Source of the DNA: Mesostigma viride
Lineage: Eukaryota; Streptophyta; Mesostigmatophyceae; Mesostigmatales; Mesostigmataceae
Length of the DNA: 64,000 nucleotides
Direction of reading: 5' to 3'
NCBI GenBank assembly: GCA_009746045.1
Contig: RPFO01000034.1
Span: 3,208,181-3,272,180, forward strand
The notes below the pieces were generated by a model. The model made no database searches. It saw only the letters and a list, made by a program, of their open reading frames with translations, and was not told the DNA's origin. Every line of letters starts with the position of its first letter. Position 1 is the first letter of the stretch. Positions 1-64,000 of this stretch are shown piece after piece. Both the position numbers and the translations under genes were made by a program.

Positions 1-358
1 CACCCCGTGTATGGGGCAGTCGTAAGAATGGGGGCAGCAGCGTCTCCAGCAGGAGTAGCAGCAGGAGCTGTGCACGGGGAGCTAGATCCTGGCAATCCTT
101 CGGGGGGGGGGGGCTATGCGGAACCTAAGGGCGCTGGCAATTGTGAGTTGCAGCGAGAAGATAAGGTGGACAGCTGTTTGTACGTAGCTCATGTTGATTC
201 CTCTAAAAGTGTGGGGTTTTCCAACCGATCGTAGTCCGTGGTCAATTTATTACAATTTCGGGAATAGTAAAATGAATAGCTAGTTGCAATGATCAGCTAG
301 GTAGCATGCACGTGACAGTTGCCCAACTGGTTTCTGAACCATTTGTATTCTATCATAA

Positions 359-442
359 CCCAACTTTGTGTTGGTGCGTTCTATAATAGCCCAAAGTTGT
401 GTTGGCGCGTTCAATAATAACCCAACTTTGTGTTGGTGCGTG
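359..442. repeat. 31-bp tandem repeat in intron
   Basis: About 2.7 copies of a 31-bp unit built on CCCAACTTTGTGTTGG-like sequence start at 359, 390 and 421. The array ends just before the splice acceptor at 458-459, so it supplies most of the sequence upstream of the hinge exon. The copies differ by a few substitutions, including one inverted-looking core (CAAAGTTG for CAACTTTG). Confidence 0.75.
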
Positions 443-459
443 GACAAACACGTGTTCAG

Positions 460-1937
460 GAAACCCTCGTTTTGGCACCTCGGTCGTGAAGCTGAACAGC
501 GACATCCAGGATGACTCAGCATCAGCGGGCATGATGAAAAATGTTGTCCATTCGCTCGTGGGCGAGGTGGTTATCCTGGACCGGGCCGAAGATGCCGAGG
601 CCTATGTAGAGGGTATACTGGCTGCCCAGAGGCAGCGCACCAACGTCCCCTCTCGAGTGCTGCCGAAGATCATCAGCTGTGACGGACGCTACTTGCGCTC
701 AAGCAACGGCATTGAGCGGCCAACGGTTGGCTTGCAGGAAGAGCTGCGACGCAATTTGCCGCCTTGCTTTGGCGCCCCGTCACGCGAGAACTGCCGAAGG
801 CTAAGGTAAAGGATGGAAGCAGCATATGAGTAAACATTAGCAACGCATGGCGTAAAGAAACGTTGATTTAACGGTAGCATTTTTGCTAGAATGGGAATAT
901 GCTTAGTTTTTGTGTGGCGGGTGCCTATATTTTTATTATGCTGCGATGCTATCATCATACGCCGCCGCAATCAATACTGTGGTTTGAATGATGGGGATGC
1001 AACACATAGAAATGCTGCAGGATTGTTCCCTATGCCGATGTGCCGAGATGTGATACCATCAGGGCATCATGGCGAAGTGTTTAATTTGTCATACAGTCAA
1101 GGCACATGGTTAGGCCCAACTATGCCGCGCATTTTCTGCGCCAAAGTAGGAATCGCAGGCAGGGTAGGGTAGACCTTTTTCAAGTCGGAAGGGTGACAGT
1201 TGGAATTTAAAGGCTTCTTGTGAATGCCAACTGGAAATCTTGGTGTAGTAACACTCAAGGTAGCCTGATAGATCTGGGCGCCTGTGGAACTGCTTCAGCT
1301 CAAATAGCCCGCGCTTGCAGGAACTGGCTCTTACCATCATAACAACTAAGAATTTTGTTTTAGATCCCACCAGATGGCTCGTGAATCGTGACAGTGCACT
1401 AAAGTATCTGTTCTTGCTCCTCATGGATGTTGCGGTGGCCCTTCCTTAATCCTTTCCCCAGCGAACACTCCGGGGGGCGGGGGGCGGGGCAAGGCGGGGG
1501 CAGTGGCAGCGCTTTGGGGCACTATCTAGTGCGTGTTTGTGAAACCTTGTTTCTAATTTTTGCATCGCTTACTGCCTGTCCTACATTATCGGTGTGGCAA
1601 ACTGAGCACCATGCAACTCTGCAGGGACTTTCAAGCTCGAGCTAGAGATATACGCACCGTATTGCAGGATCTCCTGGACTACCAGAAACAGCTTTCCTTG
1701 ACGAGCACACAACTGCAGGCAGTCCAGCCGCTCGCGCAAGAGCGCCTGGAAAAGAGCAATGCCGAAACGCGCAAGCTGGCCGCGCTGGAGGCCGAGCGAC
1801 AAGAAGCGGAGGAGGAACAGAACAGAATACTGGGACGTGTCGGTGCTGCCCCAGCCCCACCTGCCCAGGCCCTATCTGCTGGCCGATTGCAGGACTGTGA
1901 GGACTATTATGAGGGAGGGTCATCGAGTAGGACATGA
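460..1937 (+). CDS. SMC-hinge-like domain and coiled coil, C-terminal exons of an SMCHD1/DMS3-like gene (5' part outside window)
   Basis: Two exons are proposed, 460-805 and 1625-1937. The first follows a TTCAG acceptor in phase 1 and ends AAG|GTAAAG in phase 2. The second starts after CTGCAG in phase 2, so the frames join without a break. Exon 1 has the look of an SMC hinge: a Val/Ile-rich strand (VVHSLVGEVVILD), an acidic helix (RAEDAEAYVEG), then KIISCDGRYLRSSNG, like the 'vvTlDGdlirp.G' end of hinge domains. Exon 2 is a charged coiled coil (ERLEKSNAETRKLAALEAER) with an Ala/Pro-rich tail and a TGA stop at 1935-1937. SMCHD1, GMI1 and DMS3 proteins use such hinges to dimerise on chromatin. 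The ATPase half would lie upstream of base 1. The hinge call is from motif pattern only; the coiled-coil exon is supported by its paralogue at 22114-22390. Confidence 0.6.
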
Positions 1938-3009
1938 TCAACCAGGAACTCCTGTCCAAGCCCTAAACTTCCTGTCACCCTGTAGACGTGCAAGGATACG
2001 GATTGTAGACGGATCGCGTAGTTTATTTTAATTTAGGAGTGCCCTCATTTCCTCTGTCGTTAGGCAGAAGAGCAAGGCTCCTGCCGGCTACTAACGCACA
2101 CACGTAACAGATGGGCATCAACGCAGGCCCCCTCTGCTGCTGGATTCGAGCTGCTCAGTGCTGGGGCAGCATTATCCTACTATTGCATCACACGTGTAAC
2201 ACTTAGCTGGATCGCCATTATTTATCTGTAATCTGAGGGCAGATGATTCGCAAAAAGCTATGGCAGCGGGCTGCGTAGATTTCTTGGATACCAGGTGCCT
2301 CCGAATCTGTCCGGGCACCGCTTGTGATGTGCATTGGGGTGAACACAGGGACCCATGGGGCCCGCATTTGTACCACTAGATAGCTAAGCATCCTCCACCC
2401 CATGCCAGGCCTTTTAGGTATGATACATCATGGTGGTGCAGGTGCACCTTGTGCACCCAGAGTAGGTGGCGGTTTACATCCCCCCACCTGCAGGTTGTAG
2501 CTCAGCATGTATTACAAACCATAAGCCCCCTCTCAGGGCTATGTGTTACATAAGCTCCCAATGGAGTTATGTTCTGAATTAGTTAATTACTAGCTAGGCT
2601 GTCAATCGGTCAACGCAACCAGTTATGGAATCCACCTGTCACGTCCGTGATCACTTACGTCCGTGCACTCGAGAAACGGCTGTTCACCGAATCATTTACG
2701 TCGGGTTCAAATCCGCTGGTTTGGTTCCGCGGTAGCCGTTTGGCTTGGATTTGTTCAAGTCTGGGCACCGGTGTTACGGCGCGTAACAATCTGCAGTAGT
2801 TACGGCCGTAAATGTAGCTCTTACGTTTCAGTGGCCTCAGTAATTCTGTACGGTCTGTGGTTATGACCGTGAGCTTTCCTACGCCTACGTGTAGTTAGTA
2901 ACTTTGGCCGGTGGTTACCCGGGCCTGTGACGTGGAAATTGTGTGGTACTGTAGTTCGGTGCATCTGCGCCGCGCTGCGTACTTTATAACTAATTAATTG
3001 ATTAATTAA
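1938..3009. other. intergenic, no gene seen
   Basis: Only short unrelated ORFs are present. TGTAA, the usual chlorophyte polyadenylation signal, occurs near 2193 and 2226 and could end the upstream gene. From about 3000 TTAATTAA-type repeats and pieces of LINE 3' sequence begin. Confidence 0.5.
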
Positions 3010-3116
3010 TTATTTAATTGATTAATGGAGGCAGATGGTACGCAAGGATAGATGGCAATAGCAATCACTACTAACTAGGACCTAGCCTTAGTAGCTTACA
3101 TCCGATCCATCCGTCC

Positions 3117-5450
3117 GAGGCGTTCGTCGATGCGCTGGACATCCCGGCCAGCCACGCCCAGCTGTTCGCTGCCGGCCCGGCCTCGGCCCTTCGGCACCTC
3201 GCTGACAAGCTGCCCGCGGCCGGGGCCCTACTGCCCCCCCGCCGCCCGCCCCGCTTCACCAGCCTGCACCGGCTCCCCGCCGTCATCCAGGCCCGGCAAG
3301 CCCTGCGCGACAACCGCGACCCCGCCCGCTACGCCCGCCTCAAAGCCGATTACCACTCGGCCATCCGGCAGGCGACCAAGGAGCAGGAGGACCTTCATGT
3401 CCGCGAGTACTTCGCCCACCTCAAGGACCAGCACGGCAAGTACGCCTGGACCCGCCTGCGTCACGCCCAACGGCCCGCCGGCGGCGCGCAGCCGGCGCCG
3501 CGGACGCTCTCTGGCTCACCGCAGCAGCAGCTCGACCAATGGTATTCCTCCCAGTCCCGGCTGCTCGGCGCCCCCCCGCCGCCTCCGCCGCTTGGCCCTC
3601 TGGCGGCCGCACGCCTGGCAGTAGCACCGGCGGACGTCCCTGCGCCGCCCACGCCGCCCGCCGCTGAGCAGGACTACACGTACCCAGCCCTGACGGAACC
3701 CCTGGCCCACCCCAACGAGCTCCCGCCGTTCACCGAGCTCGAGCTGAGCACCGCCGCCAAGCAACTCCGCTTCTATGCTGCCGTTGGACCTGACCAGCTC
3801 CCAGCCCCGGTGATTAAGCTGACGGCGCTCACGGGGTTTCTGCTTGACGTCTGCAACCGGATCCTGCTTGCTGACGCGCCGCCGATTCCTGAGTGGCAGC
3901 ACAGCTACCGTATTATGCTGTACAAAAACAAAGGTTCCCCTGACGACCCCGCCAACTACAGAGGAGTCTGCATCCAGAGCGCCGCACTTAAGTTGTTCAT
4001 GCGCATGATCCTCAACCGCCTTCGTTCTGCCCTCGACTGTCACCTTGGGGAAAGTCAAATGGGCTTCCGTCCTGGGCGCAACACGGTCATGGCCATCTTC
4101 GTCGCGCGTCGCCTCTTCGAGGAAATCGCTCTCCTGCAACCTGGTGAGTTTCCCGCCATCCTCATCTTCGTCGACTTCATCAAGGCTTTTGATTCTGTCC
4201 TCTGGGACGCTCTATGGGCTGTACTTGCTCGCGCTCGCGTCCCCACTCCCCTGATTACCGTCATCCGCACGCTGTATGAGGGGTCGACCACTTCGGTGCG
4301 CACTCAACACGGCATTACCCCGCCCTGCCCACTGCAGACCGGCGTCTGGCAGGGTTGCGTCCTGTCGCCGTACCTGTTTATTATTGTAGTGGATTATGTT
4401 ATGCGCCAGGCACGTGCTCGCTTTGCTAGCATTGCAGGCCGTGCCCCTGGCCTAGCGATCACGAACGAGCTTGGGGAAGGGGGGCCGACTAACAAGCAGA
4501 ATTTACTAGCTGACCTCATTTATGCCGACGACATCACGCTCATCGAGAAGCCGGAGTCTGCCCAACTTTGGCTGGACTGCCTGGCTCTCGAGGCTCGGGC
4601 GGTTGGTCTAGAAATCAGCCCCAAAACGGAGGCCCTGGCCCTCGGCATGGCAGGGCCCCCACCCACACTCCGCCTCTTAGACGATGCCGAGGTCAACTAC
4701 CCTACTTCAGGCCGCTTCAAGCTGCTCGGCAGTTGGCTTCCCGACTGCGAGGACGACATGACGACACGGATCGGCATGGCGTGGGCGCACCTCCATGACC
4801 ACCGCCGCTGGTGGAGCAACCCCGCCCTACCCCGGATCGTCAAGCGTGACCTCTTCAAGGTCGTCATTCTGACAATCCTGACCTACGCCGGCGCCGAGAC
4901 GTGGACACTGATGCAGGAGCTGGAGCAACGACTCGACGGCGCCGTCACCAAGATGCTGCGCAAGGCCCTTAACATCCCCTTTGGTTTGCACATTAGTAAT
5001 GAGGATTTGTACGCTGATTTGCCCTATGTTTCCCACATTATTAGGCACAGGCGCCTGGGCCTATAGCCGGGCACCTGGCCCGCACAGATCAGGTAGATAC
5101 ATCAGATAGACTAGCTGGCACCAAGCCCGCCCAGCCTGGGCGATATGTCCTCACCTGGCGTGCCCCCGGCCGCGCGCGGCAGGGCCGCCACCCGTGGACT
5201 TTTCGTGATAGACTCGGCATGGACATGTGCTACACTAGACGTGACGGGCTCACCCCCGGGCAGCCTCCTGGTTTGTCTGTAATATGGAGGCAGATGGTGC
5301 GCAAGGATAGATGGCAAGTAGTGATGAAGGAGACCACCCCCAAGCCTGTGGGGGCTCCGCGTGTGACCAAGTATGGCATTCATAGCGATTCGGGCCGCGG
5401 TGCCCACACCCCTGTAACTAGGACCTAGATAGCTTATACCATCCATTCCA
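3117..5450 (+). mobile_element. LINE (non-LTR retrotransposon) copy 1, 5'-truncated, broken near its C-terminus
   Basis: One frame is open from 3117 to the stop at 5064-5066 (about 650 codons). It covers a linker rich in Ala/Pro, then a reverse transcriptase: NYRGVCIQSAALKLF, GFRPGRNT, FVDFIKAFDSV (catalytic Asp), QGCVLSPYLF and YADD at 4521-4532. The thumb and connection region has the usual GAETWTL and RRLGL segments. Compared with copy 2 there is a 2-base insertion (TA) near 5065 that truncates the protein before the GHLART tail, and a 3-base insertion near 4889. Remaining 3' sequence continues to about 5450. The endonuclease part is absent here but seen in copy 3. Clade not assigned; the motif set is that of RT_nLTR-like LINEs. 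Confidence 0.9.
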
Positions 5451-5776
5451 TCCCATGTTCCGCTCCCACTGAGGGCTTATTATGCTCACGTGACGCAGTC
5501 ACGTGTCTATTAATTAATTAATTAATCCGATCCATTCCATCCCATGTTCCCCTCCCACTGAGGACTCATGCTCGATCACAGTGACGCAGTCACGTATCTA
5601 TTAATTAATTATCAGGGCATAAAAAGTTCCATTACTTTGTATTAATTGGCACCCACGTGACGCAGTCACGTGCCGGTTAATTAATGAGTTAGTTAATGAA
5701 TTAACTAAATAATGCCGCCCTCGGATATGCATGCATGATGAAATTTAGAAGCTACCTATACTTATTAATTAATTAA
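5451..5776. repeat. stacked LINE 3' tails: TTAATTAA runs with CACGTGAC palindromes
   Basis: Three successive segments each hold a variant of CACGTGACGCAGTCACGTG, an inverted repeat of 8 bp with a 3-base loop, followed by (TTAA/AATT)n. The first two also hold the TCCCATGTTCC(C/G)CTCCCACTGAGGA block that ends every copy of this LINE in the window. They look like repeated insertions or rearrangements of the LINE 3' end. No coding potential. Confidence 0.75.
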
Positions 5777-7825
5777 TACCTTCATGTCCGCGAGTACTTC
5801 GCCCACCTCAAGGACCAGCACGGCAAGTACGCCTGGACCCGCCTGCGTCACGCCCAACGGCCCGCCGGCGGCGCGCAGCCGGCGCCGCGGACGCTCTCTG
5901 GCTCACCGCAGCAGCAGCTCGACCAGTGGTATTCCTCCCAGTCCCGGCTGCTCGGCGCCCCCCCGCCGCCTCCGCCGCTTGGCCCTCTGGCGGCCGCACG
6001 CCTGGCAGTAGCACCTGCGGACGTCCCTGCGCCGCCCACGCCGCCCGCCGCTGAGCAGGACTACACGTACCCAGCCCTGACGGAACCAGCCCTGGCCGAC
6101 CCCAACGAGCTCCCGCCGTTCACCGAGCTCGAGCTGAGCACCGCCGCCAAGCAACTCCGCTTTTATTATGCCGCCGTTGGACCTGACCAGCTCCCAGCCC
6201 CGGTGATTAAGCTGACGGCGCTCACGGGGTTCCTGCTTGACGTCTGCAACCGGATCCTGCTTGCCGACGCGCCGCCGATTCCTGAGTGGCAGCACAGCTA
6301 CCGTATTATGCTGTACAAAAACAAAGGTTCCCCTGACGACCCCGCCAACTACAGAGGAGTGTGCATCCAGAGCGCCGCACTTAAGTTGTTCATGCGCATG
6401 ATCCTCAACCGCCTTCGTTCTGCTCTCGACTGTCACCTTGGGGAAAGTCAAATGGGCTTCCGTCCTGGGCGCAACACCGTCATGGCCATCTTCGTCGCGC
6501 GTCGCCTCTTCGAGGAAATCGCTCTCCTGCAACCTGGTGAGTTTCCCGCAATCCTGATCTTCGTCGACTTCATCAAGGCTTTTGATTCTGTCCTCTGGGA
6601 CGCTCTATGGGCTGTACTTGCTCGCGCTCGCGTCCCCACTCCCCTGATTACCGTCATCCGCACGCTGTATGAGGGGTCCACCACTTCGGTGCGCACTCAA
6701 CACGGCATTACCCCGCCATGCCCACTGCAGACCGGCGTCTGGCAGGGTTGCGTCCTGTCGCCGTACCTGTTTATTATTGTAGTGGATTATGTTATGCGCC
6801 AGGCACGTGCTCGCTTTGCTAGCATTGCAGGCCGTGCCCCTGGCCTAGCGATCACGAACGAGCTTGGGGAAGGGGGGCCGACTAACAAGCAGAATTTACT
6901 AGCTGACCTCATTTATGCCGACGACATCACGCTCATCGAGAAGCCGGAGTCTGCCCAACTTTGGCTGGACTGCCTGGCTCTCGAGGCTCGGGCGGTTGGT
7001 CTAGAAATCAGCCCCAAAACGGAGGCCCTGGCCCTCGGCATGGCAGGGCCCCCACCCACACTCCGCCTCTTAGACGATGCCGAGGTCAACTACCCTCCTT
7101 CAGGCCGCTTCAAGCTGCTCGGCAGTTGGCTTCCCGACTGCGAGGACGACATGACGACACGGATCGGCATGGCGTGGGCGCACCTCCATGACCACCGCCG
7201 CTGGTGGAGCAACCCCGCCCTACCCCGGATCGTCAAGCGTGACCTCTTCAAGGTCGTCATTCTGACAATCCTGACCTACGGCGCCGAGACGTGGACACTG
7301 ACGCAGGAGCTGGAGCAACGACTCGACGGCGCCGTCACCAAGATGCTGCGCAAGGCCCTTAACATCCCCTTTGGTTTGCACATTAGTAATGAGGATTTGT
7401 ACGCTGATTTGCCCTATGTTTCCCACATTATTAGGCACAGGCGCCTGGGCCTAGCCGGGCACCTGGCCCGCACAGATCAGGTAGATACATCAGATAGACT
7501 AGCTGGCACCAAGCCCGCCCAGCCTGGGCGATATGTCCTCACCTGGCGTGCCCCCGGCCGCGCGCGGCAGGGCCGCCACCCGTGGACTTTTCGTGATAGA
7601 CTCGGCATGGACATGTGCTACACGACGGGACGGGCTCACACCCGGGCAGCCTCCTGGTTTGTCTGTAATATGGAGGCAGATGGTGCGCAAGGATAGATGG
7701 CAAGTAGTGATGAAGGAGACCACCCCCAAGCCTGTGGGGGCTCCGCGTGTGACCAAGTATGGCATTCATAGCGATTCGGGCCGCGGTGCCCACACCCCTG
7801 TAACTAGGACCTAGATAGCTTATAC
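5777..7825 (+). mobile_element. LINE copy 2, longest intact RT reading frame
   Basis: Open frame 5777-7696 (640 codons), joining at its 5' end directly onto TTAATTAA sequence, so this copy is shorter at the 5' side than copy 1. RT motifs are as in copy 1 (GFRPGRNT, FVDFIKAFDSV, QGCVLSPYLF, LIYADDI), then GAETWTL, a C-terminal RRLGLAGHLARTDQ segment and GRHPWTFRDRLGMDMCY. Frame changes near 7620-7650 relative to copies 1 and 3 shift the end, so the stop at 7694-7696 is probably not the ancestral one; the alternative frame runs to 7814. The protein would prime reverse transcription at the target site. No endonuclease is encoded in this fragment. Confidence 0.9.
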
Positions 7826-8030
7826 CATCCATTCCATCCCATGTTCCCCTCCCACTGAGGACTTATGCTCACGTGACGCAGTCACGTGTCTATTAATTAA
7901 TTAATTAATTAATTAATTAATTAATTAATTAATTAATTAATTAATAGACACGTGACTGCGTCACGTGAGCATAAGTCCTCAGTGGGAGGGGAACATGGGA
8001 TGGAATGGATTGTGTAAGCTATCTAGGTCC
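7806..8030. repeat. long inverted repeat of LINE 3' ends around a TTAA core
   Basis: Left arm 7806-7890 (LINE 3' end, CACGTGACGCAGTCACGTG near 7870) is mirrored by the right arm 7940-8030 about a run of roughly 50 bases of TTAA repeats. The arms are nearly perfect complements over about 85 bases, giving a potential large hairpin. It is best explained as two LINE 3' ends joined tail to tail. Confidence 0.85.
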
Positions 8031-8400
8031 TTTCGTGATAGACTCGGCATGGACATGTGCTACGCTAGACGTGACGGGCTCACACCCGGGCAGGCCTCCT
8101 GGTTTGTCTGTAATATGGAGGCAGATGGTACGCATGCAAGGATAGATGGCAAGTAGTGATGAAGGAGACCACCCCCAAGTCTGTGGGGGCTCCGCGTGTG
8201 ACCGCGTATGGCATTCATAGCGATTCGGGCCGCGGTGCCCACAACCCTTTAACTAGGACGTACCTAGATAGCTTACACCATCCATTCCATCCCATGTTTC
8301 CCTCCCACTGAGGACTTATGCTCACGTGACGCAGTCACGTGTCTATTAATTAATTAATTAATTAATTAATTAATTAATTAATTAATTAATTAATTAAGTA
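8031..8400 (+). mobile_element. LINE 3'-end fragment, plus orientation, with TTAA tail
   Basis: Starts at TTTCGTGATAGACTCGGCAT, which is the DRLGMD coding segment near the C-terminus of the LINE, and continues through the 3' UTR to the CACGTGAC palindrome near 8325 and a TTAA tail to about 8400. Only the last 300 bases of the element are present. Confidence 0.8.
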
Positions 8401-8401
8401 A

Positions 8402-8637
8402 TTAATTAATTAATCTAGGTCCTAGTTACAGGGTTGTGGGCACCACGGGCCCGAATTGCTATGAATCCAATACGCGGTCACATGCGGAGCCCCCACAGAC
8501 TTGGGGGTGGTCTCCTTCATCACTACTTGCAATCTATCCTTGCGTACCATGATTCTGCCTCCATATTACAGACAAACCAGGAGGCTGCCCGGGTGTGAGC
8601 CCGTCACGTCTAGTGTAGTATAGCACATGTCCATGCC
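8402..8637 (-). mobile_element. LINE 3'-end fragment, minus orientation, split by the Ty3 element
   Basis: Reverse complement of the LINE 3' region (TCTAGGTCCTAGTTACAGGG to CACATGTCCATGCC). It stops exactly at the Ty3 5' LTR and resumes after the 3' LTR at 17985 with ATGCCGAGTCTATCACGAAA, restoring the sequence seen intact at 18508-18545. The LINE fragment is therefore older than the LTR element. Confidence 0.85.
8633..8637. repeat. target-site duplication ATGCC (left)
   Basis: Five bases ATGCC directly before the 5' LTR are repeated directly after the 3' LTR (17985-17989). Five-base duplications are typical of Ty3-type integrases. Confidence 0.9.
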
Positions 8638-9340
8638 TGTAACAACCAAATGTTACATCCAAAGTTTTCCTACTGATTGATCTGATTATGAGTTCTTTAG
8701 GACAATTATTTGGGAAGTTAGGAGGCTTCGACGTCTGATGGATATTGGGCCTGCTGAGATCTGCAGATATTATTGTTCTACCCTCATTGGTCGTGGCCTG
8801 ATCCACGTAGGGTACTTTGCATGGTTTTGTTTAGTCAGTCATAGATTCTCTTTAATACCGTTGTACCTGGTGGATCTGGTTCCAGGTCATGGAGATTCAG
8901 TATGTGCTGGCTTTGTGTTGTGTTGAAGATTCGGAAGCTAAGATCTTATCTTGAGTGATTCTCACTTTTGATTGGTCCTTCCGAGTTAGGGCTGAGCCGA
9001 CCCTGCGTGCATGATGACTTTTATCCAGTTTGTGGCGGCTGGAAACGTGTGCGTGTAAGAAAGCTAAGCTATGGTGTAATTCAAGGGATTCCTTGTTTCA
9101 TCAATCAAACAACCCTCGCTAAAAGTCAACTATAACTTCAACAGATAGTCGACTTGGATATAACATTGTCTGTTGTGTCTAACAAGGGTGGGGACTCATT
9201 CCCTTAACTGTTGAAGATCCATCTTCATTGCTTCTCTGGACGTGAAGTTATCTGTCGCGACTCCAACCCAGGTATAAAGATCTTTTCACATCAATGTTGA
9301 AACTGAGGCTGTTGCAAACACAACATTTTTAGTCGTTACA
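8638..9340 (+). repeat. 5' LTR
   Basis: 703 bp, TGTAAC...GTTACA. It is identical to the 3' LTR except for a T/C difference in GTTTAGTC (GTTCAGTC in the other) and one extra T in CTCTTTAATACC. It contains the promoter; a TATA-like TATAAAG lies at 9273-9279. Confidence 0.95.
9273..9279 (+). promoter_or_regulatory. TATA-like box in 5' LTR
   Basis: TATAAAG about 65 bases before the LTR end is the only good core-promoter candidate in the LTR. The same motif occurs in the 3' LTR. Confidence 0.45.
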
Positions 9341-9341
9341 T

Positions 9342-9354
9342 TGGTATCGGAGGT
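9342..9354 (+). promoter_or_regulatory. tRNA-Met(i) primer-binding site
   Basis: TGGTATCGGAGGT begins two bases after the LTR. It matches the TGGTATCAGAG complement of the initiator tRNA-Met 3' end at all but one of the first 11 positions, the usual primer for chromoviruses. Confidence 0.8.
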
Positions 9355-9559
9355 TTCTACCTCGGTGTTGGTTGTCTTGATAGTATTAGTTCACGGTTAA
9401 CAATGGAATTCTTGCCTGACCCAGAGAGGGTACGTTATGCTGTGTGTTCGGACAGTTTTTAGAGTGTGACTCATCCTTATGTGACAGTCTTGCTCTGAGA
9501 GCTGCTTTGAGCTTACAAGTCTCTAACGTTTCCCCAGTCCGGCATGCGCGACCCATGGA

Positions 9560-11346
9560 GTGATGAGTAACCCGGAGACACAACCACCGTTATCAAGTAA
9601 GAGAGTTGAAGATGCAACCACATCTTTAGCAGCTCAACGGACGACCGGTGATGAAAGGGTTTCATCATCTACTCCCAGACGTCAACTATTTGGAGATACC
9701 ACCTTAATGTCTGCTTCCCGCAGATATTCGCTGTCGGTCGGCCCAAAGTTCTCCATCTTGCCCCTCGGTGTGCAACCAGGCGAGCCCTCCTTGCGTGGCA
9801 CTGGTAGAGGTGGACCACGGTTCTCCAACGTGGAGGACACGCGTTCGCCAGCACCCGAATACGGTTCGGCTATTCGTTTTGGCTACAACACGGTGCCGGG
9901 GCGAGACGGCACTCGGCTAGCGGCTGACGAGCTGACAGCGGAGAAAATTCGATTACAACATGAACGTGAGGAAGCTGCGAGAGCTAGAAGTGTGGCGGAA
10001 GCGCTGGAGAAGAGTGTGGGTAGGACTATTGCGCGTGTGCAGCAACTTGAGTCGCAAGGGCAGGCGGGCGATGGAGAGTCTGTTTTCGTGGATCAACCGT
10101 CTCCAACACTGGGTATACGAAGGGTATATGCGGCTGACGCTCCTTTTGTTGATGAAGGGACAGATGCACAGGGGCATGAGCCTCCACGGCTCTCGGTGGC
10201 TGCGACATTGCCGGAGAGTCAGAATGCACCACACGCCCCAGTGATGGAGCTCACGTCTTTGTATCCTCGTACTGTTCCTTTCCCAAGGTGGAGTCGGTAG
10301 ACAAGCTATCGCTGACCAACCTTACCCATCGCAGCTTCGACCATTTCTCCACCAAGTTTCAGGATGTCTTCGCTATTCACTTCGCCAACTACGGGCCCAA
10401 GGCAGAGGAACGTCTCACGATGGACATCCAGAAGAGAATGGTTAGGCAGCGGATGAGTGACAGTGCCAGCGACCGTTTTGATGAGTTTTTGCGTTCTGTG
10501 GCTGGACGTGCGTGTACCGACCTCCCCTCTCTCCTATTGGGCTTTCGCCGGTTTCTGTTACCCCAGGATCAGCTTCGCATGGATCGGGACGCACTGGCTA
10601 ACTGTACACAGGCTGGTTTGACGCTGCCACAGTTCGTGGAGCAATTCACCAACCTTAGAGCCAAGATTCCCCAATGCTCTGACGCAGAGGCGCTTCACAG
10701 ACTCCTGCATGGCATGGCTCCCACGTGCGACTGGATGTGGACAAGCACTTCTCCCAGTTCGACTATGTGGACTGGCAATGGGACAAGGTGTTGTCTTATG
10801 TGCTCACCCTCTGTCGTGTGCCTGCTTTTTCTGTCAAGTGGGAGCCTGTGGCCACGCCAGTGCCACCCATCAAGAAGTCCCTGAACCAGCTGGATGACCT
10901 CCTGGGGGAGCTCAATGCCTTGGATCCCACCCAGGGTAACTGTTTTATCTGCAACCAGCCAGGTCACTTTGCACGGGACTGCCCTAGACGGGACCAGTTT
11001 CCCCCTGCCACGAGAGGACCTTTTGGCGCCTTACCATCTCCCAGGCCACCCAGCCTTCCTCCTGGCGTTCCTGCTGGCGATCACCGGATGCAGCCAGGGT
11101 TCCAGCCCAACTTCCAGCCCTCTGGGAGGTTCCAGTCCCGCGCTCGACCCTTCAGCAGACAGGATAAGCGTAGGATGGTGAACGCTCTCATGCAGCTGCT
11201 GGCAGATGAGGAGGATGGGGGGACGAGGATGAGCCTCCAGCACCACCTGAGCAGCTTCCACCATCAAGCAGTGGAGCACTCCCAGACCCACCTGAGTCAA
11301 AAAACTAGTTGGGTCCCCAGGTCATCCTTCTGTCATGGCCAGGTCT
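9560..11346 (+). pseudogene. Gag (capsid and nucleocapsid), frameshifted
   Basis: Three overlapping frames carry one protein: 9560-10300 (Ser/Pro-rich N-terminus, then a charged helix with LQHEREEAARARSVAEALEK), 10288-10720 (capsid-like segment, FDHFSTKFQDVFAIHFANYG through LPQFVEQFTNLRAKIPQCSD) and 10720-11348, which ends in a single zinc knuckle CFICNQPGHFARDC (C-x2-C-x4-H-x4-C) and a Pro/Arg-rich tail. Gag packages the RNA. The first frame change falls near 10290 and the second near 10718. The order of parts is that of an ordinary Ty3 Gag. Confidence 0.85.
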
Positions 11347-11952
11347 GACCTGCCTGCTGTTGACGTTAGGCCAGTGAACACTGTGGGTGCTTCTGACCCT
11401 GCTGTCCCTGTGGGTCCTCCTGTACCAGGTCACTTACTCAAGTTTCAGGCTAGGCTCCTCAACGTGCCAGTTCCCTTGGCTCAACCAGCTTGCTTGTTTA
11501 TGATTGATTCTGGTGCTGGCAGTAATTATATTGCTGCATCCTTGGTGCAGGAGTTGAAGTTGCCTGTGTTGGCCCACCCCACACCTGTCATGGTGCAGTA
11601 TTCTGATGGCAGGAGAAGCTGCTCACCTGGCTATGTGCAGCTCATCTTCCAAGTTTGTTCATCCCAGACTTTGGAAGTGACAGCAGATGTCATTCCCCTC
11701 ACGGCAGCAGATGTGATTTTGGGGATCCCATGGTTGTCTGACACCAATCCTGCTATTTCTTGGCCTGACAGGGTGGTCCAGTTCAAGGATGGGGCCGTGT
11801 GGGATGCTACCTGTGTGTTGCCAGGGGGGAGAAGAACAGCCACTGAGTGCTGTTCCTCACAGACAGCTGTCAATGATGGCAAGGGAGGGGAAGCAGGTGC
11901 GAAAGGGTGGATCAAGAGCCGACTTTGGAGGAGAAACGGGCTGCCCTACTGA
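11335..11952 (+). pseudogene. retropepsin-like aspartic protease
   Basis: The catalytic motif FMIDSGAGSNYI lies about 60 residues into the frame and the matching C-terminal ADVILGIPWL follows about 75 residues later, as in Ty3 proteases. The frame overlaps the end of Gag by a few bases, so protease may be made by frameshifting from gag, then another frame change near 11905 leads into RT. Confidence 0.85.
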
Positions 11953-13620
11953 AGCATGTGTGGTCTGCCAAGCATACTCTGTCTTATTTGGCCACCTATC
12001 CAGTGGAACACATCTTTTTCCTGCATTTGGTGCCTAATGAACCTGAGTCTGCTAGTGGTCATTCTGTCAATGCTGTCAGCTCTACTGTCACCACTGAGCA
12101 ACAACAACAGCATGATGCCTTGTTGGACAGGTATGGAGCCATCTTTGAGGACAAGATGCCCCAGTATCCTCCCGAGGGACCCATCACACATGTCATCAAG
12201 TTGGTAGAGGGTGCTCGTCCTCCTTTTGTGCCTATGTATAGGATGGGCCCTGCAGAGATGGCAGAGCTGAAGACCATACTTATTGGCCTGTTGGAGGCTG
12301 GTCTGATCCTCCCAGCTAACAGCCCTTTCAGTTCTGGGTGTTTGCTTGTACCCAAGCATGATGGGGGGTGGAGGTTGTGCATTGACCTGAGGGGACTGAA
12401 CAAGGTGACTGTCAAGTCCAGGTACCCTCTGCCCAGAATTGATGAGTTGCTGGAGAGGACTGCAGGAGCTGCCTTCTTTACCAAGTTTGACCTCAGGCAT
12501 GCTTTCTGGCAGATCAGGGTGGCTACTGAGGACATCCCCAAGACGGCCTTTTCTACCCCATGGGGACAGTTCCAGTGGACAGTAATGCCCATGGGTGCCT
12601 CTAACAGTCCTGCCACCATGCAGATGTTTGTCAATGCCATCTTTGGCCACCTGACTGGAAATGCCCTTCCCAGATCTCACCTGACCTTCGCAACCCCAGG
12701 TTCAAGGACATTGCCCACTTGTGTGACACTACCAGGGTGGTCTTCAGGACTTGTGTGGTCGTCTACCTGGACGACATTCTGGTACACTCTCGTACCTTCA
12801 GGGAGCATCTGGAGAACGTGGAAGAGGTCCTTAAGGTGATCCAGCAGTATCATCTGTCGGTGAAGAGGTCCAAGGTGGAGTGGGGCCAAGAGGTGAAGTT
12901 TCTGGGCTACCAGCTGAGCGCTGCAGGTATGACTCCTGAGGCCAGCAAGGTCTCTGCTGTTTTGGAGTGGCCTGTGTTGAAGTCAGTTCAGGATGTCAGA
13001 TCCTTTCTGGGCCTGGTGGGCTGGTACCGACGGTTCATCCCTGACATGGCGGCCATCTCTGGTCCCCTGTTAGCCCTGCTCAAGAAGGATGTTCCCTTTG
13101 AGTGGACTGCAGCATGCCAGCAAGCTTTTGATGTGTTGAAGCAGAAGCTTACCACTGCTCCCTTACTGGTGGGCCCCAACCCAGACTTGCCATACCAGGT
13201 TAGGTCTGATGCCTCACAGGGTGCTATTGGTGCAGTACTAATGCAAGATCATGGTAATGGCCCTCAACCAGTGGAATACATGTCCAGGAGTATGACGTCT
13301 GCAGAACGTAACTACCCTGTTCATGAGCAGGAGCTGCTGGGGTTGGTGGTGGCCTGTCACAAGTGGGAACACCTACTGAAGGGGGCTCAGTTTTCTGTGG
13401 CCAGCAGCGCCAGGGATGGGCAGGGCAACGAGTCTATTACCTGATGACTGATCACAGGCCCTTGGTACATGTGTTGGAACAGACCCGGATGAGTAAGAGG
13501 ATGGCTGGATGGATGGAGTTCCTGGGGGGGTTTGGACCTTTCTCTGTGAGGTACATTCCTGGTACGCAGAATGTGGTGCCTGACGCCCTGTCCAGGAGGA
13601 GGGATTTGATGGGGAGTTTT
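11907..13620 (+). pseudogene. reverse transcriptase and RNase H (frameshifted)
   Basis: Frame 11907-12660 carries RT fingers and palm: GGWRLCIDLRGLNKVT, TKFDLRHAFWQIRV and WGQFQWTVMPMGASNSPATM. After a shift near 12655 the frame of 12662-13400 carries the active site VVVYLDDILVHSRT and the start of RNase H (VRSDASQGAIGAVLMQD, then NYPVHEQELLGLV). A further shift near 13400 moves TDHRPLVHVL and the QNVVPDALSRR end of RNase H into the 13363-14319 frame. About 25 extra residues precede YLDD and about 15 precede TDHRPL compared with typical Ty3 proteins. Catalytic Asp/Glu residues are all present. Confidence 0.9.
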
Positions 13621-15667
13621 CATGAGGACTTGGACATCTGTGCTGCCCTGATTTCTGTGGTAGAGTGTGGAGCCTTGACTAGAGCTCAGGCCAACAACCA
13701 GAAGGTTTCTCAACTGTTGACACCACCTGTAGGGAATAACGGTGGTCCCGTGATGCTCATCGACCAGGGCTCTGTCCCAGAGTTGACAGGCGTCCAGGAG
13801 GGTGTCCAGTCACTGTCTGACAGTCTTAGGAGAATTCCTGAAGGTGTGGTGCCCACTCCCACAGTGCAGCCAGGTGAGGGAGACCCTGCTAGGCGCAGCA
13901 GAGGTAGACCCAGGAAGTGGGTCATGGACCCTGTGTTGGTAGGCCGGTCCAAGGTGTTGGCCTCTCAGGTGATGGCAAGGTCAAAAGGGCCTATAGCTAC
14001 TACTGTCTCATCCAAGCAGTTGGTGGCTAGCCCTGGGCAGGAAGAGGAGATGCAGATGCAGCCCCTGGGACCTGACAAGGACCTGGTGTTGCCTAATCCT
14101 TTAAATATTTCCCTGCTGGACGTCATCAAGGCCTTCACCAAGACGGAGGACATGGCTACTGCAGCTATCCAGAGGGGCAACTTTGGCAATAGACCTGTAG
14201 AATACTGGGAGGGCGTTCTGTATGTTCACACTCATGATGCAGAGCACACGGTGACTAGAAAAGTGTATGTGCCTGAGATGGCCATCCCACAGTGTTACAT
14301 TGTTTCCATGACGATGTGACTGCATGTCATCCTGGTTATGCTAAGCTACTTCATGAGGTGCAGCAGAGGTTTTGGTGGCCTGGCCTTTATCAGGATGTTA
14401 AGGCCTATGTGGATTCCTGTGACTCCTGCCAGAGAAATAAGGTCAGGAACCAAGCCACGCCCATCTTTCCCATGGCTATGCCCATACCCCTGCGCCCTTG
14501 GATCAGTGTGACTATGGATTTTATCTGTGGTCTTCCCATGTCAGATGGTGGCAATGACAGGATCCTAGTGGTCATGGACAGGCTGTCCAGGATGTGCCAT
14601 CTGATTCCTTGCAATACTCATCTCACCGCTGCACAGTGTGTGGATTTGTTTATGAAGGAGATCTACCGTCTGCACGGCATGCCTAGAGTGATCATCACTG
14701 ATCAGGACCCCCTTGGCTGTCAGGGTTTTGGAAGTCATTCTTTGACATCCTAGACACTAAGCTGGCATTCGGTGTGGCCTACAGGTGTGCCAGTACTGGG
14801 GCGGTGGAGAGGATGAACAGAATTGTCAGGGAGTGTCAAAAGCACTATTGTACACACGACAACAAGGACTGGGACAAGAAGATACCTTTCATAGAGTTCG
14901 CAATCAACAACTCTCCTCTGGCTCCTCACCAGATGTCCCCCTTCGTGATCTGCAATGGCCAGTGCCCCTTGACACCATTCGACTTGGAACTGCCTGACAG
15001 AGACGCTGAAGGCCCTTTCCAGCGACGTCTTGGTTCAGTCCAGCAGTTGTTGGCTTCCTTCCAGGAGGCTCACAGCATTGTGGCTACCCAGCTGTTGAGG
15101 ACACAGGACAAGTACCTGACTAACGCCTGGCAGCAAACAGTGGCCAGTCATTCCTTTGTAGCTCCTGGGGACTTGGTGTTGTTGGAAGCCAACAGAGTGC
15201 TGCCTGAGAAGGAGCAATGCAGGAAACTGCAACCACTCTGGTTGGGTCCTTACCCAGTGTTGGCCACCTTTCACTATGGTACCGTGGTCCAGGTCCAGGT
15301 GCCTTCTCACTGGAAGCTCAGGAATAATATTTTTCACCTAGCACAGCTGAAACTGTACAGGCGTAACACCTTGCCAGGCAGATTGTCTGCCCCCTTGCCT
15401 TATGAGTTGGATTCAGAGGGGGAGAAGATCTATGAAGTGGAGCGGTTGTTGGCTCACAGGGTGAAGGGGAAAGGTCGTACTAAACAGCTGCAGTTTAAGG
15501 TACACTGGAAGGGAGAGCTAGAGGTGACTGCTACGTGGCTGTGGCTGTCTGATCTCACCAATAGTCACTCTGCTGTACTAGATTATTGTCAGCGTCATGG
15601 GATCACCTTGCCTGAGTGGTATGTCATGGGCTCTGAGCAGAGTGCTCCCCTTCATAGCTCCCAGTGA
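13621..15667 (+). pseudogene. integrase with C-terminal chromodomain (frameshifted)
   Basis: After a long linker (13621-14200) the integrase starts with an HHCC zinc finger near 14300-14450 (HPGYAKLLHEVQQRFWWPG, CDSCQRNK). The core has Asp in MDFICGLP, Asp in VIITDQDP and Glu in STGAVERMNRI, the DDE triad. Frame changes fall near 14310 and 14750. The last ORF (14774-15667) ends in a chromodomain, EKIYEVERLLAHRV ... LQFKVHWKGE ... TWLWLSDLTN, which would steer insertion to methylated histone tails. The E-containing block is spaced normally after the second Asp once the frameshift is allowed for. Confidence 0.9.
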
Positions 15668-16900
15668 GCACTGCTAACGCCTCCTTTTTGGTGCTGTGTG
15701 TCTGTGGTTGCCAGCCATGGCAGACTCCCATCCTGAGGGGACACCCAGGCCACCTGCCCAACTCCAGGAAGACCCTGGATTCGTGGAGGGCCATTTTCTC
15801 AACCTATTCCAGCGTATGGTCCATGATCAGCAGCGGCACGAGCAGCGACACGGGGCCCTTATATCAGGTTGATTCATGTGGAGGATTTGGTGACCCAGAT
15901 GGCAGACATTTGAGGGCTGGGCACCTTCCACTGGTGGGTTCTGCTAGGCCTGCAGCCTTGGAGGCCCAGGTAGCTCAGGAGGTTATCCCACCATGGTGGC
16001 CTCAGTCCCCCCCTACGGAGGCTCCTCCGCCCTCTAAGGTGGTGGTACACTTGCCCAGGTCTGTTGTCCCAACGAAACAGGTGGAGCAGTACTTGGACCA
16101 CCGTAAATGTACCCCTGAACAGTGCGAGTGGTGTAAATCCTTGTACACAGCCATGAAGGCCCTCGACCAGACAGTGGTGGAGGAGGGTGAACTAGTACCC
16201 GAGGGTATGGTAGAGTTGGCCCTGGACTGTCTGCCCCCCAGTCTTTGTGAGATTGGTTCACCCATGGTGGCTTATATTATGCACACCGTCTTTGCAGTGT
16301 ACCCGTGGCCTTCGTTTGACATGAGGCCGGTGGAGGGCCAGGACCTGATGGCAGCTCTGCCCAGTGATCTGAGACTCGCCTTTGCAGAGCTCCAGCCAGT
16401 GGTTATTCCCAGACCTATACTGAGCTGTTAGAGCAAGCTGTTCAGCAGGGAGAGTTTGACATGACTCCGTCGTCCAGCTGCTCTGTGATGTCATGTTTTC
16501 CACACAAGGACAGCACGGTTTCGTGGGGCTGCAGTTACCAAAGTTCCCTAACGAGCTGAGAGCCAGGCTCACACCCTTGAGAGTGCTGGTACCCATCTTG
16601 GGGGCCAGGTGGGGGCCTATCAAGGCCTTTCTACAGCTGTGGTGGGCCTATAGCAGCTGGCTATGTCGCCATAAGACTGCCAGTGGCTGGGTCTTCGACC
16701 CCCTCCGACAGGCTGTGGTTACTCTGGCCTATCCTGCCCAGTGCAGTAGGTTTTCAGCTGAGTTGGGCAAGGCTGCTGAGACCTGCATGGCTATCCAGGT
16801 CAGCAGGAACTGGCCAGATCTGGTGTCCATGGTGGAGCATTTCCCAGTGTTTGGAACGAGGGGGAAGGACACGAAGAAGGGGGATTGGTTCACTTTGTGA
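15664..16900 (+). CDS. extra ORF between pol and 3' LTR, unknown product
   Basis: About 1.24 kb of coding-like sequence follows the chromodomain. An ATG at 15717 opens a short frame (MADSHPEGTPRPPAQ, then a helix-like FLNLFQRMVHDQQRHEQRHG) that breaks near 15870; two further frames follow, 15880-16431 (with CTPEQCEWCKSLYTAMKALD) and 16493-16900 (LPKFPNELRARLTPLRVLVP, ending KKGDWFTL). I recognise no family. Ty3 chromoviruses usually have nothing here; env-like or antisense ORFs occupy this place in some plant elements. No signal peptide or membrane segment of envelope type is evident. The real protein is probably one ORF broken by two or three frameshifts. Confidence 0.5.
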
Positions 16901-17269
16901 AGGGTTTCCAGGATGGTTGGAGATGGGGCTGTGGAGTGAGGTGGGGATCCAGAATGGAGGAGGCCAGTTCTGATGTCCAGTCCAGATTTCCAGTAATGAC
17001 AGTTCTGAGTTCCTGACAGTCTTGCAGTTGTATTATCCAGGCATGGTTGCCTGTGTGTTAGTCACTTGATAACAATTCATCAGTGGGTGAAATTGTCTTA
17101 TTCAGGATTGACCATGATCAGATGATAATGAGATAGGAGGCCCCTTTGGGGATGTAAAAACCCACTTGCTTGTCCCAAGAGGTGGTGGACTTCCTGTTTA
17201 TTGTTGTGTTGTTTTGTAGAGGTTGTTGTTTTATTCTTCTTGGCTTCTAGGAACTGGGAGTTCCTGTTT
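16901..17269. other. untranslated 3' region of the Ty3 element
   Basis: No ORF of note. Sequence becomes AT/GT-rich and leads into the polypurine tract. Confidence 0.6.
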
Positions 17270-17282
17270 TGAGGGGGAGATA
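17270..17282 (+). promoter_or_regulatory. polypurine tract
   Basis: GAGGGGGAGATA directly precedes the 3' LTR and would prime plus-strand DNA synthesis. Confidence 0.8.
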
Positions 17283-17984
17283 TGTAACAACCAAATGTTA
17301 CATCCAAAGTTTTCCTACTGATTGATCTGATTATGAGTTCTTTAGGACAATTATTTGGGAAGTTAGGAGGCTTCGACGTCTGATGGATATTGGGCCTGCT
17401 GAGATCTGCAGATATTATTGTTCTACCCTCATTGGTCGTGGCCTGATCCACGTAGGGTACTTTGCATGGTTTTGTTCAGTCAGTCATAGATTCTCTTAAT
17501 ACCGTTGTACCTGGTGGATCTGGTTCCAGGTCATGGAGATTCAGTATGTGCTGGCTTTGTGTTGTGTTGAAGATTCGGAAGCTAAGATCTTATCTTGAGT
17601 GATTCTCACTTTTGATTGGTCCTTCCGAGTTAGGGCTGAGCCGACCCTGCGTGCATGATGACTTTTATCCAGTTTGTGGCGGCTGGAAACGTGTGCGTGT
17701 AAGAAAGCTAAGCTATGGTGTAATTCAAGGGATTCCTTGTTTCATCAATCAAACAACCCTCGCTAAAAGTCAACTATAACTTCAACAGATAGTCGACTTG
17801 GATATAACATTGTCTGTTGTGTCTAACAAGGGTGGGGACTCATTCCCTTAACTGTTGAAGATCCATCTTCATTGCTTCTCTGGACGTGAAGTTATCTGTC
17901 GCGACTCCAACCCAGGTATAAAGATCTTTTCACATCAATGTTGAAACTGAGGCTGTTGCAAACACAACATTTTTAGTCGTTACA
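17283..17984 (+). repeat. 3' LTR
   Basis: 702 bp, nearly identical to the 5' LTR (see there). It is followed by the target duplicate ATGCC at 17985-17989. Confidence 0.95.
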
Positions 17985-18190
17985 ATGCCGAGTCTATCAC
18001 GAAAAGTCCACGGGTGCCGGCGACCCTGCCGCGCGCGGCCAGGGGCACGCAATGTGGGGACATAACGCCCACTGAGTGGGCGGGCTTTAGGTGCCAGCTA
18101 GTCTACTCTGGTGTGTCTACCTGATCTGTGCGGGCCAGGTGCCCAGCTAGGCCCAGGCGCCTGCATGGGCCTAAAATTGTGGGAATTAAT
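17985..18190 (-). mobile_element. remainder of the split LINE 3' fragment
   Basis: Continues the fragment 8402-8637 across the Ty3 insertion. It reads antisense through the GRHPWTFRDRLGMD and GHLARTDQ coding segments with several substitutions, ending where TTAATTA sequence starts at about 18187. Confidence 0.8.
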
Positions 18191-21030
18191 TAATTATAAT
18201 AATTAATTAATAGACACGTGACTGCGTCACGTGAGCATAAGTCCTCAGTGGGAGGGAAACATGGGATGGAATGGATGGTGTAAGCTTAGTAATAATCTAG
18301 GTCCTAGTTACAGGGTTGTGGGCACCGCGGCCCGAATCGCTATGATCAATGCCATACGCGGTCACACGCGGAGCCCCCACAGACTTCGGGGTGGTCTCCT
18401 TCATCTATACTTGCCATCTATCCAAGCCATCTGCACGTACCATCTGCCTCCATATTACAGACAATTACCAGGAGGCTGCCCGGGTGTGAGCCCGTCACGT
18501 CTAGTGTAGCACATGTCCATGCCGAGTCTATCACGAAAAGTCCACGGGTGGCGGCCCGGCCGCGCGCGGCCTGGGGCACGCAAGGTGAGGACATATCGCC
18601 CAGGCTGGGCGGCCTTGGTGCCAGCTAGTCTATCTGATGTATCTACCTGATCTGTGCGGGCCAGGTGCCCGGCTAGGCCCAGGCGCCTGTGCCTAATAAT
18701 GTGGGAAACATAGGGCAAATCAGCGTACAAATATCCTCATTACTAATGTGCAAACCAAAGGTAATGTTAAGGGCCTTGCGCAGCATCTTGGTGACGGCGC
18801 CGTCGAGAGTCGTTGCTCCAGCTCCTGCGTCAGTGTCCAGGTCTCGGCGCCGTAGGTCAGGATCGTCAGAATGACGTCCTTGAAGAGGTCACGCTTGACA
18901 ATCCGGGGTAGGGCGGGGTTGCTCCACCAGCGGCGGTGGTCATGGAGGTGCGCTCACGCCATGCCGATCCGTGTCGTCAGGTTGTCCTGGCAGTCGGGAA
19001 GCCAACTGCTGAGCAGCTTGAAGCGGCCTGAATTAAGGAGGGTAGTTGACCTCGGTGTCGTCGAAGAGGCGGAGTGTGGGTTGGGGCCCTGCCATGCCGA
19101 CGGCCAGGGCCTCCGTTTTGGGGCTGCCTTTCTAGACCAACCGCCCGAGCCTCGAGCGCCAGGCAGTCCAGCCAAAGTTGGGTGCACTGAGACTCCGGCC
19201 TCTCAATGAGCATGATGTCGTCGGCATAAATGAGGTCAGCTAGTAAATTCTGCTTGTTAGTCGGCCCCCCTTCTCCAAGCTCGTTCGTGATCGCTAGGCC
19301 AGGGGCACGGCCTGCAATGCTAGCAAAGCGAGCACGTGCCTTGCGCATAACATAATCCACTACAATAATAAACAGGTACGGCGACAGGACGCAACCCTGC
19401 CAGACGCCGGTCTGCAGTGGGCATGGCGGGGTAATGCCGTGTTGAGTGCGGACCGAAGTGGTCGACCCCTCATACAGCGTGCGGATGACGGTAATCAGGG
19501 GAGTCAGTGGGGACGCAAGCGCCAGCAAGGACAGCCCATAGAGCGGCCCAGAGGACAGAATCAAAAGCCTTGATGAAGTCGACGAAGATCAGGATGGCGG
19601 GAAACTCACCAGGTTGCAGGAGAGCGATTTCGTCGAAGAGGCGACGCGCGACGAAGATGGCCATGACGGTGTTGCGCCCAGGACGAAAGCCCATTTGACT
19701 TTCCCCTAGGTGACAGTCGAGAGCAGAACGAAGGCGGTTGAGGATCAAGCGCATGAACAACTTGAGTGCGGCGCATAATTAATTTGGATGCAGACTCTTC
19801 GGTAGTTGGCGGGGTCGTCAGGGACACCTTTGTTTTTGTACAGCATAATAATATACGGTAGCTGTGCTGCCACTCAGGAATTGGCGGCGCGTCGGCAAGC
19901 AGGATCCGGTTCAATGCAGACGTCAAGCAGGAACCCCGTGAGCGCCGTCACCGGGGCTGGGAGCTGGTCAGGTCCAACGGCGGCGTAGAAGTGGAGTTGC
20001 TTGGCGGCGGTGCTTAGCTCGAGCTCGGTGAACGGCGGTAGCTTGTTGGGGTCGGCCAGGGGTTTCGTCAGGGCTGCATGGGTATATACGTGTAGTCTCG
20101 CTCAGCGGCGGGCGGCGTGGGCGGCGCAGGGACGTCCGCAGGCGCTACTGCCAGCTAGCGTGCGGCCGCCAGAGGGCCAAGCGGCGGAGGCGGCGGGGGG
20201 GCGCCGAGCAGCCGGGACTGGGAGGAATACCACTGGTCGAGCTGCTGCTGCGGTGAGCCAGAGAGCGTCCGCGGCGCCGGCTGCGCGCCGCCGGCGGGCC
20301 GTTGGGCGTGTCCAGGCGTACTTGCCGTGCTGGTCCTTGAGGTGGGCGAAGTACCCGCGGACATGAAGGTCCTCCTGCATGCTCCTCGGTCGCCTGCCGG
20401 ATGGCCGAGTGGTAATCGGCTTTGAGGCGGGCGTAGCGGGCAGGGTCGCGGTTGTCGCGCAGGGCTTGCCGGGCCTGGATGACGGCAGGGAGCCGGTGCA
20501 GGCTGGTGAAGCGGGGCGGGCGGCGGGGCCGGGGGCAGCAGGGCCCCTGCCCCCGGGCAGCTTGCCAGCGAGGTGCCGAAGGGCCGATGCCGGGCCGGCA
20601 GCGAACAGCTAGCTGGGCGTGGCTGGCCGGGATGTCCAGCGCGTCGACGAACTTCTCTGCCGCGCGCTTGTGGGCGCGTTTTTCAGGGAAGTCCTCCAGA
20701 GCGTCGTCAGATTTTTCAAGCAACTGCAGTGTTCGCAAATCAGGTGGTGCCACGTGCTTACGGAACTTAGTGCGAGGGGAATCGCAGGCGGATGCGGGCG
20801 GTGACGATGCGATGATCGGAGCGCACCAGGGGGATCACGTGCGAGCGAGCAGCTAGTACAGATCCTTGATGACGCTTGCGCATTACAACATAGTGGATGC
20901 AGCGCCGTTCAGTGCCCGTGGGCGAGGTGTGTGTGACCAGAGCATCTGGACTATGTGGAAAGCGGGTGTTGGCAGTTACCGAATCGCATGTCGTAAGCCG
21001 GCAAATCAGCAAAAAGTTCAGTGTTGGCAT
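18191..21030 (-). mobile_element. LINE copy 3, longest copy, with end of AP endonuclease; many frameshifts
   Basis: On the minus strand from about 21030 down to the TTAA-rich 3' tail near 18200. The segment 21030-20767 encodes the C-terminal part of an APE-type endonuclease: ERRCIHYVVMRKRHQ followed by PLVRSDHRIVTARIRLRF, the SDHxxV motif that closes the active site. Then come the linker (20753-20145, KFVDALDIPAS), RT (19926-18977, GFRPGRNT, FVDFIKAFDSV, QGCVLSPYLF, YADD) and the C-terminal GHLARTDQ segment near 18650. The frame changes at least six times, so the copy is dead. The N-terminal endonuclease half is missing. Confidence 0.9.
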
Positions 21031-22113
21031 TGGAGACTATATACACTATATACTTATAGTAGTACTAATCTAACCGTTTCTAGCCATTGCCCAGTCTAGC
21101 TAGGGGGTAGGGCCCAGGCTGGCACGATTGCGATCATGTGGATTGACACTTGCCTTCCCTACCGGTCGGAGCTCTAGGGGCGTGCATTAGCTTCCACTTC
21201 TGATGCCACATCCGCCACTAACTGCAGTGCCGGAAGATGCCGACATGTGGGCTGGGGGCCCTTTCAGCGCTTGGCTTTGGCTGGACCACCCCATATGCAT
21301 GTGCATGAGTAGGCTATGGAAAGGCTTTGCAGACTGTAGCCCTGCGCTGGGGCCACAGGACGCGACCTGATTATAGTGCGGGCCAGATGCCCTGCCATAT
21401 GCAGTTGTAATCTACGTTGCCTTATAGTGCTGTATACTAATGAGCGGCATGCCTAGGTATACAGCTCCCCCAGTTGCACGCGCTTGGCGCATACTTGTCC
21501 TGAAAAATGCAGACAATAGCATTCGTGCGACGTTGCCGTCTAACCTGGATGCCAATGCGCGCCAGCCGTCAGCGTCCATATTTCCCCCTCAGAGGTGAGG
21601 ATATGGGGAGGACGAGGACATTCAAGTTCAAATGAAGCAATAGCAAAATAATGCTTAGAAATCCATCAAAATAAATTAGAATACTACTATATGTTTAGAA
21701 TCAGGCGTCGTGTCAGTCGAGGAGCAGAAACAAAATGGACAAAACACTATTCTAACGCTCCTTCAGTTTTACCTTATGCCTCTGCCCTGTATGAGCCTGT
21801 CGGCAATGTCCAGAAGCAATCGCGGCATCACCCGCAGCATCTCCATCCTACTCCCGGCTCTGTGAGACTGTGAGACCTTAATACAGCACATGGGGTGAAC
21901 CCGAATCTGGGGCACACCAGGGAGCAGCATACAGTTACCCTTGCATCTGGGCTGAAAGCTGCTACATATCTAGTGTGTGTGGGAGTGTTATGCGACAGCT
22001 CATGTGAGCCCCCGTCTGCCGTGTCATTTGTCCATTCGTCTGCTGCGTTGGTCCCTCACCAGGCCGCCAAGGATTTAGGATTTGCTCAGGCGGCCCTGAT
22101 GCTTACTCCGTGT
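21031..22113. other. no gene seen
   Basis: Mixed-composition sequence with only short ORFs. It lies downstream of the minus-strand gene that ends at 22114 and may hold its 3' UTR. No repeats or motifs recognised. Confidence 0.5.
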
Positions 22114-22390
22114 TCAACCTTCATCGTCGACTGGTGCAGGACCCGCAGGTGCCGCCTGGGCGCGCGGGCGAATGCCGAGAAGTGCCTCCGCTCCTCGCTC
22201 CTCCTCCTTGGCTTCATGCAGCTCCGACTCGAGCCTCTCCAGCTCACGTGTCTCCCTGGCTATGGCAGCCTGGAGATGGCTGTTGGGCTGGATCGCCTGC
22301 ATGAGTTGAACGACCTCATCCAAGTCCCTCAATCTCTCATTGAGCATTTCCAGCACAACTGGTATGTCTCTGATCTTGGCTTGGAGACCC
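22114..22390 (-). CDS. last exon: coiled-coil C-terminus of the SAP/GHKL gene, paralogous to 1625-1937
   Basis: The exon starts after CCACAG in phase 2 and reads GLQAKIRDIPVVLEMLNERL, a coiled coil with RETRELERLESELHEAKEEE, then an Ala/Pro tail and stop (22114-22116). It aligns over its length with the exon at 1625-1937: QA-(K/R)-x-RDI, LQAVQP against MQAIQP, E-TRKLAALEAERQEAEEE against ETRELERLESELHEAKEEE, and an APA tail. The intron before it is in the same phase at the same place. The nearest upstream exon (22657-22795) ends in phase 1, which does not fit, so an exon is missing or unrecognised between them. Confidence 0.65.
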
Positions 22391-22656
22391 CTGTGGAACC
22401 ACAAACCGCCAGGCCAGGATTGTTGCCCCACCATGCAGCGGGCAAGCGCGAGTTCAAAGTATGAGCCAAAAAGCAGCATGAACGCGCTATGTTTATTTGA
22501 AGCAGAGTATCTTAGAGAAACAAAAGGCAGTTTTTCTAGATAAAGGTACTGCACCTTCGCACCTAATATGGAATAACGAAATCTGAGTGATAAATACGCG
22601 GAAAAAGGGTTTGCTTCCAAAGAAAAAACGACGCGCTGGGAGACACTTCAACTTAC

Positions 22657-23690
22657 TTGAGTTTTCACCAGGGATGATGTTCTCCGTGGAAGGCCGGCAG
22701 TCCCTTGCCCAGTTAGTTAAGCGCGCCACGTCCATCCCGACCCCATTGTCGCTCACAATGATGTGTACCTTCTGATAGTCATCATCAAGTCTTAACTGCG
22801 CGCGGGGCGGGGCAAGCAGCAAAAGAGGAGGATGTCAACCAGTGACAATGGGGAAATAGTATAATACAATAGATTGGAAGGTCCAGGGTCCCCAGCGAGT
22901 ATGAGCACGGCTCGTGGCATGTTTGTGAACATTTCTCGTTCTGCTCCACCATCACAAGTGCAGCGCCCAGCAAAACAGAGCTACCAGCTGGAGCAGTTCT
23001 TTCCAGGGCGATGTATATCCAATCAACTGGGCCAACGCTGCTCTGAGGAAACACTTCAAATCTCACTACGTCATAGTGCGGCTAAGGGGTGAGAGGGTGA
23101 GGGGTTGGGGACGGGGCTTACCGGCCGGTGGGTGGGTAACCGAACATAACTTTACTGACATATTCTTAAAAAAAACTAGAAAAAAGTCCGCATGATATCA
23201 GCGCAAGTGCAGAAAGAAACACAGTCAGGCTTTGGTTTGTGAAAGCAGTATGTAACAGCACATGTCTGATGTGGTTGGCTGTCACCCTTGGCGTACAAGA
23301 GCGCCTGGAACGAGTTTTCGATGGGCTCCGCCAACACCAGATGCTCCACACGCATGCCAAGGAGGGCTGGTTGGGAGGATAATTATCTGGTATCGCTATA
23401 GCGAGGATCATTATCATGCGCCTGGTGCAGAACTTCCAGGGCTGTATTGCAAGAAAGATATGTATGTATGGATTGTCTATACATGTATGATATGCTGACG
23501 AAGATAAGATGCGTAAAACGAAAACGCACAAATAAGATGCCAAGCAGACAAAGGCTTACCTTGTCAGGGCAAAGGATGGACACGGTGATTGTCTTTGGCT
23601 GGCTGTCATCCTTGGCGTACAGCAGCGCCTGGAACGCGTTGTCGATGGGCTCCGCCAACACCAGATGCTCCGCGCGCATGCCGTGGAGGG
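22657..23690 (-). CDS. GHKL ATPase core exons (SMCHD1/MORC-like)
   Basis: Two exons join in phase 0: 23690-23560 and 22795-22657. The first encodes HLVLAEPIDNAFQALLYAK, the N-box helix (E-x-x-DN-A) of GHKL ATPases that holds Mg-ATP. The second encodes HIIVSDNGVGMDVARLTNWA, the DNGxGM motif that contacts adenine; the LxNWA that follows resembles SMCHD1 more than MORC or Hsp90. The two strands around the splice (TITVSILCPDK and the KVHIIVSDNG strand) are spaced as in the family. Signals: CCCCCAG acceptor and AAG|GTAAGC for the first, CGCGCAG and CAA|GTAAGT for the second. The rest of the ATPase fold (lid, G2 box, transducer) is not found downstream, so the locus may be incomplete. Confidence 0.75.
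23266..23366 (-). pseudogene. duplicate of the GHKL N-box exon inside the next intron
   Basis: Reads GMRVEHLVLAEPIENSFQAL then LYAKGDSQP, against GMRAEHLVLAEPIDNAFQAL and LYAKDDSQP in the functional-looking exon 320 bases upstream in the gene. The AG acceptor is kept (AACCAG), but similarity stops after GDSQP and the donor AAG|GTAAGC is lost. The key DNA triplet has become ENS, which MutL-type ATPases tolerate. It is either a dead exon copy or an alternative exon with a different end. Confidence 0.7.
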
Positions 23691-24304
23691 CTGGGGGAGG
23701 GCAGAGCGCATGTTGATCCAGCAATCAAACATCATTTTAGTCCTTTATCTTACCATAAGTGCCTTCAATTACAGATGCCCCCTGCCATGACACGCGGTGC
23801 TGACTTGACACAACAGTGAGAGAAAATCCTACTTTAGCACATAACTGTCTTAGCGAGCATTTAGGATCTCACCGTGCTGCACACTGCACTATCACTGTTA
23901 TTGAACAAGGACAACCACATGCCTCCACAATCTAGGGCAACCCTCGGAAACATTGACAAGATGCCACCAGGCTGTGGCCATGGGTGACCCTCTGATGATT
24001 GTGCTTTGTTCCACAGATGTCCCATTGCGCAGATCTATTTTTCCTCTGTTGTTTACTTTTTCACATTTTAATTCTTTGTCATTCCTTACAAAGTGATTCC
24101 TTACCAAATGATTCCTTACAGTTACCAGTGATGTAAATGTGACATTAAGCTTAGCTTTCTCTTATTCACGGGTGTTACCATTGTTGGTCTTCAAAAATCA
24201 TGGTCCACATTTTAAAAGGTTCTAATTACCTCCTGGTACTCCTTTAGCTCTGGCACCCATGAAGTGTGCATACATGTGCACGAGAGCATAAGAAATAAAC
24301 TTAC

Positions 24305-26152
24305 GAGAAAGCGAACTGCGTTGAGGTGTGCACTGAAAATAATTGCATGCAGTGCCCAGTCTACATAATGAGGGAAGGCCGCGAAGCGCATCCACATAGA
24401 GGACCTTGAGAGATTGTTGCCTATCCTGCCTGCATAGCTATGGATGTGAGAGCCTATTTTGCATAGCGTGCACAGCACGGAGTGTGCAGATGGTCAGGAA
24501 ACCAGCATGTTCATCAGAACAACTCAGCCATTCCTGATGCGACCGATAGGGTAGGGAGACAGAGCGCAGTCCACGCCATGAGGGAGGGCGCAGCCTGGCT
24601 GGTTTCAATCCACTCACAAGAAAACTCAGGGGCTGCCGCGGCCTGGTGCTGGGCGAGGGGCTGGATCTTGGTGCGTTGAACTGCAGGTGATGAAGAGGGT
24701 AAAAACATGTTGGATTTGGCCTCAGGACCACGTTTAAGTAGGTAATTCCACAAGCCTAACCATGGAAGCTAGCAAGCCACTTCTTTCCTTCCCACCCTAT
24801 GTATGTGACCAACAAAGGTGCTTGTGGTGGAGTCATGAGCATATAAATTAGTAGTGTATGGGTGTACCACTACAATTACTTTTGGATCTTTTTGTTAAGA
24901 CCCTACATAACATGCACTTGTGCGCTACAGAGCCATGGATGTAAGGCGTACCTGCTGCTTTCGCACGGTTGAGCGGCTCGTGGAATAACTGGTACCGCTG
25001 CTTGTCCTCATCCTCCACAAGGCGTCGAACTAGCTCACAACGGGTGCCATCTATTGTCAGTCCCCGAGTCACGCACATCTGCTGCAGGTCACTTGTGATG
25101 ACACACGCTTGCCTCAAGAGCACATCAACCACATTTTCTAATGTGGCGTCAGAAACCTTCAAGTGCGATTCAATCAAGTACATGTCAGGCTCCTCACTCC
25201 TCAGGGCATCTCCCCTGCCGGTAGGCAGCTGCGCGATAATCAGGCGGCATAGGGCGTCAACAACGCTTGTTGTTTCCGTTATTTTCGCACGCTTGGCCTT
25301 GTCTGGAAAGGATGCCAACATGGCTTCCACATTCAGGAGGTTACCAAAAGCCCCACTGATGGCTGCAGCCAAGCGGTATGCAGGATAGGGGCTGTCCTGC
25401 GCAGGACGAGAGCATTTCTTTGAGGCTTCTGTTGCTTTTCTCGCAATCTGTCGCTCCTCTGCAAGCTTCCCCACCCACCCGTCCAGCTGCGCAGGCGTGA
25501 GTGGCTCCTCCTCAAGGGCGCCACTCTCATCCCGCTGTTCACCAGCGTCTGCCACCGACTCCCCAATCATTTGACTTCCTGCATTTGCGGCTGATTGCTT
25601 GCGCTCCCGTTCGCGAAGGGCCGGCGCCTCGGCTTCAGCTCTGGCGGAAGACCCGAATCGGTCAGGCTTTAAACTTTCTGGGTCGGCAGCACCCTGGCCT
25701 GATTTAGGGAGGTCCAATGACTTGCCTGACATTGATGTAGGGTCGCCGGGATCTTCCGGTGGGTGTGTATCAAGTGTGGCCGATATGCGATCGTCCTTCA
25801 ACAGCTTCTTGAGAATCTCTTCTTTCTGGATGCTGGACCAAAATTTTCCCAACCGCTTCTCGGCCAGCTGCTGCAGTTGAGGCTCCGTCAAAAGTCTGCC
25901 CAGTGCCTTCCAAACATACACGGCCACTCGTGGCTCTTTGAAAAGAATGTCAATGCTGTCTGGTTGTGTATTGGAATCAAAGCTAAGACCTTGCTGCTGA
26001 CAAATCTCCAGAAGCTGCTCTTCTGCGAGAAGATCGAGGGCATTAGACGCATATAGCGTCCCATCCCTGCACCACTCGCTCAAACTCCGCAGGTGAGGTT
26101 GAAGGGCATCCACCAGGAACGCTATGGTGGCATCCTGAGCTACCGTCGCCAT
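24305..26152 (-). CDS. SAP-domain N-terminal exons of the same gene
   Basis: ATG at 26152 (MATVAQDATIAFLVDALQPH). Exon 1 is 26152-24952 (400 codons, ends phase 1 at GCAG|GTACGC). Exon 2 is 24680-24618 (QRTKIQPLAQHQAAAAPEF, phase 1 to 1). Exon 3 is 24429-24305 (WMRFAAFPHYVDWALHAIIF, phase 1 to 0). Near the end of exon 1 a SAP motif is clear: SDLQQMCVTRGLTIDGTRCE then LVRRL, a helix-turn-helix that binds scaffold-type DNA. The middle is acidic and Ser/Pro-rich, with helical segments before it. Exon 3's phase does not match the ATPase exon acceptor (needs phase 1), so a small exon between 24304 and 23691 is probably missed, or this is a separate gene. I infer one DNA-binding chromatin ATPase. 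Confidence 0.65.
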
Positions 26153-27203
26153 ATTTAAATCCAGCGGCTAACACCGGGACACTTACTATCGCTACAGCAC
26201 GGTTCCAAATATTGTGCCCGAGTTACCCCTGGTTAATAACAACAGAAACGCAGCAGCGGCCTAACTTCAACATCACGCGATTGGGTATGCTGGGGGCGTG
26301 GCCCTCGGTAGTTCCAGACTACGCTGGAGACATGCGACGATTACACGGCCTTAGCGCCGTTGGCCTAAACCGCCTTTGCAGGGGAGAAAAACACGGTAAT
26401 GTGTCTCTTTGAAGGCATTTTGGGGCGCCTGTAAGCATGCAGCTGCATTCTGGCATATTCTAATGCCGCGAAACGACCGTGAGACGGCCCGAATTCTGCC
26501 AATCGCAGGCTTAGGACATGCATTGCAGGATACACATCGTTCGTCTGGACCTTTCCACATGTATACGCACGTATCATGACCGACGTCGTCTGGGGTTTCC
26601 TTCATTTCCAGCGCCTACCCCAGGTCTGCTGTTTTCGTAATGACGGCATCCTGACCATTCTTTACTTTCTAGTAAATGCATGCCATTGTTAGCAATCGAG
26701 CCCCGCGTTTTCAGTAGAAAACGTCGCAGACGTAAGCTATACATCATAACCAGGACAGGATAATAGTACTAAGAGCCAAATGAACGCTGTCGTTCTAAAG
26801 CTTCTGTCACCGTAGGACTGGCCGGTTCGCTCTGTAGTGGACTACGTAAGATAGTTGTGGCTGTCGTGGATGTCAGCATGCATAGTTTTGCGTCTTTCAC
26901 TCTCGCCAAATCGAAATGTCAGCCAGGCCCCGGGGAAGAGACTTGCATGACAATACACTTTAGGATAACGCTGTGCATCGTGGTTCGTGAATTGCATGCC
27001 ACCGTTGCTCCATTACTCCTGAGTTGCGGGGTGAACTATTTTATCCAACCATGATAAACCGGTTATTAGCCCAACCCTGGCCCAACTGTATCTTACGTCA
27101 TTACGAGATAATGTTGTTGTACGCGAGCGTGACGCAACTCACGCAAGACGCTCGCGCTCGCCAAGCTCGCGCTCGCGACCTCGCGTGCGAAGCGTGCGAG
27201 GGT
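26153..27203. other. upstream region of the SAP gene; no other gene seen
   Basis: Contains the presumed promoter of the minus-strand gene. No clear TATA box stands out. Short ORFs at 26351-26605 and 27024-27481 look like chance. GCTCGC-rich sequence at 27120-27200 borders the next element. Confidence 0.4.
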
Positions 27204-27213
27204 TCACGAGTCA
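27204..27213. repeat. 10-bp flanking direct repeat (left), TCACGAGTCA
   Basis: TCACGAGTCA occurs here and again at 33721-33730, immediately outside the inverted arms of the 6.5-kb element. A 9-11 bp target duplication would fit Mutator-like or foldback elements. Confidence 0.6.
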
Positions 27214-27962
27214 AGACACGGGATTTCTTATTCCGGCGCCCAATGGCCTCCAGGACAGGCGCGCCGCGCCAGACTCGCCCGCGTTTGGGCTTTGGGCGTC
27301 TTGGAATTTGGCTTTGGGCGTCTTGGAAGTTGGCTTTGGGCGTTTGCTCTTTTGGCAGATTTCTACACTACACTGGTACTACGTAAAAAAGCACAGACTG
27401 GTGCGGCGTAACATTTTTAAACTTGGTAAAATTACCGCCGCACAGCCAGCCAGAACTGGACAAGGTGATGGCCGCAAGTAGTCGTTGCTGGGCTATCGTA
27501 TTTGTAGCATGGGGCGTTTCACCGAGTCTACGGTTAGCATGATGGGGAGGATTCCTAACCTTCATTATGTGGGTTAAGTAGGGGTGCTCATAGTGGCCGG
27601 TTTCCCTCGCTTCCTTGTAAACCAGGCTCTGCGTCAAGATCACAGACGACCGGGTAAGTAGTTGTTCCAGTCTGTTCTAGTTTGTATGACCGGCCTGCTA
27701 TTAGGCGTTCTTGTTATTGTCGTTCATCATCGCCGTGACCGTCGTGGCCAGCAGCGTGCTTTTTTTACATACCGGATGGTGTCGACTTGTTTATTGATAG
27801 CGCATTGGTGAATATCGCTGCATGGAGGAATATCGGCTACAACCACTACCCGCGGGAAAGTGCTGGCTCCAATGTTCTTTTTGTATGCAGGATGACGGCA
27901 CTGCCAAGCCGGAGACGAATATGACGCTCGTTATAATGCCAGTCATTCAGACCGACTGCGCG

Positions 27963-28727
27963 ACTGGTTGTGGGATAGCAGTTCTTGGTTGTGGGATGTG
28001 TTCCTGGTTGTGGGATGCACGTTCCATGTGTTGCTGGTTGTGGGATACTTGTTCCTGGTTGTGGGATAGTCGTTCCTGGTTGTGGGATACTTGTTCCTGG
28101 TTGTGGGAAACACGTTCCTGGTTGTGGGATACTTGTTCCTGGTTGTGGGAAACTTGTTCGTGGTTGTGGGAAACACGTTCCTGGTTGTGGGATACTTGTT
28201 CCTGGTTGTGGGAAACACGTTCCTGGTTGTGGGATACTTGTCCCTGGTTGTGGGATACTTGTTCCTGGTTGTGGGATACTTGTTCCTGGTTGTGGGAAAC
28301 ACGTTCCTGGTTGTGGGATACACGTTCCTGGTTGTGGGAAACACGTTCCTGGTTGTGGGAAACACGTTCCTGGTTGTGGGATAGTCGAACCTAGTTGTGG
28401 GATACACGTTCCTGGTTGTGGGATGCCTATTCCTGGTTGTGGGATACTTGTTCCTGGTTGTGGGATACTTGTTCCTGGTTGTGGGAAACACGTTCCTGGT
28501 TGTGGGATACTTGTCCCTGGTTGTGGGAAACACGTTCCTGGTTGTGGGAAACACGTTCCTGGTTGTGGGAAACACGTTCCTGGTTGTGGGAAACACGTTC
28601 CTGGTTGTGGGAAACACGTTCCTGGTTGTGGGAAACACGTTCCTGGTTGTGGGATACACGTTCCTGGTTGTGGGATACACGTTCCTGGTTGTGGGATAGT
28701 CGAGCCTAGTTGTGGGATGTGTTCCTG
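27963..28727. repeat. 21-bp minisatellite, left arm (about 36 units)
   Basis: Unit of the form TTCCTGGTTGTGGGAAACACG with variants GATACTTG, GATACACG and GATAGTCG at the end. Because 21 is a multiple of 3 the array is open in several frames (for example VPGCGI repeats), but there is no evidence these are proteins. Confidence 0.95.
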
Positions 28728-28739
28728 GTCCAAATATAA

Positions 28740-29519
28740 AGGGGCACGGGAATTAGCGATAGCAGAGGGGGCTCGGGAATAACGTTAGCAGAGGGGCACG
28801 GGCACTAACGTTAGTGAAGGGGCACGGGCACTAACGTTAGCAGAGGGGGCTGGGCACTAACGTTAGTAAAGGGGCACGGGCACTAACGTTAGCAGAGGGG
28901 GCTGGGCACTATCGTTAGTAAAGGGGCACGGGCACTAACGATAGCAGAGGGGGCTGGGCACTAACGTTAGTAAAGGGGCGCGGGCACTAACATTAGCAGA
29001 GGGGGCTGGGCACTAACGTTAGTAAAGGGGCACGGGCACTAACGATAGCAGAGGGGGTGTGGGAATTAAAGTTTATTAGCATAGGGGGGAAATAATTATA
29101 GTAGAGGGGGGGGCACTAACGTTAGCAGAGGGGCACGAGCACTAACGTTAGTAGAGGGGGATGGGCACTAACGTTAGTAAAGGGGCACGGGCACTAACGA
29201 TAGCAGAGGGGGTGTGGGAATTAAAGTTTATCAGCAGAGGGGGGAAATAATTATAGTAGAGGGGGGGGGCACTAACGTTAGCAGAGGGGCACGAGCACTA
29301 ACGTTAGTAAAGGGGCGCGGGCACTAACGTTAGCAGAGGGGGCTAGGTAATAACGTTAGTGAAGGGGGGTGGGCATTAACGATAGCAGGGGGGGGGAGGG
29401 CACTTACGTTAGCAGAGGGGTGTGGGAACTAATGTTAGCAAAGGAGGGGGGGGCACTAACGTTAGCAGAGGGGGCTGGGCACTAACGTTAGCAGAGGGGG
29501 TGTGGGAATTAACGTTAGG
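28740..29519. repeat. about 22-28 bp degenerate repeat with CTAACGTTAG cores
   Basis: More than 25 units alternating GGGCACTAACGTTAG with AGAGGGG or AAAGGGG. The CTAACGTTAG palindrome recurs in nearly every unit. It starts inside the left arm and continues into the element interior; only its first few units are mirrored in the right arm (31869-31950). Confidence 0.85.
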
Positions 29520-29520
29520 G

Positions 29521-29978
29521 CCACGCACTGCCGGCAGTTACCACTCCCTGTGATGATTGCATGGATGGCTTGTGGGCTCTGGCATGGGGTAGCACTGCCG
29601 GCAGTTACCACTCCTTGTGATGACTGCATGTCCCCGGCTTGTGTGTTCTTGCATGGGGTGGCACTGCCGGCAGTTACCACTCCTTGTGATGACTGCATGT
29701 CCCCTTGACGCAAGGACGGCTTGTGGGGTCTTGCATGGCGTGGCACTGCCGGCAGTCACCACTCCTTGTGATGACTGCATGTCCCCGGCTTGTGTGTTCT
29801 TGCATGGGGTGGCATTGCCGGCAGTCACCACTCCTTGTGATGACTGCATGTCCCCGGCTTGTGTGTTCTTGCATGGGGTGGCACTGCCGGCAGTTACCAC
29901 TCCTTGTGATGACTGCATGTCCCCTTTATGCAAGGACGGCTTGTGGGGTCTTGCATGGGGTGGCACTGCCGGCAGAGG
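29521..29978. repeat. 68/69- and 83-bp tandem repeat with higher-order period
   Basis: The landmark GCCGGCAG occurs near 29529, 29597, 29666, 29749, 29817, 29886 and 29970. Spacing is about 68-69-83-68-69-84, so units form a three-unit higher-order repeat; the longer unit holds about 14 extra bases (ATGCAAGGACGG-like). Immediately followed by seven more 21-bp minisatellite units (29979-30135). Confidence 0.85.
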
Positions 29979-30344
29979 ATACTTGTTCCTGGTTGTGGGA
30001 TACACGTTCCTAGTTGTGGGATAGTCGTTCCTGGTTGTGGGATACTTGTTCCTGGTGGTGGGAAACACGTTCCTGCTTGTGGGATACTCGTTCCTGGTTG
30101 TGGGATGCACGTTCCTGGTTGTGGGATACTTGTTCCTTCACATGTTCGCCGTTATTCCTCCATGCAGTTATTCCTACACGCACATCAAGATAGAGCTATT
30201 AAATATTTCCTTGTACATCCAATGATGCTACGTCTTGGCTATGCTCACATTACTTGCCCACGCTCCTTGTTATGATAAGCTCACATGGGTCTCATTGCAC
30301 CCACAGATCTTGCAGGATCGTTTAGCGTGTCCGATTGCAGCTGT

Positions 30345-30550
30345 GGCATTAATTAATTAATTAATTAATTAATTAATTAGACTCGTGCTCCCGTTTGGGA
30401 GTCACGCAGCTGTGGCATGCCTCTAGCATGAAGGAGAAAGGGGGTCTCTGACCTTCCTTCCTGTTGTGCAAACTAAGGGATGAAAGGCAGTTCGGGCTCC
30501 GTGACTCCCCAACGGGAGCACGAGTCTAATTAATTAATTAATTAATTACC
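30345..30550. repeat. short inverted-repeat element inside TTAA repeats
   Basis: AGACTCGTGCTCCCGTTTGG (30380-30399) and its inverse (about 30500-30524, ending ACGGGAGCACGAGTCT) face each other within TTAATTAA runs. Related copies lie at about 38278-38372 and 40140-40262. The preceding 30215-30345 (TGCTACGTCTTGGCTATGCT...) is shared with 38140-38258. It behaves like a small MITE family targeting TTAA-rich sites. Confidence 0.7.
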
Positions 30551-31868
30551 CACCTACCTGACCTACCTATCAAGTTCTAACTAGCTCACTAGCTAACTAA
30601 CTGACTAACTATTTTAACTAAGTAAGTACTAACTAACTACTAACTAAACAACCCCCGTTGCTCTGCCGAACTAAGTAGATGCCCTTCGATTAAAACGCAC
30701 AAATCGTGAATGATGCAAGCTACCGTGCCGACGCACAATTGATTCTTGCCCCCCTACGCGTCTAAATCTTGTATTGTTGTCAGTTGTAACAGAATAAAAT
30801 GGTGGCCTCTGCTCCACTAAATGCACAGATCTTTTACCTCCTGTCATTAAAGACAGAACGGACTTATCAAACCCCAAGAGACAGGGGAGATTCCTAGCAC
30901 TCTCCAGGAATCGTAGAGGGTGGTCGTTTCCCGTCTAGAGGCCATTCCTACGAGACGGTACTTACGCGATAGAGAGCGGTGGTCCCCTTTTGGTCGGGCG
31001 TCTCTCTGCTTGTTCATACAGACACAAGACTTCCTGTCTATCGGATATGGCTGTCCAATAACAGGGCCTGAAGTGAGCATGTTTGGTTATTAGAAATAAC
31101 TTCACATAATTGGGGGTATCCGCCTGATGGCTATGGTGACAAACAGGCAAAGCTTATGTCCCCGCCGACACAGAGGAGTCCAACGCAATCCTACAGGTCT
31201 TAGCCAATCAGAACACAGATGAACCGGTAAGGTTCTCTCTCTATATGCCTTACACCCCTAACTTACGAAAGATACTAACTGACATCAGTCAGATTACACA
31301 TAGATTCCAAGGTACTGTCCCGTACCGTCCAGGGCCCAACACAAAGGACCATCAAAAGGGCACTCCGCATATAAGTCCCCAAAAGTCAAGCCAGGCCAGG
31401 AATCATTACACTTTGGCCGTACAAAAGACTCAGCCATTTACACTGAACGTTGAACTCCAAGTTCACGTCCACTTGGATGTAACAGTATACACACTGTCAG
31501 AAAATACTGTTACATCAGTAAGCGCTCAACGTGCATGGGGCTACTAGCTGCCCAAATATGAGATTCCACGGACAACACCGAAAATGAGAAACCACAGTAG
31601 CTACCAGCAAGTTACGAACACAGGACCTCCCTAAATCTAGTATCAAGTAACGTTATTTCCCCGTTTCGACGAACTTGGTCCATTCACATTTATAGTAGCG
31701 GTGAATTAATTGTCACACCTTGCTCAGGCAAAGTGCGCCAAGTCCTACAGCATGTCTCCCCATATCATTCACTTAAATAAGGAAGGGAAATGTAAAGCCA
31801 TGCATCGTGAAGCCGTATGAAAGGGCATAACCACCCAAATAATCAAGTTGGTACGTATAGTGTCAACC
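30551..31868. other. foldback-element interior, no gene recognised
   Basis: Starts with CTAACTAACT-type sequence, then ordinary sequence with ORFs of at most about 100 codons (one at 31245-31547, Thr/Gln-rich, unlikely to be real). No transposase motif was found. Confidence 0.5.
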
Positions 31869-31965
31869 CCCTCTGCTAACGTTAGTGCCCGTGCCCCTCT
31901 GCTAACGTTATTCCCGAGCCCCCTCTGCTATCGCTAATTCCCGTGCACCTTTATATTTGGACCAG

Positions 31966-32975
31966 GAACACATCCCACAACTAGGCTCGACTATCCCACA
32001 ACCAGGAACGTGTTTCCCACAACCAGGAACGTGTTTCCCACAAGCAGGAACGACTATCCCACAACCAGGAACAAGTATCCCACAACCATGAACGTGTTTC
32101 CCACAACCAGGAACAAGTATCCCACAACCAGGAACGTGTTTCCCACAACCAGGAACAAGTATCCCACAACCAGGAACGTGTATCCCACAACCAGGAACGT
32201 GTTTCCCACAACCAGGAACGTGTTTCCCACAACCAGGAACGTGTATCCCACAACCAGGAACGTGTTTCCCACAACCAGGAACGTGTATCCCACAACCAGG
32301 AACGACTATCCCACAACCAGGAACAAGTATCCCACAACCAGGAACGTGTTTCCCACAACCAGGAACGACTATCCCACAACTAGGAACGTGTTTCCCACAA
32401 CCAGGAACAAGTATCCCACAACCAGGAACGTGTATCCCACAACTAGGTTCGACTATCCCACAACCAGGAACGTGTTTCCCACAACCAGGAACGTGTTTCC
32501 CACGACCAGGAACGTGTTTCCCACAACCAGGAACAAGTATCCCACAACCAGGAACGTGTTTCCCACAACCAGGAACGTGTTTCCCACAACCAGGAACGTG
32601 TATCCCACAACCAGGAACGTGTTTCCCACAACCAGGAACAAGTATCCCACAACCAGGAACGTGTTTCCCACAACCAGGAACATGTTTCCCACAACCAAGA
32701 ACGACTATCCCACAACCAGGAACAAGTATCCCACAACCAGGAACGTGTTTCCCACAACCAGGAACGTGTTTCCCACAACCAGGAACGTGTATCCCACAAC
32801 CAGGAACGACTATCCCACAACCAGGAACAAGTATCCCACAACCAGGAACAAGTATCCCACAACCAGGAACGACTATCCCACAACCAGGAACGTGTATCCC
32901 ACAACCAGGAACGTGTTTCCCACAACCAGCAACAAGTATCCCACAACCAGGAACGTGTATCCCACAACCAGTCGC
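31966..32975. repeat. 21-bp minisatellite, right arm (about 48 units, inverted)
   Basis: Reverse complement of the left-arm array (CCCACAACCAGGAACGTGTTT units). It has about 12 more units than the left arm, so arms have expanded or contracted independently. Confidence 0.95.
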
Positions 32976-33720
32976 GCAGTCGGTCTGAATGACTGGCATT
33001 ATAACGAGCGTCATATTCGTCTCCGGCTTGGCAGTGCCGTCATCCTGCATACAAAAAGAACATTGGAGCCAGCACTTTCCCGCGGGTTGTAGCCGATATT
33101 CCTCCATGCAGCGATATTCACCAATGTGATGCGCTATCAATAAACAAATCGACACCATCCGGTATGTAAAAAAAGCACGCTGCTGGCCACGACGGTCACG
33201 GCGATGATGAACGACAATAACAAGAACGCCTAATAGCAGGCGTCATACAAACTAGAACGGACTGGAACAACTACTTACCCGGTCGTCTGTGATCTTGACG
33301 CAGAGCCTGGTTTACAAGGAAGCGAGGGAAACCGGCCACTATGAGCACCCCTACTTAACCCACATAATGAAGGTTAGGAATCCTCCCCATCATGCTAACC
33401 GTAGACTCGGTGAAACGCCCCATGCTACAAATACGATAGCCCAGCAACGACTACTTGCGGCCATCACCTTGTCCAGTTCTGGCTGGCTGTGCGGCGGTAA
33501 TTTTACCAAGTTTAAAAATGTTACGCCGCACCAGTCTGTGCTTTTTTACGTAGTACCAGTGTAGTGTAGAAATCTGCCAAAAGAGCAAACGCCCAAAGCC
33601 AACTTCCAAGACGCCCAAAGCCAAATTCCAAGACGCCCAAAGCCCAAACGCGGGCGAGTCTGGCGCGGCGCGCCTGTCCTGGAGGCCATTGGGCGCCGGA
33701 ATAAGAAATCCCGGCGCTAG

Positions 33721-33730
33721 TCACGAGTCA
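33721..33730. repeat. 10-bp flanking direct repeat (right), TCACGAGTCA
   Basis: Exact match to 27204-27213, immediately after the right arm. Confidence 0.6.
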
Positions 33731-33752
33731 CGACGCTGGGATCATTAATGTT

Positions 33753-33976
33753 ATCAGGCGGAGCCAATTTTCGGAAGAACCGTTAGGTTCGCCAGAATTG
33801 GCGAAGCTTATAAGGCCGTACACGTGAGAAAACATACAGTAGGAATAGATAGGAATAGGGGATGAAAATCCGTCAATCCATCCATCCATACATACATACA
33901 TACATACATACATCCACCGAATTTGTCCCGAATTTGCAAGCAGAAGGGTGAGGTTCTTCCGAAAATTGGCTCCGCC
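33753..33976. mobile_element. 220-bp MITE-like element
   Basis: Terminal inverted repeats of about 25 bp: GGCGGAGCCAATTTTCGGAA from about 33753 and its complement ending near 33976. The inside holds a CATA microsatellite (about 33885-33912). No coding capacity and no clear target duplication. Confidence 0.65.
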
Positions 33977-35336
33977 GTAGAGTTTCAACGGGCAAGTTGC
34001 AAACACGCACGTTACTTGATTCGAAGTAAGTACTGTAGGGAGAGGCCGTTCAGTATAGCCACACACGGCTAACTAATTTTGGATTAAATATGAATTACCT
34101 TAACTGTTATATGGAAATAAACTAACACCCATTTCACCGGAAATATGAATTTTGACGAATTCAGATTGCAGACAGCAGAATGCAGGTATCCATATATAGG
34201 AACATTGGAACAACCATAATGATATACTCTCAAAAAAACTGATTGACTTTGAGATACAACTGATGTATAGACTAGGCCTCACTAATTAATTACTGGAACT
34301 GACTGTGACTTTGAGTCGTTACAGTAGTGCTCTAACCGGTAAGGAATGTAACCACTTCACTGCATGTGTCGGGTGTCCGCCGGACAATCTGTAAAACACT
34401 GTCATATAACGCTACAACACAGATCGTCGTGATGGCGACCTGCGGCGTGGCTACTTCCAATCATTTGAGATGGAGGAACAATTAACAGTTAAGAGTGCCT
34501 TTGTTCCGCTTTCAGGCCCCATTCGGCGAGCTTTGACTAATGGTAAGGGGCATATCTACCAGCGAACTGGATTCAGGCACGCCAGAAAAAAGTTGGCAAG
34601 TGGCGAGCAGCGAGGCATTAGGAATATTATTTATTATGATTAAACTTGACAGCGGCATCGCCAAGTGCTTCATCTGATTACATACGTCAGTCTTAAAGCA
34701 GCAATAGAAGGCGGCCTTCGAGAACCGCGTCCAGCACCCGGCTACCGCAGACGTTGGGACGATGCATCGTCAAGGACCCGTTGGAAAGCACTTCCTGGTC
34801 CATGTTAGATCAGTGGACGGTTATTTTCGCAATCACTAAAAAGTTCAATCAATTTCGGCCTGTGACCATTTTTGTTGCCAGTATTAATACTTGATGAGCT
34901 CCTTAATCTGCGCGATTGCGTAATCTATGGCTTGCTAACCAATAAGCTGGCGCCGTGGAACCAATAAGCTAGGCCGTTTGACCACGACGTCGTAGAAATC
35001 ACAGTCACTCGGATCCTAATGGGTCGTGGCCTTGTGGGCGTCTGTGTACGCTTTATGTGATGCAGTTGAATTTGGAATCGCTCGGTAATTTTGTCTGTTG
35101 CGCCTGCGTCATCGCTCCCAATATTTAATCTAAAGCGGCCAGGCGCTGGATGAAGCAATGGCGATAACGTGGCCATCTTCATGGTTCCAAAATTATTGCA
35201 AAGCAAAGAGTGCAGGCATGAATTGCGCCATGTATGACTATAAACAACCAGTTCTTGACTCGGCACTCCTACCACTGACTGTCGCGTAATGCTCAACTAG
35301 CACGAGGAGGAAGTTCCCCTTCGACACCACCCTTCA
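33977..35336. other. no gene seen
   Basis: AT-rich to about 34700, then mixed. No domain or repeat recognised; it includes the presumed promoter of the next gene. An antisense ORF at 34925-35296 has no supporting features. Confidence 0.4.
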
Positions 35337-37411
35337 ATGGAAGGATCAGTCAACAGCAGCCGTACCGAGAAGGCAACGGTTCCGGTGTGGCTGTTTGCCC
35401 CCAACTTGGTGGACTATGCGCGAGCCATCATCTTGCTGGTGGGCTTCTATTTCATGGTGGGTGCCCACCAACTTGTAATGCACCGTTGTAATGCTGCATT
35501 TTCTCCACCTCAGTAGCTCTGATATTTTACTCAGATTTTTTCGATTGTCAGCACACATCAGTGTACTGATTTTGAATATTGCCTATGGGATGAGCACTTC
35601 TCTCCTTGCATGCTGTGCGTGAATCGTATACACTGACAAGAGATTTGCATCACACGCCTCCACGCCCCCCTGTTGCTTCTCCCAGGATGGGCACCCCCTG
35701 CTCTTCCTTGCATCCTACCTCCTTTTCTTCGCGCTCGACGGCGTGGATGGATGGTTGGCGCGCATACTTCACCAGCAGTCCTCCTTTGGAACCGTTTTGG
35801 ACGTGGCCATCGACAACGTGGGGCGACAGCTCATGTGGGGTGCCGCCACTGTTGCCACCGTAACGTGTGGAAGTATAAGTGGCCGGGGGTCTGGCAGCTG
35901 GACACATGACACCCATCAGCAGCCGCAGCATGACCAAGCGTTTGCACCTCTTGAGGCCGGCTGGTCAGTAGGAGGATCGACGTTGGCCCGGCTGTGCATG
36001 GGGCTGGTGCCGTGCATAGAGTGGCTTGTATTCGTCTGCACCCACGCGGCATCTGCTGCACCAACCAGGAACGCCACGCTGCCAGCTGGCAGGCCAGGAC
36101 ATGCATCCTCGGCCTCACGGCATGTGAAGGCCTCACATGACGGCGGCGTAGAACCGCCGCGTCACTGGAAGGAGGCAGCCAGCAAGGCGGATGAGGGGCC
36201 GTTTGGCAGCGCGCCCTGGTGGGTGCGTGCCGTCATGGCGCGAGGGTTCCGAACGTGAGTTGGTCTGTTTTGGGTTGCTTTGGGGTTGTGACAATGATGC
36301 ATGTTTATTGCATGGTGGTCCCTATTCTATGCTGCTGCAGACGCTTCACGGTAGCTCACCCCGCCTCGGGAAGGCACGTGTGCTGGTTGAGGTGCTTCCA
36401 CGCATAAGATATGGCTCCCTGCTAGTGCGGCCCTGCGGTGGTCTCTTACCTGTGCGGCATGTGCGGGGGAATTCAGACATCAGTGTGAGCCTGGGCGCGT
36501 ATTTTCTGGAGAGGGCAGAGCAGGCCAGTGTTGTCAGGGGCAAGTATCTGCTAGTCGGAGCTGCGGTCAGGTCAGCATGGTGTGATTCTTACCCAAGGGC
36601 TTGGGTTGCGTGGGGGCCTTGCCATGGCAAGTATCTGGTTTGGTTCACCGATGGGTCTATGTAAGTATCCAACATCACATCCTGTGTGCATCAGCACGTC
36701 GGCCCCTGAGACTTGGTTTTTCCTTATTGTGCCCTTGCCAATATAATGAATGCGTGCAGCTGCTGGCGGATCATTTCCGCAATCCCTACCGCACACGGCA
36801 TGCCTCTAAATGTGGCACACATCGCCTATTTCATGGGAGGCTGATAGGCTGGGCTGAGCATAGGCGTGGCTGTCACAGGTCGTCCCAGCAGGGTGCTGGC
36901 ACCGGTGGGCACCATTGAGACTTCAATGTCGGTTCCATTGTGCACACTTGTGGTGGGGGAATATCTGAGTAAGCACCCAAAGCTTGTCGTGACGACGGTA
37001 GCTGCCCTACTGCAGGGGTGGGATTGCGATGGAGCATCCTGTAAGTCTTCCACCCCCCTTCCACATTCTGCATTTAACTCTCTTCTCCCTTAGTGCATCC
37101 CACCGTGCAGGCCGCTGGGGGCGCTGAGCATCGCAGGCCTCCACTTCCTCCCGCTGCACATCTGGCTGCGGAGCAGCAGTGCGCTGGAGACGATGGCATT
37201 AACCAACGCAAAAGACAGCGGCAGCAGCCATGTTGCTGCCCTAGTTCCTCTCCTGTGGTTGCTCTCATACCCATGGCTAGGGTGGGTCCTATTGGCAGGC
37301 CGCGCATGCGCCTTGAGCGTGGAGCTATGGTTTGTGACCCGATATCTGGGCCACATGCTCAGGCAGGACGGTCAGGCAGCTGCATTGCGCCGCAAGCAAA
37401 AGCGCACATGA
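35337..37411 (+). CDS. CDP-alcohol phosphatidyltransferase, phosphatidylinositol-synthase-like (multi-exon)
   Basis: Exon 1, 35337-35456 (ATG to TTCATG|GTGGGT, phase 0), has the membrane-leading VPVWLFAPNLVDYARAIILL. Exon 2, 35686-36254 (after TTCTCCCAG, phase 0 to 2), holds the full family signature DG-x2-AR-x8-G-x3-D-x3-D, reading DGWLAR then FGTVLDVAIDN, the metal and CDP-alcohol site. A later exon is likely at 37111-37411 (phase 2, membrane-like ALSIAGLHFLPLHIWL, basic tail, stop TGA). Exons between 36255 and 37110 are unresolved; donors TAT|GTAAGT (36661) and CCT|GTAAGT (about 37039) mark at least two. The enzyme would join myo-inositol (or another alcohol) to CDP-diacylglycerol in the ER. 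The start (PNLxxYxR) favours inositol; a Ser/Ala/His-rich stretch in exon 2 (about 35880-36190) is unusual and could hide an intron. Confidence 0.7.
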
Positions 37412-37689
37412 TTGGAGGGAATGGTGCTTGCCTTGCTGGGTGCAATTGTTGTGCATAGCTCCAAGGATATGAAAGCCTTTCTCAACACGCCCCCCCTGGG
37501 TCATGCTAAGTGGACACTGACATCCTACCAGTCTGTTTACCTTCCAAGCCGCCAACGCAAATCTCTGCAAACTGCCAGTTGTTGGTCTTTCGTCTACTAC
37601 CAGGCACCAGGGGGCATTGAGTGATTGAGACGACCGGCCAGCGCAGGCCTGATATCTGGAAGATCCGGTCATAGTAGCAATTGATACAT

Positions 37690-37955
37690 AGATAATTAAT
37701 TATAATAATTAATAATAGACATGTGACTGCGTCACGTGAGCATAAGTCCTCAGTGGGAGGGGAACATGGGATGGAATGGATGATGTAAGCTATCTAGGTC
37801 CTAGTTACAGGGTTGTGGGCACCACGGCCCTAATCGCTATGTCAATGCCATACGCGGTCACACGCGGCGCCCCCACAGACTTGGGGTACGTGGTCTCCTT
37901 CATCACTACTTGCCATCTACCCTTGCGTACCATCTGCCTCCATATTACAGACAAT
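37690..37955 (-). mobile_element. LINE 3'-end fragment
   Basis: Antisense copy of the same LINE 3' end: TTAATTA tail, CATGTGACTGCGTCACGTG, CCCATGTT block complement, then CTAGGTCCTAGTTACAGGG through CTGCCTCCATATTACAGACAAT. It is cut by the palindromic element at 37956. Confidence 0.8.
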
Positions 37956-38697
37956 GCCCCCTGCGGGCTAGAATAGCTTGTATAATAGCCCTAGCTTGCA
38001 TCCATTGGTAGTCACTGCTGCCATGGCAGCCATGCCTAGAATGTTTCCTAGCTGTGCCATACCTAGTCACGTGCACCGCCAACACACGGTACATGCACAA
38101 CCAGCCATAGCTTAGCTTAGTCCTTGTACAGCCATGCTACGTCCTGGCTATGCTCAGATTACTTGCCCACGCTCCTAGTTATGATATGCTCACATGGGTC
38201 TTATTGCACCCACAGATCTTGCCGGATCGTTTATCGTGTCCGATTGCAGCTGTGGCATTAATGAATTAATTAAATTAACTCGTGCTCCCATTGGGGAGTC
38301 ACGGAGCACCGAAGTGCTTGTGTGCACAACAGGAAGAAAGGGCAGAGACCCCCTTTCTCCTTCATGCCAGAGGCATGCCACAACTGCAATCGGACACGAT
38401 AAACGATCCGGCAAGATCTGTGGGTGCAATAAGACCCATGTGAGCATATCATAACTCCTTGATATCATAACTAGGAGCGTGGGCAAGTAGTCTGAGCATA
38501 GCCAGGACGTAGCATGGCTGTACAAGGAATAAGCTAAGGCTATGACTGGTTGTGTACCGTGTGTTGGCGGTGCACGTGGCTAGCAAGTAGGTATGGCACA
38601 GCTAGGCAAACATTCTAGGCATGGCTGCCATGGCGGCAGTGACTACCAATGGATACAAGCTAGGGCTATTTACAAGCTATTCTAGCCCGCAGGGGGC
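37956..38697. mobile_element. 742-bp palindromic (foldback) element
   Basis: Arms of about 300 bp, GCCCCCTGCGGGCTAGAATA inward on the left and its complement at the right end, match with small indels. The arms carry the sequence shared with 30215-30345 (TGCTACGTC(C/T)TGGCTATGCT). The centre (about 38262-38372) holds a TTAA run and the AACTCGTGCTCCC(A/G)TTGGGGA block of the small inverted-repeat family. No ORF. Confidence 0.75.
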
Positions 38698-38699
38698 GT

Positions 38700-39972
38700 C
38701 CACATCTTGTGGTTGATCATCAGGTCCCCGCCCCTCCAGTGCACCTTGGGCTTCTGGGGGATCTGCTTGTGGCGGAGGTATTCCGGCCACAGGTCGCGTC
38801 GCTAGCTGAGCACTGCTGCTGGGCAGTGGGCGGGGGACCGGGGGTGAGGTCGACGGTCGTCGTCCAGCGTCTAGGTGAGGTCGTGCAACCTCTTGCGATG
38901 AGAAAGGAACCGCTGCATATATGCTTACAAGTCCTCACGGGAGCTAGGGGGAGGTGAGCAGGAACTGGTGGGGCAGCCGCCTTGCGATCCCATGAGTGGG
39001 GAAGGCGGTGGCACCCACGCAGTTCTATCTCACCTACCAGGCCCATGAGGGTAAGGAGCTGGTCCTTTAAGCTCGTCCGGTCGGCAAGGGTGGTTGACGT
39101 CTCACCTGGCTTCTGGGGGAAGCGACGCAGGCTGCACCACCCGGCAGTCGCAGCGTGCGCGGTTGGTGGCCTCCCCTTATTGTGCCTGGCGAATGTCTTC
39201 AAGCCCCTGGAGTTTCGTAGCAATGGCGTCGGTACGTAGTAATTGAGTGAGGCGGTCGCTGTGGATCCGTAGCAGGTCCGCATAGGAGAGGGGCGGGTGG
39301 TTGCCAGCATCCTGCCGGGGTGGCTGGGATGCAATGGTGGCCGTCTGCGCTCCGCTATCTTTGGGACCTGCAAGGCCAGGGCCTCGGTGTGGGCGGTGAT
39401 GGCTTCAAGCTTCTTCATGAGCACGCCGCACTTGCCCTGCACCTGGTTTAGTAGGCGAGAGACAAGTGCAGCGTGCGTCTCAGATGCCTCAGCGCCGCGG
39501 TGTGCTAGTGCCGTGAACTGGGGTTCAATGGAGCTTGTGGACGTCCTTGGTTTCCACATTGGAGACCCGGGCCTCCACCGTGCATGTTGAGCGTCGACGG
39601 TGTTCAGCGAGGTCAGCTGCTCAGCCAACAGCAAGGTCACGTGCTCCTCCAGCACTGCTCGGATGTCATCCTTGCAGAGGTAGGGAGCCGATGTGGCTGT
39701 CGGCTGTGCTGAGGCCGGGCTGGGGTGCGGAGCTTAGCGACGATGTTGTCCATAGTTAGCTGGAAGAAGCTGCACAGGATAGCGAGGCGGTCGTTTGTCA
39801 GAGCTCTGGCCTGGCGAAGAACGCCTCCACGTGTCGTCGGCGGGGATGGGCCCCAAGGAGCTTGCGTTCCTGTGCTAAGAAATGCACTATTTCGGCGCAT
39901 CAGTCTTCTTTGGTCAGTTGCAGCCAGTTGCTGAAAGAAAAGCGGTTGTAATCTGGTAGGCACTTTCGCCAT
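38700..39972 (-). pseudogene. L1-type LINE ORF1 relic
   Basis: Minus-strand frames 39972-39637 and 39655-38720 together read a coiled-coil region (DDIRAVLEEHVTLLLAEQL, MKKLEAITAHTEALALQVPK) then LMGLVGEIELRGCHRLP and, in another frame near 38790-38720, LWPEYLRHKQIPQKPKVHWR. These match in order the ORF1 at 50640-51411 (LARMGLLGEIKLTAHRLPRA; LWPTYLQLRQTKAGQPVYWK), the RNA-binding RRM/C-terminal region of L1 ORF1p-like proteins. Several frameshifts make it a pseudogene. Confidence 0.65.
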
Positions 39973-40139
39973 TTACAAGTGTTCGTGGCAGGGTTTCTTG
40001 ATTGAGCTCGGGCGAGGCGCTGGGCGATGGGTTTGCTGCATGGGATGGGTTACACTGTAATTGGCGGGCCCAGACGGCTGGGCAAGGACGATGGCGAGCG
40101 GGTTGCCGGGGCTGGGAGCTGGAAAGCTCCTTTTCCAAC

Positions 40140-40380
40140 CTTCTCCAAGCTGTGGCATGCCTCTGGCATGTTCAAAGGAGAAAGGGGGTCTATGCCCTTC
40201 CTTCCTGTTGTGCACACACACTTCGGTGCTCCGTGACAGTCCCCAACGGGAGCACGAGTTTAATTAATTACAGACAATAGACAATCAACCAGGATCGAGG
40301 CTGCCCGGGTGTGAGCCCGTCACGTCTAGGGTAGCACATGTCCAGGCCGAGTCTATTATCACAAAAAGTCCACGATACAT
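40140..40380. repeat. small inverted-repeat family copy plus LINE 3' scrap
   Basis: 40140-40262 repeats the block GCATGCCTCTGGCATG ... CCCCAACGGGAGCACGAGT found at 30400-30524 and inverted at 38280-38372. From 40263 a TTAATTA tail leads into an antisense LINE C-terminal scrap (GGGTGTGAGCCCGTCACGTC, GTCTATTATCACAAAAAGTCC). Confidence 0.7.
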
Positions 40381-40560
40381 AGATCATGACGTATCTATAT
40401 ATCCAATTCGTCTAGTCTTCACACGACGTTGGACCGCCGTGTGCATGTCCAGGAATAGTTGTCTCATTATATAATTTATTCAATTCCTCATATCTATATT
40501 TGTTTGACTGTCACTGCCAGTCCAGGCATACTTGTCACTTCATAAGGGCCCTAAAAACGT
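40381..40560. other. AT-rich spacer
   Basis: No gene or repeat recognised. Confidence 0.4.
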
Positions 40561-40706
40561 GAATTATATATTATAAAAATATAATTACTTACAGCAGAGT
40601 GAAATCACTCAAACCAAAGCAAACGCCCAGCTATAAACCTATATACAGAGCCATGTCAAAGCTCTATACTACGATAAGACCAATGGAAACGCCTAACGGG
40701 AGGAAC

Positions 40707-42127
40707 CTAATAGCCCTGCTGCACCGCAAAATCAGCCCGCGTACGGCGGAGCATGATGTCAGCCATGGCCCGAGTCAGCGCCACCGACAAGCGCTGACGC
40801 CATGCAATATGACGTCCAGGTCCGCGCCGACCATGGGGCCCGCTGGCCCTCCAGCGCGCTAGGTCCAGCCGGTCCTCCCGGAGCCGGCAACACTCCTTGA
40901 AGAAGGCGGAGGTCAGGGGCCCCATGGCCCCAAACTCCTCCAGGACAAAGGGCACCACACGATGGTGCCCGACGTCGCCGTAGGCCAGGATCGAGCTTGG
41001 CCCGCTCCGCCCGGTCCGCCGTGTAACCTGCCGTGAGGGAGGCCCCAGCCACGTGGCTAAGAGCCAAGGGCCGCGCCAGTGCGCCACCGAAACGTCAATA
41101 AGCAGATGCCGGCCATGGCCCCCTCAAAGTCCTGCACCACGATGTCAGGCCGGTGATTGGGGGAATAGAAGGCAGCGCCATCCTCGGCCGCATCCTCGGA
41201 CCGGATGTTCGCGTGGGGGAAAACCGACCGAACCATGGCGAGCACCATGCACCGTCAGGAGGACAGTGTGCAAATACAAATACCAATTCTGATTCTGTTG
41301 GCCCCCCATGCAGGCAAGGTAGTGAGTCCCCGTGGGATCCAGCGGCTGCCCACAGCTACCACAAGGCCGCCCGGCCGGAACAAGAGGCTGCGGGGCAAAT
41401 AGCTGGTGCCGGAGCGCCATGCACCGAGTAGTGGCTGGGAGCTAAGGCGAATGGGGGGGCCATGGGAAGAGCACGAAGGTACGCCGAGCCCACACTCCGC
41501 AAGGAAAGCGAGAACAGCCACACACGTCCCTGGGCGTTGAGGTCCGCGAAAAGAGCCATCCAATCAGCCGTGTGCAGAATACCCGCGTAGGTTTTCTGGT
41601 GTTTATCGATTACGCGATGAGGGAATGCGGCGGGAGATTGAACGGAGGCGACCTAGGGAGTGCCGCGAGGGAGGTGGCGCTGTACCGCCTGCATGAGCGG
41701 CACGGACGGGAGAACAGGCCTGCTGGATCTCAGCATAGGCCTCCTGGATGGCGGTGACGAAGGGCAAAGGGCTGCTGGGGTCCAGGAGGTCAGGCGCTGC
41801 CGTTGCCAAAAGGGGCAGGAGCCGGCAGCTTTCCGCCCACAACTGAGCGACGGAGCCCAAAAATGCTGCTGGGGCCAGCCGGGCGGCACGAGTCAGACCA
41901 CAGCCACCCATCCGTGCAGGCAGGGAGGCAATGCGAATAGCATGCGGCGGGAGGTCGGGGCCCGGGACCAGCTGCGCCAAGGCCGACTGGATGCGTTCGT
42001 CGTGGCCCTCGGCAGCCAGCCGGACCTGAGCCGGAAGAGCGCCCCGGAGCCAGTGAACGACGCGAGGGTGAGCGCAAAACCACAGAAGCAGACCCTTGGT
42101 CTGCGAATCATGAAGGCGCGCAATCAA
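40707..42127 (-). pseudogene. C-terminal part of a second LINE type: Cys/His finger and possible PD-(D/E)xK-like domain
   Basis: Minus strand. 42127-41603 holds a region common at the end of algal and plant LINE proteins (IRIASLPARMGGCGLTRAAR, APAAFLGSVAQLW). 41563-41255 holds the finger CGSCGQPLDPTGTHYLACMG (C-x2-C-x9-H-x3-C). Then RPDIVVQDFEG lies near 41140, followed by YGDVGHHRVVPFVLEEFGAM and FFKECCRLREDRL (about 40990-40860). Four or more frame changes break it. L1-clade proteins end with a CCHC finger; R2- and Dualen-type elements carry a finger followed by a restriction-like nuclease with a PD motif. The order here resembles the latter, but I cannot decide. Confidence 0.65.
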
Positions 42128-42179
42128 GGGCAGTACCTCAGTGCGTGCCTCGAGGGCGGCCCGCAGAACTATATATGAA

Positions 42180-42669
42180 GTGCCAGCTATATAGAATCGA
42201 GCAGTATTTGGGCGTACGGTAGTAGGGATCGGATCAACGTGATACTTCCAACGCCAATAGTTAACTGATTCGCCAATAGCAACGTGGTGTGTTTTTTTTT
42301 CCTCCCCCTATTCTTTCTTTTTTTTTTTTTTCTTTTCTTCCGTAACGGCAGAACGTTTTCCTGCCGACCGGTTTCAATCATTGATATACTATAATAATAG
42401 CGTTGGATCGCAATGCTTCTAGATAGAGTTACATAGGATAGTTCGATCACGCGGCTTCCTCCACCCCACCCATCATGGAATATGTGCTACATGACCTCCC
42501 CACGGAGGCATGTTATAATTTAATTTTTAATCGCAATGCGTCCAGGATTAAAGTTGTCTAACAGTTTGTGCTAGTTGTATAACAGTTTGTGCTAAGTTTG
42601 TCTAACTTAAGTTTGTCTAAGTTAATAATAACATTATTGAACAAGTTACATGCAATATCATGCATGCAC
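42180..42669. other. AT-rich spacer with LINE 3' UTR copy
   Basis: Poly-T/A runs at 42290-42335. 42441-42530 (GTTCGATCACGCGGCTTCCT through CGGAGGCATGTTATAATTTA) is repeated at 50289-50380, where it follows a LINE coding end, so it is probably a LINE 3' UTR. No gene. Confidence 0.6.
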
Positions 42670-42860
42670 TTTGTGAGCTAATGCTCGTATTATCTTGTGC
42701 TACATGGTGCATTAGGGTCAGGGTACTCGCCGCTAGCTTCTAGAAAGAATTTGTAAAAATATATTTCTGGCACAGGTCACCCCCCCCCCACTTGCTATAG
42801 GGAGGTTTTCCTATAAAGGGAGAGGGGGATGGCGGTGAGCCTACCCGTTTTTGTTGACTC
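42670..42860 (+). repeat. A1 repeat of the YR retroelement (left end)
   Basis: 191 bp from TTTGTGAGCTAATGCTCG to TTGACTC. It recurs at 49182-49372 with a few changes, chiefly in a poly-C run. Confidence 0.9.
42812..42818 (+). promoter_or_regulatory. TATA-like box in A repeat
   Basis: TATAAAG lies 111 bases before the ATG of the gag-like ORF and is repeated in A2. A plausible promoter for the genomic RNA. Confidence 0.4.
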
Positions 42861-43344
42861 GAAACTCGTGAAGCATTATACGCCTAGCTATGTAATAACG
42901 GCGTCAATCAGACAACTTACCAATGGCCGAGGAGGTCTTTCAGGATGCAATGGCAGACGCGGCGGTTCCGTCGGCGGTGAGACCACCGGAAGCGGAGTGG
43001 CTAAACCGAATGCGGGTTGTCCCTATGGATGGCTCGCTAAAGGACATCGCCCTCAGGGCGAGGGCCTTGTTGGGGGGCAGCCCACGCTGGCTGGATCGCA
43101 TCCTGGCCCTACCAGACGGTCGTCGGCTCGACAACCTCGAGAAGTACTTGAGGCGACGTGGCTTTTACGTCGAGCCCCTTCCCAGGGAGACGATGCAGTC
43201 CGCCATCGCTGCCATGCTGCGGGATGCGCTGCAGGACCCGGGCGAGGAGGAAAATTACGAGGAGGAGGAGGAGCCCCGGCACGAAGTCCGGGAGGAGTCA
43301 GGGAACAATCGACGCGTGAGCTCCGGGGTGCATGGGCTACGCGT

Positions 43345-43352
43345 CGACCAGT
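43345..43352. repeat. hAT target-site duplication CGACCAGT (left)
   Basis: Exact 8-base direct repeat of 44667-44674, the duplication length typical of hAT elements. Confidence 0.9.
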
Positions 43353-44666
43353 CAGTGAACAGCCATACGGCGTATAATACGCCGTATGGCGCGTATTATG
43401 CGCCATACGCAAGATTTCCGTATGGAAATGGGGAAAAAAATACGCACTGCGTATTTTTTGCGTATTTTTTGCGTATTGCGTATTTTTTGCGTATTTTTTG
43501 CGTATGAACCGCGTTCGAAGTAGCTTCTGGCATCATTTTGGACGGCAGTGGAGCCGGAACTAGACTGTATCTAGGCGACCTGGAACTCCGCGACAAATAA
43601 ACGACATGCAGGTGCCAAGCTGGCCGTGCATGTACGACTGTACGTGCATTGCTGCAGATTGCTGCGTGTCGGACTAGGGTCTAGGAGAAGAAGGACGAGG
43701 AAATTAGGTGACGAAGTTATGTTGTCTGCCAACAAGGGCGCGCATCTGGCACCTAACATTTAATCGTAGCACAATTGACATCCAGGCACCATGGCTAGCG
43801 ACGGTGATGGTGTGGGTCTATGGAACACGATGATGACTGGCTGGGCCGACGAGATGCAGGCCGTATTCGAGACTGTCTGGACACACATCGTGAAAGAACA
43901 GACTCTCAACAAGAAAGGGCAGCCGACAGGTAACTACAAGCTAAGTGACGTGCACACTTTTGGATGCAGAATTCTCGGGTTCTACCACCCGAGCAAGGCT
44001 ACTAGCACCCGCCATATCATGGGCGCTACGTACGCGAAGGAGGCAAGAGTGAGCGAGTGCAAGAGGCCGCCGGAGGCATTACGTCGCAGGCTGCGGGGTA
44101 TTTGGTGTGACTCGCGATGCACATAAATGCCTTATTTAGCCATGCAGGCTGCTGCTAGCCAGCCACCGTACCATATGTGTTAATGGTTTAGGGAAGCTGG
44201 GTCGGGTTGCTGGCATGCATGGTATCCTGCACGCTAGCCACATTGTTGGCAGCCCGTATGGATTCTTGCTTCATGTAGATCAATATTGCATGGTGGCCTA
44301 CCACGAGTAGGCAAGATGTCTGTTTCTGGCACGATGTTTTATTACTTTTGGCACGTTGGCCGACTGACCGTGTGCTATTTACAGACATTATTAGTAACAA
44401 CAGATGTACAATGCTTGTATTTGTAGGCATGCAGCGACGGCAACGGCAATATTATGTGATGATGTGTTAAATAAAGGCAAGTGGTGTTGCAAGAACACAC
44501 AAAAAACATGCCTGATTGGTCAGAATGTTGAAGAACCCCCTGAACCATGCAAAAAACAGCATTTTCAAGAGTCCCCGTATGATTTGCGTATTATACCCCG
44601 TATGGCGTATTATACACCATACCCATGGGCCCCGTATGGTTGCGTATTGCGTATGGCTGTACACTG
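43353..44666. mobile_element. non-autonomous hAT element nested in gag
   Basis: 1314 bp with 17-bp terminal inverted repeats, CAGTGAACAGCCATACG and CGTATGGCTGTACACTG (one mismatch), and an 8-bp duplication CGACCAGT. CAGTG ends plus 8-bp duplications define hAT. Subterminal regions are full of GCGTAT/ATACGC motifs (43370-43505 and 44570-44655), the likely transposase-binding sites. It holds one 111-codon ORF but no catalytic domain. Confidence 0.9.
43791..44126 (+). pseudogene. N-terminal, BED-finger-like remnant of a hAT transposase
   Basis: 111 codons (MASDGDGVGLWNTMMTGWAD). WTHIVKEQTL, a Cys in FGCRILGF, STRHIMGATY and VSECKRPPEALRRRL follow the order of BED-type fingers of hAT proteins (aromatic-W/F, C, H, C), though one zinc-binding Cys is not apparent. 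The RNase-H catalytic part is missing, so it was lost by internal deletion. An intron or gene-trap role cannot be excluded. Confidence 0.45.
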
Positions 44667-45362
44667 CGACCAGTTTTTGGCGGGTGGGGAAGCGGGAAAA
44701 TCTGGCGACAGGGCGGGCCGCCAGCCTCCCCAGACGGCGCGTTCAACCCAGCGCGGCCGGCAGCAGGCAGGGGAGGATGGCGACGCTCTAGCTTTAGCAA
44801 TGGGCCGCTTGGTTATGAGCGGCCTGCTGACCAGCGAGCAAGCCATAGCTGCGCAAGGGGGTCGACAGACCTGCACGCCGGGCGTGGAGCTGCCCTCCCA
44901 CGCCACCTCGGTGAACGTGGAGTGCGGAGCGCGGCAGCCCCTGCTGCCGAGTGCTCTGCGGTCTGCGGAGTCGGTGGCGGGGGGGAGCATCAGGGGATGG
45001 CTGCTGGCCACCAAGCCGACCTGGACGGGTCATGCAGGGGGCCGAGGTGTGCAAGCTCCTGGCCCACCAGATCGCCTTCACGCTGGATACTCTGAACACG
45101 GAGTTAGGCTGGCTGCCGCGGGGAATGGGGGACGATGCCATCAAGCACATGGCAGCCCCCGAGTACCTGATGAAAATTCTGACGGCGATCACGCTGGCCG
45201 ATACCATGCAAGGGTTCAAGGGGGCAGCATTAGCGATGCTCCCCTTGCAGGAGGATGCGAACCTGCTGTGGCATCCGGCAGTGCAGAGCGCTATGAAGGC
45301 AGCCGAGCTCTCCAACCGCCTAGAGAAGGGCAAGGGGCCGAAGAAGGAGTAGGGGAGACTTT

Positions 45363-45520
45363 GCCGAATTTGAATCTGGGGAGGCGCACTCTAGTGGGCA
45401 CGCTAGGGCTTTCCCAGAATCTGCCGCGGAATCGGCAGATTTTGTCGAATTTGGATCTGGGGAGGCGCACTCTAGTGGGCACGCTAGGGCTTTCCCAGAT
45501 TCTGCAGAATCAGCCCGGGG
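45363..45520. repeat. about 80-bp tandem duplication within the pol N-terminal region
   Basis: GGGGAGGCGCACTCTAGTGG followed by GCACGCTAGGGCTTTCCCAG occurs twice (about 45376 and 45459), with a degenerate third relative near 45585 (CGTGGCACGGCTGGGCGCACTCTGACGGGCACG). In the open frame it encodes two copies of LGRRTLVGTLGLSQ. Confidence 0.8.
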
Positions 45521-46045
45521 AATTTGGCCCCGCCCCCTCTGCTGGGGATCGTGTGAATCAATTCTCGAAATATTCTGGTGTGGGGCGTGGCACGGCTGGG
45601 CGCACTCTGACGGGCACGTCAGGGCCTGGTCGGGATTCGGTGGTGGAATCTGGAAGCCCCCCACAGCCAGTGGCTCCACTTGGCGTGCCGGTGCGGCCTG
45701 TTTGGCCGCTGGGCGCCAGGGGCGAATCTGGGGTAAATACCAATCGACAACATGCCTTGCTTCCGTTGCCTCTACCAGTTGACTTGGCAAAGCGCCGGTG
45801 GGGCGCGCTGGGGTCTGCCCGGCGCCGACAGCGGGCGGCCTTGACCCTTCGGGGTCAGGACGCCGCCTGTGCGGCGGTGGGGGCCCTAAACTGGTGTGGG
45901 GGCGGGGGCCGACACCCGCTAAACCTGCCGGCCCGGGCGACGGGGCCGGTCCAGGAGGCGGCTCTACAGGAGATCTTCAAAACTTGCCGGGCCTATTGCC
46001 GCCAGCAGCCTGTTGTAGCGGCAGCTGGCCCGGCCCCAGTCAGGG

Positions 46046-47940
46046 ATGACAACACACAAGTGGACCTTTCACAACAATTCAGGCGGACAAGGTCGCGTTC
46101 CCCGCGCCGGGGAGGGGGGCACCGTGGACGTGCTGGGGCTCTTGCCGCCCTCGGTGGCGGCCGTGTATGCCAGCGAGGAGACGCTGGTGCGACTGCTGAC
46201 ACCCGGCGAGCGGCGGGTGCGGTTCCGGGCCACCCGGGGGTGCGCCCCTGCGGAGTACATCAAGCTGTTGCTGCGCGCGTTGGAGGCCGGGGTTGTCGGG
46301 GGGTTTTATGAGCAGGCGCCCCCAGCAGTAAATGGGGTGGCGGGGCGCAAGAAGCCGGACGGCTCGATGCGACTCATCGTGGACAACCGGCCTGGCAACT
46401 GCATGGCTCCTGGTAGACCCCCCCGCGGCCCTTCTCCCATCCACCTTGGGGTGATAGCCGAGCTGTGGGTGCGGGCTGGCTGCCCGGTGTTCGGGGGCAC
46501 TTCCGACCTCGAGGGCTACTACAATCGCCTGCGGCTCCCCGACTGGCTGCGCAAGTACTGCGCTTGGCCGGCTGTGGACTCCCGGGACGTCGGGCTGCCC
46601 GGGCCCGCCCGGCAGGTGTGGCCGTGGATGCGCTGCTGGCCCATGGGTAACCCGTAAGAAGCACGCCGTGGTGGTCGCCCAAGTGATCCACATGGCGGTG
46701 CTGTACCGCTCCGGGGCTTTGGATCCCCGTCGGGGCGTCAGCATTAACATGGCCCAGCTCCTGCTGGTGGTGGACAAGGGACCCTTGGGCCAGACGGTGC
46801 GCCTCCGGTGGGAGAAGGACCCGCCGGCCAACCCCTTAATTGGCCCCCGCCGCCATCTTCGACCCGCCGCACGACGAGGAGGGCCTCCATGCCATCACCA
46901 TCGACGACCTGCACGTCTCCCACTGTGCAACGGCGGCGGGTGTCAACCAGCAGCTGGCGCGGGCCGCGGCAGCCTATGCAGCAGCGGGGCTGCCGCAGAA
47001 TTGGCGAGTAATTAAGGTGGTGCCGGCCAGCCCCGACCAGCGGGACGTGGTGGCCTTGGGTGTCGTGCACCGGCACGACGGAAGCATCGTCCCGACCGCG
47101 GAGCGGCTGGCTGGGGTCGTTGCCGCCACCCAGGCCGTCTTGCAGCGCGGGTTCACCTACCAGCGGGAGCTCGAGTCCCTCGTCGGCAAGTGGGTGTGGA
47201 TATCCAGCTGCTGTGCCGGCCGCTGCTCTCCCTCTGGGGGGAGACGTACCGCGCTTGCTGCACGTCATGCGGGCAGACCCGTGGGACTGGTACGCGCGGC
47301 GCCGCCGCTGGCAGTTGTGGCAAAGCGTGCGGGAGGAGCTCACGGCGGCTGTCGCCACGGCGCCCTTCCTACGGGCGCCGCGGGCAGCCCCCCTCGCGGG
47401 CCGGGTGGTGGTGACAGACGCCAGCACGGAGGGGGCCGGGATCGTGTACGCCGACCTACCGGCTGCACAGGTGCAGTCCTTGGCCCAGGGCCGGGAGGCT
47501 CGGGGGTGGGCCACGGTGGCGCTGGGGGCCTCGGATACGCCTTGGACCGTTGAGCGGCTGACGGAGGCGGACTACCATGCAGGTGATCGCCACCGCGCCG
47601 TGGCGGACGGCGGTGTCCTACCGCTGGGGCAACCCGCGGGAGCACATCAACATCAAGGAGGCGCGCGTGGCTGCCCAGGGTCTGGAATGGTCGTGTCGCT
47701 CCCTGGCCGTCCGCGGGACGCGCGTTGTGCGGATGGTGGACTCCAGCGCGGTCCTCGGCTGCATGGTCAAGGGCCGGTCGTCTTCTTACCGGCTCAACCA
47801 AGCATGGCCCGGCGCGCGTAGCGGCCCTGTCCTTGGCGGCGGACACTCGGTCTCATTGGGTGTATGTGCGTACCTCGAGTAACCCTGCGGATGGACCCAG
47901 CCGAGCGCGCAGTGCCCCGGTGGCGGGTGGCTGGCGCCGG
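46046..47940 (+). pseudogene. reverse transcriptase and RNase H of the YR element
   Basis: Frame 46046-46600: RKKPDGSMRLIVDNRPGN and TSDLEGYYNRLRLPDWLRKY (first catalytic Asp). After shifts near 46600 and 46830 the frame 46840-47220 gives HAITIDDLHVSH (the YxDD position, here IDD) and NWRVIKVVPASPDQRDVVAL, then LVGKWVW. RNase H follows (about 47390-47920): VVVTDASTEGAGIV, EHINIKEARVAAQGLEW, RMVDSSAVLGCMVKG and WVYVRTSSNPADGPSR, the usual end of DIRS-type RNase H. At least four frame changes. Sequence order matches DIRS/TOC Pol. Confidence 0.8.
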
Positions 47941-47982
47941 GACCTCACCTCCAACGGCGACGTGGAGGCCAATCCGGGGCCG
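47941..47982 (+). other. 2A-like ribosome-skipping peptide between RNase H and recombinase
   Basis: In the frame that ends RNase H the sequence reads DLTSNGDVEANPGP, matching the 2A consensus GD-(V/I)-E-x-NPGP at every fixed position. The skip would fall between the Gly codon at 47977-47979 and the Pro codon at 47980-47982, releasing RT-RNase H from the recombinase. The same frame continues downstream into RLRNARHRLLEGTVNPRSTL, the start of the recombinase. Confidence 0.75.
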
Positions 47983-48960
47983 CGGCTGCGCAACGCCCGT
48001 CACCGGCTCTTGGAGGGCACGGTCAACCCCCGTTCCACCCTGCCCCGCTACCACCGCGCCGTGTCGGTCTTTCTGGCGTGGCTTCCACCCGCCACCCGGG
48101 GAGCACGACCCCACCGAGGCCGATCGAGGCACTGTTCTGCGAGTGGATCTCGGCGGTGTACGAGAGTGGTGGGGGCAGGGGGCGGACTCTTTGTCAGCAG
48201 GCGAAGCAGGGGCTCCGTTTGTACCAGCCCTCGGCGGTGGTCGACTCGTGGCAGATGGCTGACCGCATGCTGCGCGGCTGGGGTCGGCTGGTCCCCTGCC
48301 AGAGTCCCCCCCCGGTCCCGTGGCGACTGTGCTACCTCGCGGCTGTCCTGCTACTCTCCCGCCATCAGACCGCCATGGCTGCGCTGGTGCTGGTGGCTTT
48401 CCAGCAGTATCTGCGCATCAGCGAGGCTTTGGGCCTGCACGTTGGGGACGTGGCGTTCCCAGGGGACCCCCGCCTGGCGCCGGCGCGTGGTCAGGGGGCA
48501 CTCCTGCTCCGGGACCCCAACAAGACAGCCCAAGGTGGTACCCAGCATATCCTCGTGGAGGACCCTCTCTCGTTGGGCCTCTTGTCCGCGCTGTGCCGCG
48601 GCGGCCGGGCACCGGGGGCGCTGGTCTTCGGCGGGCTCACGTTTGCGCAGGCGCGGTCACAGTGCATGGGTCAGTGTCTGGACCCAGCTCCAGCTCCCGG
48701 GCAAGTTCACGCTGCACTCGCTGCGGCATGGTGCATGGGGCCACCCACGACGCCTTGCGCAACATCCCGACGGCGGACATTCAGCGGCGCGGCCGTTGGC
48801 GCGCGGCTGACTCGGTGCAGCGCTTCGTGGGACTCCACCGGGCCCTGCTGCTGGACCTCCCCCCGCGCCTCTGGGCCCTGGCGCATTCCTGGGACCCGGC
48901 GCACTGGCGCGCCCACTTCCGGGGCCATCTACTGTGACCCGACCCGCACCCACTGCGGGC
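47983..48960 (+). pseudogene. tyrosine recombinase (DIRS/TOC type), catalytic Tyr apparently Phe
   Basis: Starts LRNARHRLLEGTVNPRSTLP (N-terminal helix, then a SAM-like core domain). A frameshift near 48085 leads to FQQYLRISEALGLHVGDV (first catalytic Arg), a shift near 48660 to KFTLHSLRHGA (HxxR box, 48715-48726), and one near 48735 to TADIQRRGRWRAADSVQRFV. In the last block the residue in the place of the nucleophilic Tyr is Phe (TTC, 48824-48826). The enzyme would recombine the circular cDNA into the genome. Ends at about 48937. Confidence 0.75.
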
Positions 48961-49018
48961 GCCTGGGTTGTGAGCCTACATGTGTCTACTACGGCCTGAG
49001 GGGCCAGAATGGAGATAT

Positions 49019-49181
49019 GGGACGGGCAGTTTAGGTGATTATACTGCCGTCCCAAATTCTGTGTGTTATCCCGCTTAGAGTCTAGACCTAGCGCTGGTGT
49101 GTTATTTCACTAATTTGTAATAAACATGAGGTGTCTGGCGTGTAACCCGAAACCAATCACTATGTATAAATAACACTGGAT
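49019..49181 (+). repeat. B1 repeat
   Basis: GGGACGGGCAGTTTAGGTGA to ACACTGGA; repeated as B2 at 49397-49553 with one small indel (TAAAT) near its end. It directly abuts A2. Confidence 0.9.
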
Positions 49182-49372
49182 TTTGTGAGCTAATGCTCGT
49201 ATTATCTTGTGCTACATGGTGCATTAGGGTCAGGGTACTCGCCACTAGCTTCTAGAAAGAATTTGTAAAAATATATTTCTGGCACAGGTCACCCCCCCCC
49301 CCCCCTTGCTAGGGAGGTTTTCCTATAAAGGGAGAGGGGGATGGCGGTGAGCCTACCCGTTTTTCTTGACTC
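49182..49372 (+). repeat. A2 repeat
   Basis: Second copy of A1, flanked by B1 and, after 24 bases (CCACCC-rich), B2. This internal placing is the diagnostic split direct repeat. Confidence 0.9.
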
Positions 49373-49396
49373 CCACCCACCCACCCTTGGGGGACA

Positions 49397-49553
49397 GGGA
49401 CGGGCAGTTTAGGTGATTATACTGCCGTCCCAAATTCTGTGTGTTATCCCGCTTAGAGTCTAGACCTAGCGCTGGTGTGTTATTTCACTAATTTGTAATA
49501 AACATGAGGTGTCTGGCGTGTAACCCGAAACCAATCACTATGTAAACACTGGA
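49397..49553 (+). repeat. B2 repeat (right end of YR element)
   Basis: Copy of B1; its end marks the right boundary of the element. Confidence 0.9.
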
Positions 49554-49718
49554 TACGGTCCTGTTGCATGGGGGGGCACGGGATAGCTAGCATTTGATTA
49601 CAGCATGTACGTTGATCGACGATCATGCATAATTTGCAAATTCATGCAGCGCTGCGTGCTTCAAATAGTGTATACCTTGACTATTCCAGTATAGACGACC
49701 CCGCTCTCGAGCTACTTT

Positions 49719-50395
49719 ATGCACCATGCATGCATTCAACTTAGGTTTCATCCCCTCCACGGAATTCGAGGGCGCCGTTTCCAAGAAATCACTCACCCTA
49801 CATGGCTTGGTATCAAGTCTTTGTATCAGGGCATGCCTCGTATTTCGGACGAGATTAGACAGCGTAGGATAGCATTTGTATGTAGGACACCTTGCTCGCA
49901 CCATGCAGCCAGGTCGACACCGCCCTCGGTCTGGCCGGCCGCCAGCGGCTTGGCCAGCCAGGGCGGCACATTCTGACCTGGCCTGGCCCCAAGGGCATTG
50001 CCAAAAAGGTAGGGAAACATGTCACGAACTACGTACAGATGTTGCTGGATGACCTATACTGGTCCCACCGTCCCAGCCCAGTTTGAATACCGCATCGATC
50101 CACTCTCTCTCCCTTCTTTGGACCGCCATGCAGAACAAGACGCGGTGGAACTGTGGAAGACGATTGTCAAGGCTCACACGCCCGACCCTGTGGGCAAACC
50201 ACCTCGATCCCCCCAAGCAGAGGAGGCGTTTTGATGATCGAGTAGGGTAGTTAGGACTTTTCTAGACTAGCTAGATTAGAGTTAGGTTAGTTCGATTACG
50301 CGGCTCCTTCCACCCCACCCATCCATCAAGGAATATGTGCTACATGATCTCCCAACGGAGGCATGTTATGATTTAATTTAATTTAATTACATTTT
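49719..50395 (+). pseudogene. LINE RT C-terminus with 3' UTR
   Basis: SLYQGMPRISDEIRQRRIAF then, after a frameshift, GHLARTM and GQPGRHILTWPGPKGIAKKV, VGKHVTNYVQMLLDDL. This is the 'p.is..i..RR..f.GHlaR....GRp..ty......D' pattern that follows RT in many LINEs, related to but distinct from the LINE at 3-8 kb (SHIIRHRRLGLAGHLARTD). A 3' UTR-like block 50289-50380 follows, also present at 42441-42530. Only the last few hundred bases of the element are here. Confidence 0.65.
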
Positions 50396-50639
50396 TTACA
50401 TGGCTTGTATTTGTTAATTGTTGGCAGTCCACGTGATGATCATGCGGGGCTCGGCTTTTGGCACGGCGGTAGTGACACATGAGCCCTCATGAATGGATTG
50501 CCTTAATGCACCCCTAGGCATGTTATCTAAGATAGCCAGGATAATAGTATAAGCTGCACAAATTGCACTAGGGCTGGGCTTGCACAAGGGCAGCTGGGAT
50601 ATATATCGAGATATCGATTGCATCGATCTGTAAAGAGGA

Positions 50640-51411
50640 TTGAAGGTATATACACAAGGCCAGAAGACAATCAGTTTGAGGCAAAGAACCTGCACCACCA
50701 ACCTTCTTCCGGCGGCTGCATGCATGGAAAAAGCTGTATATGTGAACGCTCATGATGATATGGTCGATTCCCCGAAATCACCCTTCCAAACTCCGTCACT
50801 AGGGTCGGCGCTGCCCTTTGCCGGCTGTCACGACGTATCATGGTCGCCGCCTGGGCGGACATGCTTAAGCAACATACCACCTCCACCACCTCCGCCGTCG
50901 CAGCCCAGCTCCAGCGGCTGGCTGCGGCAGACGCTTGACCTCCGCGAGGAGGCCGAGCTCGCCAAGCGCAGCCTCAACGCCATACTCAAGAACTTCGACA
51001 TGGAAGAAGGTGAGAATTCCGAGAGGCTTGCACGTGCGTTTGAGAGCAAAATCCTTGCACGCATGGGCCTTCTTGGTGAGATCAAGCTGACCGCCCACCG
51101 CCTCCCCCGCGCGCGGGGTAAGGCAGGGGCGCCTCCGCTTCTTCTCATCTTTGAGAGCCGGCCCAGCGGACAAGATTTTGTTTCTCAGACGCGGCAAGCG
51201 GCTCGAGAAGACTCACTTCACCGTGGATGACGACTTGACCCTGGCACAGCAACAACGGCGACGGGAGCTATGGCCGACCTACCTCCAGCTCCGGCAGACC
51301 AAGGCGGGCCAGCCGGTGTACTGGAAGGGGGCGGCCATCTACGTCGGCCACAAGCCCTGGCACGACCCCCTCGACCACCGCGCGGCCCCAGCAACTCCAG
51401 CCCCAGCCTAG
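50640..51411 (+). pseudogene. L1-type LINE ORF1 (RNA-binding protein), frameshifted
   Basis: Frame 50640-51160 carries a Pro-rich stretch, a coiled coil (EEAELAKRSLNAILKNFDME) and ARMGLLGEIKLTAHRLPRAR; after a shift near 51150 the frame 51151-51411 carries DKILFLRRGKRLEKTHFTVD and LAQQQRRRELWPTYLQLRQT, KAGQPVYWKGAAIYVG, stop 51409-51411. The order coiled coil, RRM-like ('HRlpr...pplli.f.s...k..il..rgkrl'), then CTD ('Q..Rr.lwp.y') is that of L1 ORF1p-like proteins, which coat LINE RNA. A relative in pieces lies at 38700-39972. Confidence 0.7.
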
Positions 51412-51502
51412 GGGAATACAGCAGCAGTAGTGTAGAATAGTTAGACAGTGGCCTTGTACATGCCCGCCTACTACAGGCCGGGCCCACTTCGAATGTTCCG
51501 AA

Positions 51503-51632
51503 AAGTGTGACACTTTTCGTCGTTTTTTTAACTTCGTAACAAACTACTCTTTCCCGCCGGGCCGCGTGTGACACTTTTTGTCGTTTTTTTAATTTCGTAA
51601 CTAACTACTCTTTTCCGTCGGTCCGCGTGCGC
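51503..51632. repeat. about 62-bp tandem duplication
   Basis: GTGTGACACTTTTCGTCGTTTTTTTAAC...CTCTTTCCCGCCGGGCCGC is repeated in the next 62 bases with seven or so changes. Non-coding. Confidence 0.8.
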
Positions 51633-51876
51633 TTTTTGATTGCCTGCAGGTGGCACGAAATTTTCGACCGGAGTGTTTCGGCATAACAAGTTTCTCGATA
51701 CCCTGATGGATTGGTACATTCCTAGTCGACTAGAGGACCATGTTGAGAAGAGTTAATCGACGAAGCTAGTAGTACTTTCAACCATCAAATGGTGGGTATA
51801 CCCACCCCCATAATTTTATTGAATCGATTAATAATGCAAATTTACACATTTGACCAACGCAAAATGTTGCATGGAA

Positions 51877-52386
51877 TTAATCATCGATTATATTTGCCAA
51901 ATGGGACCGGCATTCACTTTTCCTGGAGAAATGACCCCCATCCATCGATCTCAATGTCACGAAACTTGTACGCTCCCTTGTACAAGTCCCCCCGAAATTT
52001 GGAGGCTCGTTGGAAAATTGTTTGGGGGCCCATACGGCCCCACCTATTTCCGCCGCATTCAAGAACTCATGCTGGGCCTCAGCCCGGAGGCGCACAGCCG
52101 AGACATTGGGCGAAATTTCCGTGCCCTCATTCTGGAGGCATTGCACCACCCTGGCCTTACCCGGAACACGGGGGGCAGGCGCCAAATCTGAATCTGGGGG
52201 CATCAGGTCGATCATCCCGTTTCCGAACGCAATGACACCTGAACCCCAACCTCCAAACGGTCCCCGCAGGGAGCGTGGGAAGTCGTGGGGGGGGGAGTCG
52301 ATTTCAACATACATGTTGGCCGCATGCTCCTTTTTATCGACATGCACATATGTATGCTGCGAACCAAAAACATCGGCGCGCTCCAT
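51877..52386 (-). CDS. hypothetical ORF
   Basis: 169 codons, MERADVFGSQHTYVHVDKKE to LANIIDD. It has an even composition and no low-complexity bias but no domain I recognise, and no splice or promoter evidence. It could belong to the same mobile unit as the gene at 52975-56656, with which it shares strand, or be chance. Confidence 0.25.
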   Translation of the reverse strand: MERADVFGSQHTYVHVDKKEHAANMYVEIDSPPHDFPRSLRGPFGGWGSGVIAFGNGMIDLMPPDSDLAPAPRVPGKARVVQCLQNEGTEISPNVSAVRLRAEAQHEFLNAAEIGGAVWAPKQFSNEPPNFGGTCTRERTSFVTLRSMDGGHFSRKSECRSHLANIIDD

Positions 52387-52974
52387 CGTAAAAGTGAGTT
52401 TGATGGCTAAGTTGCGAGTGAGAAAATTATTTCAGCAAAGCCCGGTCCGGACTGTCGTATGGGTGGCGCTGCGGAGCGTCCCCTCTATTCCTTGTGGTTG
52501 TAGGGGACAACCTTCCAATCACAATTCGTAACTAGTCCGGTTACAAGCAAGGTACTTTGGCACTTCCGGAGCGAATTTGTGTTTTAAGACATCTACCAAA
52601 GAGGCCTTAGTACAGTAACATTGTTGTGACATTCGAAATTAGTACGAACCAATTTGCAGACGGAAAGTCCTACACAGCAACTACATATTTGAGTGACGAC
52701 ATGATTTTTAGGTCAAACCAAATTATAAATTTGTAATTCGAAATAATTATTGTACAAGTTAAATAAAATACTCGCCATTTCGACACGGAAATATACTAAA
52801 ATTTGTCACTACCGAGGCTAACAATGTTCCCAGCCACTTGTCATCTAATGTAACATATGAAAAAACAGTTCTCCAAAAATATATAAACACGAATAAACAC
52901 TGTCCCAACCGTAGGCGAATAAAGCCCAGGCTTAAAGATCCGTAGGGGTGGCGCTGCGGAGCGTCCCCGAAAGT

Positions 52975-55900
52975 TTAAGCCGGTGGCAGCCCCTCCGGGG
53001 CTTGCTGGTTGCGTACAAGAGCGGTTAGCCACGCGTCAAGCTCCTTGCTCATATCAACGTAGGCTTGCCTTTGGTTGCCAAGGACCATGCACTGGAGCGG
53101 AAGAGCAGCGGAGATGCACAGATAGCAATCGACCAGGTCGGCTGGGCGGGACTCCGGCCAATCAGCCAAATCCAGAGTAAAATGCAGGGGGTCATGCATA
53201 TCTCGCTTCCACAGCCGAACCGCCAGAACGGCGTGGCCGGGCAAGAAAATCTCCTTCTGCCGTCCGTTTTGTCCCTCAACCCACCTAACCTCCTCCTTCT
53301 CCAGCACTGAGGCCTCCCTCACCACCTGCATCACCCAAAAAGGGTGGGCGGAATTGTGGTTCACGTCCTCTCTGTCTGACGGAACTGCGATGTAATCATA
53401 CATGCGCATCTGCCTGCCAATGGCATCCCTTTGATCCTTCAGCAGTTCCGCCCGCGTCAGCTGGCGAACCGGAGGTATGGGCTGCGTTGGCGGCATCAGG
53501 CGGAAAGTTTTCATCGTTTGGCCCTCATCGTTAAATTCCTCGATATGTGTCCACTCGGTCCGGCACTCCTCCCACCTGTTAGCTAGGCAGGCTGGGCAGT
53601 AGCACGAAAAACGCCTCATCATCAGGAGCCCCGGGTCAGACTTGTCCAGGCGCCACCAGTGCGCTTGCTTGATGGCCTCGACACGCGTCGGTATCATACG
53701 GGCGCCGGAGTCGAGGTCCTGCAATGAGGGAGAATGTCAGAAACGGAAAGTTGGTATGTGTCAATAGATCAAGTACACATGAAGGGTCACTCTGCAGAGA
53801 TACCCCTTTGAAAGTGCTTTGCATGCATTTTTCACTATATAAGACGCTAATTCATACCAGTTCTTTTAGCATTATCAAATAATAAAATGCAAATGGGCAA
53901 AAGGTCACTCTGCAGAGATACCTCAATCAAGTTCAAGAAAAATTGAGTTTCGCACCTCAGGAAAATGAAAGAAATGACGGTGGACGCCCTCTGCCCGAGC
54001 GCGGGCCGACTCCCTGCTCGTGGTTTTGCCTCCTTCCCAGCTGTCCCGCATGTACTTGACGATCTGGCGCCCTGTAACGATGCCCTGGTTCTCAGGAATG
54101 CATTGCATGTTCCTCACAATGCACTTGAACTTCGCTCCCTGACCATCCACCTCCCCCTTCCCGTGCTGCTCACCCAAGTAGTGGTACTCGAAGGATTCCA
54201 AGTCGGGATCCTGCATGAGGAGGCGGAAGACGGCGTTAACCACGTACTTGGACTTGAACTGGGATGAGCAGTTGTCAGAGCACATGAACATCCTCTTCAC
54301 CCCCACACCAAGTCCGCGCAGGGTTTCCATGATTGTCCTCAGCGCGTAGACGAGCGCCCGCTCTCCCCGCTTCATCTTGGCTTCCCCGAGAAAAAAGAAC
54401 GTTCGCTTTGCCATCGCACCATTGTGCAAATATCGCACGATCATGGGCATGAGGACAAAGCTCGTCTTGTGAAAGTACTGCGACTGCAGTTGGACGTAGT
54501 TGTTGTTCTCGTAATTCTCGGCCCAATCTCCATGCACGAGCACATCCCCCTCAGTCATGTTCCTCTCCCGGTCCTTGATCGTTGCCGACTGCCACCATGA
54601 CGTAAAGCAGTGGTTGGTAAAGTCCTCCCAACTCTCGATAATCGCCAGCCTCAGCTGCGCGGGCGTTGACCTCATCGTTTCCTGTACGGGCCGCTTGACC
54701 TTCTCCGGGACCCGCCGATCGGTCGCGTCCTGTTTTAACCAAGGGATGAAGTAAATTTGCAAGTAACATATTCATAAAGTATCAGAAAAGCCTTTAAATT
54801 AACATCGCGCTGCAGAATGACGCTGCGAAATAATTGCGTCACAAAATCCAAACACGCTTACCTCCCCTGCCGGTCGGGAAACCACTACCTCCTTCTTCAC
54901 GTATCTGAACCAATTTAGTAGTTCTGTTGAATTCTTGTCCCGGTCACACAACACCCAGTCTTTGATGCCACACCGGGACTCGGGACACGAGTTCTCCATA
55001 CATGCCCTCTTCAGAATGCGAAAGACAGACCCCTCCTCCATGGATGGGTCCCCTACCCTTGGCACCCCTTCCTCATCCTCCACGATCCTCTCATTTATTT
55101 CAAGATCGTCAAGGTCTTGCCCCTGCCATTCATCTTCCGTCACATTATTGTCCCCTTCCTCCTCTTCGTTTCTCGCCGAGTTTGCCCCACCCCCCAGCTC
55201 ACTACCCCCATCCGCCTCCGCCACACGGCAATGGAAGTGCTTCACCCATTCGGTCGTGTGCAGGCTTTCGAACATCCCGCACGTGCCGTCAGGCAATCTC
55301 GCCCTTAAACATCCCTCACACTCGTCGCCGCACTTGCAGTTCTTGCCGTGCTTCGCCTTGCAGTACCTAGTCCATGCCGCTACCTTCGACTGCATGACCG
55401 TATGCGTCTCACAGGCGCACACGTTTCTCTCCTTCCACTTCCCCTTGACGGTTTTGGGGGCGTACTTGCAGAAAGTCGTATATCCGACATGGATGCCGAC
55501 ATCCTTCTCATACTGCGGACTTTTCTTGTCCCAGTACGTGTGCTCCGCTAAAAACTTGAGATATATGTCCTCCTTCGAGGTGAGGTAGAAGTAGGCCCCT
55601 TGGACACCAACCAAAATCGCACGATTGCCAACTCGTTCGTGCGTCTTTATGGTATCCCTCTCTTGGGGCGAAGCGCGCGAGTTCTCCTCATCAGTCCAAG
55701 CCTGCGCGATCGACTCGATTACAAATTGGGGCAACTTCCTCTTCTTTCGCGCCAGCGCACGCGTCAGGAACTCCATCTTCTGTTGCTTTCTGATCGCCCG
55801 AACTTTGAGAATGGTCTTCGCGGGGACACCCGTCATTCTCTCCAACTCTGCCGCCGAAAACTCCTTCTCGATGTCGTCCCCACAAAAAAGAGTTGACACC

Positions 55901-56656
55901 AAAATGATCTTGACGTCTCTGTCATGGTCGGATTTCGACAGGTCGTCAAAAAGGGCGATCAGCCGAGCCACCCAAGACCTCGACAGTTGTGCAAGCCGCT
56001 GCTCATCAAAAAGCTTGGCCACCGGAATGTCAAAATGCTCCGCCTTGAGCTCGTCAGCCCTCTTATTGAAGCCATCAACAATCTCCTCAAAAGAGGCCCG
56101 CTTGGTAGATTCATTCCTCATGTGATGAACTACGTTGTACGCCTCATCAGCAAGATGAGTCCCCACAACAGACTTCTTCTCGGCGTACTGGCCAGGCCTT
56201 TTCGCTGGCTTCCTGAAGGCGGGCGAGGTGCTGCGGTTCTCATTCCCGAAATTTCGTTTCGAGCTGTTTTTCAGATCCGCTGCAAGGGGCGTCGGTGTCC
56301 CGATGCTCAAGTTGTGGGCATTGAGTCGATTAGCAAAGCCGCCACGCAAGGAGGAGGAGGTTGGCGAAAGAAACACCCGTTCCCGTGCTGCAGAAACAAA
56401 AAGAAATTCACGGAAATTAACATATTAGCAGGGTCACTCCGCGAAATGACCCCACCTTCTTCGCAGATACAAAAGAATCTCAATTGCGAAGCAAATATAG
56501 AGAAAGTCAAACTTCATGAAATTTTTGGTAGCTCTGCAGCGCGACCCTTGCGAAGTTACACACAAGTTTTAAGGCCTTTTCGTATGGAACTGAGAAGAGG
56601 TCGCGCTGCAGCGCGACCAAGATTTGCATCATTGGAAACACACCTTCCCGGCTCAT
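52975..56656 (-). CDS. RNase-H-fold transposase-like protein, four exons, apparently intact
   Basis: Exons on the minus strand: 56656-56644 (ATG AGC CGG GAA G|GTGTGT, phase 1), 56387-54862 (after TTTCTGCAG; ends GAG|GTAAGC, phase 0), 54729-53956 (AACAG to GAG|GTGCGA, phase 0) and 53718-52975 (TTGCAG to stop). All phases agree, about 1018 residues. The N-terminal third is helical (ELERMTGVPAKTILKVRAIR), followed by a Cys cluster (CKCGDECEGC, with VCACETHTVMQ before it). Exon 3 has the core: HGDWAENYENNNYVQLQSQY, RMFMCSDNCSSQFKSKY and YLGEQHGKGEVDGQGAKFK, giving an Asp-Asp-Glu/Asp set as in a widespread but poorly described eukaryotic family with DFAENY, SDGxxSQYK and HGKGxxDG motifs. The end has CYCPACLANRWEEC. 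I infer a DNA transposase or domesticated relative. It is unlike its neighbours in being unbroken. Confidence 0.75.
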
Positions 56657-56729
56657 TTTTCAGGCGTGTCGTGTCGTTGCCGAGGTACCTGGATGATCAC
56701 ACCAAGACAGGAAAATACGTGAATTAATT

Positions 56730-57260
56730 CATGGAATTATTTAAGATTCTACTAAATGAAATTGAATATTGAACATAATTGTTTTAATCATTATTGTTTA
56801 ATTATGTAGCAGAAATATGGAAAGTATTTATTGGTATTTATATAGTTTTAATTAGTATTTAGTACTATTTCTATTACAATCATTATTGTTTAGATAGAAG
56901 AAATATGAACTGGACAGACTAGCTATCTCTAATACTAAATATTTTCTACTTATTGTATGAAAAAAAGAGTGATGTCCATAAATATATGTAATATTGTCAT
57001 AAAATTTAATCTATATTTTAAATTTGTATTCATGGCATTAATCTATCTAGTACTAGTCATTTATATAAAAAACTAGTACAGTAAGTTAGCAGTAAATAGG
57101 AAAATATATTTAACAAATATTAGAAAGAACATATATCATATTCATAACAATAATCATAATAATAAGCATATGGACAGCAGAAAGTATAAATATATTGGCT
57201 AGCATGTTAGTATATATCCCCATACATTTACTATACCCGATTCATTAATATATTTATTTG
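56730..57260. other. strongly AT-rich spacer
   Basis: Upstream of the transposase-like gene. Almost all A/T (TTTAATTAGTATTTAGTACT-like), no gene and no clear repeat. A similar AT-rich block lies at 52540-52930 on the other side of the gene, so the gene is bracketed by AT-rich DNA. Confidence 0.6.
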
Positions 57261-57373
57261 TATACCCCAAAAGTTCTGCATTCGAAATTTTTGCCATACC
57301 ACGTGGCAGTAGGCACGTCGCTTTGCAGAGTGACGACTGGTGGTAATATGACAGATGATCTCTCAGACGACGT

Positions 57374-57470
57374 GCAAAAAAGCACCGGGCTCACGCTAGA
57401 ATCGAACCGCGGACGTCGTTATCCACGGCAGCATGGTGACGCCCGAATCCAAACATCCCGATTGTAGCGT
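57374..57470 (-). other. tRNA-like relic with B-box and T-run
   Basis: On the minus strand CCGTGGATAACGACGTCC resembles a tRNA-Arg D-arm and CGGTTCGATTCTAG matches the pol III B-box; ends CGGGC and GCCCG could pair; TTTTTT follows. The anticodon arm is missing and the T-stem does not pair, so it is not a functional tRNA. Possibly a SINE head or decayed tRNA. Confidence 0.35.
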
Positions 57471-57511
57471 CAAATTGGCTGCGTGTTGTTCCTTTTTATA
57501 CCTGCGGGACC

Positions 57512-57907
57512 GTGAAGACCGACGCTTGGATTACGTCACATTGTGAGTCGTCCAATCCGCATGCGCGGTTTGTCAATAAGAATAATCTAGCGCCGCGTTT
57601 CGCCTCGTTGGCCGAATGGCGAGCATGCCACGTTTTCCGTCCTGAACGCCGGTTACGCTGGGCCGTTGACAGGGGTCGCTCCACGGACGATCGGTCACAA
57701 CAGCTGTTGGGTTTCGAAAACCGCACCACCACTGCTGCCGCCATAGCTGTTTTCTGTAATAATCATCGCTGCCTAGCTGAAGATGGTGAGGACTCTGCCG
57801 CCTCAACTCGCCGCCATAATGAAAAAGGTGCATCAACAGCGCAGTCTTTTTTGATGTCGAGCGTGATGTTTGTTGCTATGCCTTCAAATGGTCCGGTTAG
57901 TTTATAG
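57512..57907 (+). CDS. hypothetical ORF or exon
   Basis: 131 codons (MKTDAWITSHCESSNPHARF ... NGPVSL), Arg- and Ser-rich, no domain recognised. It might be a 5' exon of the gene whose exon is at 63046, but 5 kb of satellite DNA would lie in between. Weak support. Confidence 0.2.
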   Translation: MKTDAWITSHCESSNPHARFVNKNNLAPRFASLAEWRACHVFRPERRLRWAVDRGRSTDDRSQQLLGFENRTTTAAAIAVFCNNHRCLAEDGEDSAASTRRHNEKGASTAQSFLMSSVMFVAMPSNGPVSL

Positions 57908-58039
57908 CTAGCCCAATTCTAATCGTGGTCCTGTTCAATGCCGTTTTTCCCCCTTCCTGATTTATGCGTGCAGGTAAATGTGCAACGAACCCCTACTTAC
58001 TCGCGCGAGCAGGGTGGCGTCTATGATGCCCTTTTGTAG

Positions 58040-58500
58040 TCCTCAGCCAGCGATATGGCTTGTTTTTTCGTGTTGGTCCTCAGCCAGCGACATGACTTCT
58101 TTTTTCTGGTTGGTTCTCGGCCAGCGATATGCCTTCTTTTTAAGGGTTGGTCCTCAGCCAGCGACATGGCTTCTTTTTTCGTGTTGGTCCTCAGCCAGCG
58201 ATATGCCTTCTTTTTTAGGGTTGGTCCTCAGCCAGCAATATGTTTTCTTTTTTCGTGTTGGTCCTCAGCCAGCGACACGGCTTCTTTTTAAGGGTTGGTC
58301 CTCAGCGAGCGACCAGAGTATTTTTTCGTATTGGTCCTCTGCCAGCTAAATGTTTTCTTTTTTCGTGTTGGTCCTAAGCCAGCTAAATGTTTTCTTTTTT
58401 CGTGTTGGTCGTCAGCCAGCGATATGTTTTCTTTTTTCGTGTTGGTCCTAAGCCAGCGATATGTTTTCTTTTTTCGTGTTGGTCCTCAGCCAGCGATATG
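58040..58500. repeat. 37-bp minisatellite (about 12 units)
   Basis: Units carry TTGGTCCTCAGCCAGCGA, then TATG or CATG, then TTTTCTTTTTTCGTG or CTTCTTTTTAAGGG. It passes directly into the 30-bp array at 58500 (CAGCGATATGTCCACCACC). Confidence 0.9.
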
Positions 58501-61500
58501 TCCACCACCACCATCCATGCGAGCACCCCACCACCATCATCCATGCATGCCAGCACCCCACCACCATCCATGCATGCCAGCCACCCACCACCACCATCCA
58601 TGCATGCCAGCCACCCACCACCACCATCCATGCGTGCCAGCACCCACCACCACCATCCATGCGTGCCAGCCACCCACCACCACCATCCATGCATGCCAGC
58701 CACCCACCACCACCATCCATGCGTGCCAGCACCCCACCACCATCCATGCGTGCCAGCACCCCACCACCACCATCCATGCATGCCAGCCACCCACCACCAC
58801 CATCCATGCATGCCAGCACCCCACCACCATCATCCATGCATGCCAGCACCCCACCACCACCATCCATGCATGCCAGCCACCCACCACCACCATCCATGCA
58901 TGCCAGCCACCCACCACCACCATCCATGCGTGCCAGCCACCCACCACCACCATCCATGCATGCCAGCCACCCACCACCACCATCCATGCGTGCCAGCACC
59001 CCACCACCACCATCCATGCATGCCAGCCACCCACCACCACCATCCATGCATGCCAGCCACCCACCACCACCATCCATGCGTGCCAGCCACCCACCACCAC
59101 CATCCATGCATGCCAGCCACCCACCACCACCATCCATGCGTGCCAGCACCCCACCACCACCATCCATGCATGCCAGCACCCCACCACCACCATCCATGCA
59201 TGCCAGCCACCCACCACCACCATCCATGCGTGCCAGCACCCCACCACCACCATCCATGCATGCCAGCCACCCACCACCACCATCCATGCATGCCAGCCAC
59301 CCACCACCACCATCCATGCGTGCCAGCACCCCACCACCACCATCCATGCATGCCAGCCACCCACCACCACCATCCATGCGTGCCAGCACCCACCACCACC
59401 ATCCATGCATGCCAGCCACCCACCACCACCATCCATGCATGCCAGCCACCCACCACCACCATCCATGCGTGCCAGCCACCCACCACCACCATCCATGCAT
59501 GCCAGCACCCCACCACCATCATCCATGCATGCCAGCACCCCACCACCACCATCCATGCATGCCAGCACCCCACCACCACCATCCATGCATGCCAGCCACC
59601 CACCACCACCATCCATGCATGCCAGCCACCCACCACCACCATCCATGCGTGCCAGCACCCCACCACCACCATCCATGCATGCCAGCCACCCACCACCACC
59701 ATCCATGCATGCCAGCCACCCACCACCACCATCCATGCGTGCCAGCACCCCACCACCACCATCCATGCATGCCAGCCACCCACCACCACCATCCATGCGT
59801 GCCAGCACCCCACCACCACCATCCATGCATGCCAGCCACCCACCACCACCATCCATGCATGCCAGCCACCCACCACCACCATCCATGCGTGCCAGCCACC
59901 CACCACCACCATCCATGCATGCCAGCACCCCACCACCATCATCCATGCATGCCAGCCACCCACCACCACCATCCATGCGTGCCAGCCACCCACCACCACC
60001 ATCCATGCATGCCAGCACCCCACCACCATCATCCATGCATGCCAGCACCCCACCACCACCATCCATGCATGCCAGCACCCCACCACCACCATCCATGCAT
60101 GCCAGCCACCCACCACCACCATCCATGCGTGCCAGCACCCCACCACCACCATCCATGCATGCCAGCCACCCACCACCACCATCCATGCATGCCAGCCACC
60201 CACCACCACCATCCATGCATGCCAGCCACCCACCACCACCATCCATGCATGCCAGCACCCCACCACCATCATCCATGCATGCCAGCACCCCACCACCACC
60301 ATCCATGCGTGCCAGCACCCCACCACCACCATCCATGCATGCCAGCCACCCACCACCACCATCCATGCATGCCAGCCACCCACCACCATCATCCATGCGT
60401 GCCAGCACCCCACCACCACCATCCATGCATGCCAGCACCCCACCACCACCATCCATGCATGCCAGCCACCCACCACCACCATCCATGCATGCCAGCACCC
60501 CACCACCATCATCCATGCATGCCAGCACCCCACCACCACCATCCATGCATGCCAGCCACCCACCACCACCATCCATGCATGCGAGCCACCCACCACCACC
60601 ATCCATGCATGCCAGCACCCCACCACCATCATCCATGCATGCCAGCACCCCACCACCACCATCCATGCATGCCAGCCACCCACCACCACCATCCATGCAT
60701 GCGAGCCACCCACCACCACCATCCATGCGTGCCAGCACCCCACCACCATCATCCATGCATGCCAGCACCCCACCACCACCATCCATGCATGCCAGCCACC
60801 CACCACCACCATCCATGCATGCGAGCCACCCACCACCACCATCCATGCGTGCCAGCACCCCACCACCACCATCCATGCATGCCAGCCACCCACCACCACC
60901 ATCCATGCATGCCAGCCACCCACCACCACCATCCATGCGTGCCAGCACCCCACCACCACCATCCATGCATGCCAGCCACCCACCACCACCATCCATGCAT
61001 GCCAGCCACCCACCACCACCATCCATGCGTGCCAGCACCCCACCACCACCATCCATGCATGCCAGCCACCCACCACCACCATCCATGCGTGCCAGCCACC
61101 CACCACCACCATCCATGCATGCCAGCCACCCACCACCACCATCCATGCATGCCAGCCACCCACCACCACCATCCATGCATGCCAGCCACCCACCACCACC
61201 ATCCATGCGTGCCAGCACCCCACCACCACCATCCATGCATGCCAGCCACCCACCACCACCATCCATGCGTGCCAGCACCCCACCACCACCATCCATGCAT
61301 GCCAGCCACCCACCACCACCATCCATGCATGCCAGCCACCCACCACCACCATCCATGCGTGCCAGCCACCCACCACCACCATCCATGCATGCCAGCACCC
61401 CACCACCACCATCCATGCATGCCAGCCACCCACCACCACCATCCATGCGTGCCAGCACCCCACCACCACCATCCATGCATGCCAGCCACCCACCACCACC

Positions 61501-62322
61501 ATCCATGCATGCCAGCCACCCACCACCACCATCCATGCGTGCCAGCCACCCACCACCACCATCCATGCATGCCAGCCACCCACCACCACCATCCATGCGT
61601 GCCAGCACCCCACCACCATCATCCATGCGTGCCAGCACCCCACCACCACCATCCATGCATGCCAGCCACCCACCACCACCATCCATGCATGCCAGCACCC
61701 CACCACCATCATCCATGCATGCCAGCACCCCACCACCACCATCCATGCATGCCAGCCACCCACCACCACCATCCATGCATGCCAGCCACCCACCACCACC
61801 ATCCATGCGTGCCAGCACCCCACCACCACCATCCATGCATGCCAGCCACCCACCACCACCATCCATGCATGCCAGCCACCCACCACCACCATCCATGCAT
61901 GCCAGCACCCCACCACCACCATCCATGCATGCCAGCCACCCACCACCACCATCCATGCATGCCAGCCACCCACCACCACCATCCATGCATGCCAGCCACC
62001 CACCACCACCATCCATGCATGCCAGCCACCCACCACCACCATCCATGCGTGCCAGCACCCCACCACCACCATCCATGCATGCCAGCCACCCACCACCACC
62101 ATCCATGCGTGCCAGCCACCCACCACCACCATCCATGCGTGCCAGCCACCCACCACCACCATCCATGCATGCCAGAACCCCACCACCATCATCCATGCGT
62201 GCCAGCACCCCACCACCACCATCCATGCATGCCAGCCACCCACCACCACCATCCATGCGTGCCAGAACCCCACCACCATCATCCATGCGTGCCAGCACCC
62301 CACCACCACCACCCATGCGTGA
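58501..62322. repeat. 30-bp minisatellite, about 127 units, with higher-order structure
   Basis: Unit made of CCACCACCACCATCCATGC, then A or G, then TGCCAGC, then CACCCA or ACCCCA. Main variants: ATGCAT/ATGCGT, AGCCACC/AGCACCCC and CCACC/CCATC, plus rare GCGAGCC and CAGAACCC. As 30 is a multiple of three and the unit has no stop, it is open in all six frames, giving false ORFs of more than 1000 codons. Three 120-bp blocks (60481-60600, 60601-60720, 60721-60840) are copies of a four-unit block marked by GCGAGCC. Confidence 0.97.
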
Positions 62323-62357
62323 TTTTTTGGGGGAGTGGTCAGTATTGTTTTTGGGTA

Positions 62358-62974
62358 GGGTCGCTCTGCAGAGTGACCCCTACCCTTGCGCAATGTCGCA
62401 GTCTTTGTTTGTAGGGTCGCGCTGCAGAGTGACCCCTTCACGATGAAAACTTCCATTCAGTGTTTGTAGGGTCGCGCTGCAGAGTCACCTTTCCAAGATA
62501 CGTTATTCAATAACATTTTGTTTGTAGGGTCGCGCTGCAGAGTGACCCCTTCACGATGAAAACTTCATTTCAGTGTTTGTAGGGTCGCGCTGCAGAGTCA
62601 CCTTTCCAAGATACGTTATTCAATAACATTTTGTTTGTAGGGTCGCGCTGCAGAGTCACCTTTCAAAGATACGTTATTCAATAACAGTTTGTTTGTAGGG
62701 TAGCGCTGCAGAGTCACCTTTCCAAGATACGTTATTCAATCACATTTTTGTTGTAAGGTCGCGCTGCCGAGACACCCTTCCATGAAATATTTTTATGCTA
62801 TATTTTGTTGGTAGGGTCGTTCCTTAACATGGTTCTTATGTCTTATTTTGCGGAAGGGTCTCGCTACAGAATAACCCCTTCCCTGACATTAGTTACATCT
62901 TCGATTTTTTTTTTCCCCAAACCTGAATGGGATTTCATCCTTGTTTCTTCTTAGGGTAGCGCTGCAGCGCCACC
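62358..62974. repeat. cluster of 11 quasi-palindromes, partly in about 57-60-bp tandem units
   Basis: GGGTCGC(T/G)CTGCAGAGTGACCCC starts at about 62358 and 62414, followed by TGTTTGTAGGGTCGCGCTGC units at about 62468, 62526, 62580, 62639, 62697 and 62755, decayed copies near 62813 and 62866, and GGGTAGCGCTGCAGCGCCAC at about 62953. Spacers alternate between CTTCACGATGAAAACTTC and TTTCCAAGATACGTTATTCA types. The cluster ends 70 bases before the splice acceptor at 63045. Confidence 0.9.
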
Positions 62975-63045
62975 CCTCACGCTGATGCGAATTTACACTT
63001 TCTTCATCCGACATTGGTCTATTTGTTTTTCCTTATTTGCCGCAG

Positions 63046-64000
63046 AAGGAACAGAAGGAAAAGGAGGAGCAGGAGAGGGCCTCCTTGCTTCAGAAGGAAA
63101 AGGAGGAGCAGGAGAGGGCGTCTTCGCCAAAGAAGGGAAAAGAGGTGGAGAGGGCCACCTATGTCGACAAGGTCAAGTCGACGAGCGAGTCTCCTAAGTA
63201 TAGTACGCCACCCGCCTCTCCGCCGAAGGGCGTAGAGGAGTTTCCTCCTCTGTCAACAATGCATGCTGCCGGGGCTGGGCCAAGCTCCGTGGAGGTGTCG
63301 GCCTCCAAATCTCCCAAGCGGCCCGCACCTGAGGCACAGGCTGCCGGGGCTGGGTCCAGCTCCGTTGTGTCTCCACAGTCTCCCCAGCGGCCCGCACCTG
63401 AGGCACAGGCTGCCGGGGCTGGGTCCAGCTCCGTCGTGTCTCCACAGTCTCCCCAGCGGCCCGCCATCAACAAGGAGTCCCCCGTCCGCGGGGCGTCGAC
63501 CTCAAACTCGCCGAGGTCCGCCCCCGTCGAGGTGGTTACCTCGAAGCCCAGCTCGCCGCCCAAGTCTTCTCCAAGGGCCCACCACGAGGCTTCGACCTCG
63601 AAGGTCAGCACGTCGCCCAAGTCTCCCTCAAGGTCCCACCCGTCTCCCCAAAGCTCCCCTCCAAATAAGGGGGCGACCTCCAAGTCCCGATCACCGCCCA
63701 AGTCGCCTGCAAAATCTCCAGGTCGGAAGTCTCCGCCGAAGAGCCGGTCGCCACCCAAGCGCCGGTCGTCCAACTCACCTCCGAGGAGCCGCTCCCCACA
63801 GGCAAGAAAGAAAGCAAGAGCGGAATGGGAGGAGAAGGAGGATGACCATGAGCAATTCCTGCGTGATCTGCAGAAGAACATTGACCTCCTGATCAGCATG
63901 GAGGACAGGGACAAGGCAGACCCAAGGGCACTGGAGGATCTTCCGGAGGAGGAAAGAAAGAGAAGGAATGACCGCATGGCACTTCTGACTTCTTATCTGG
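63046..64000 (+). CDS. SR-rich, coiled-coil protein, internal exon open to window end
   Basis: A pyrimidine-rich tract and TTTGCCGCAG acceptor lead into an open frame with no stop from 63046 to the end (318 codons). It starts with a duplicated Lys/Glu/Gln coiled coil (QKEKEEQERAS twice), then SPKKGKEVERATYVDKVKS, a Ser/Pro-rich part with a tandem 25-residue duplication (PAPEAQAAGAGSSSVVSPQS), and an SR-type section (SKSRSPPKSPAKSPGRKSPP, SPPKRRSSNSPPRSRSP), then an acidic helix (EEKEDDHEQFLRDLQKNIDL). Such composition is typical of splicing or chromatin-associated nuclear proteins. The 5' exons are not found upstream; the quasi-palindrome cluster would lie in the preceding intron. Function not assigned. 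Confidence 0.65.

Follow-up and report, generated by a model that had tools for sequence, protein, structure and literature searches.

2A peptides in non-LTR retrotransposons were reportedly described by Heras in 2006 and Odon in 2013. The accessible text of three papers places 2A peptides in viruses, in non-LTR retrotransposons and in a few cellular genes, with those of L1Tc and APE-type elements lying inside a retroelement protein (PMC11512398, PMC4981915, PMC5972666). Among viral sequences, StopGo motif 4 is defined by DLTxDG within a wider signature, WV(R/K)DLTx[acidic]G, that precedes DVESNPGP; as far as the accessible sections of that study go, motif 4 of RNA viruses was nearly 100% active in reticulocyte lysate, a rare natural viral variant with histidine at p14 (p14=H) was more than 95% active in the same lysate, and the abstract records no natural StopGo use in plant viruses (PMC12846837). 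Tyrosine recombinase (YR) retroelements, in the retrieved portions of the literature on them, encode YR in an ORF of its own that is often overlapping or frameshifted (PMC3783388, PMC6681497). Ngaro elements combine reverse transcriptase (RT), RNase H and YR without a methyltransferase and follow the order A-pol-B-A-B, with the internal repeats downstream of YR (PMC3783388, PMC4157794).

We analysed a 64,000-nucleotide stretch of Mesostigma viride DNA (the window) and found DLTSNGDVEANPGP encoded at 47941-47982 of the plus strand, between an RNase H tail and a tyrosine recombinase. The full 2A/StopGo-like peptide, WRRDLTSNGDVEANPGP, occupies 47932-47982 (+), and, going by the 2A motif, skipping is predicted at the bond that joins Gly (47977-47979) to Pro (47980-47982). 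In translation, the 2A shares its frame with the preceding SNPADGPSR of RNase H and with the opening part of YR (RLRNARHRLLEGTVNPRSTLPRYHRAVSVFLAWLPP), in agreement with the initial annotation, which had the motif inside a retroelement and in frame from RNase H tail to recombinase start, although the shared frame covers only that opening part of YR. The rest of YR lies in frames other than that of the 2A, and we call the window copy decayed because tblastn needs several frames to recover it. The further claim that the motif satisfies the 2A consensus at all fixed positions stands for the core, which we defined as (D/G/C/N)(V/I)ExNPGP or its p14=H variant and found in the window and in 67 of 69 loci, but not for the extended upstream signature: the window copy carries N at a position that is mostly D in sister copies of families A, D and E, mostly C in those of families B and C, and mostly acidic in viruses in the available text of PMC12846837.

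The whole element spans 42665-49544, with every feature on the plus strand. It begins with split direct repeat A1 (42665-42860, 196 nt) and continues through a decayed piece of RT (46130-46579, tblastn to residues 126-273 of the RT-RNase H protein P0014) to a decayed region in several frames that ends in SNPADGPSR (47303-47904, tblastn to P0004, P0002 and P0014) and that, from its position and motif, we take to be RNase H. After the 2A comes the recombinase, broken over several frames (47983-48934, tblastn to P0001), with residues 1-302 of P0001 matching 47733-48662 and residues 325-390 matching 48737-48934. Downstream of YR lie repeats B1 (49019-49166, 148 nt), A2 (49177-49372) and B2 (49397-49544, the 3' end of the element), giving the order A1...B1-A2-B2; A2 is 94% identical to A1 ungapped and 96% by blastn, and B2 is 100% identical to B1. 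The B1-A2-B2 block recurred at 93-99% in five loci of family A (L001, L003, L004, L005 and L006) and in part in L002 and L007. In families B-E, direct repeats of 94-166 nt follow the frame in L049, L053 and L058, with none in L054 or L008. Two inverted pairs in the window are internal to the element or outside it; the element ends are direct repeats, against a DIRS1-like identity with inverted terminal repeats and an internal complementary region.

The domain order is RT, RNase H, YR. Among 2A-bearing proteins, the recombinase family PF00589 scored above the Pfam cut-off in P0017 only; it fell below the cut-off in P0001, P0002, P0004, P0015, P0016 and P0018, as it did in P0005, and no Pfam family was found in P0024, where YR is named by alignment only. 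RVT_1 matched the relative P0020 with an E-value of 0.0065, short of the cut-off that Pfam sets for it, and PF00336 gave weak matches in relatives, likewise below cut-off. In the alignment, MIDD or MVDD occupies the position where the RT active site would be expected; the RT and RNase H identities rest on homology to RT proteins that are themselves weakly recognised, and are best called probable. The RT-RNase H profile had no PDB match, and a XerC-like PDB chain (E 0.065) was set aside as chance level, two unrelated chains scoring 0.075. Two weak Pfam matches among ten of the window's own frames were judged meaningless.

Neither a protease nor a DDE integrase was found by Pfam at E<=0.05, a search of limited power here given that it saw no RT in P0015; within that power, the initial annotation's description of an element lacking a protease agrees with our result. 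Methyltransferase PF05869 was likewise absent at E<=0.05 from nine proteins, weak evidence in that Pfam also misses RT, and P0015 has only about 30 residues from NPAD to YR, which leaves little room for a methyltransferase. The absence of a detectable methyltransferase, together with split direct repeats, leads us to regard the element as probably Ngaro-like rather than DIRS or PAT, an assignment made on the structural criteria in the accessible text of PMC4157794 and PMC3783388. The label 'DIRS/PAT-type' in the initial annotation thus gives way to a Ngaro-like structure, and the host is a streptophyte alga. PAT and TOC elements of green algae share split direct repeats and algal hosts with the Mesostigma element, but the DIRS group including PAT is defined, in the portions available, by the methyltransferase that we did not find (PMC3266345, PMC4157794). 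Ngaro elements share its domain set and repeat order, but their YR is a separate ORF that may be frameshifted or overlapping (PMC3783388, PMC4157794), whereas the Mesostigma YR is fused in frame with a 2A. TATE of Bodo saltans is also a YR retroelement, two copies of which are single-ORF, but its host and repeats differ (PMC6681497, as far as its retrieved text goes).

Taking motif, position and element together, we consider, at a probability of roughly 0.87, that the peptide is a working 2A separating RT-RNase H from YR in a Ngaro-like element. The nascent WxRDLTxDGDVExNPG would stall the ribosome from within the exit tunnel; RT-RNase H-2A would be let go with Gly as its last residue, and translation by that ribosome would continue from Pro, yielding the tyrosine recombinase as a protein of its own. 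A single mRNA in a single frame would then supply both enzymes, with no need for a protease, a frameshift or a second start. What we infer is that skipping occurs, how efficient it would be and that a free recombinase is needed; the activity of the Mesostigma peptides would follow by analogy with their viral counterparts. Judged by sequence alone, the family D signature (peptide WVRDLTADGDVESNPGP, upstream WVRDLTADG) equals viral motif 4, and families B and C carry p14=H. In the available text, viral motif 4 likewise has WxxDLTxDG followed by DVExNPGP, joins two domains of one frame and includes a p14=H variant, but the Mesostigma 2A sits in a retrotransposon pol, at an RNase H-YR junction, in a streptophyte alga (PMC12846837).

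We next considered relatives among proteins. P0001 (jgi/Mesvir1/23290, 390 residues) shows the window's arrangement in a single frame, with DLTSDGDVEANPGP, and matched the Mesostigma viride genome (440 Mb, 2243 contigs) at 100% over its 390 residues. Searches with P0001 returned 14 proteins and those with a composite query 17, together 29 distinct proteins; the composite query, which brought in P0024 and P0015-P0019, was built in part on 2A sequence, and the share of YR elements that carry a 2A can therefore not be read from this set. In P0015 (1054 residues), P0016 (1045) and P0018 (1029), a single chain holds RNase H, the 2A and YR in that order, and the junction peptides are RDLTQDGDVEANPGP, RDLTQDGDVESNPGP and RDLAADGDVERNPGP, respectively; those of P0017, P0002 and P0004 are RNLTADGDVESNPGP, RDLTADGDVESNPGP and PDLTRCGDVHPNPGP. 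A divergent metagenomic polyprotein, P0024 (28% identical to P0015), has a longer linker before the motif, with junction QRDLTADGDVESNPGP and 2A peptide WQRDLTADGDVESNPGP. In P0019 (junction PNVTQAGDVETNPGP) the frame ends soon after the 2A, and the fused RNase H-YR protein P0005 has GEAANPGP, outside the known core, which makes it a fused relative that apparently manages with no canonical 2A.

Across this set, the 2A motif goes with RNase H-YR fusion. NPGP stood in frame at the junction in nine of nine proteins with RNase H and YR on one chain, which answers the check on relatives proposed in the initial annotation, and GDV[E/H]xNPGP in eight of the nine. One of 11 RT-RNase H proteins without YR had NPGP, namely the 2A-bearing, cut-short P0019; it was absent from the other ten (P0014, P0020-P0023 and P0025-P0029) and from eight of eight YR-only proteins (P0003, P0006 and P0008-P0013). 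For these counts, we left out P0007 (no NPGP; gene model mostly out of frame), P0003 begins after the junction owing to its gene model, and P0022 was counted as RT-RNase H on account of its chain end NPADAPSRL, though a loose regular expression flags YR. Among viral contigs, no relatives were found via P0001, via the alignment or via two 2A DNA patterns, the 24 stretches that fit a 2A pattern coding for no relative; the DLTxxGDVExNPGP pattern had 0 matches in bacterial and archaeal genomes.

This distribution bears on whether the junction is instead a conserved structural linker or a host-protease site whose likeness to 2A is incidental. Such a reading would suit a Pro/Gly-rich segment between two domains, and P0005 keeps NPGP without DVE. 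The linkers flanking the 2A, however, vary in length and sequence in a nine-protein alignment while GDVxxNPGP stays constant, and NPGP is missing from the ten RT-RNase H relatives without YR or 2A and from the eight YR-only proteins. Moreover, the match extends over nine upstream residues of a virus class with tested activity, and the one core change among families, to His, is also allowed by viruses (both as given in the available text of PMC12846837). We regard a linker or protease site as very unlikely. In the same alignment, seven of 24 invariant columns are the G, D, V, N, P, G and P of the 2A, a count that requires letters in all nine rows, several of them partial, and that could therefore draw on little beyond the 2A and the end of RNase H.

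To follow the motif across the genome, we scanned with P0001 (106 of 2195 candidates scored) and P0018 (45 of 2801, 49 matches) and examined 69 loci, 68 picked from the scan lists plus the window, which fall into five families, A-E; these loci are not independent, many being near-identical, above all in family B, the most numerous. GDV[E/H]xNPGP was kept in the raw DNA of 67 of the 69 and NPGP was lost in two (L021 and L026). RNase H, 2A and YR share one open frame at 56 of the 69 loci (36 of L001-L048 and 20 of L049-L068), all 20 of the latter group having a frame of 852-1421 aa that holds the three parts. Related copies had been singled out in the initial annotation as the place where a missing or misframed NPGP would matter, and these figures favour its reading.

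Codon patterns gave the same picture genome-wide, with 177 matches to D(V/I)ExNPGP against 0 for the reversed control and 327 to D(V/I)HxNPGP against 1. The motif, its place and frame, its conservation and copy number and the retroelement anatomy around it are what the analysis observed directly. A chance match or gene-model artefact, for which the shortness of the motif might speak, is therefore of negligible probability: besides these counts and the presence of the motif in raw DNA, NPGP arose 1.2 times per window in 200 simulated windows (order-3 Markov) and D[VI]ExNPGP in 0 of 200. The window itself holds two NPGP occurrences over six frames, the other, at 27073, without the remaining motif. 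The copy counts rule out chance, a gene-model artefact and a motif restricted to the window copy alike.

Some copies are nonetheless damaged, which raises the reading that the motif is the relic of a formerly active 2A, spread by amplification and now unused; 13 of the 69 loci, the window included, lack a single open frame across the three parts. Against this, intact long frames are common, many of the genome matches listed running to 995 aa without stops, and families that differ at most synonymous 2A sites keep the core. Between families, core residues are constant while their codons change synonymously: in the 2A codons, 11 synonymous changes and 1 non-synonymous change separate B from C, 7 and 1 separate D from E, and 6.8 and 8.2 separate A from B. 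Summed over pairs of five family representatives, pN/pS was 0.28 for the 2A (14 codons), 0.38 for RNase H (60 codons), 0.58 for the linker after the 2A and 0.45 for the start of YR, contrasts that are descriptive only, with pS at about 0.7 and near saturation. A relic is accordingly less probable still than a linker or protease site.

The alternative to which we give most weight, though it too is improbable, is that the 2A-derived peptide skips only partly, with fused RT-RNase H-YR also a main product that perhaps brings the recombinase to the cDNA, and with the p14=H of family B tuned to more fusion. It is consistent with the rare p14=H in the most copied family and with sea-urchin NLR 2As, which, in the available text, act through a mix of fused and split products (PMC4981915). 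Natural p14=H and motif-4 peptides, however, gave >95% and ~100% separation, respectively, in a study whose sequences and system were not algal (PMC12846837, accessible sections). The observations that weigh against the main reading of a working 2A are the GEAANPGP core of P0005, the alignment-only YR of P0024, the His at p14 of family B, rare in viruses, the Asn of the window copy at a usually acidic position in a gene that is not intact, and the loss of NPGP in L021 and L026.

An RT-RNase H tree of 22 rows, with P0005 and the YR-only proteins left out, grouped the Mesostigma-type families, all with the 2A, in one clade (99/99). P0024 was unplaced on a long branch; the 2A label needs two changes on this tree, and one is compatible with it. 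A single Glu-to-His switch at p14 is the simplest account of the core because His is common to B and C, which group together. Tentatively, and at somewhat short of even odds, we propose that YR retroelements are an old, separate lineage of 2A users: a DLTxDG 2A would have been gained once at the RNase H-YR junction, before the families split and perhaps before the split from P0024, enabling a protease-free single-frame pol, and the families would afterwards have adjusted the core, with H replacing E at p14 in some, and spread, leaving hundreds of natural StopGo sites in one genome of the green lineage.

That many related copies retain the motif suggests a protease-free way for this kind of element to produce its integrating enzyme as a separate protein. 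Rao 2025 (Cell Rep 44:115822) is said to survey eukaryotic and viral 2As and may list YR elements. Within the partial text covered, no 2A in a YR retroelement was found in the literature on 2A or on YR and other retroelements, comprising PMC12846837, PMC4981915, PMC11512398, PMC3783388, PMC3266345, PMC4157794, PMC6681497, PMC8623073, PMC5009743, PMC8310308, PMC5972666 and PMC8547959. On that coverage we regard the peptide as known and the kind of element that hosts it as new, and make no claim that it is absent from print. L1Tc and APE-type elements, as described in the available text of PMC4981915, PMC11512398 and PMC5972666, are LINE-type, whereas the Mesostigma element is a YR element with split direct repeats in which the 2A would part the recombinase from RT-RNase H. 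A working 2A would give YR retroelements a one-frame, protease-free release of the recombinase, and about 500 core matches (177 + 327) in one streptophyte algal genome would amount to natural StopGo use in the green lineage. The family set also doubles as a natural variant panel, with E or H at p14 and D, N or C upstream.

The genome-wide matches also reveal differences in distribution. By codon string, 100 listed of the 177 DVE-type matches comprise 67 of D/E type, 21 of A type and 12 others. On each contig, the D/E-type copies are packed closely into one cluster spanning 12-113 kb, with 64 of the 67 listed matches in 11 clusters (contigs C1, C2, C335, C446, C1106, C1391, C1480, C1513, C1535, C1579 and C1591); against uniform chance, P ranged from 5e-5 to 2e-15 on six contigs of known length. 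By this clustering they look like candidate centromere-seeking elements. The 21 A-type copies among the matches listed are scattered over 16 contigs. At L069 (G000:C2:917500-919100, minus strand), a different open frame carries KRDLTKDGDVESNPGP twice through a 243-bp tandem duplication, and its codon string is present at eight of the D(V/I)ExNPGP places listed; L069, which belongs to the 12 others, is not a YR frame, and therefore not all 177 matches are YR elements. Further D(V/I)ExNPGP strings outside the examined YR families lie at G000:C2:562394, C1292:7930, C1480:2461054 and C1579:7372027.

In L058, a 515-aa open frame (29-1576) overlaps, in another frame, the start of the 909-aa pol frame (1471-4200) and is possibly gag; open frames are common in such GC-rich DNA. 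Elsewhere in the window, 58502-62318 holds an extended tandem array whose repeat unit, judged by self-match offsets, is about 30 bases and whose copies are about 91-96% alike. Long near-identical blocks occupy 3122-8414 and 18184-20652, including a direct pair (3391-5526 with 5778-7909, 98%) and an inverted pair (3122-5526 with 20652-18193, 92%).
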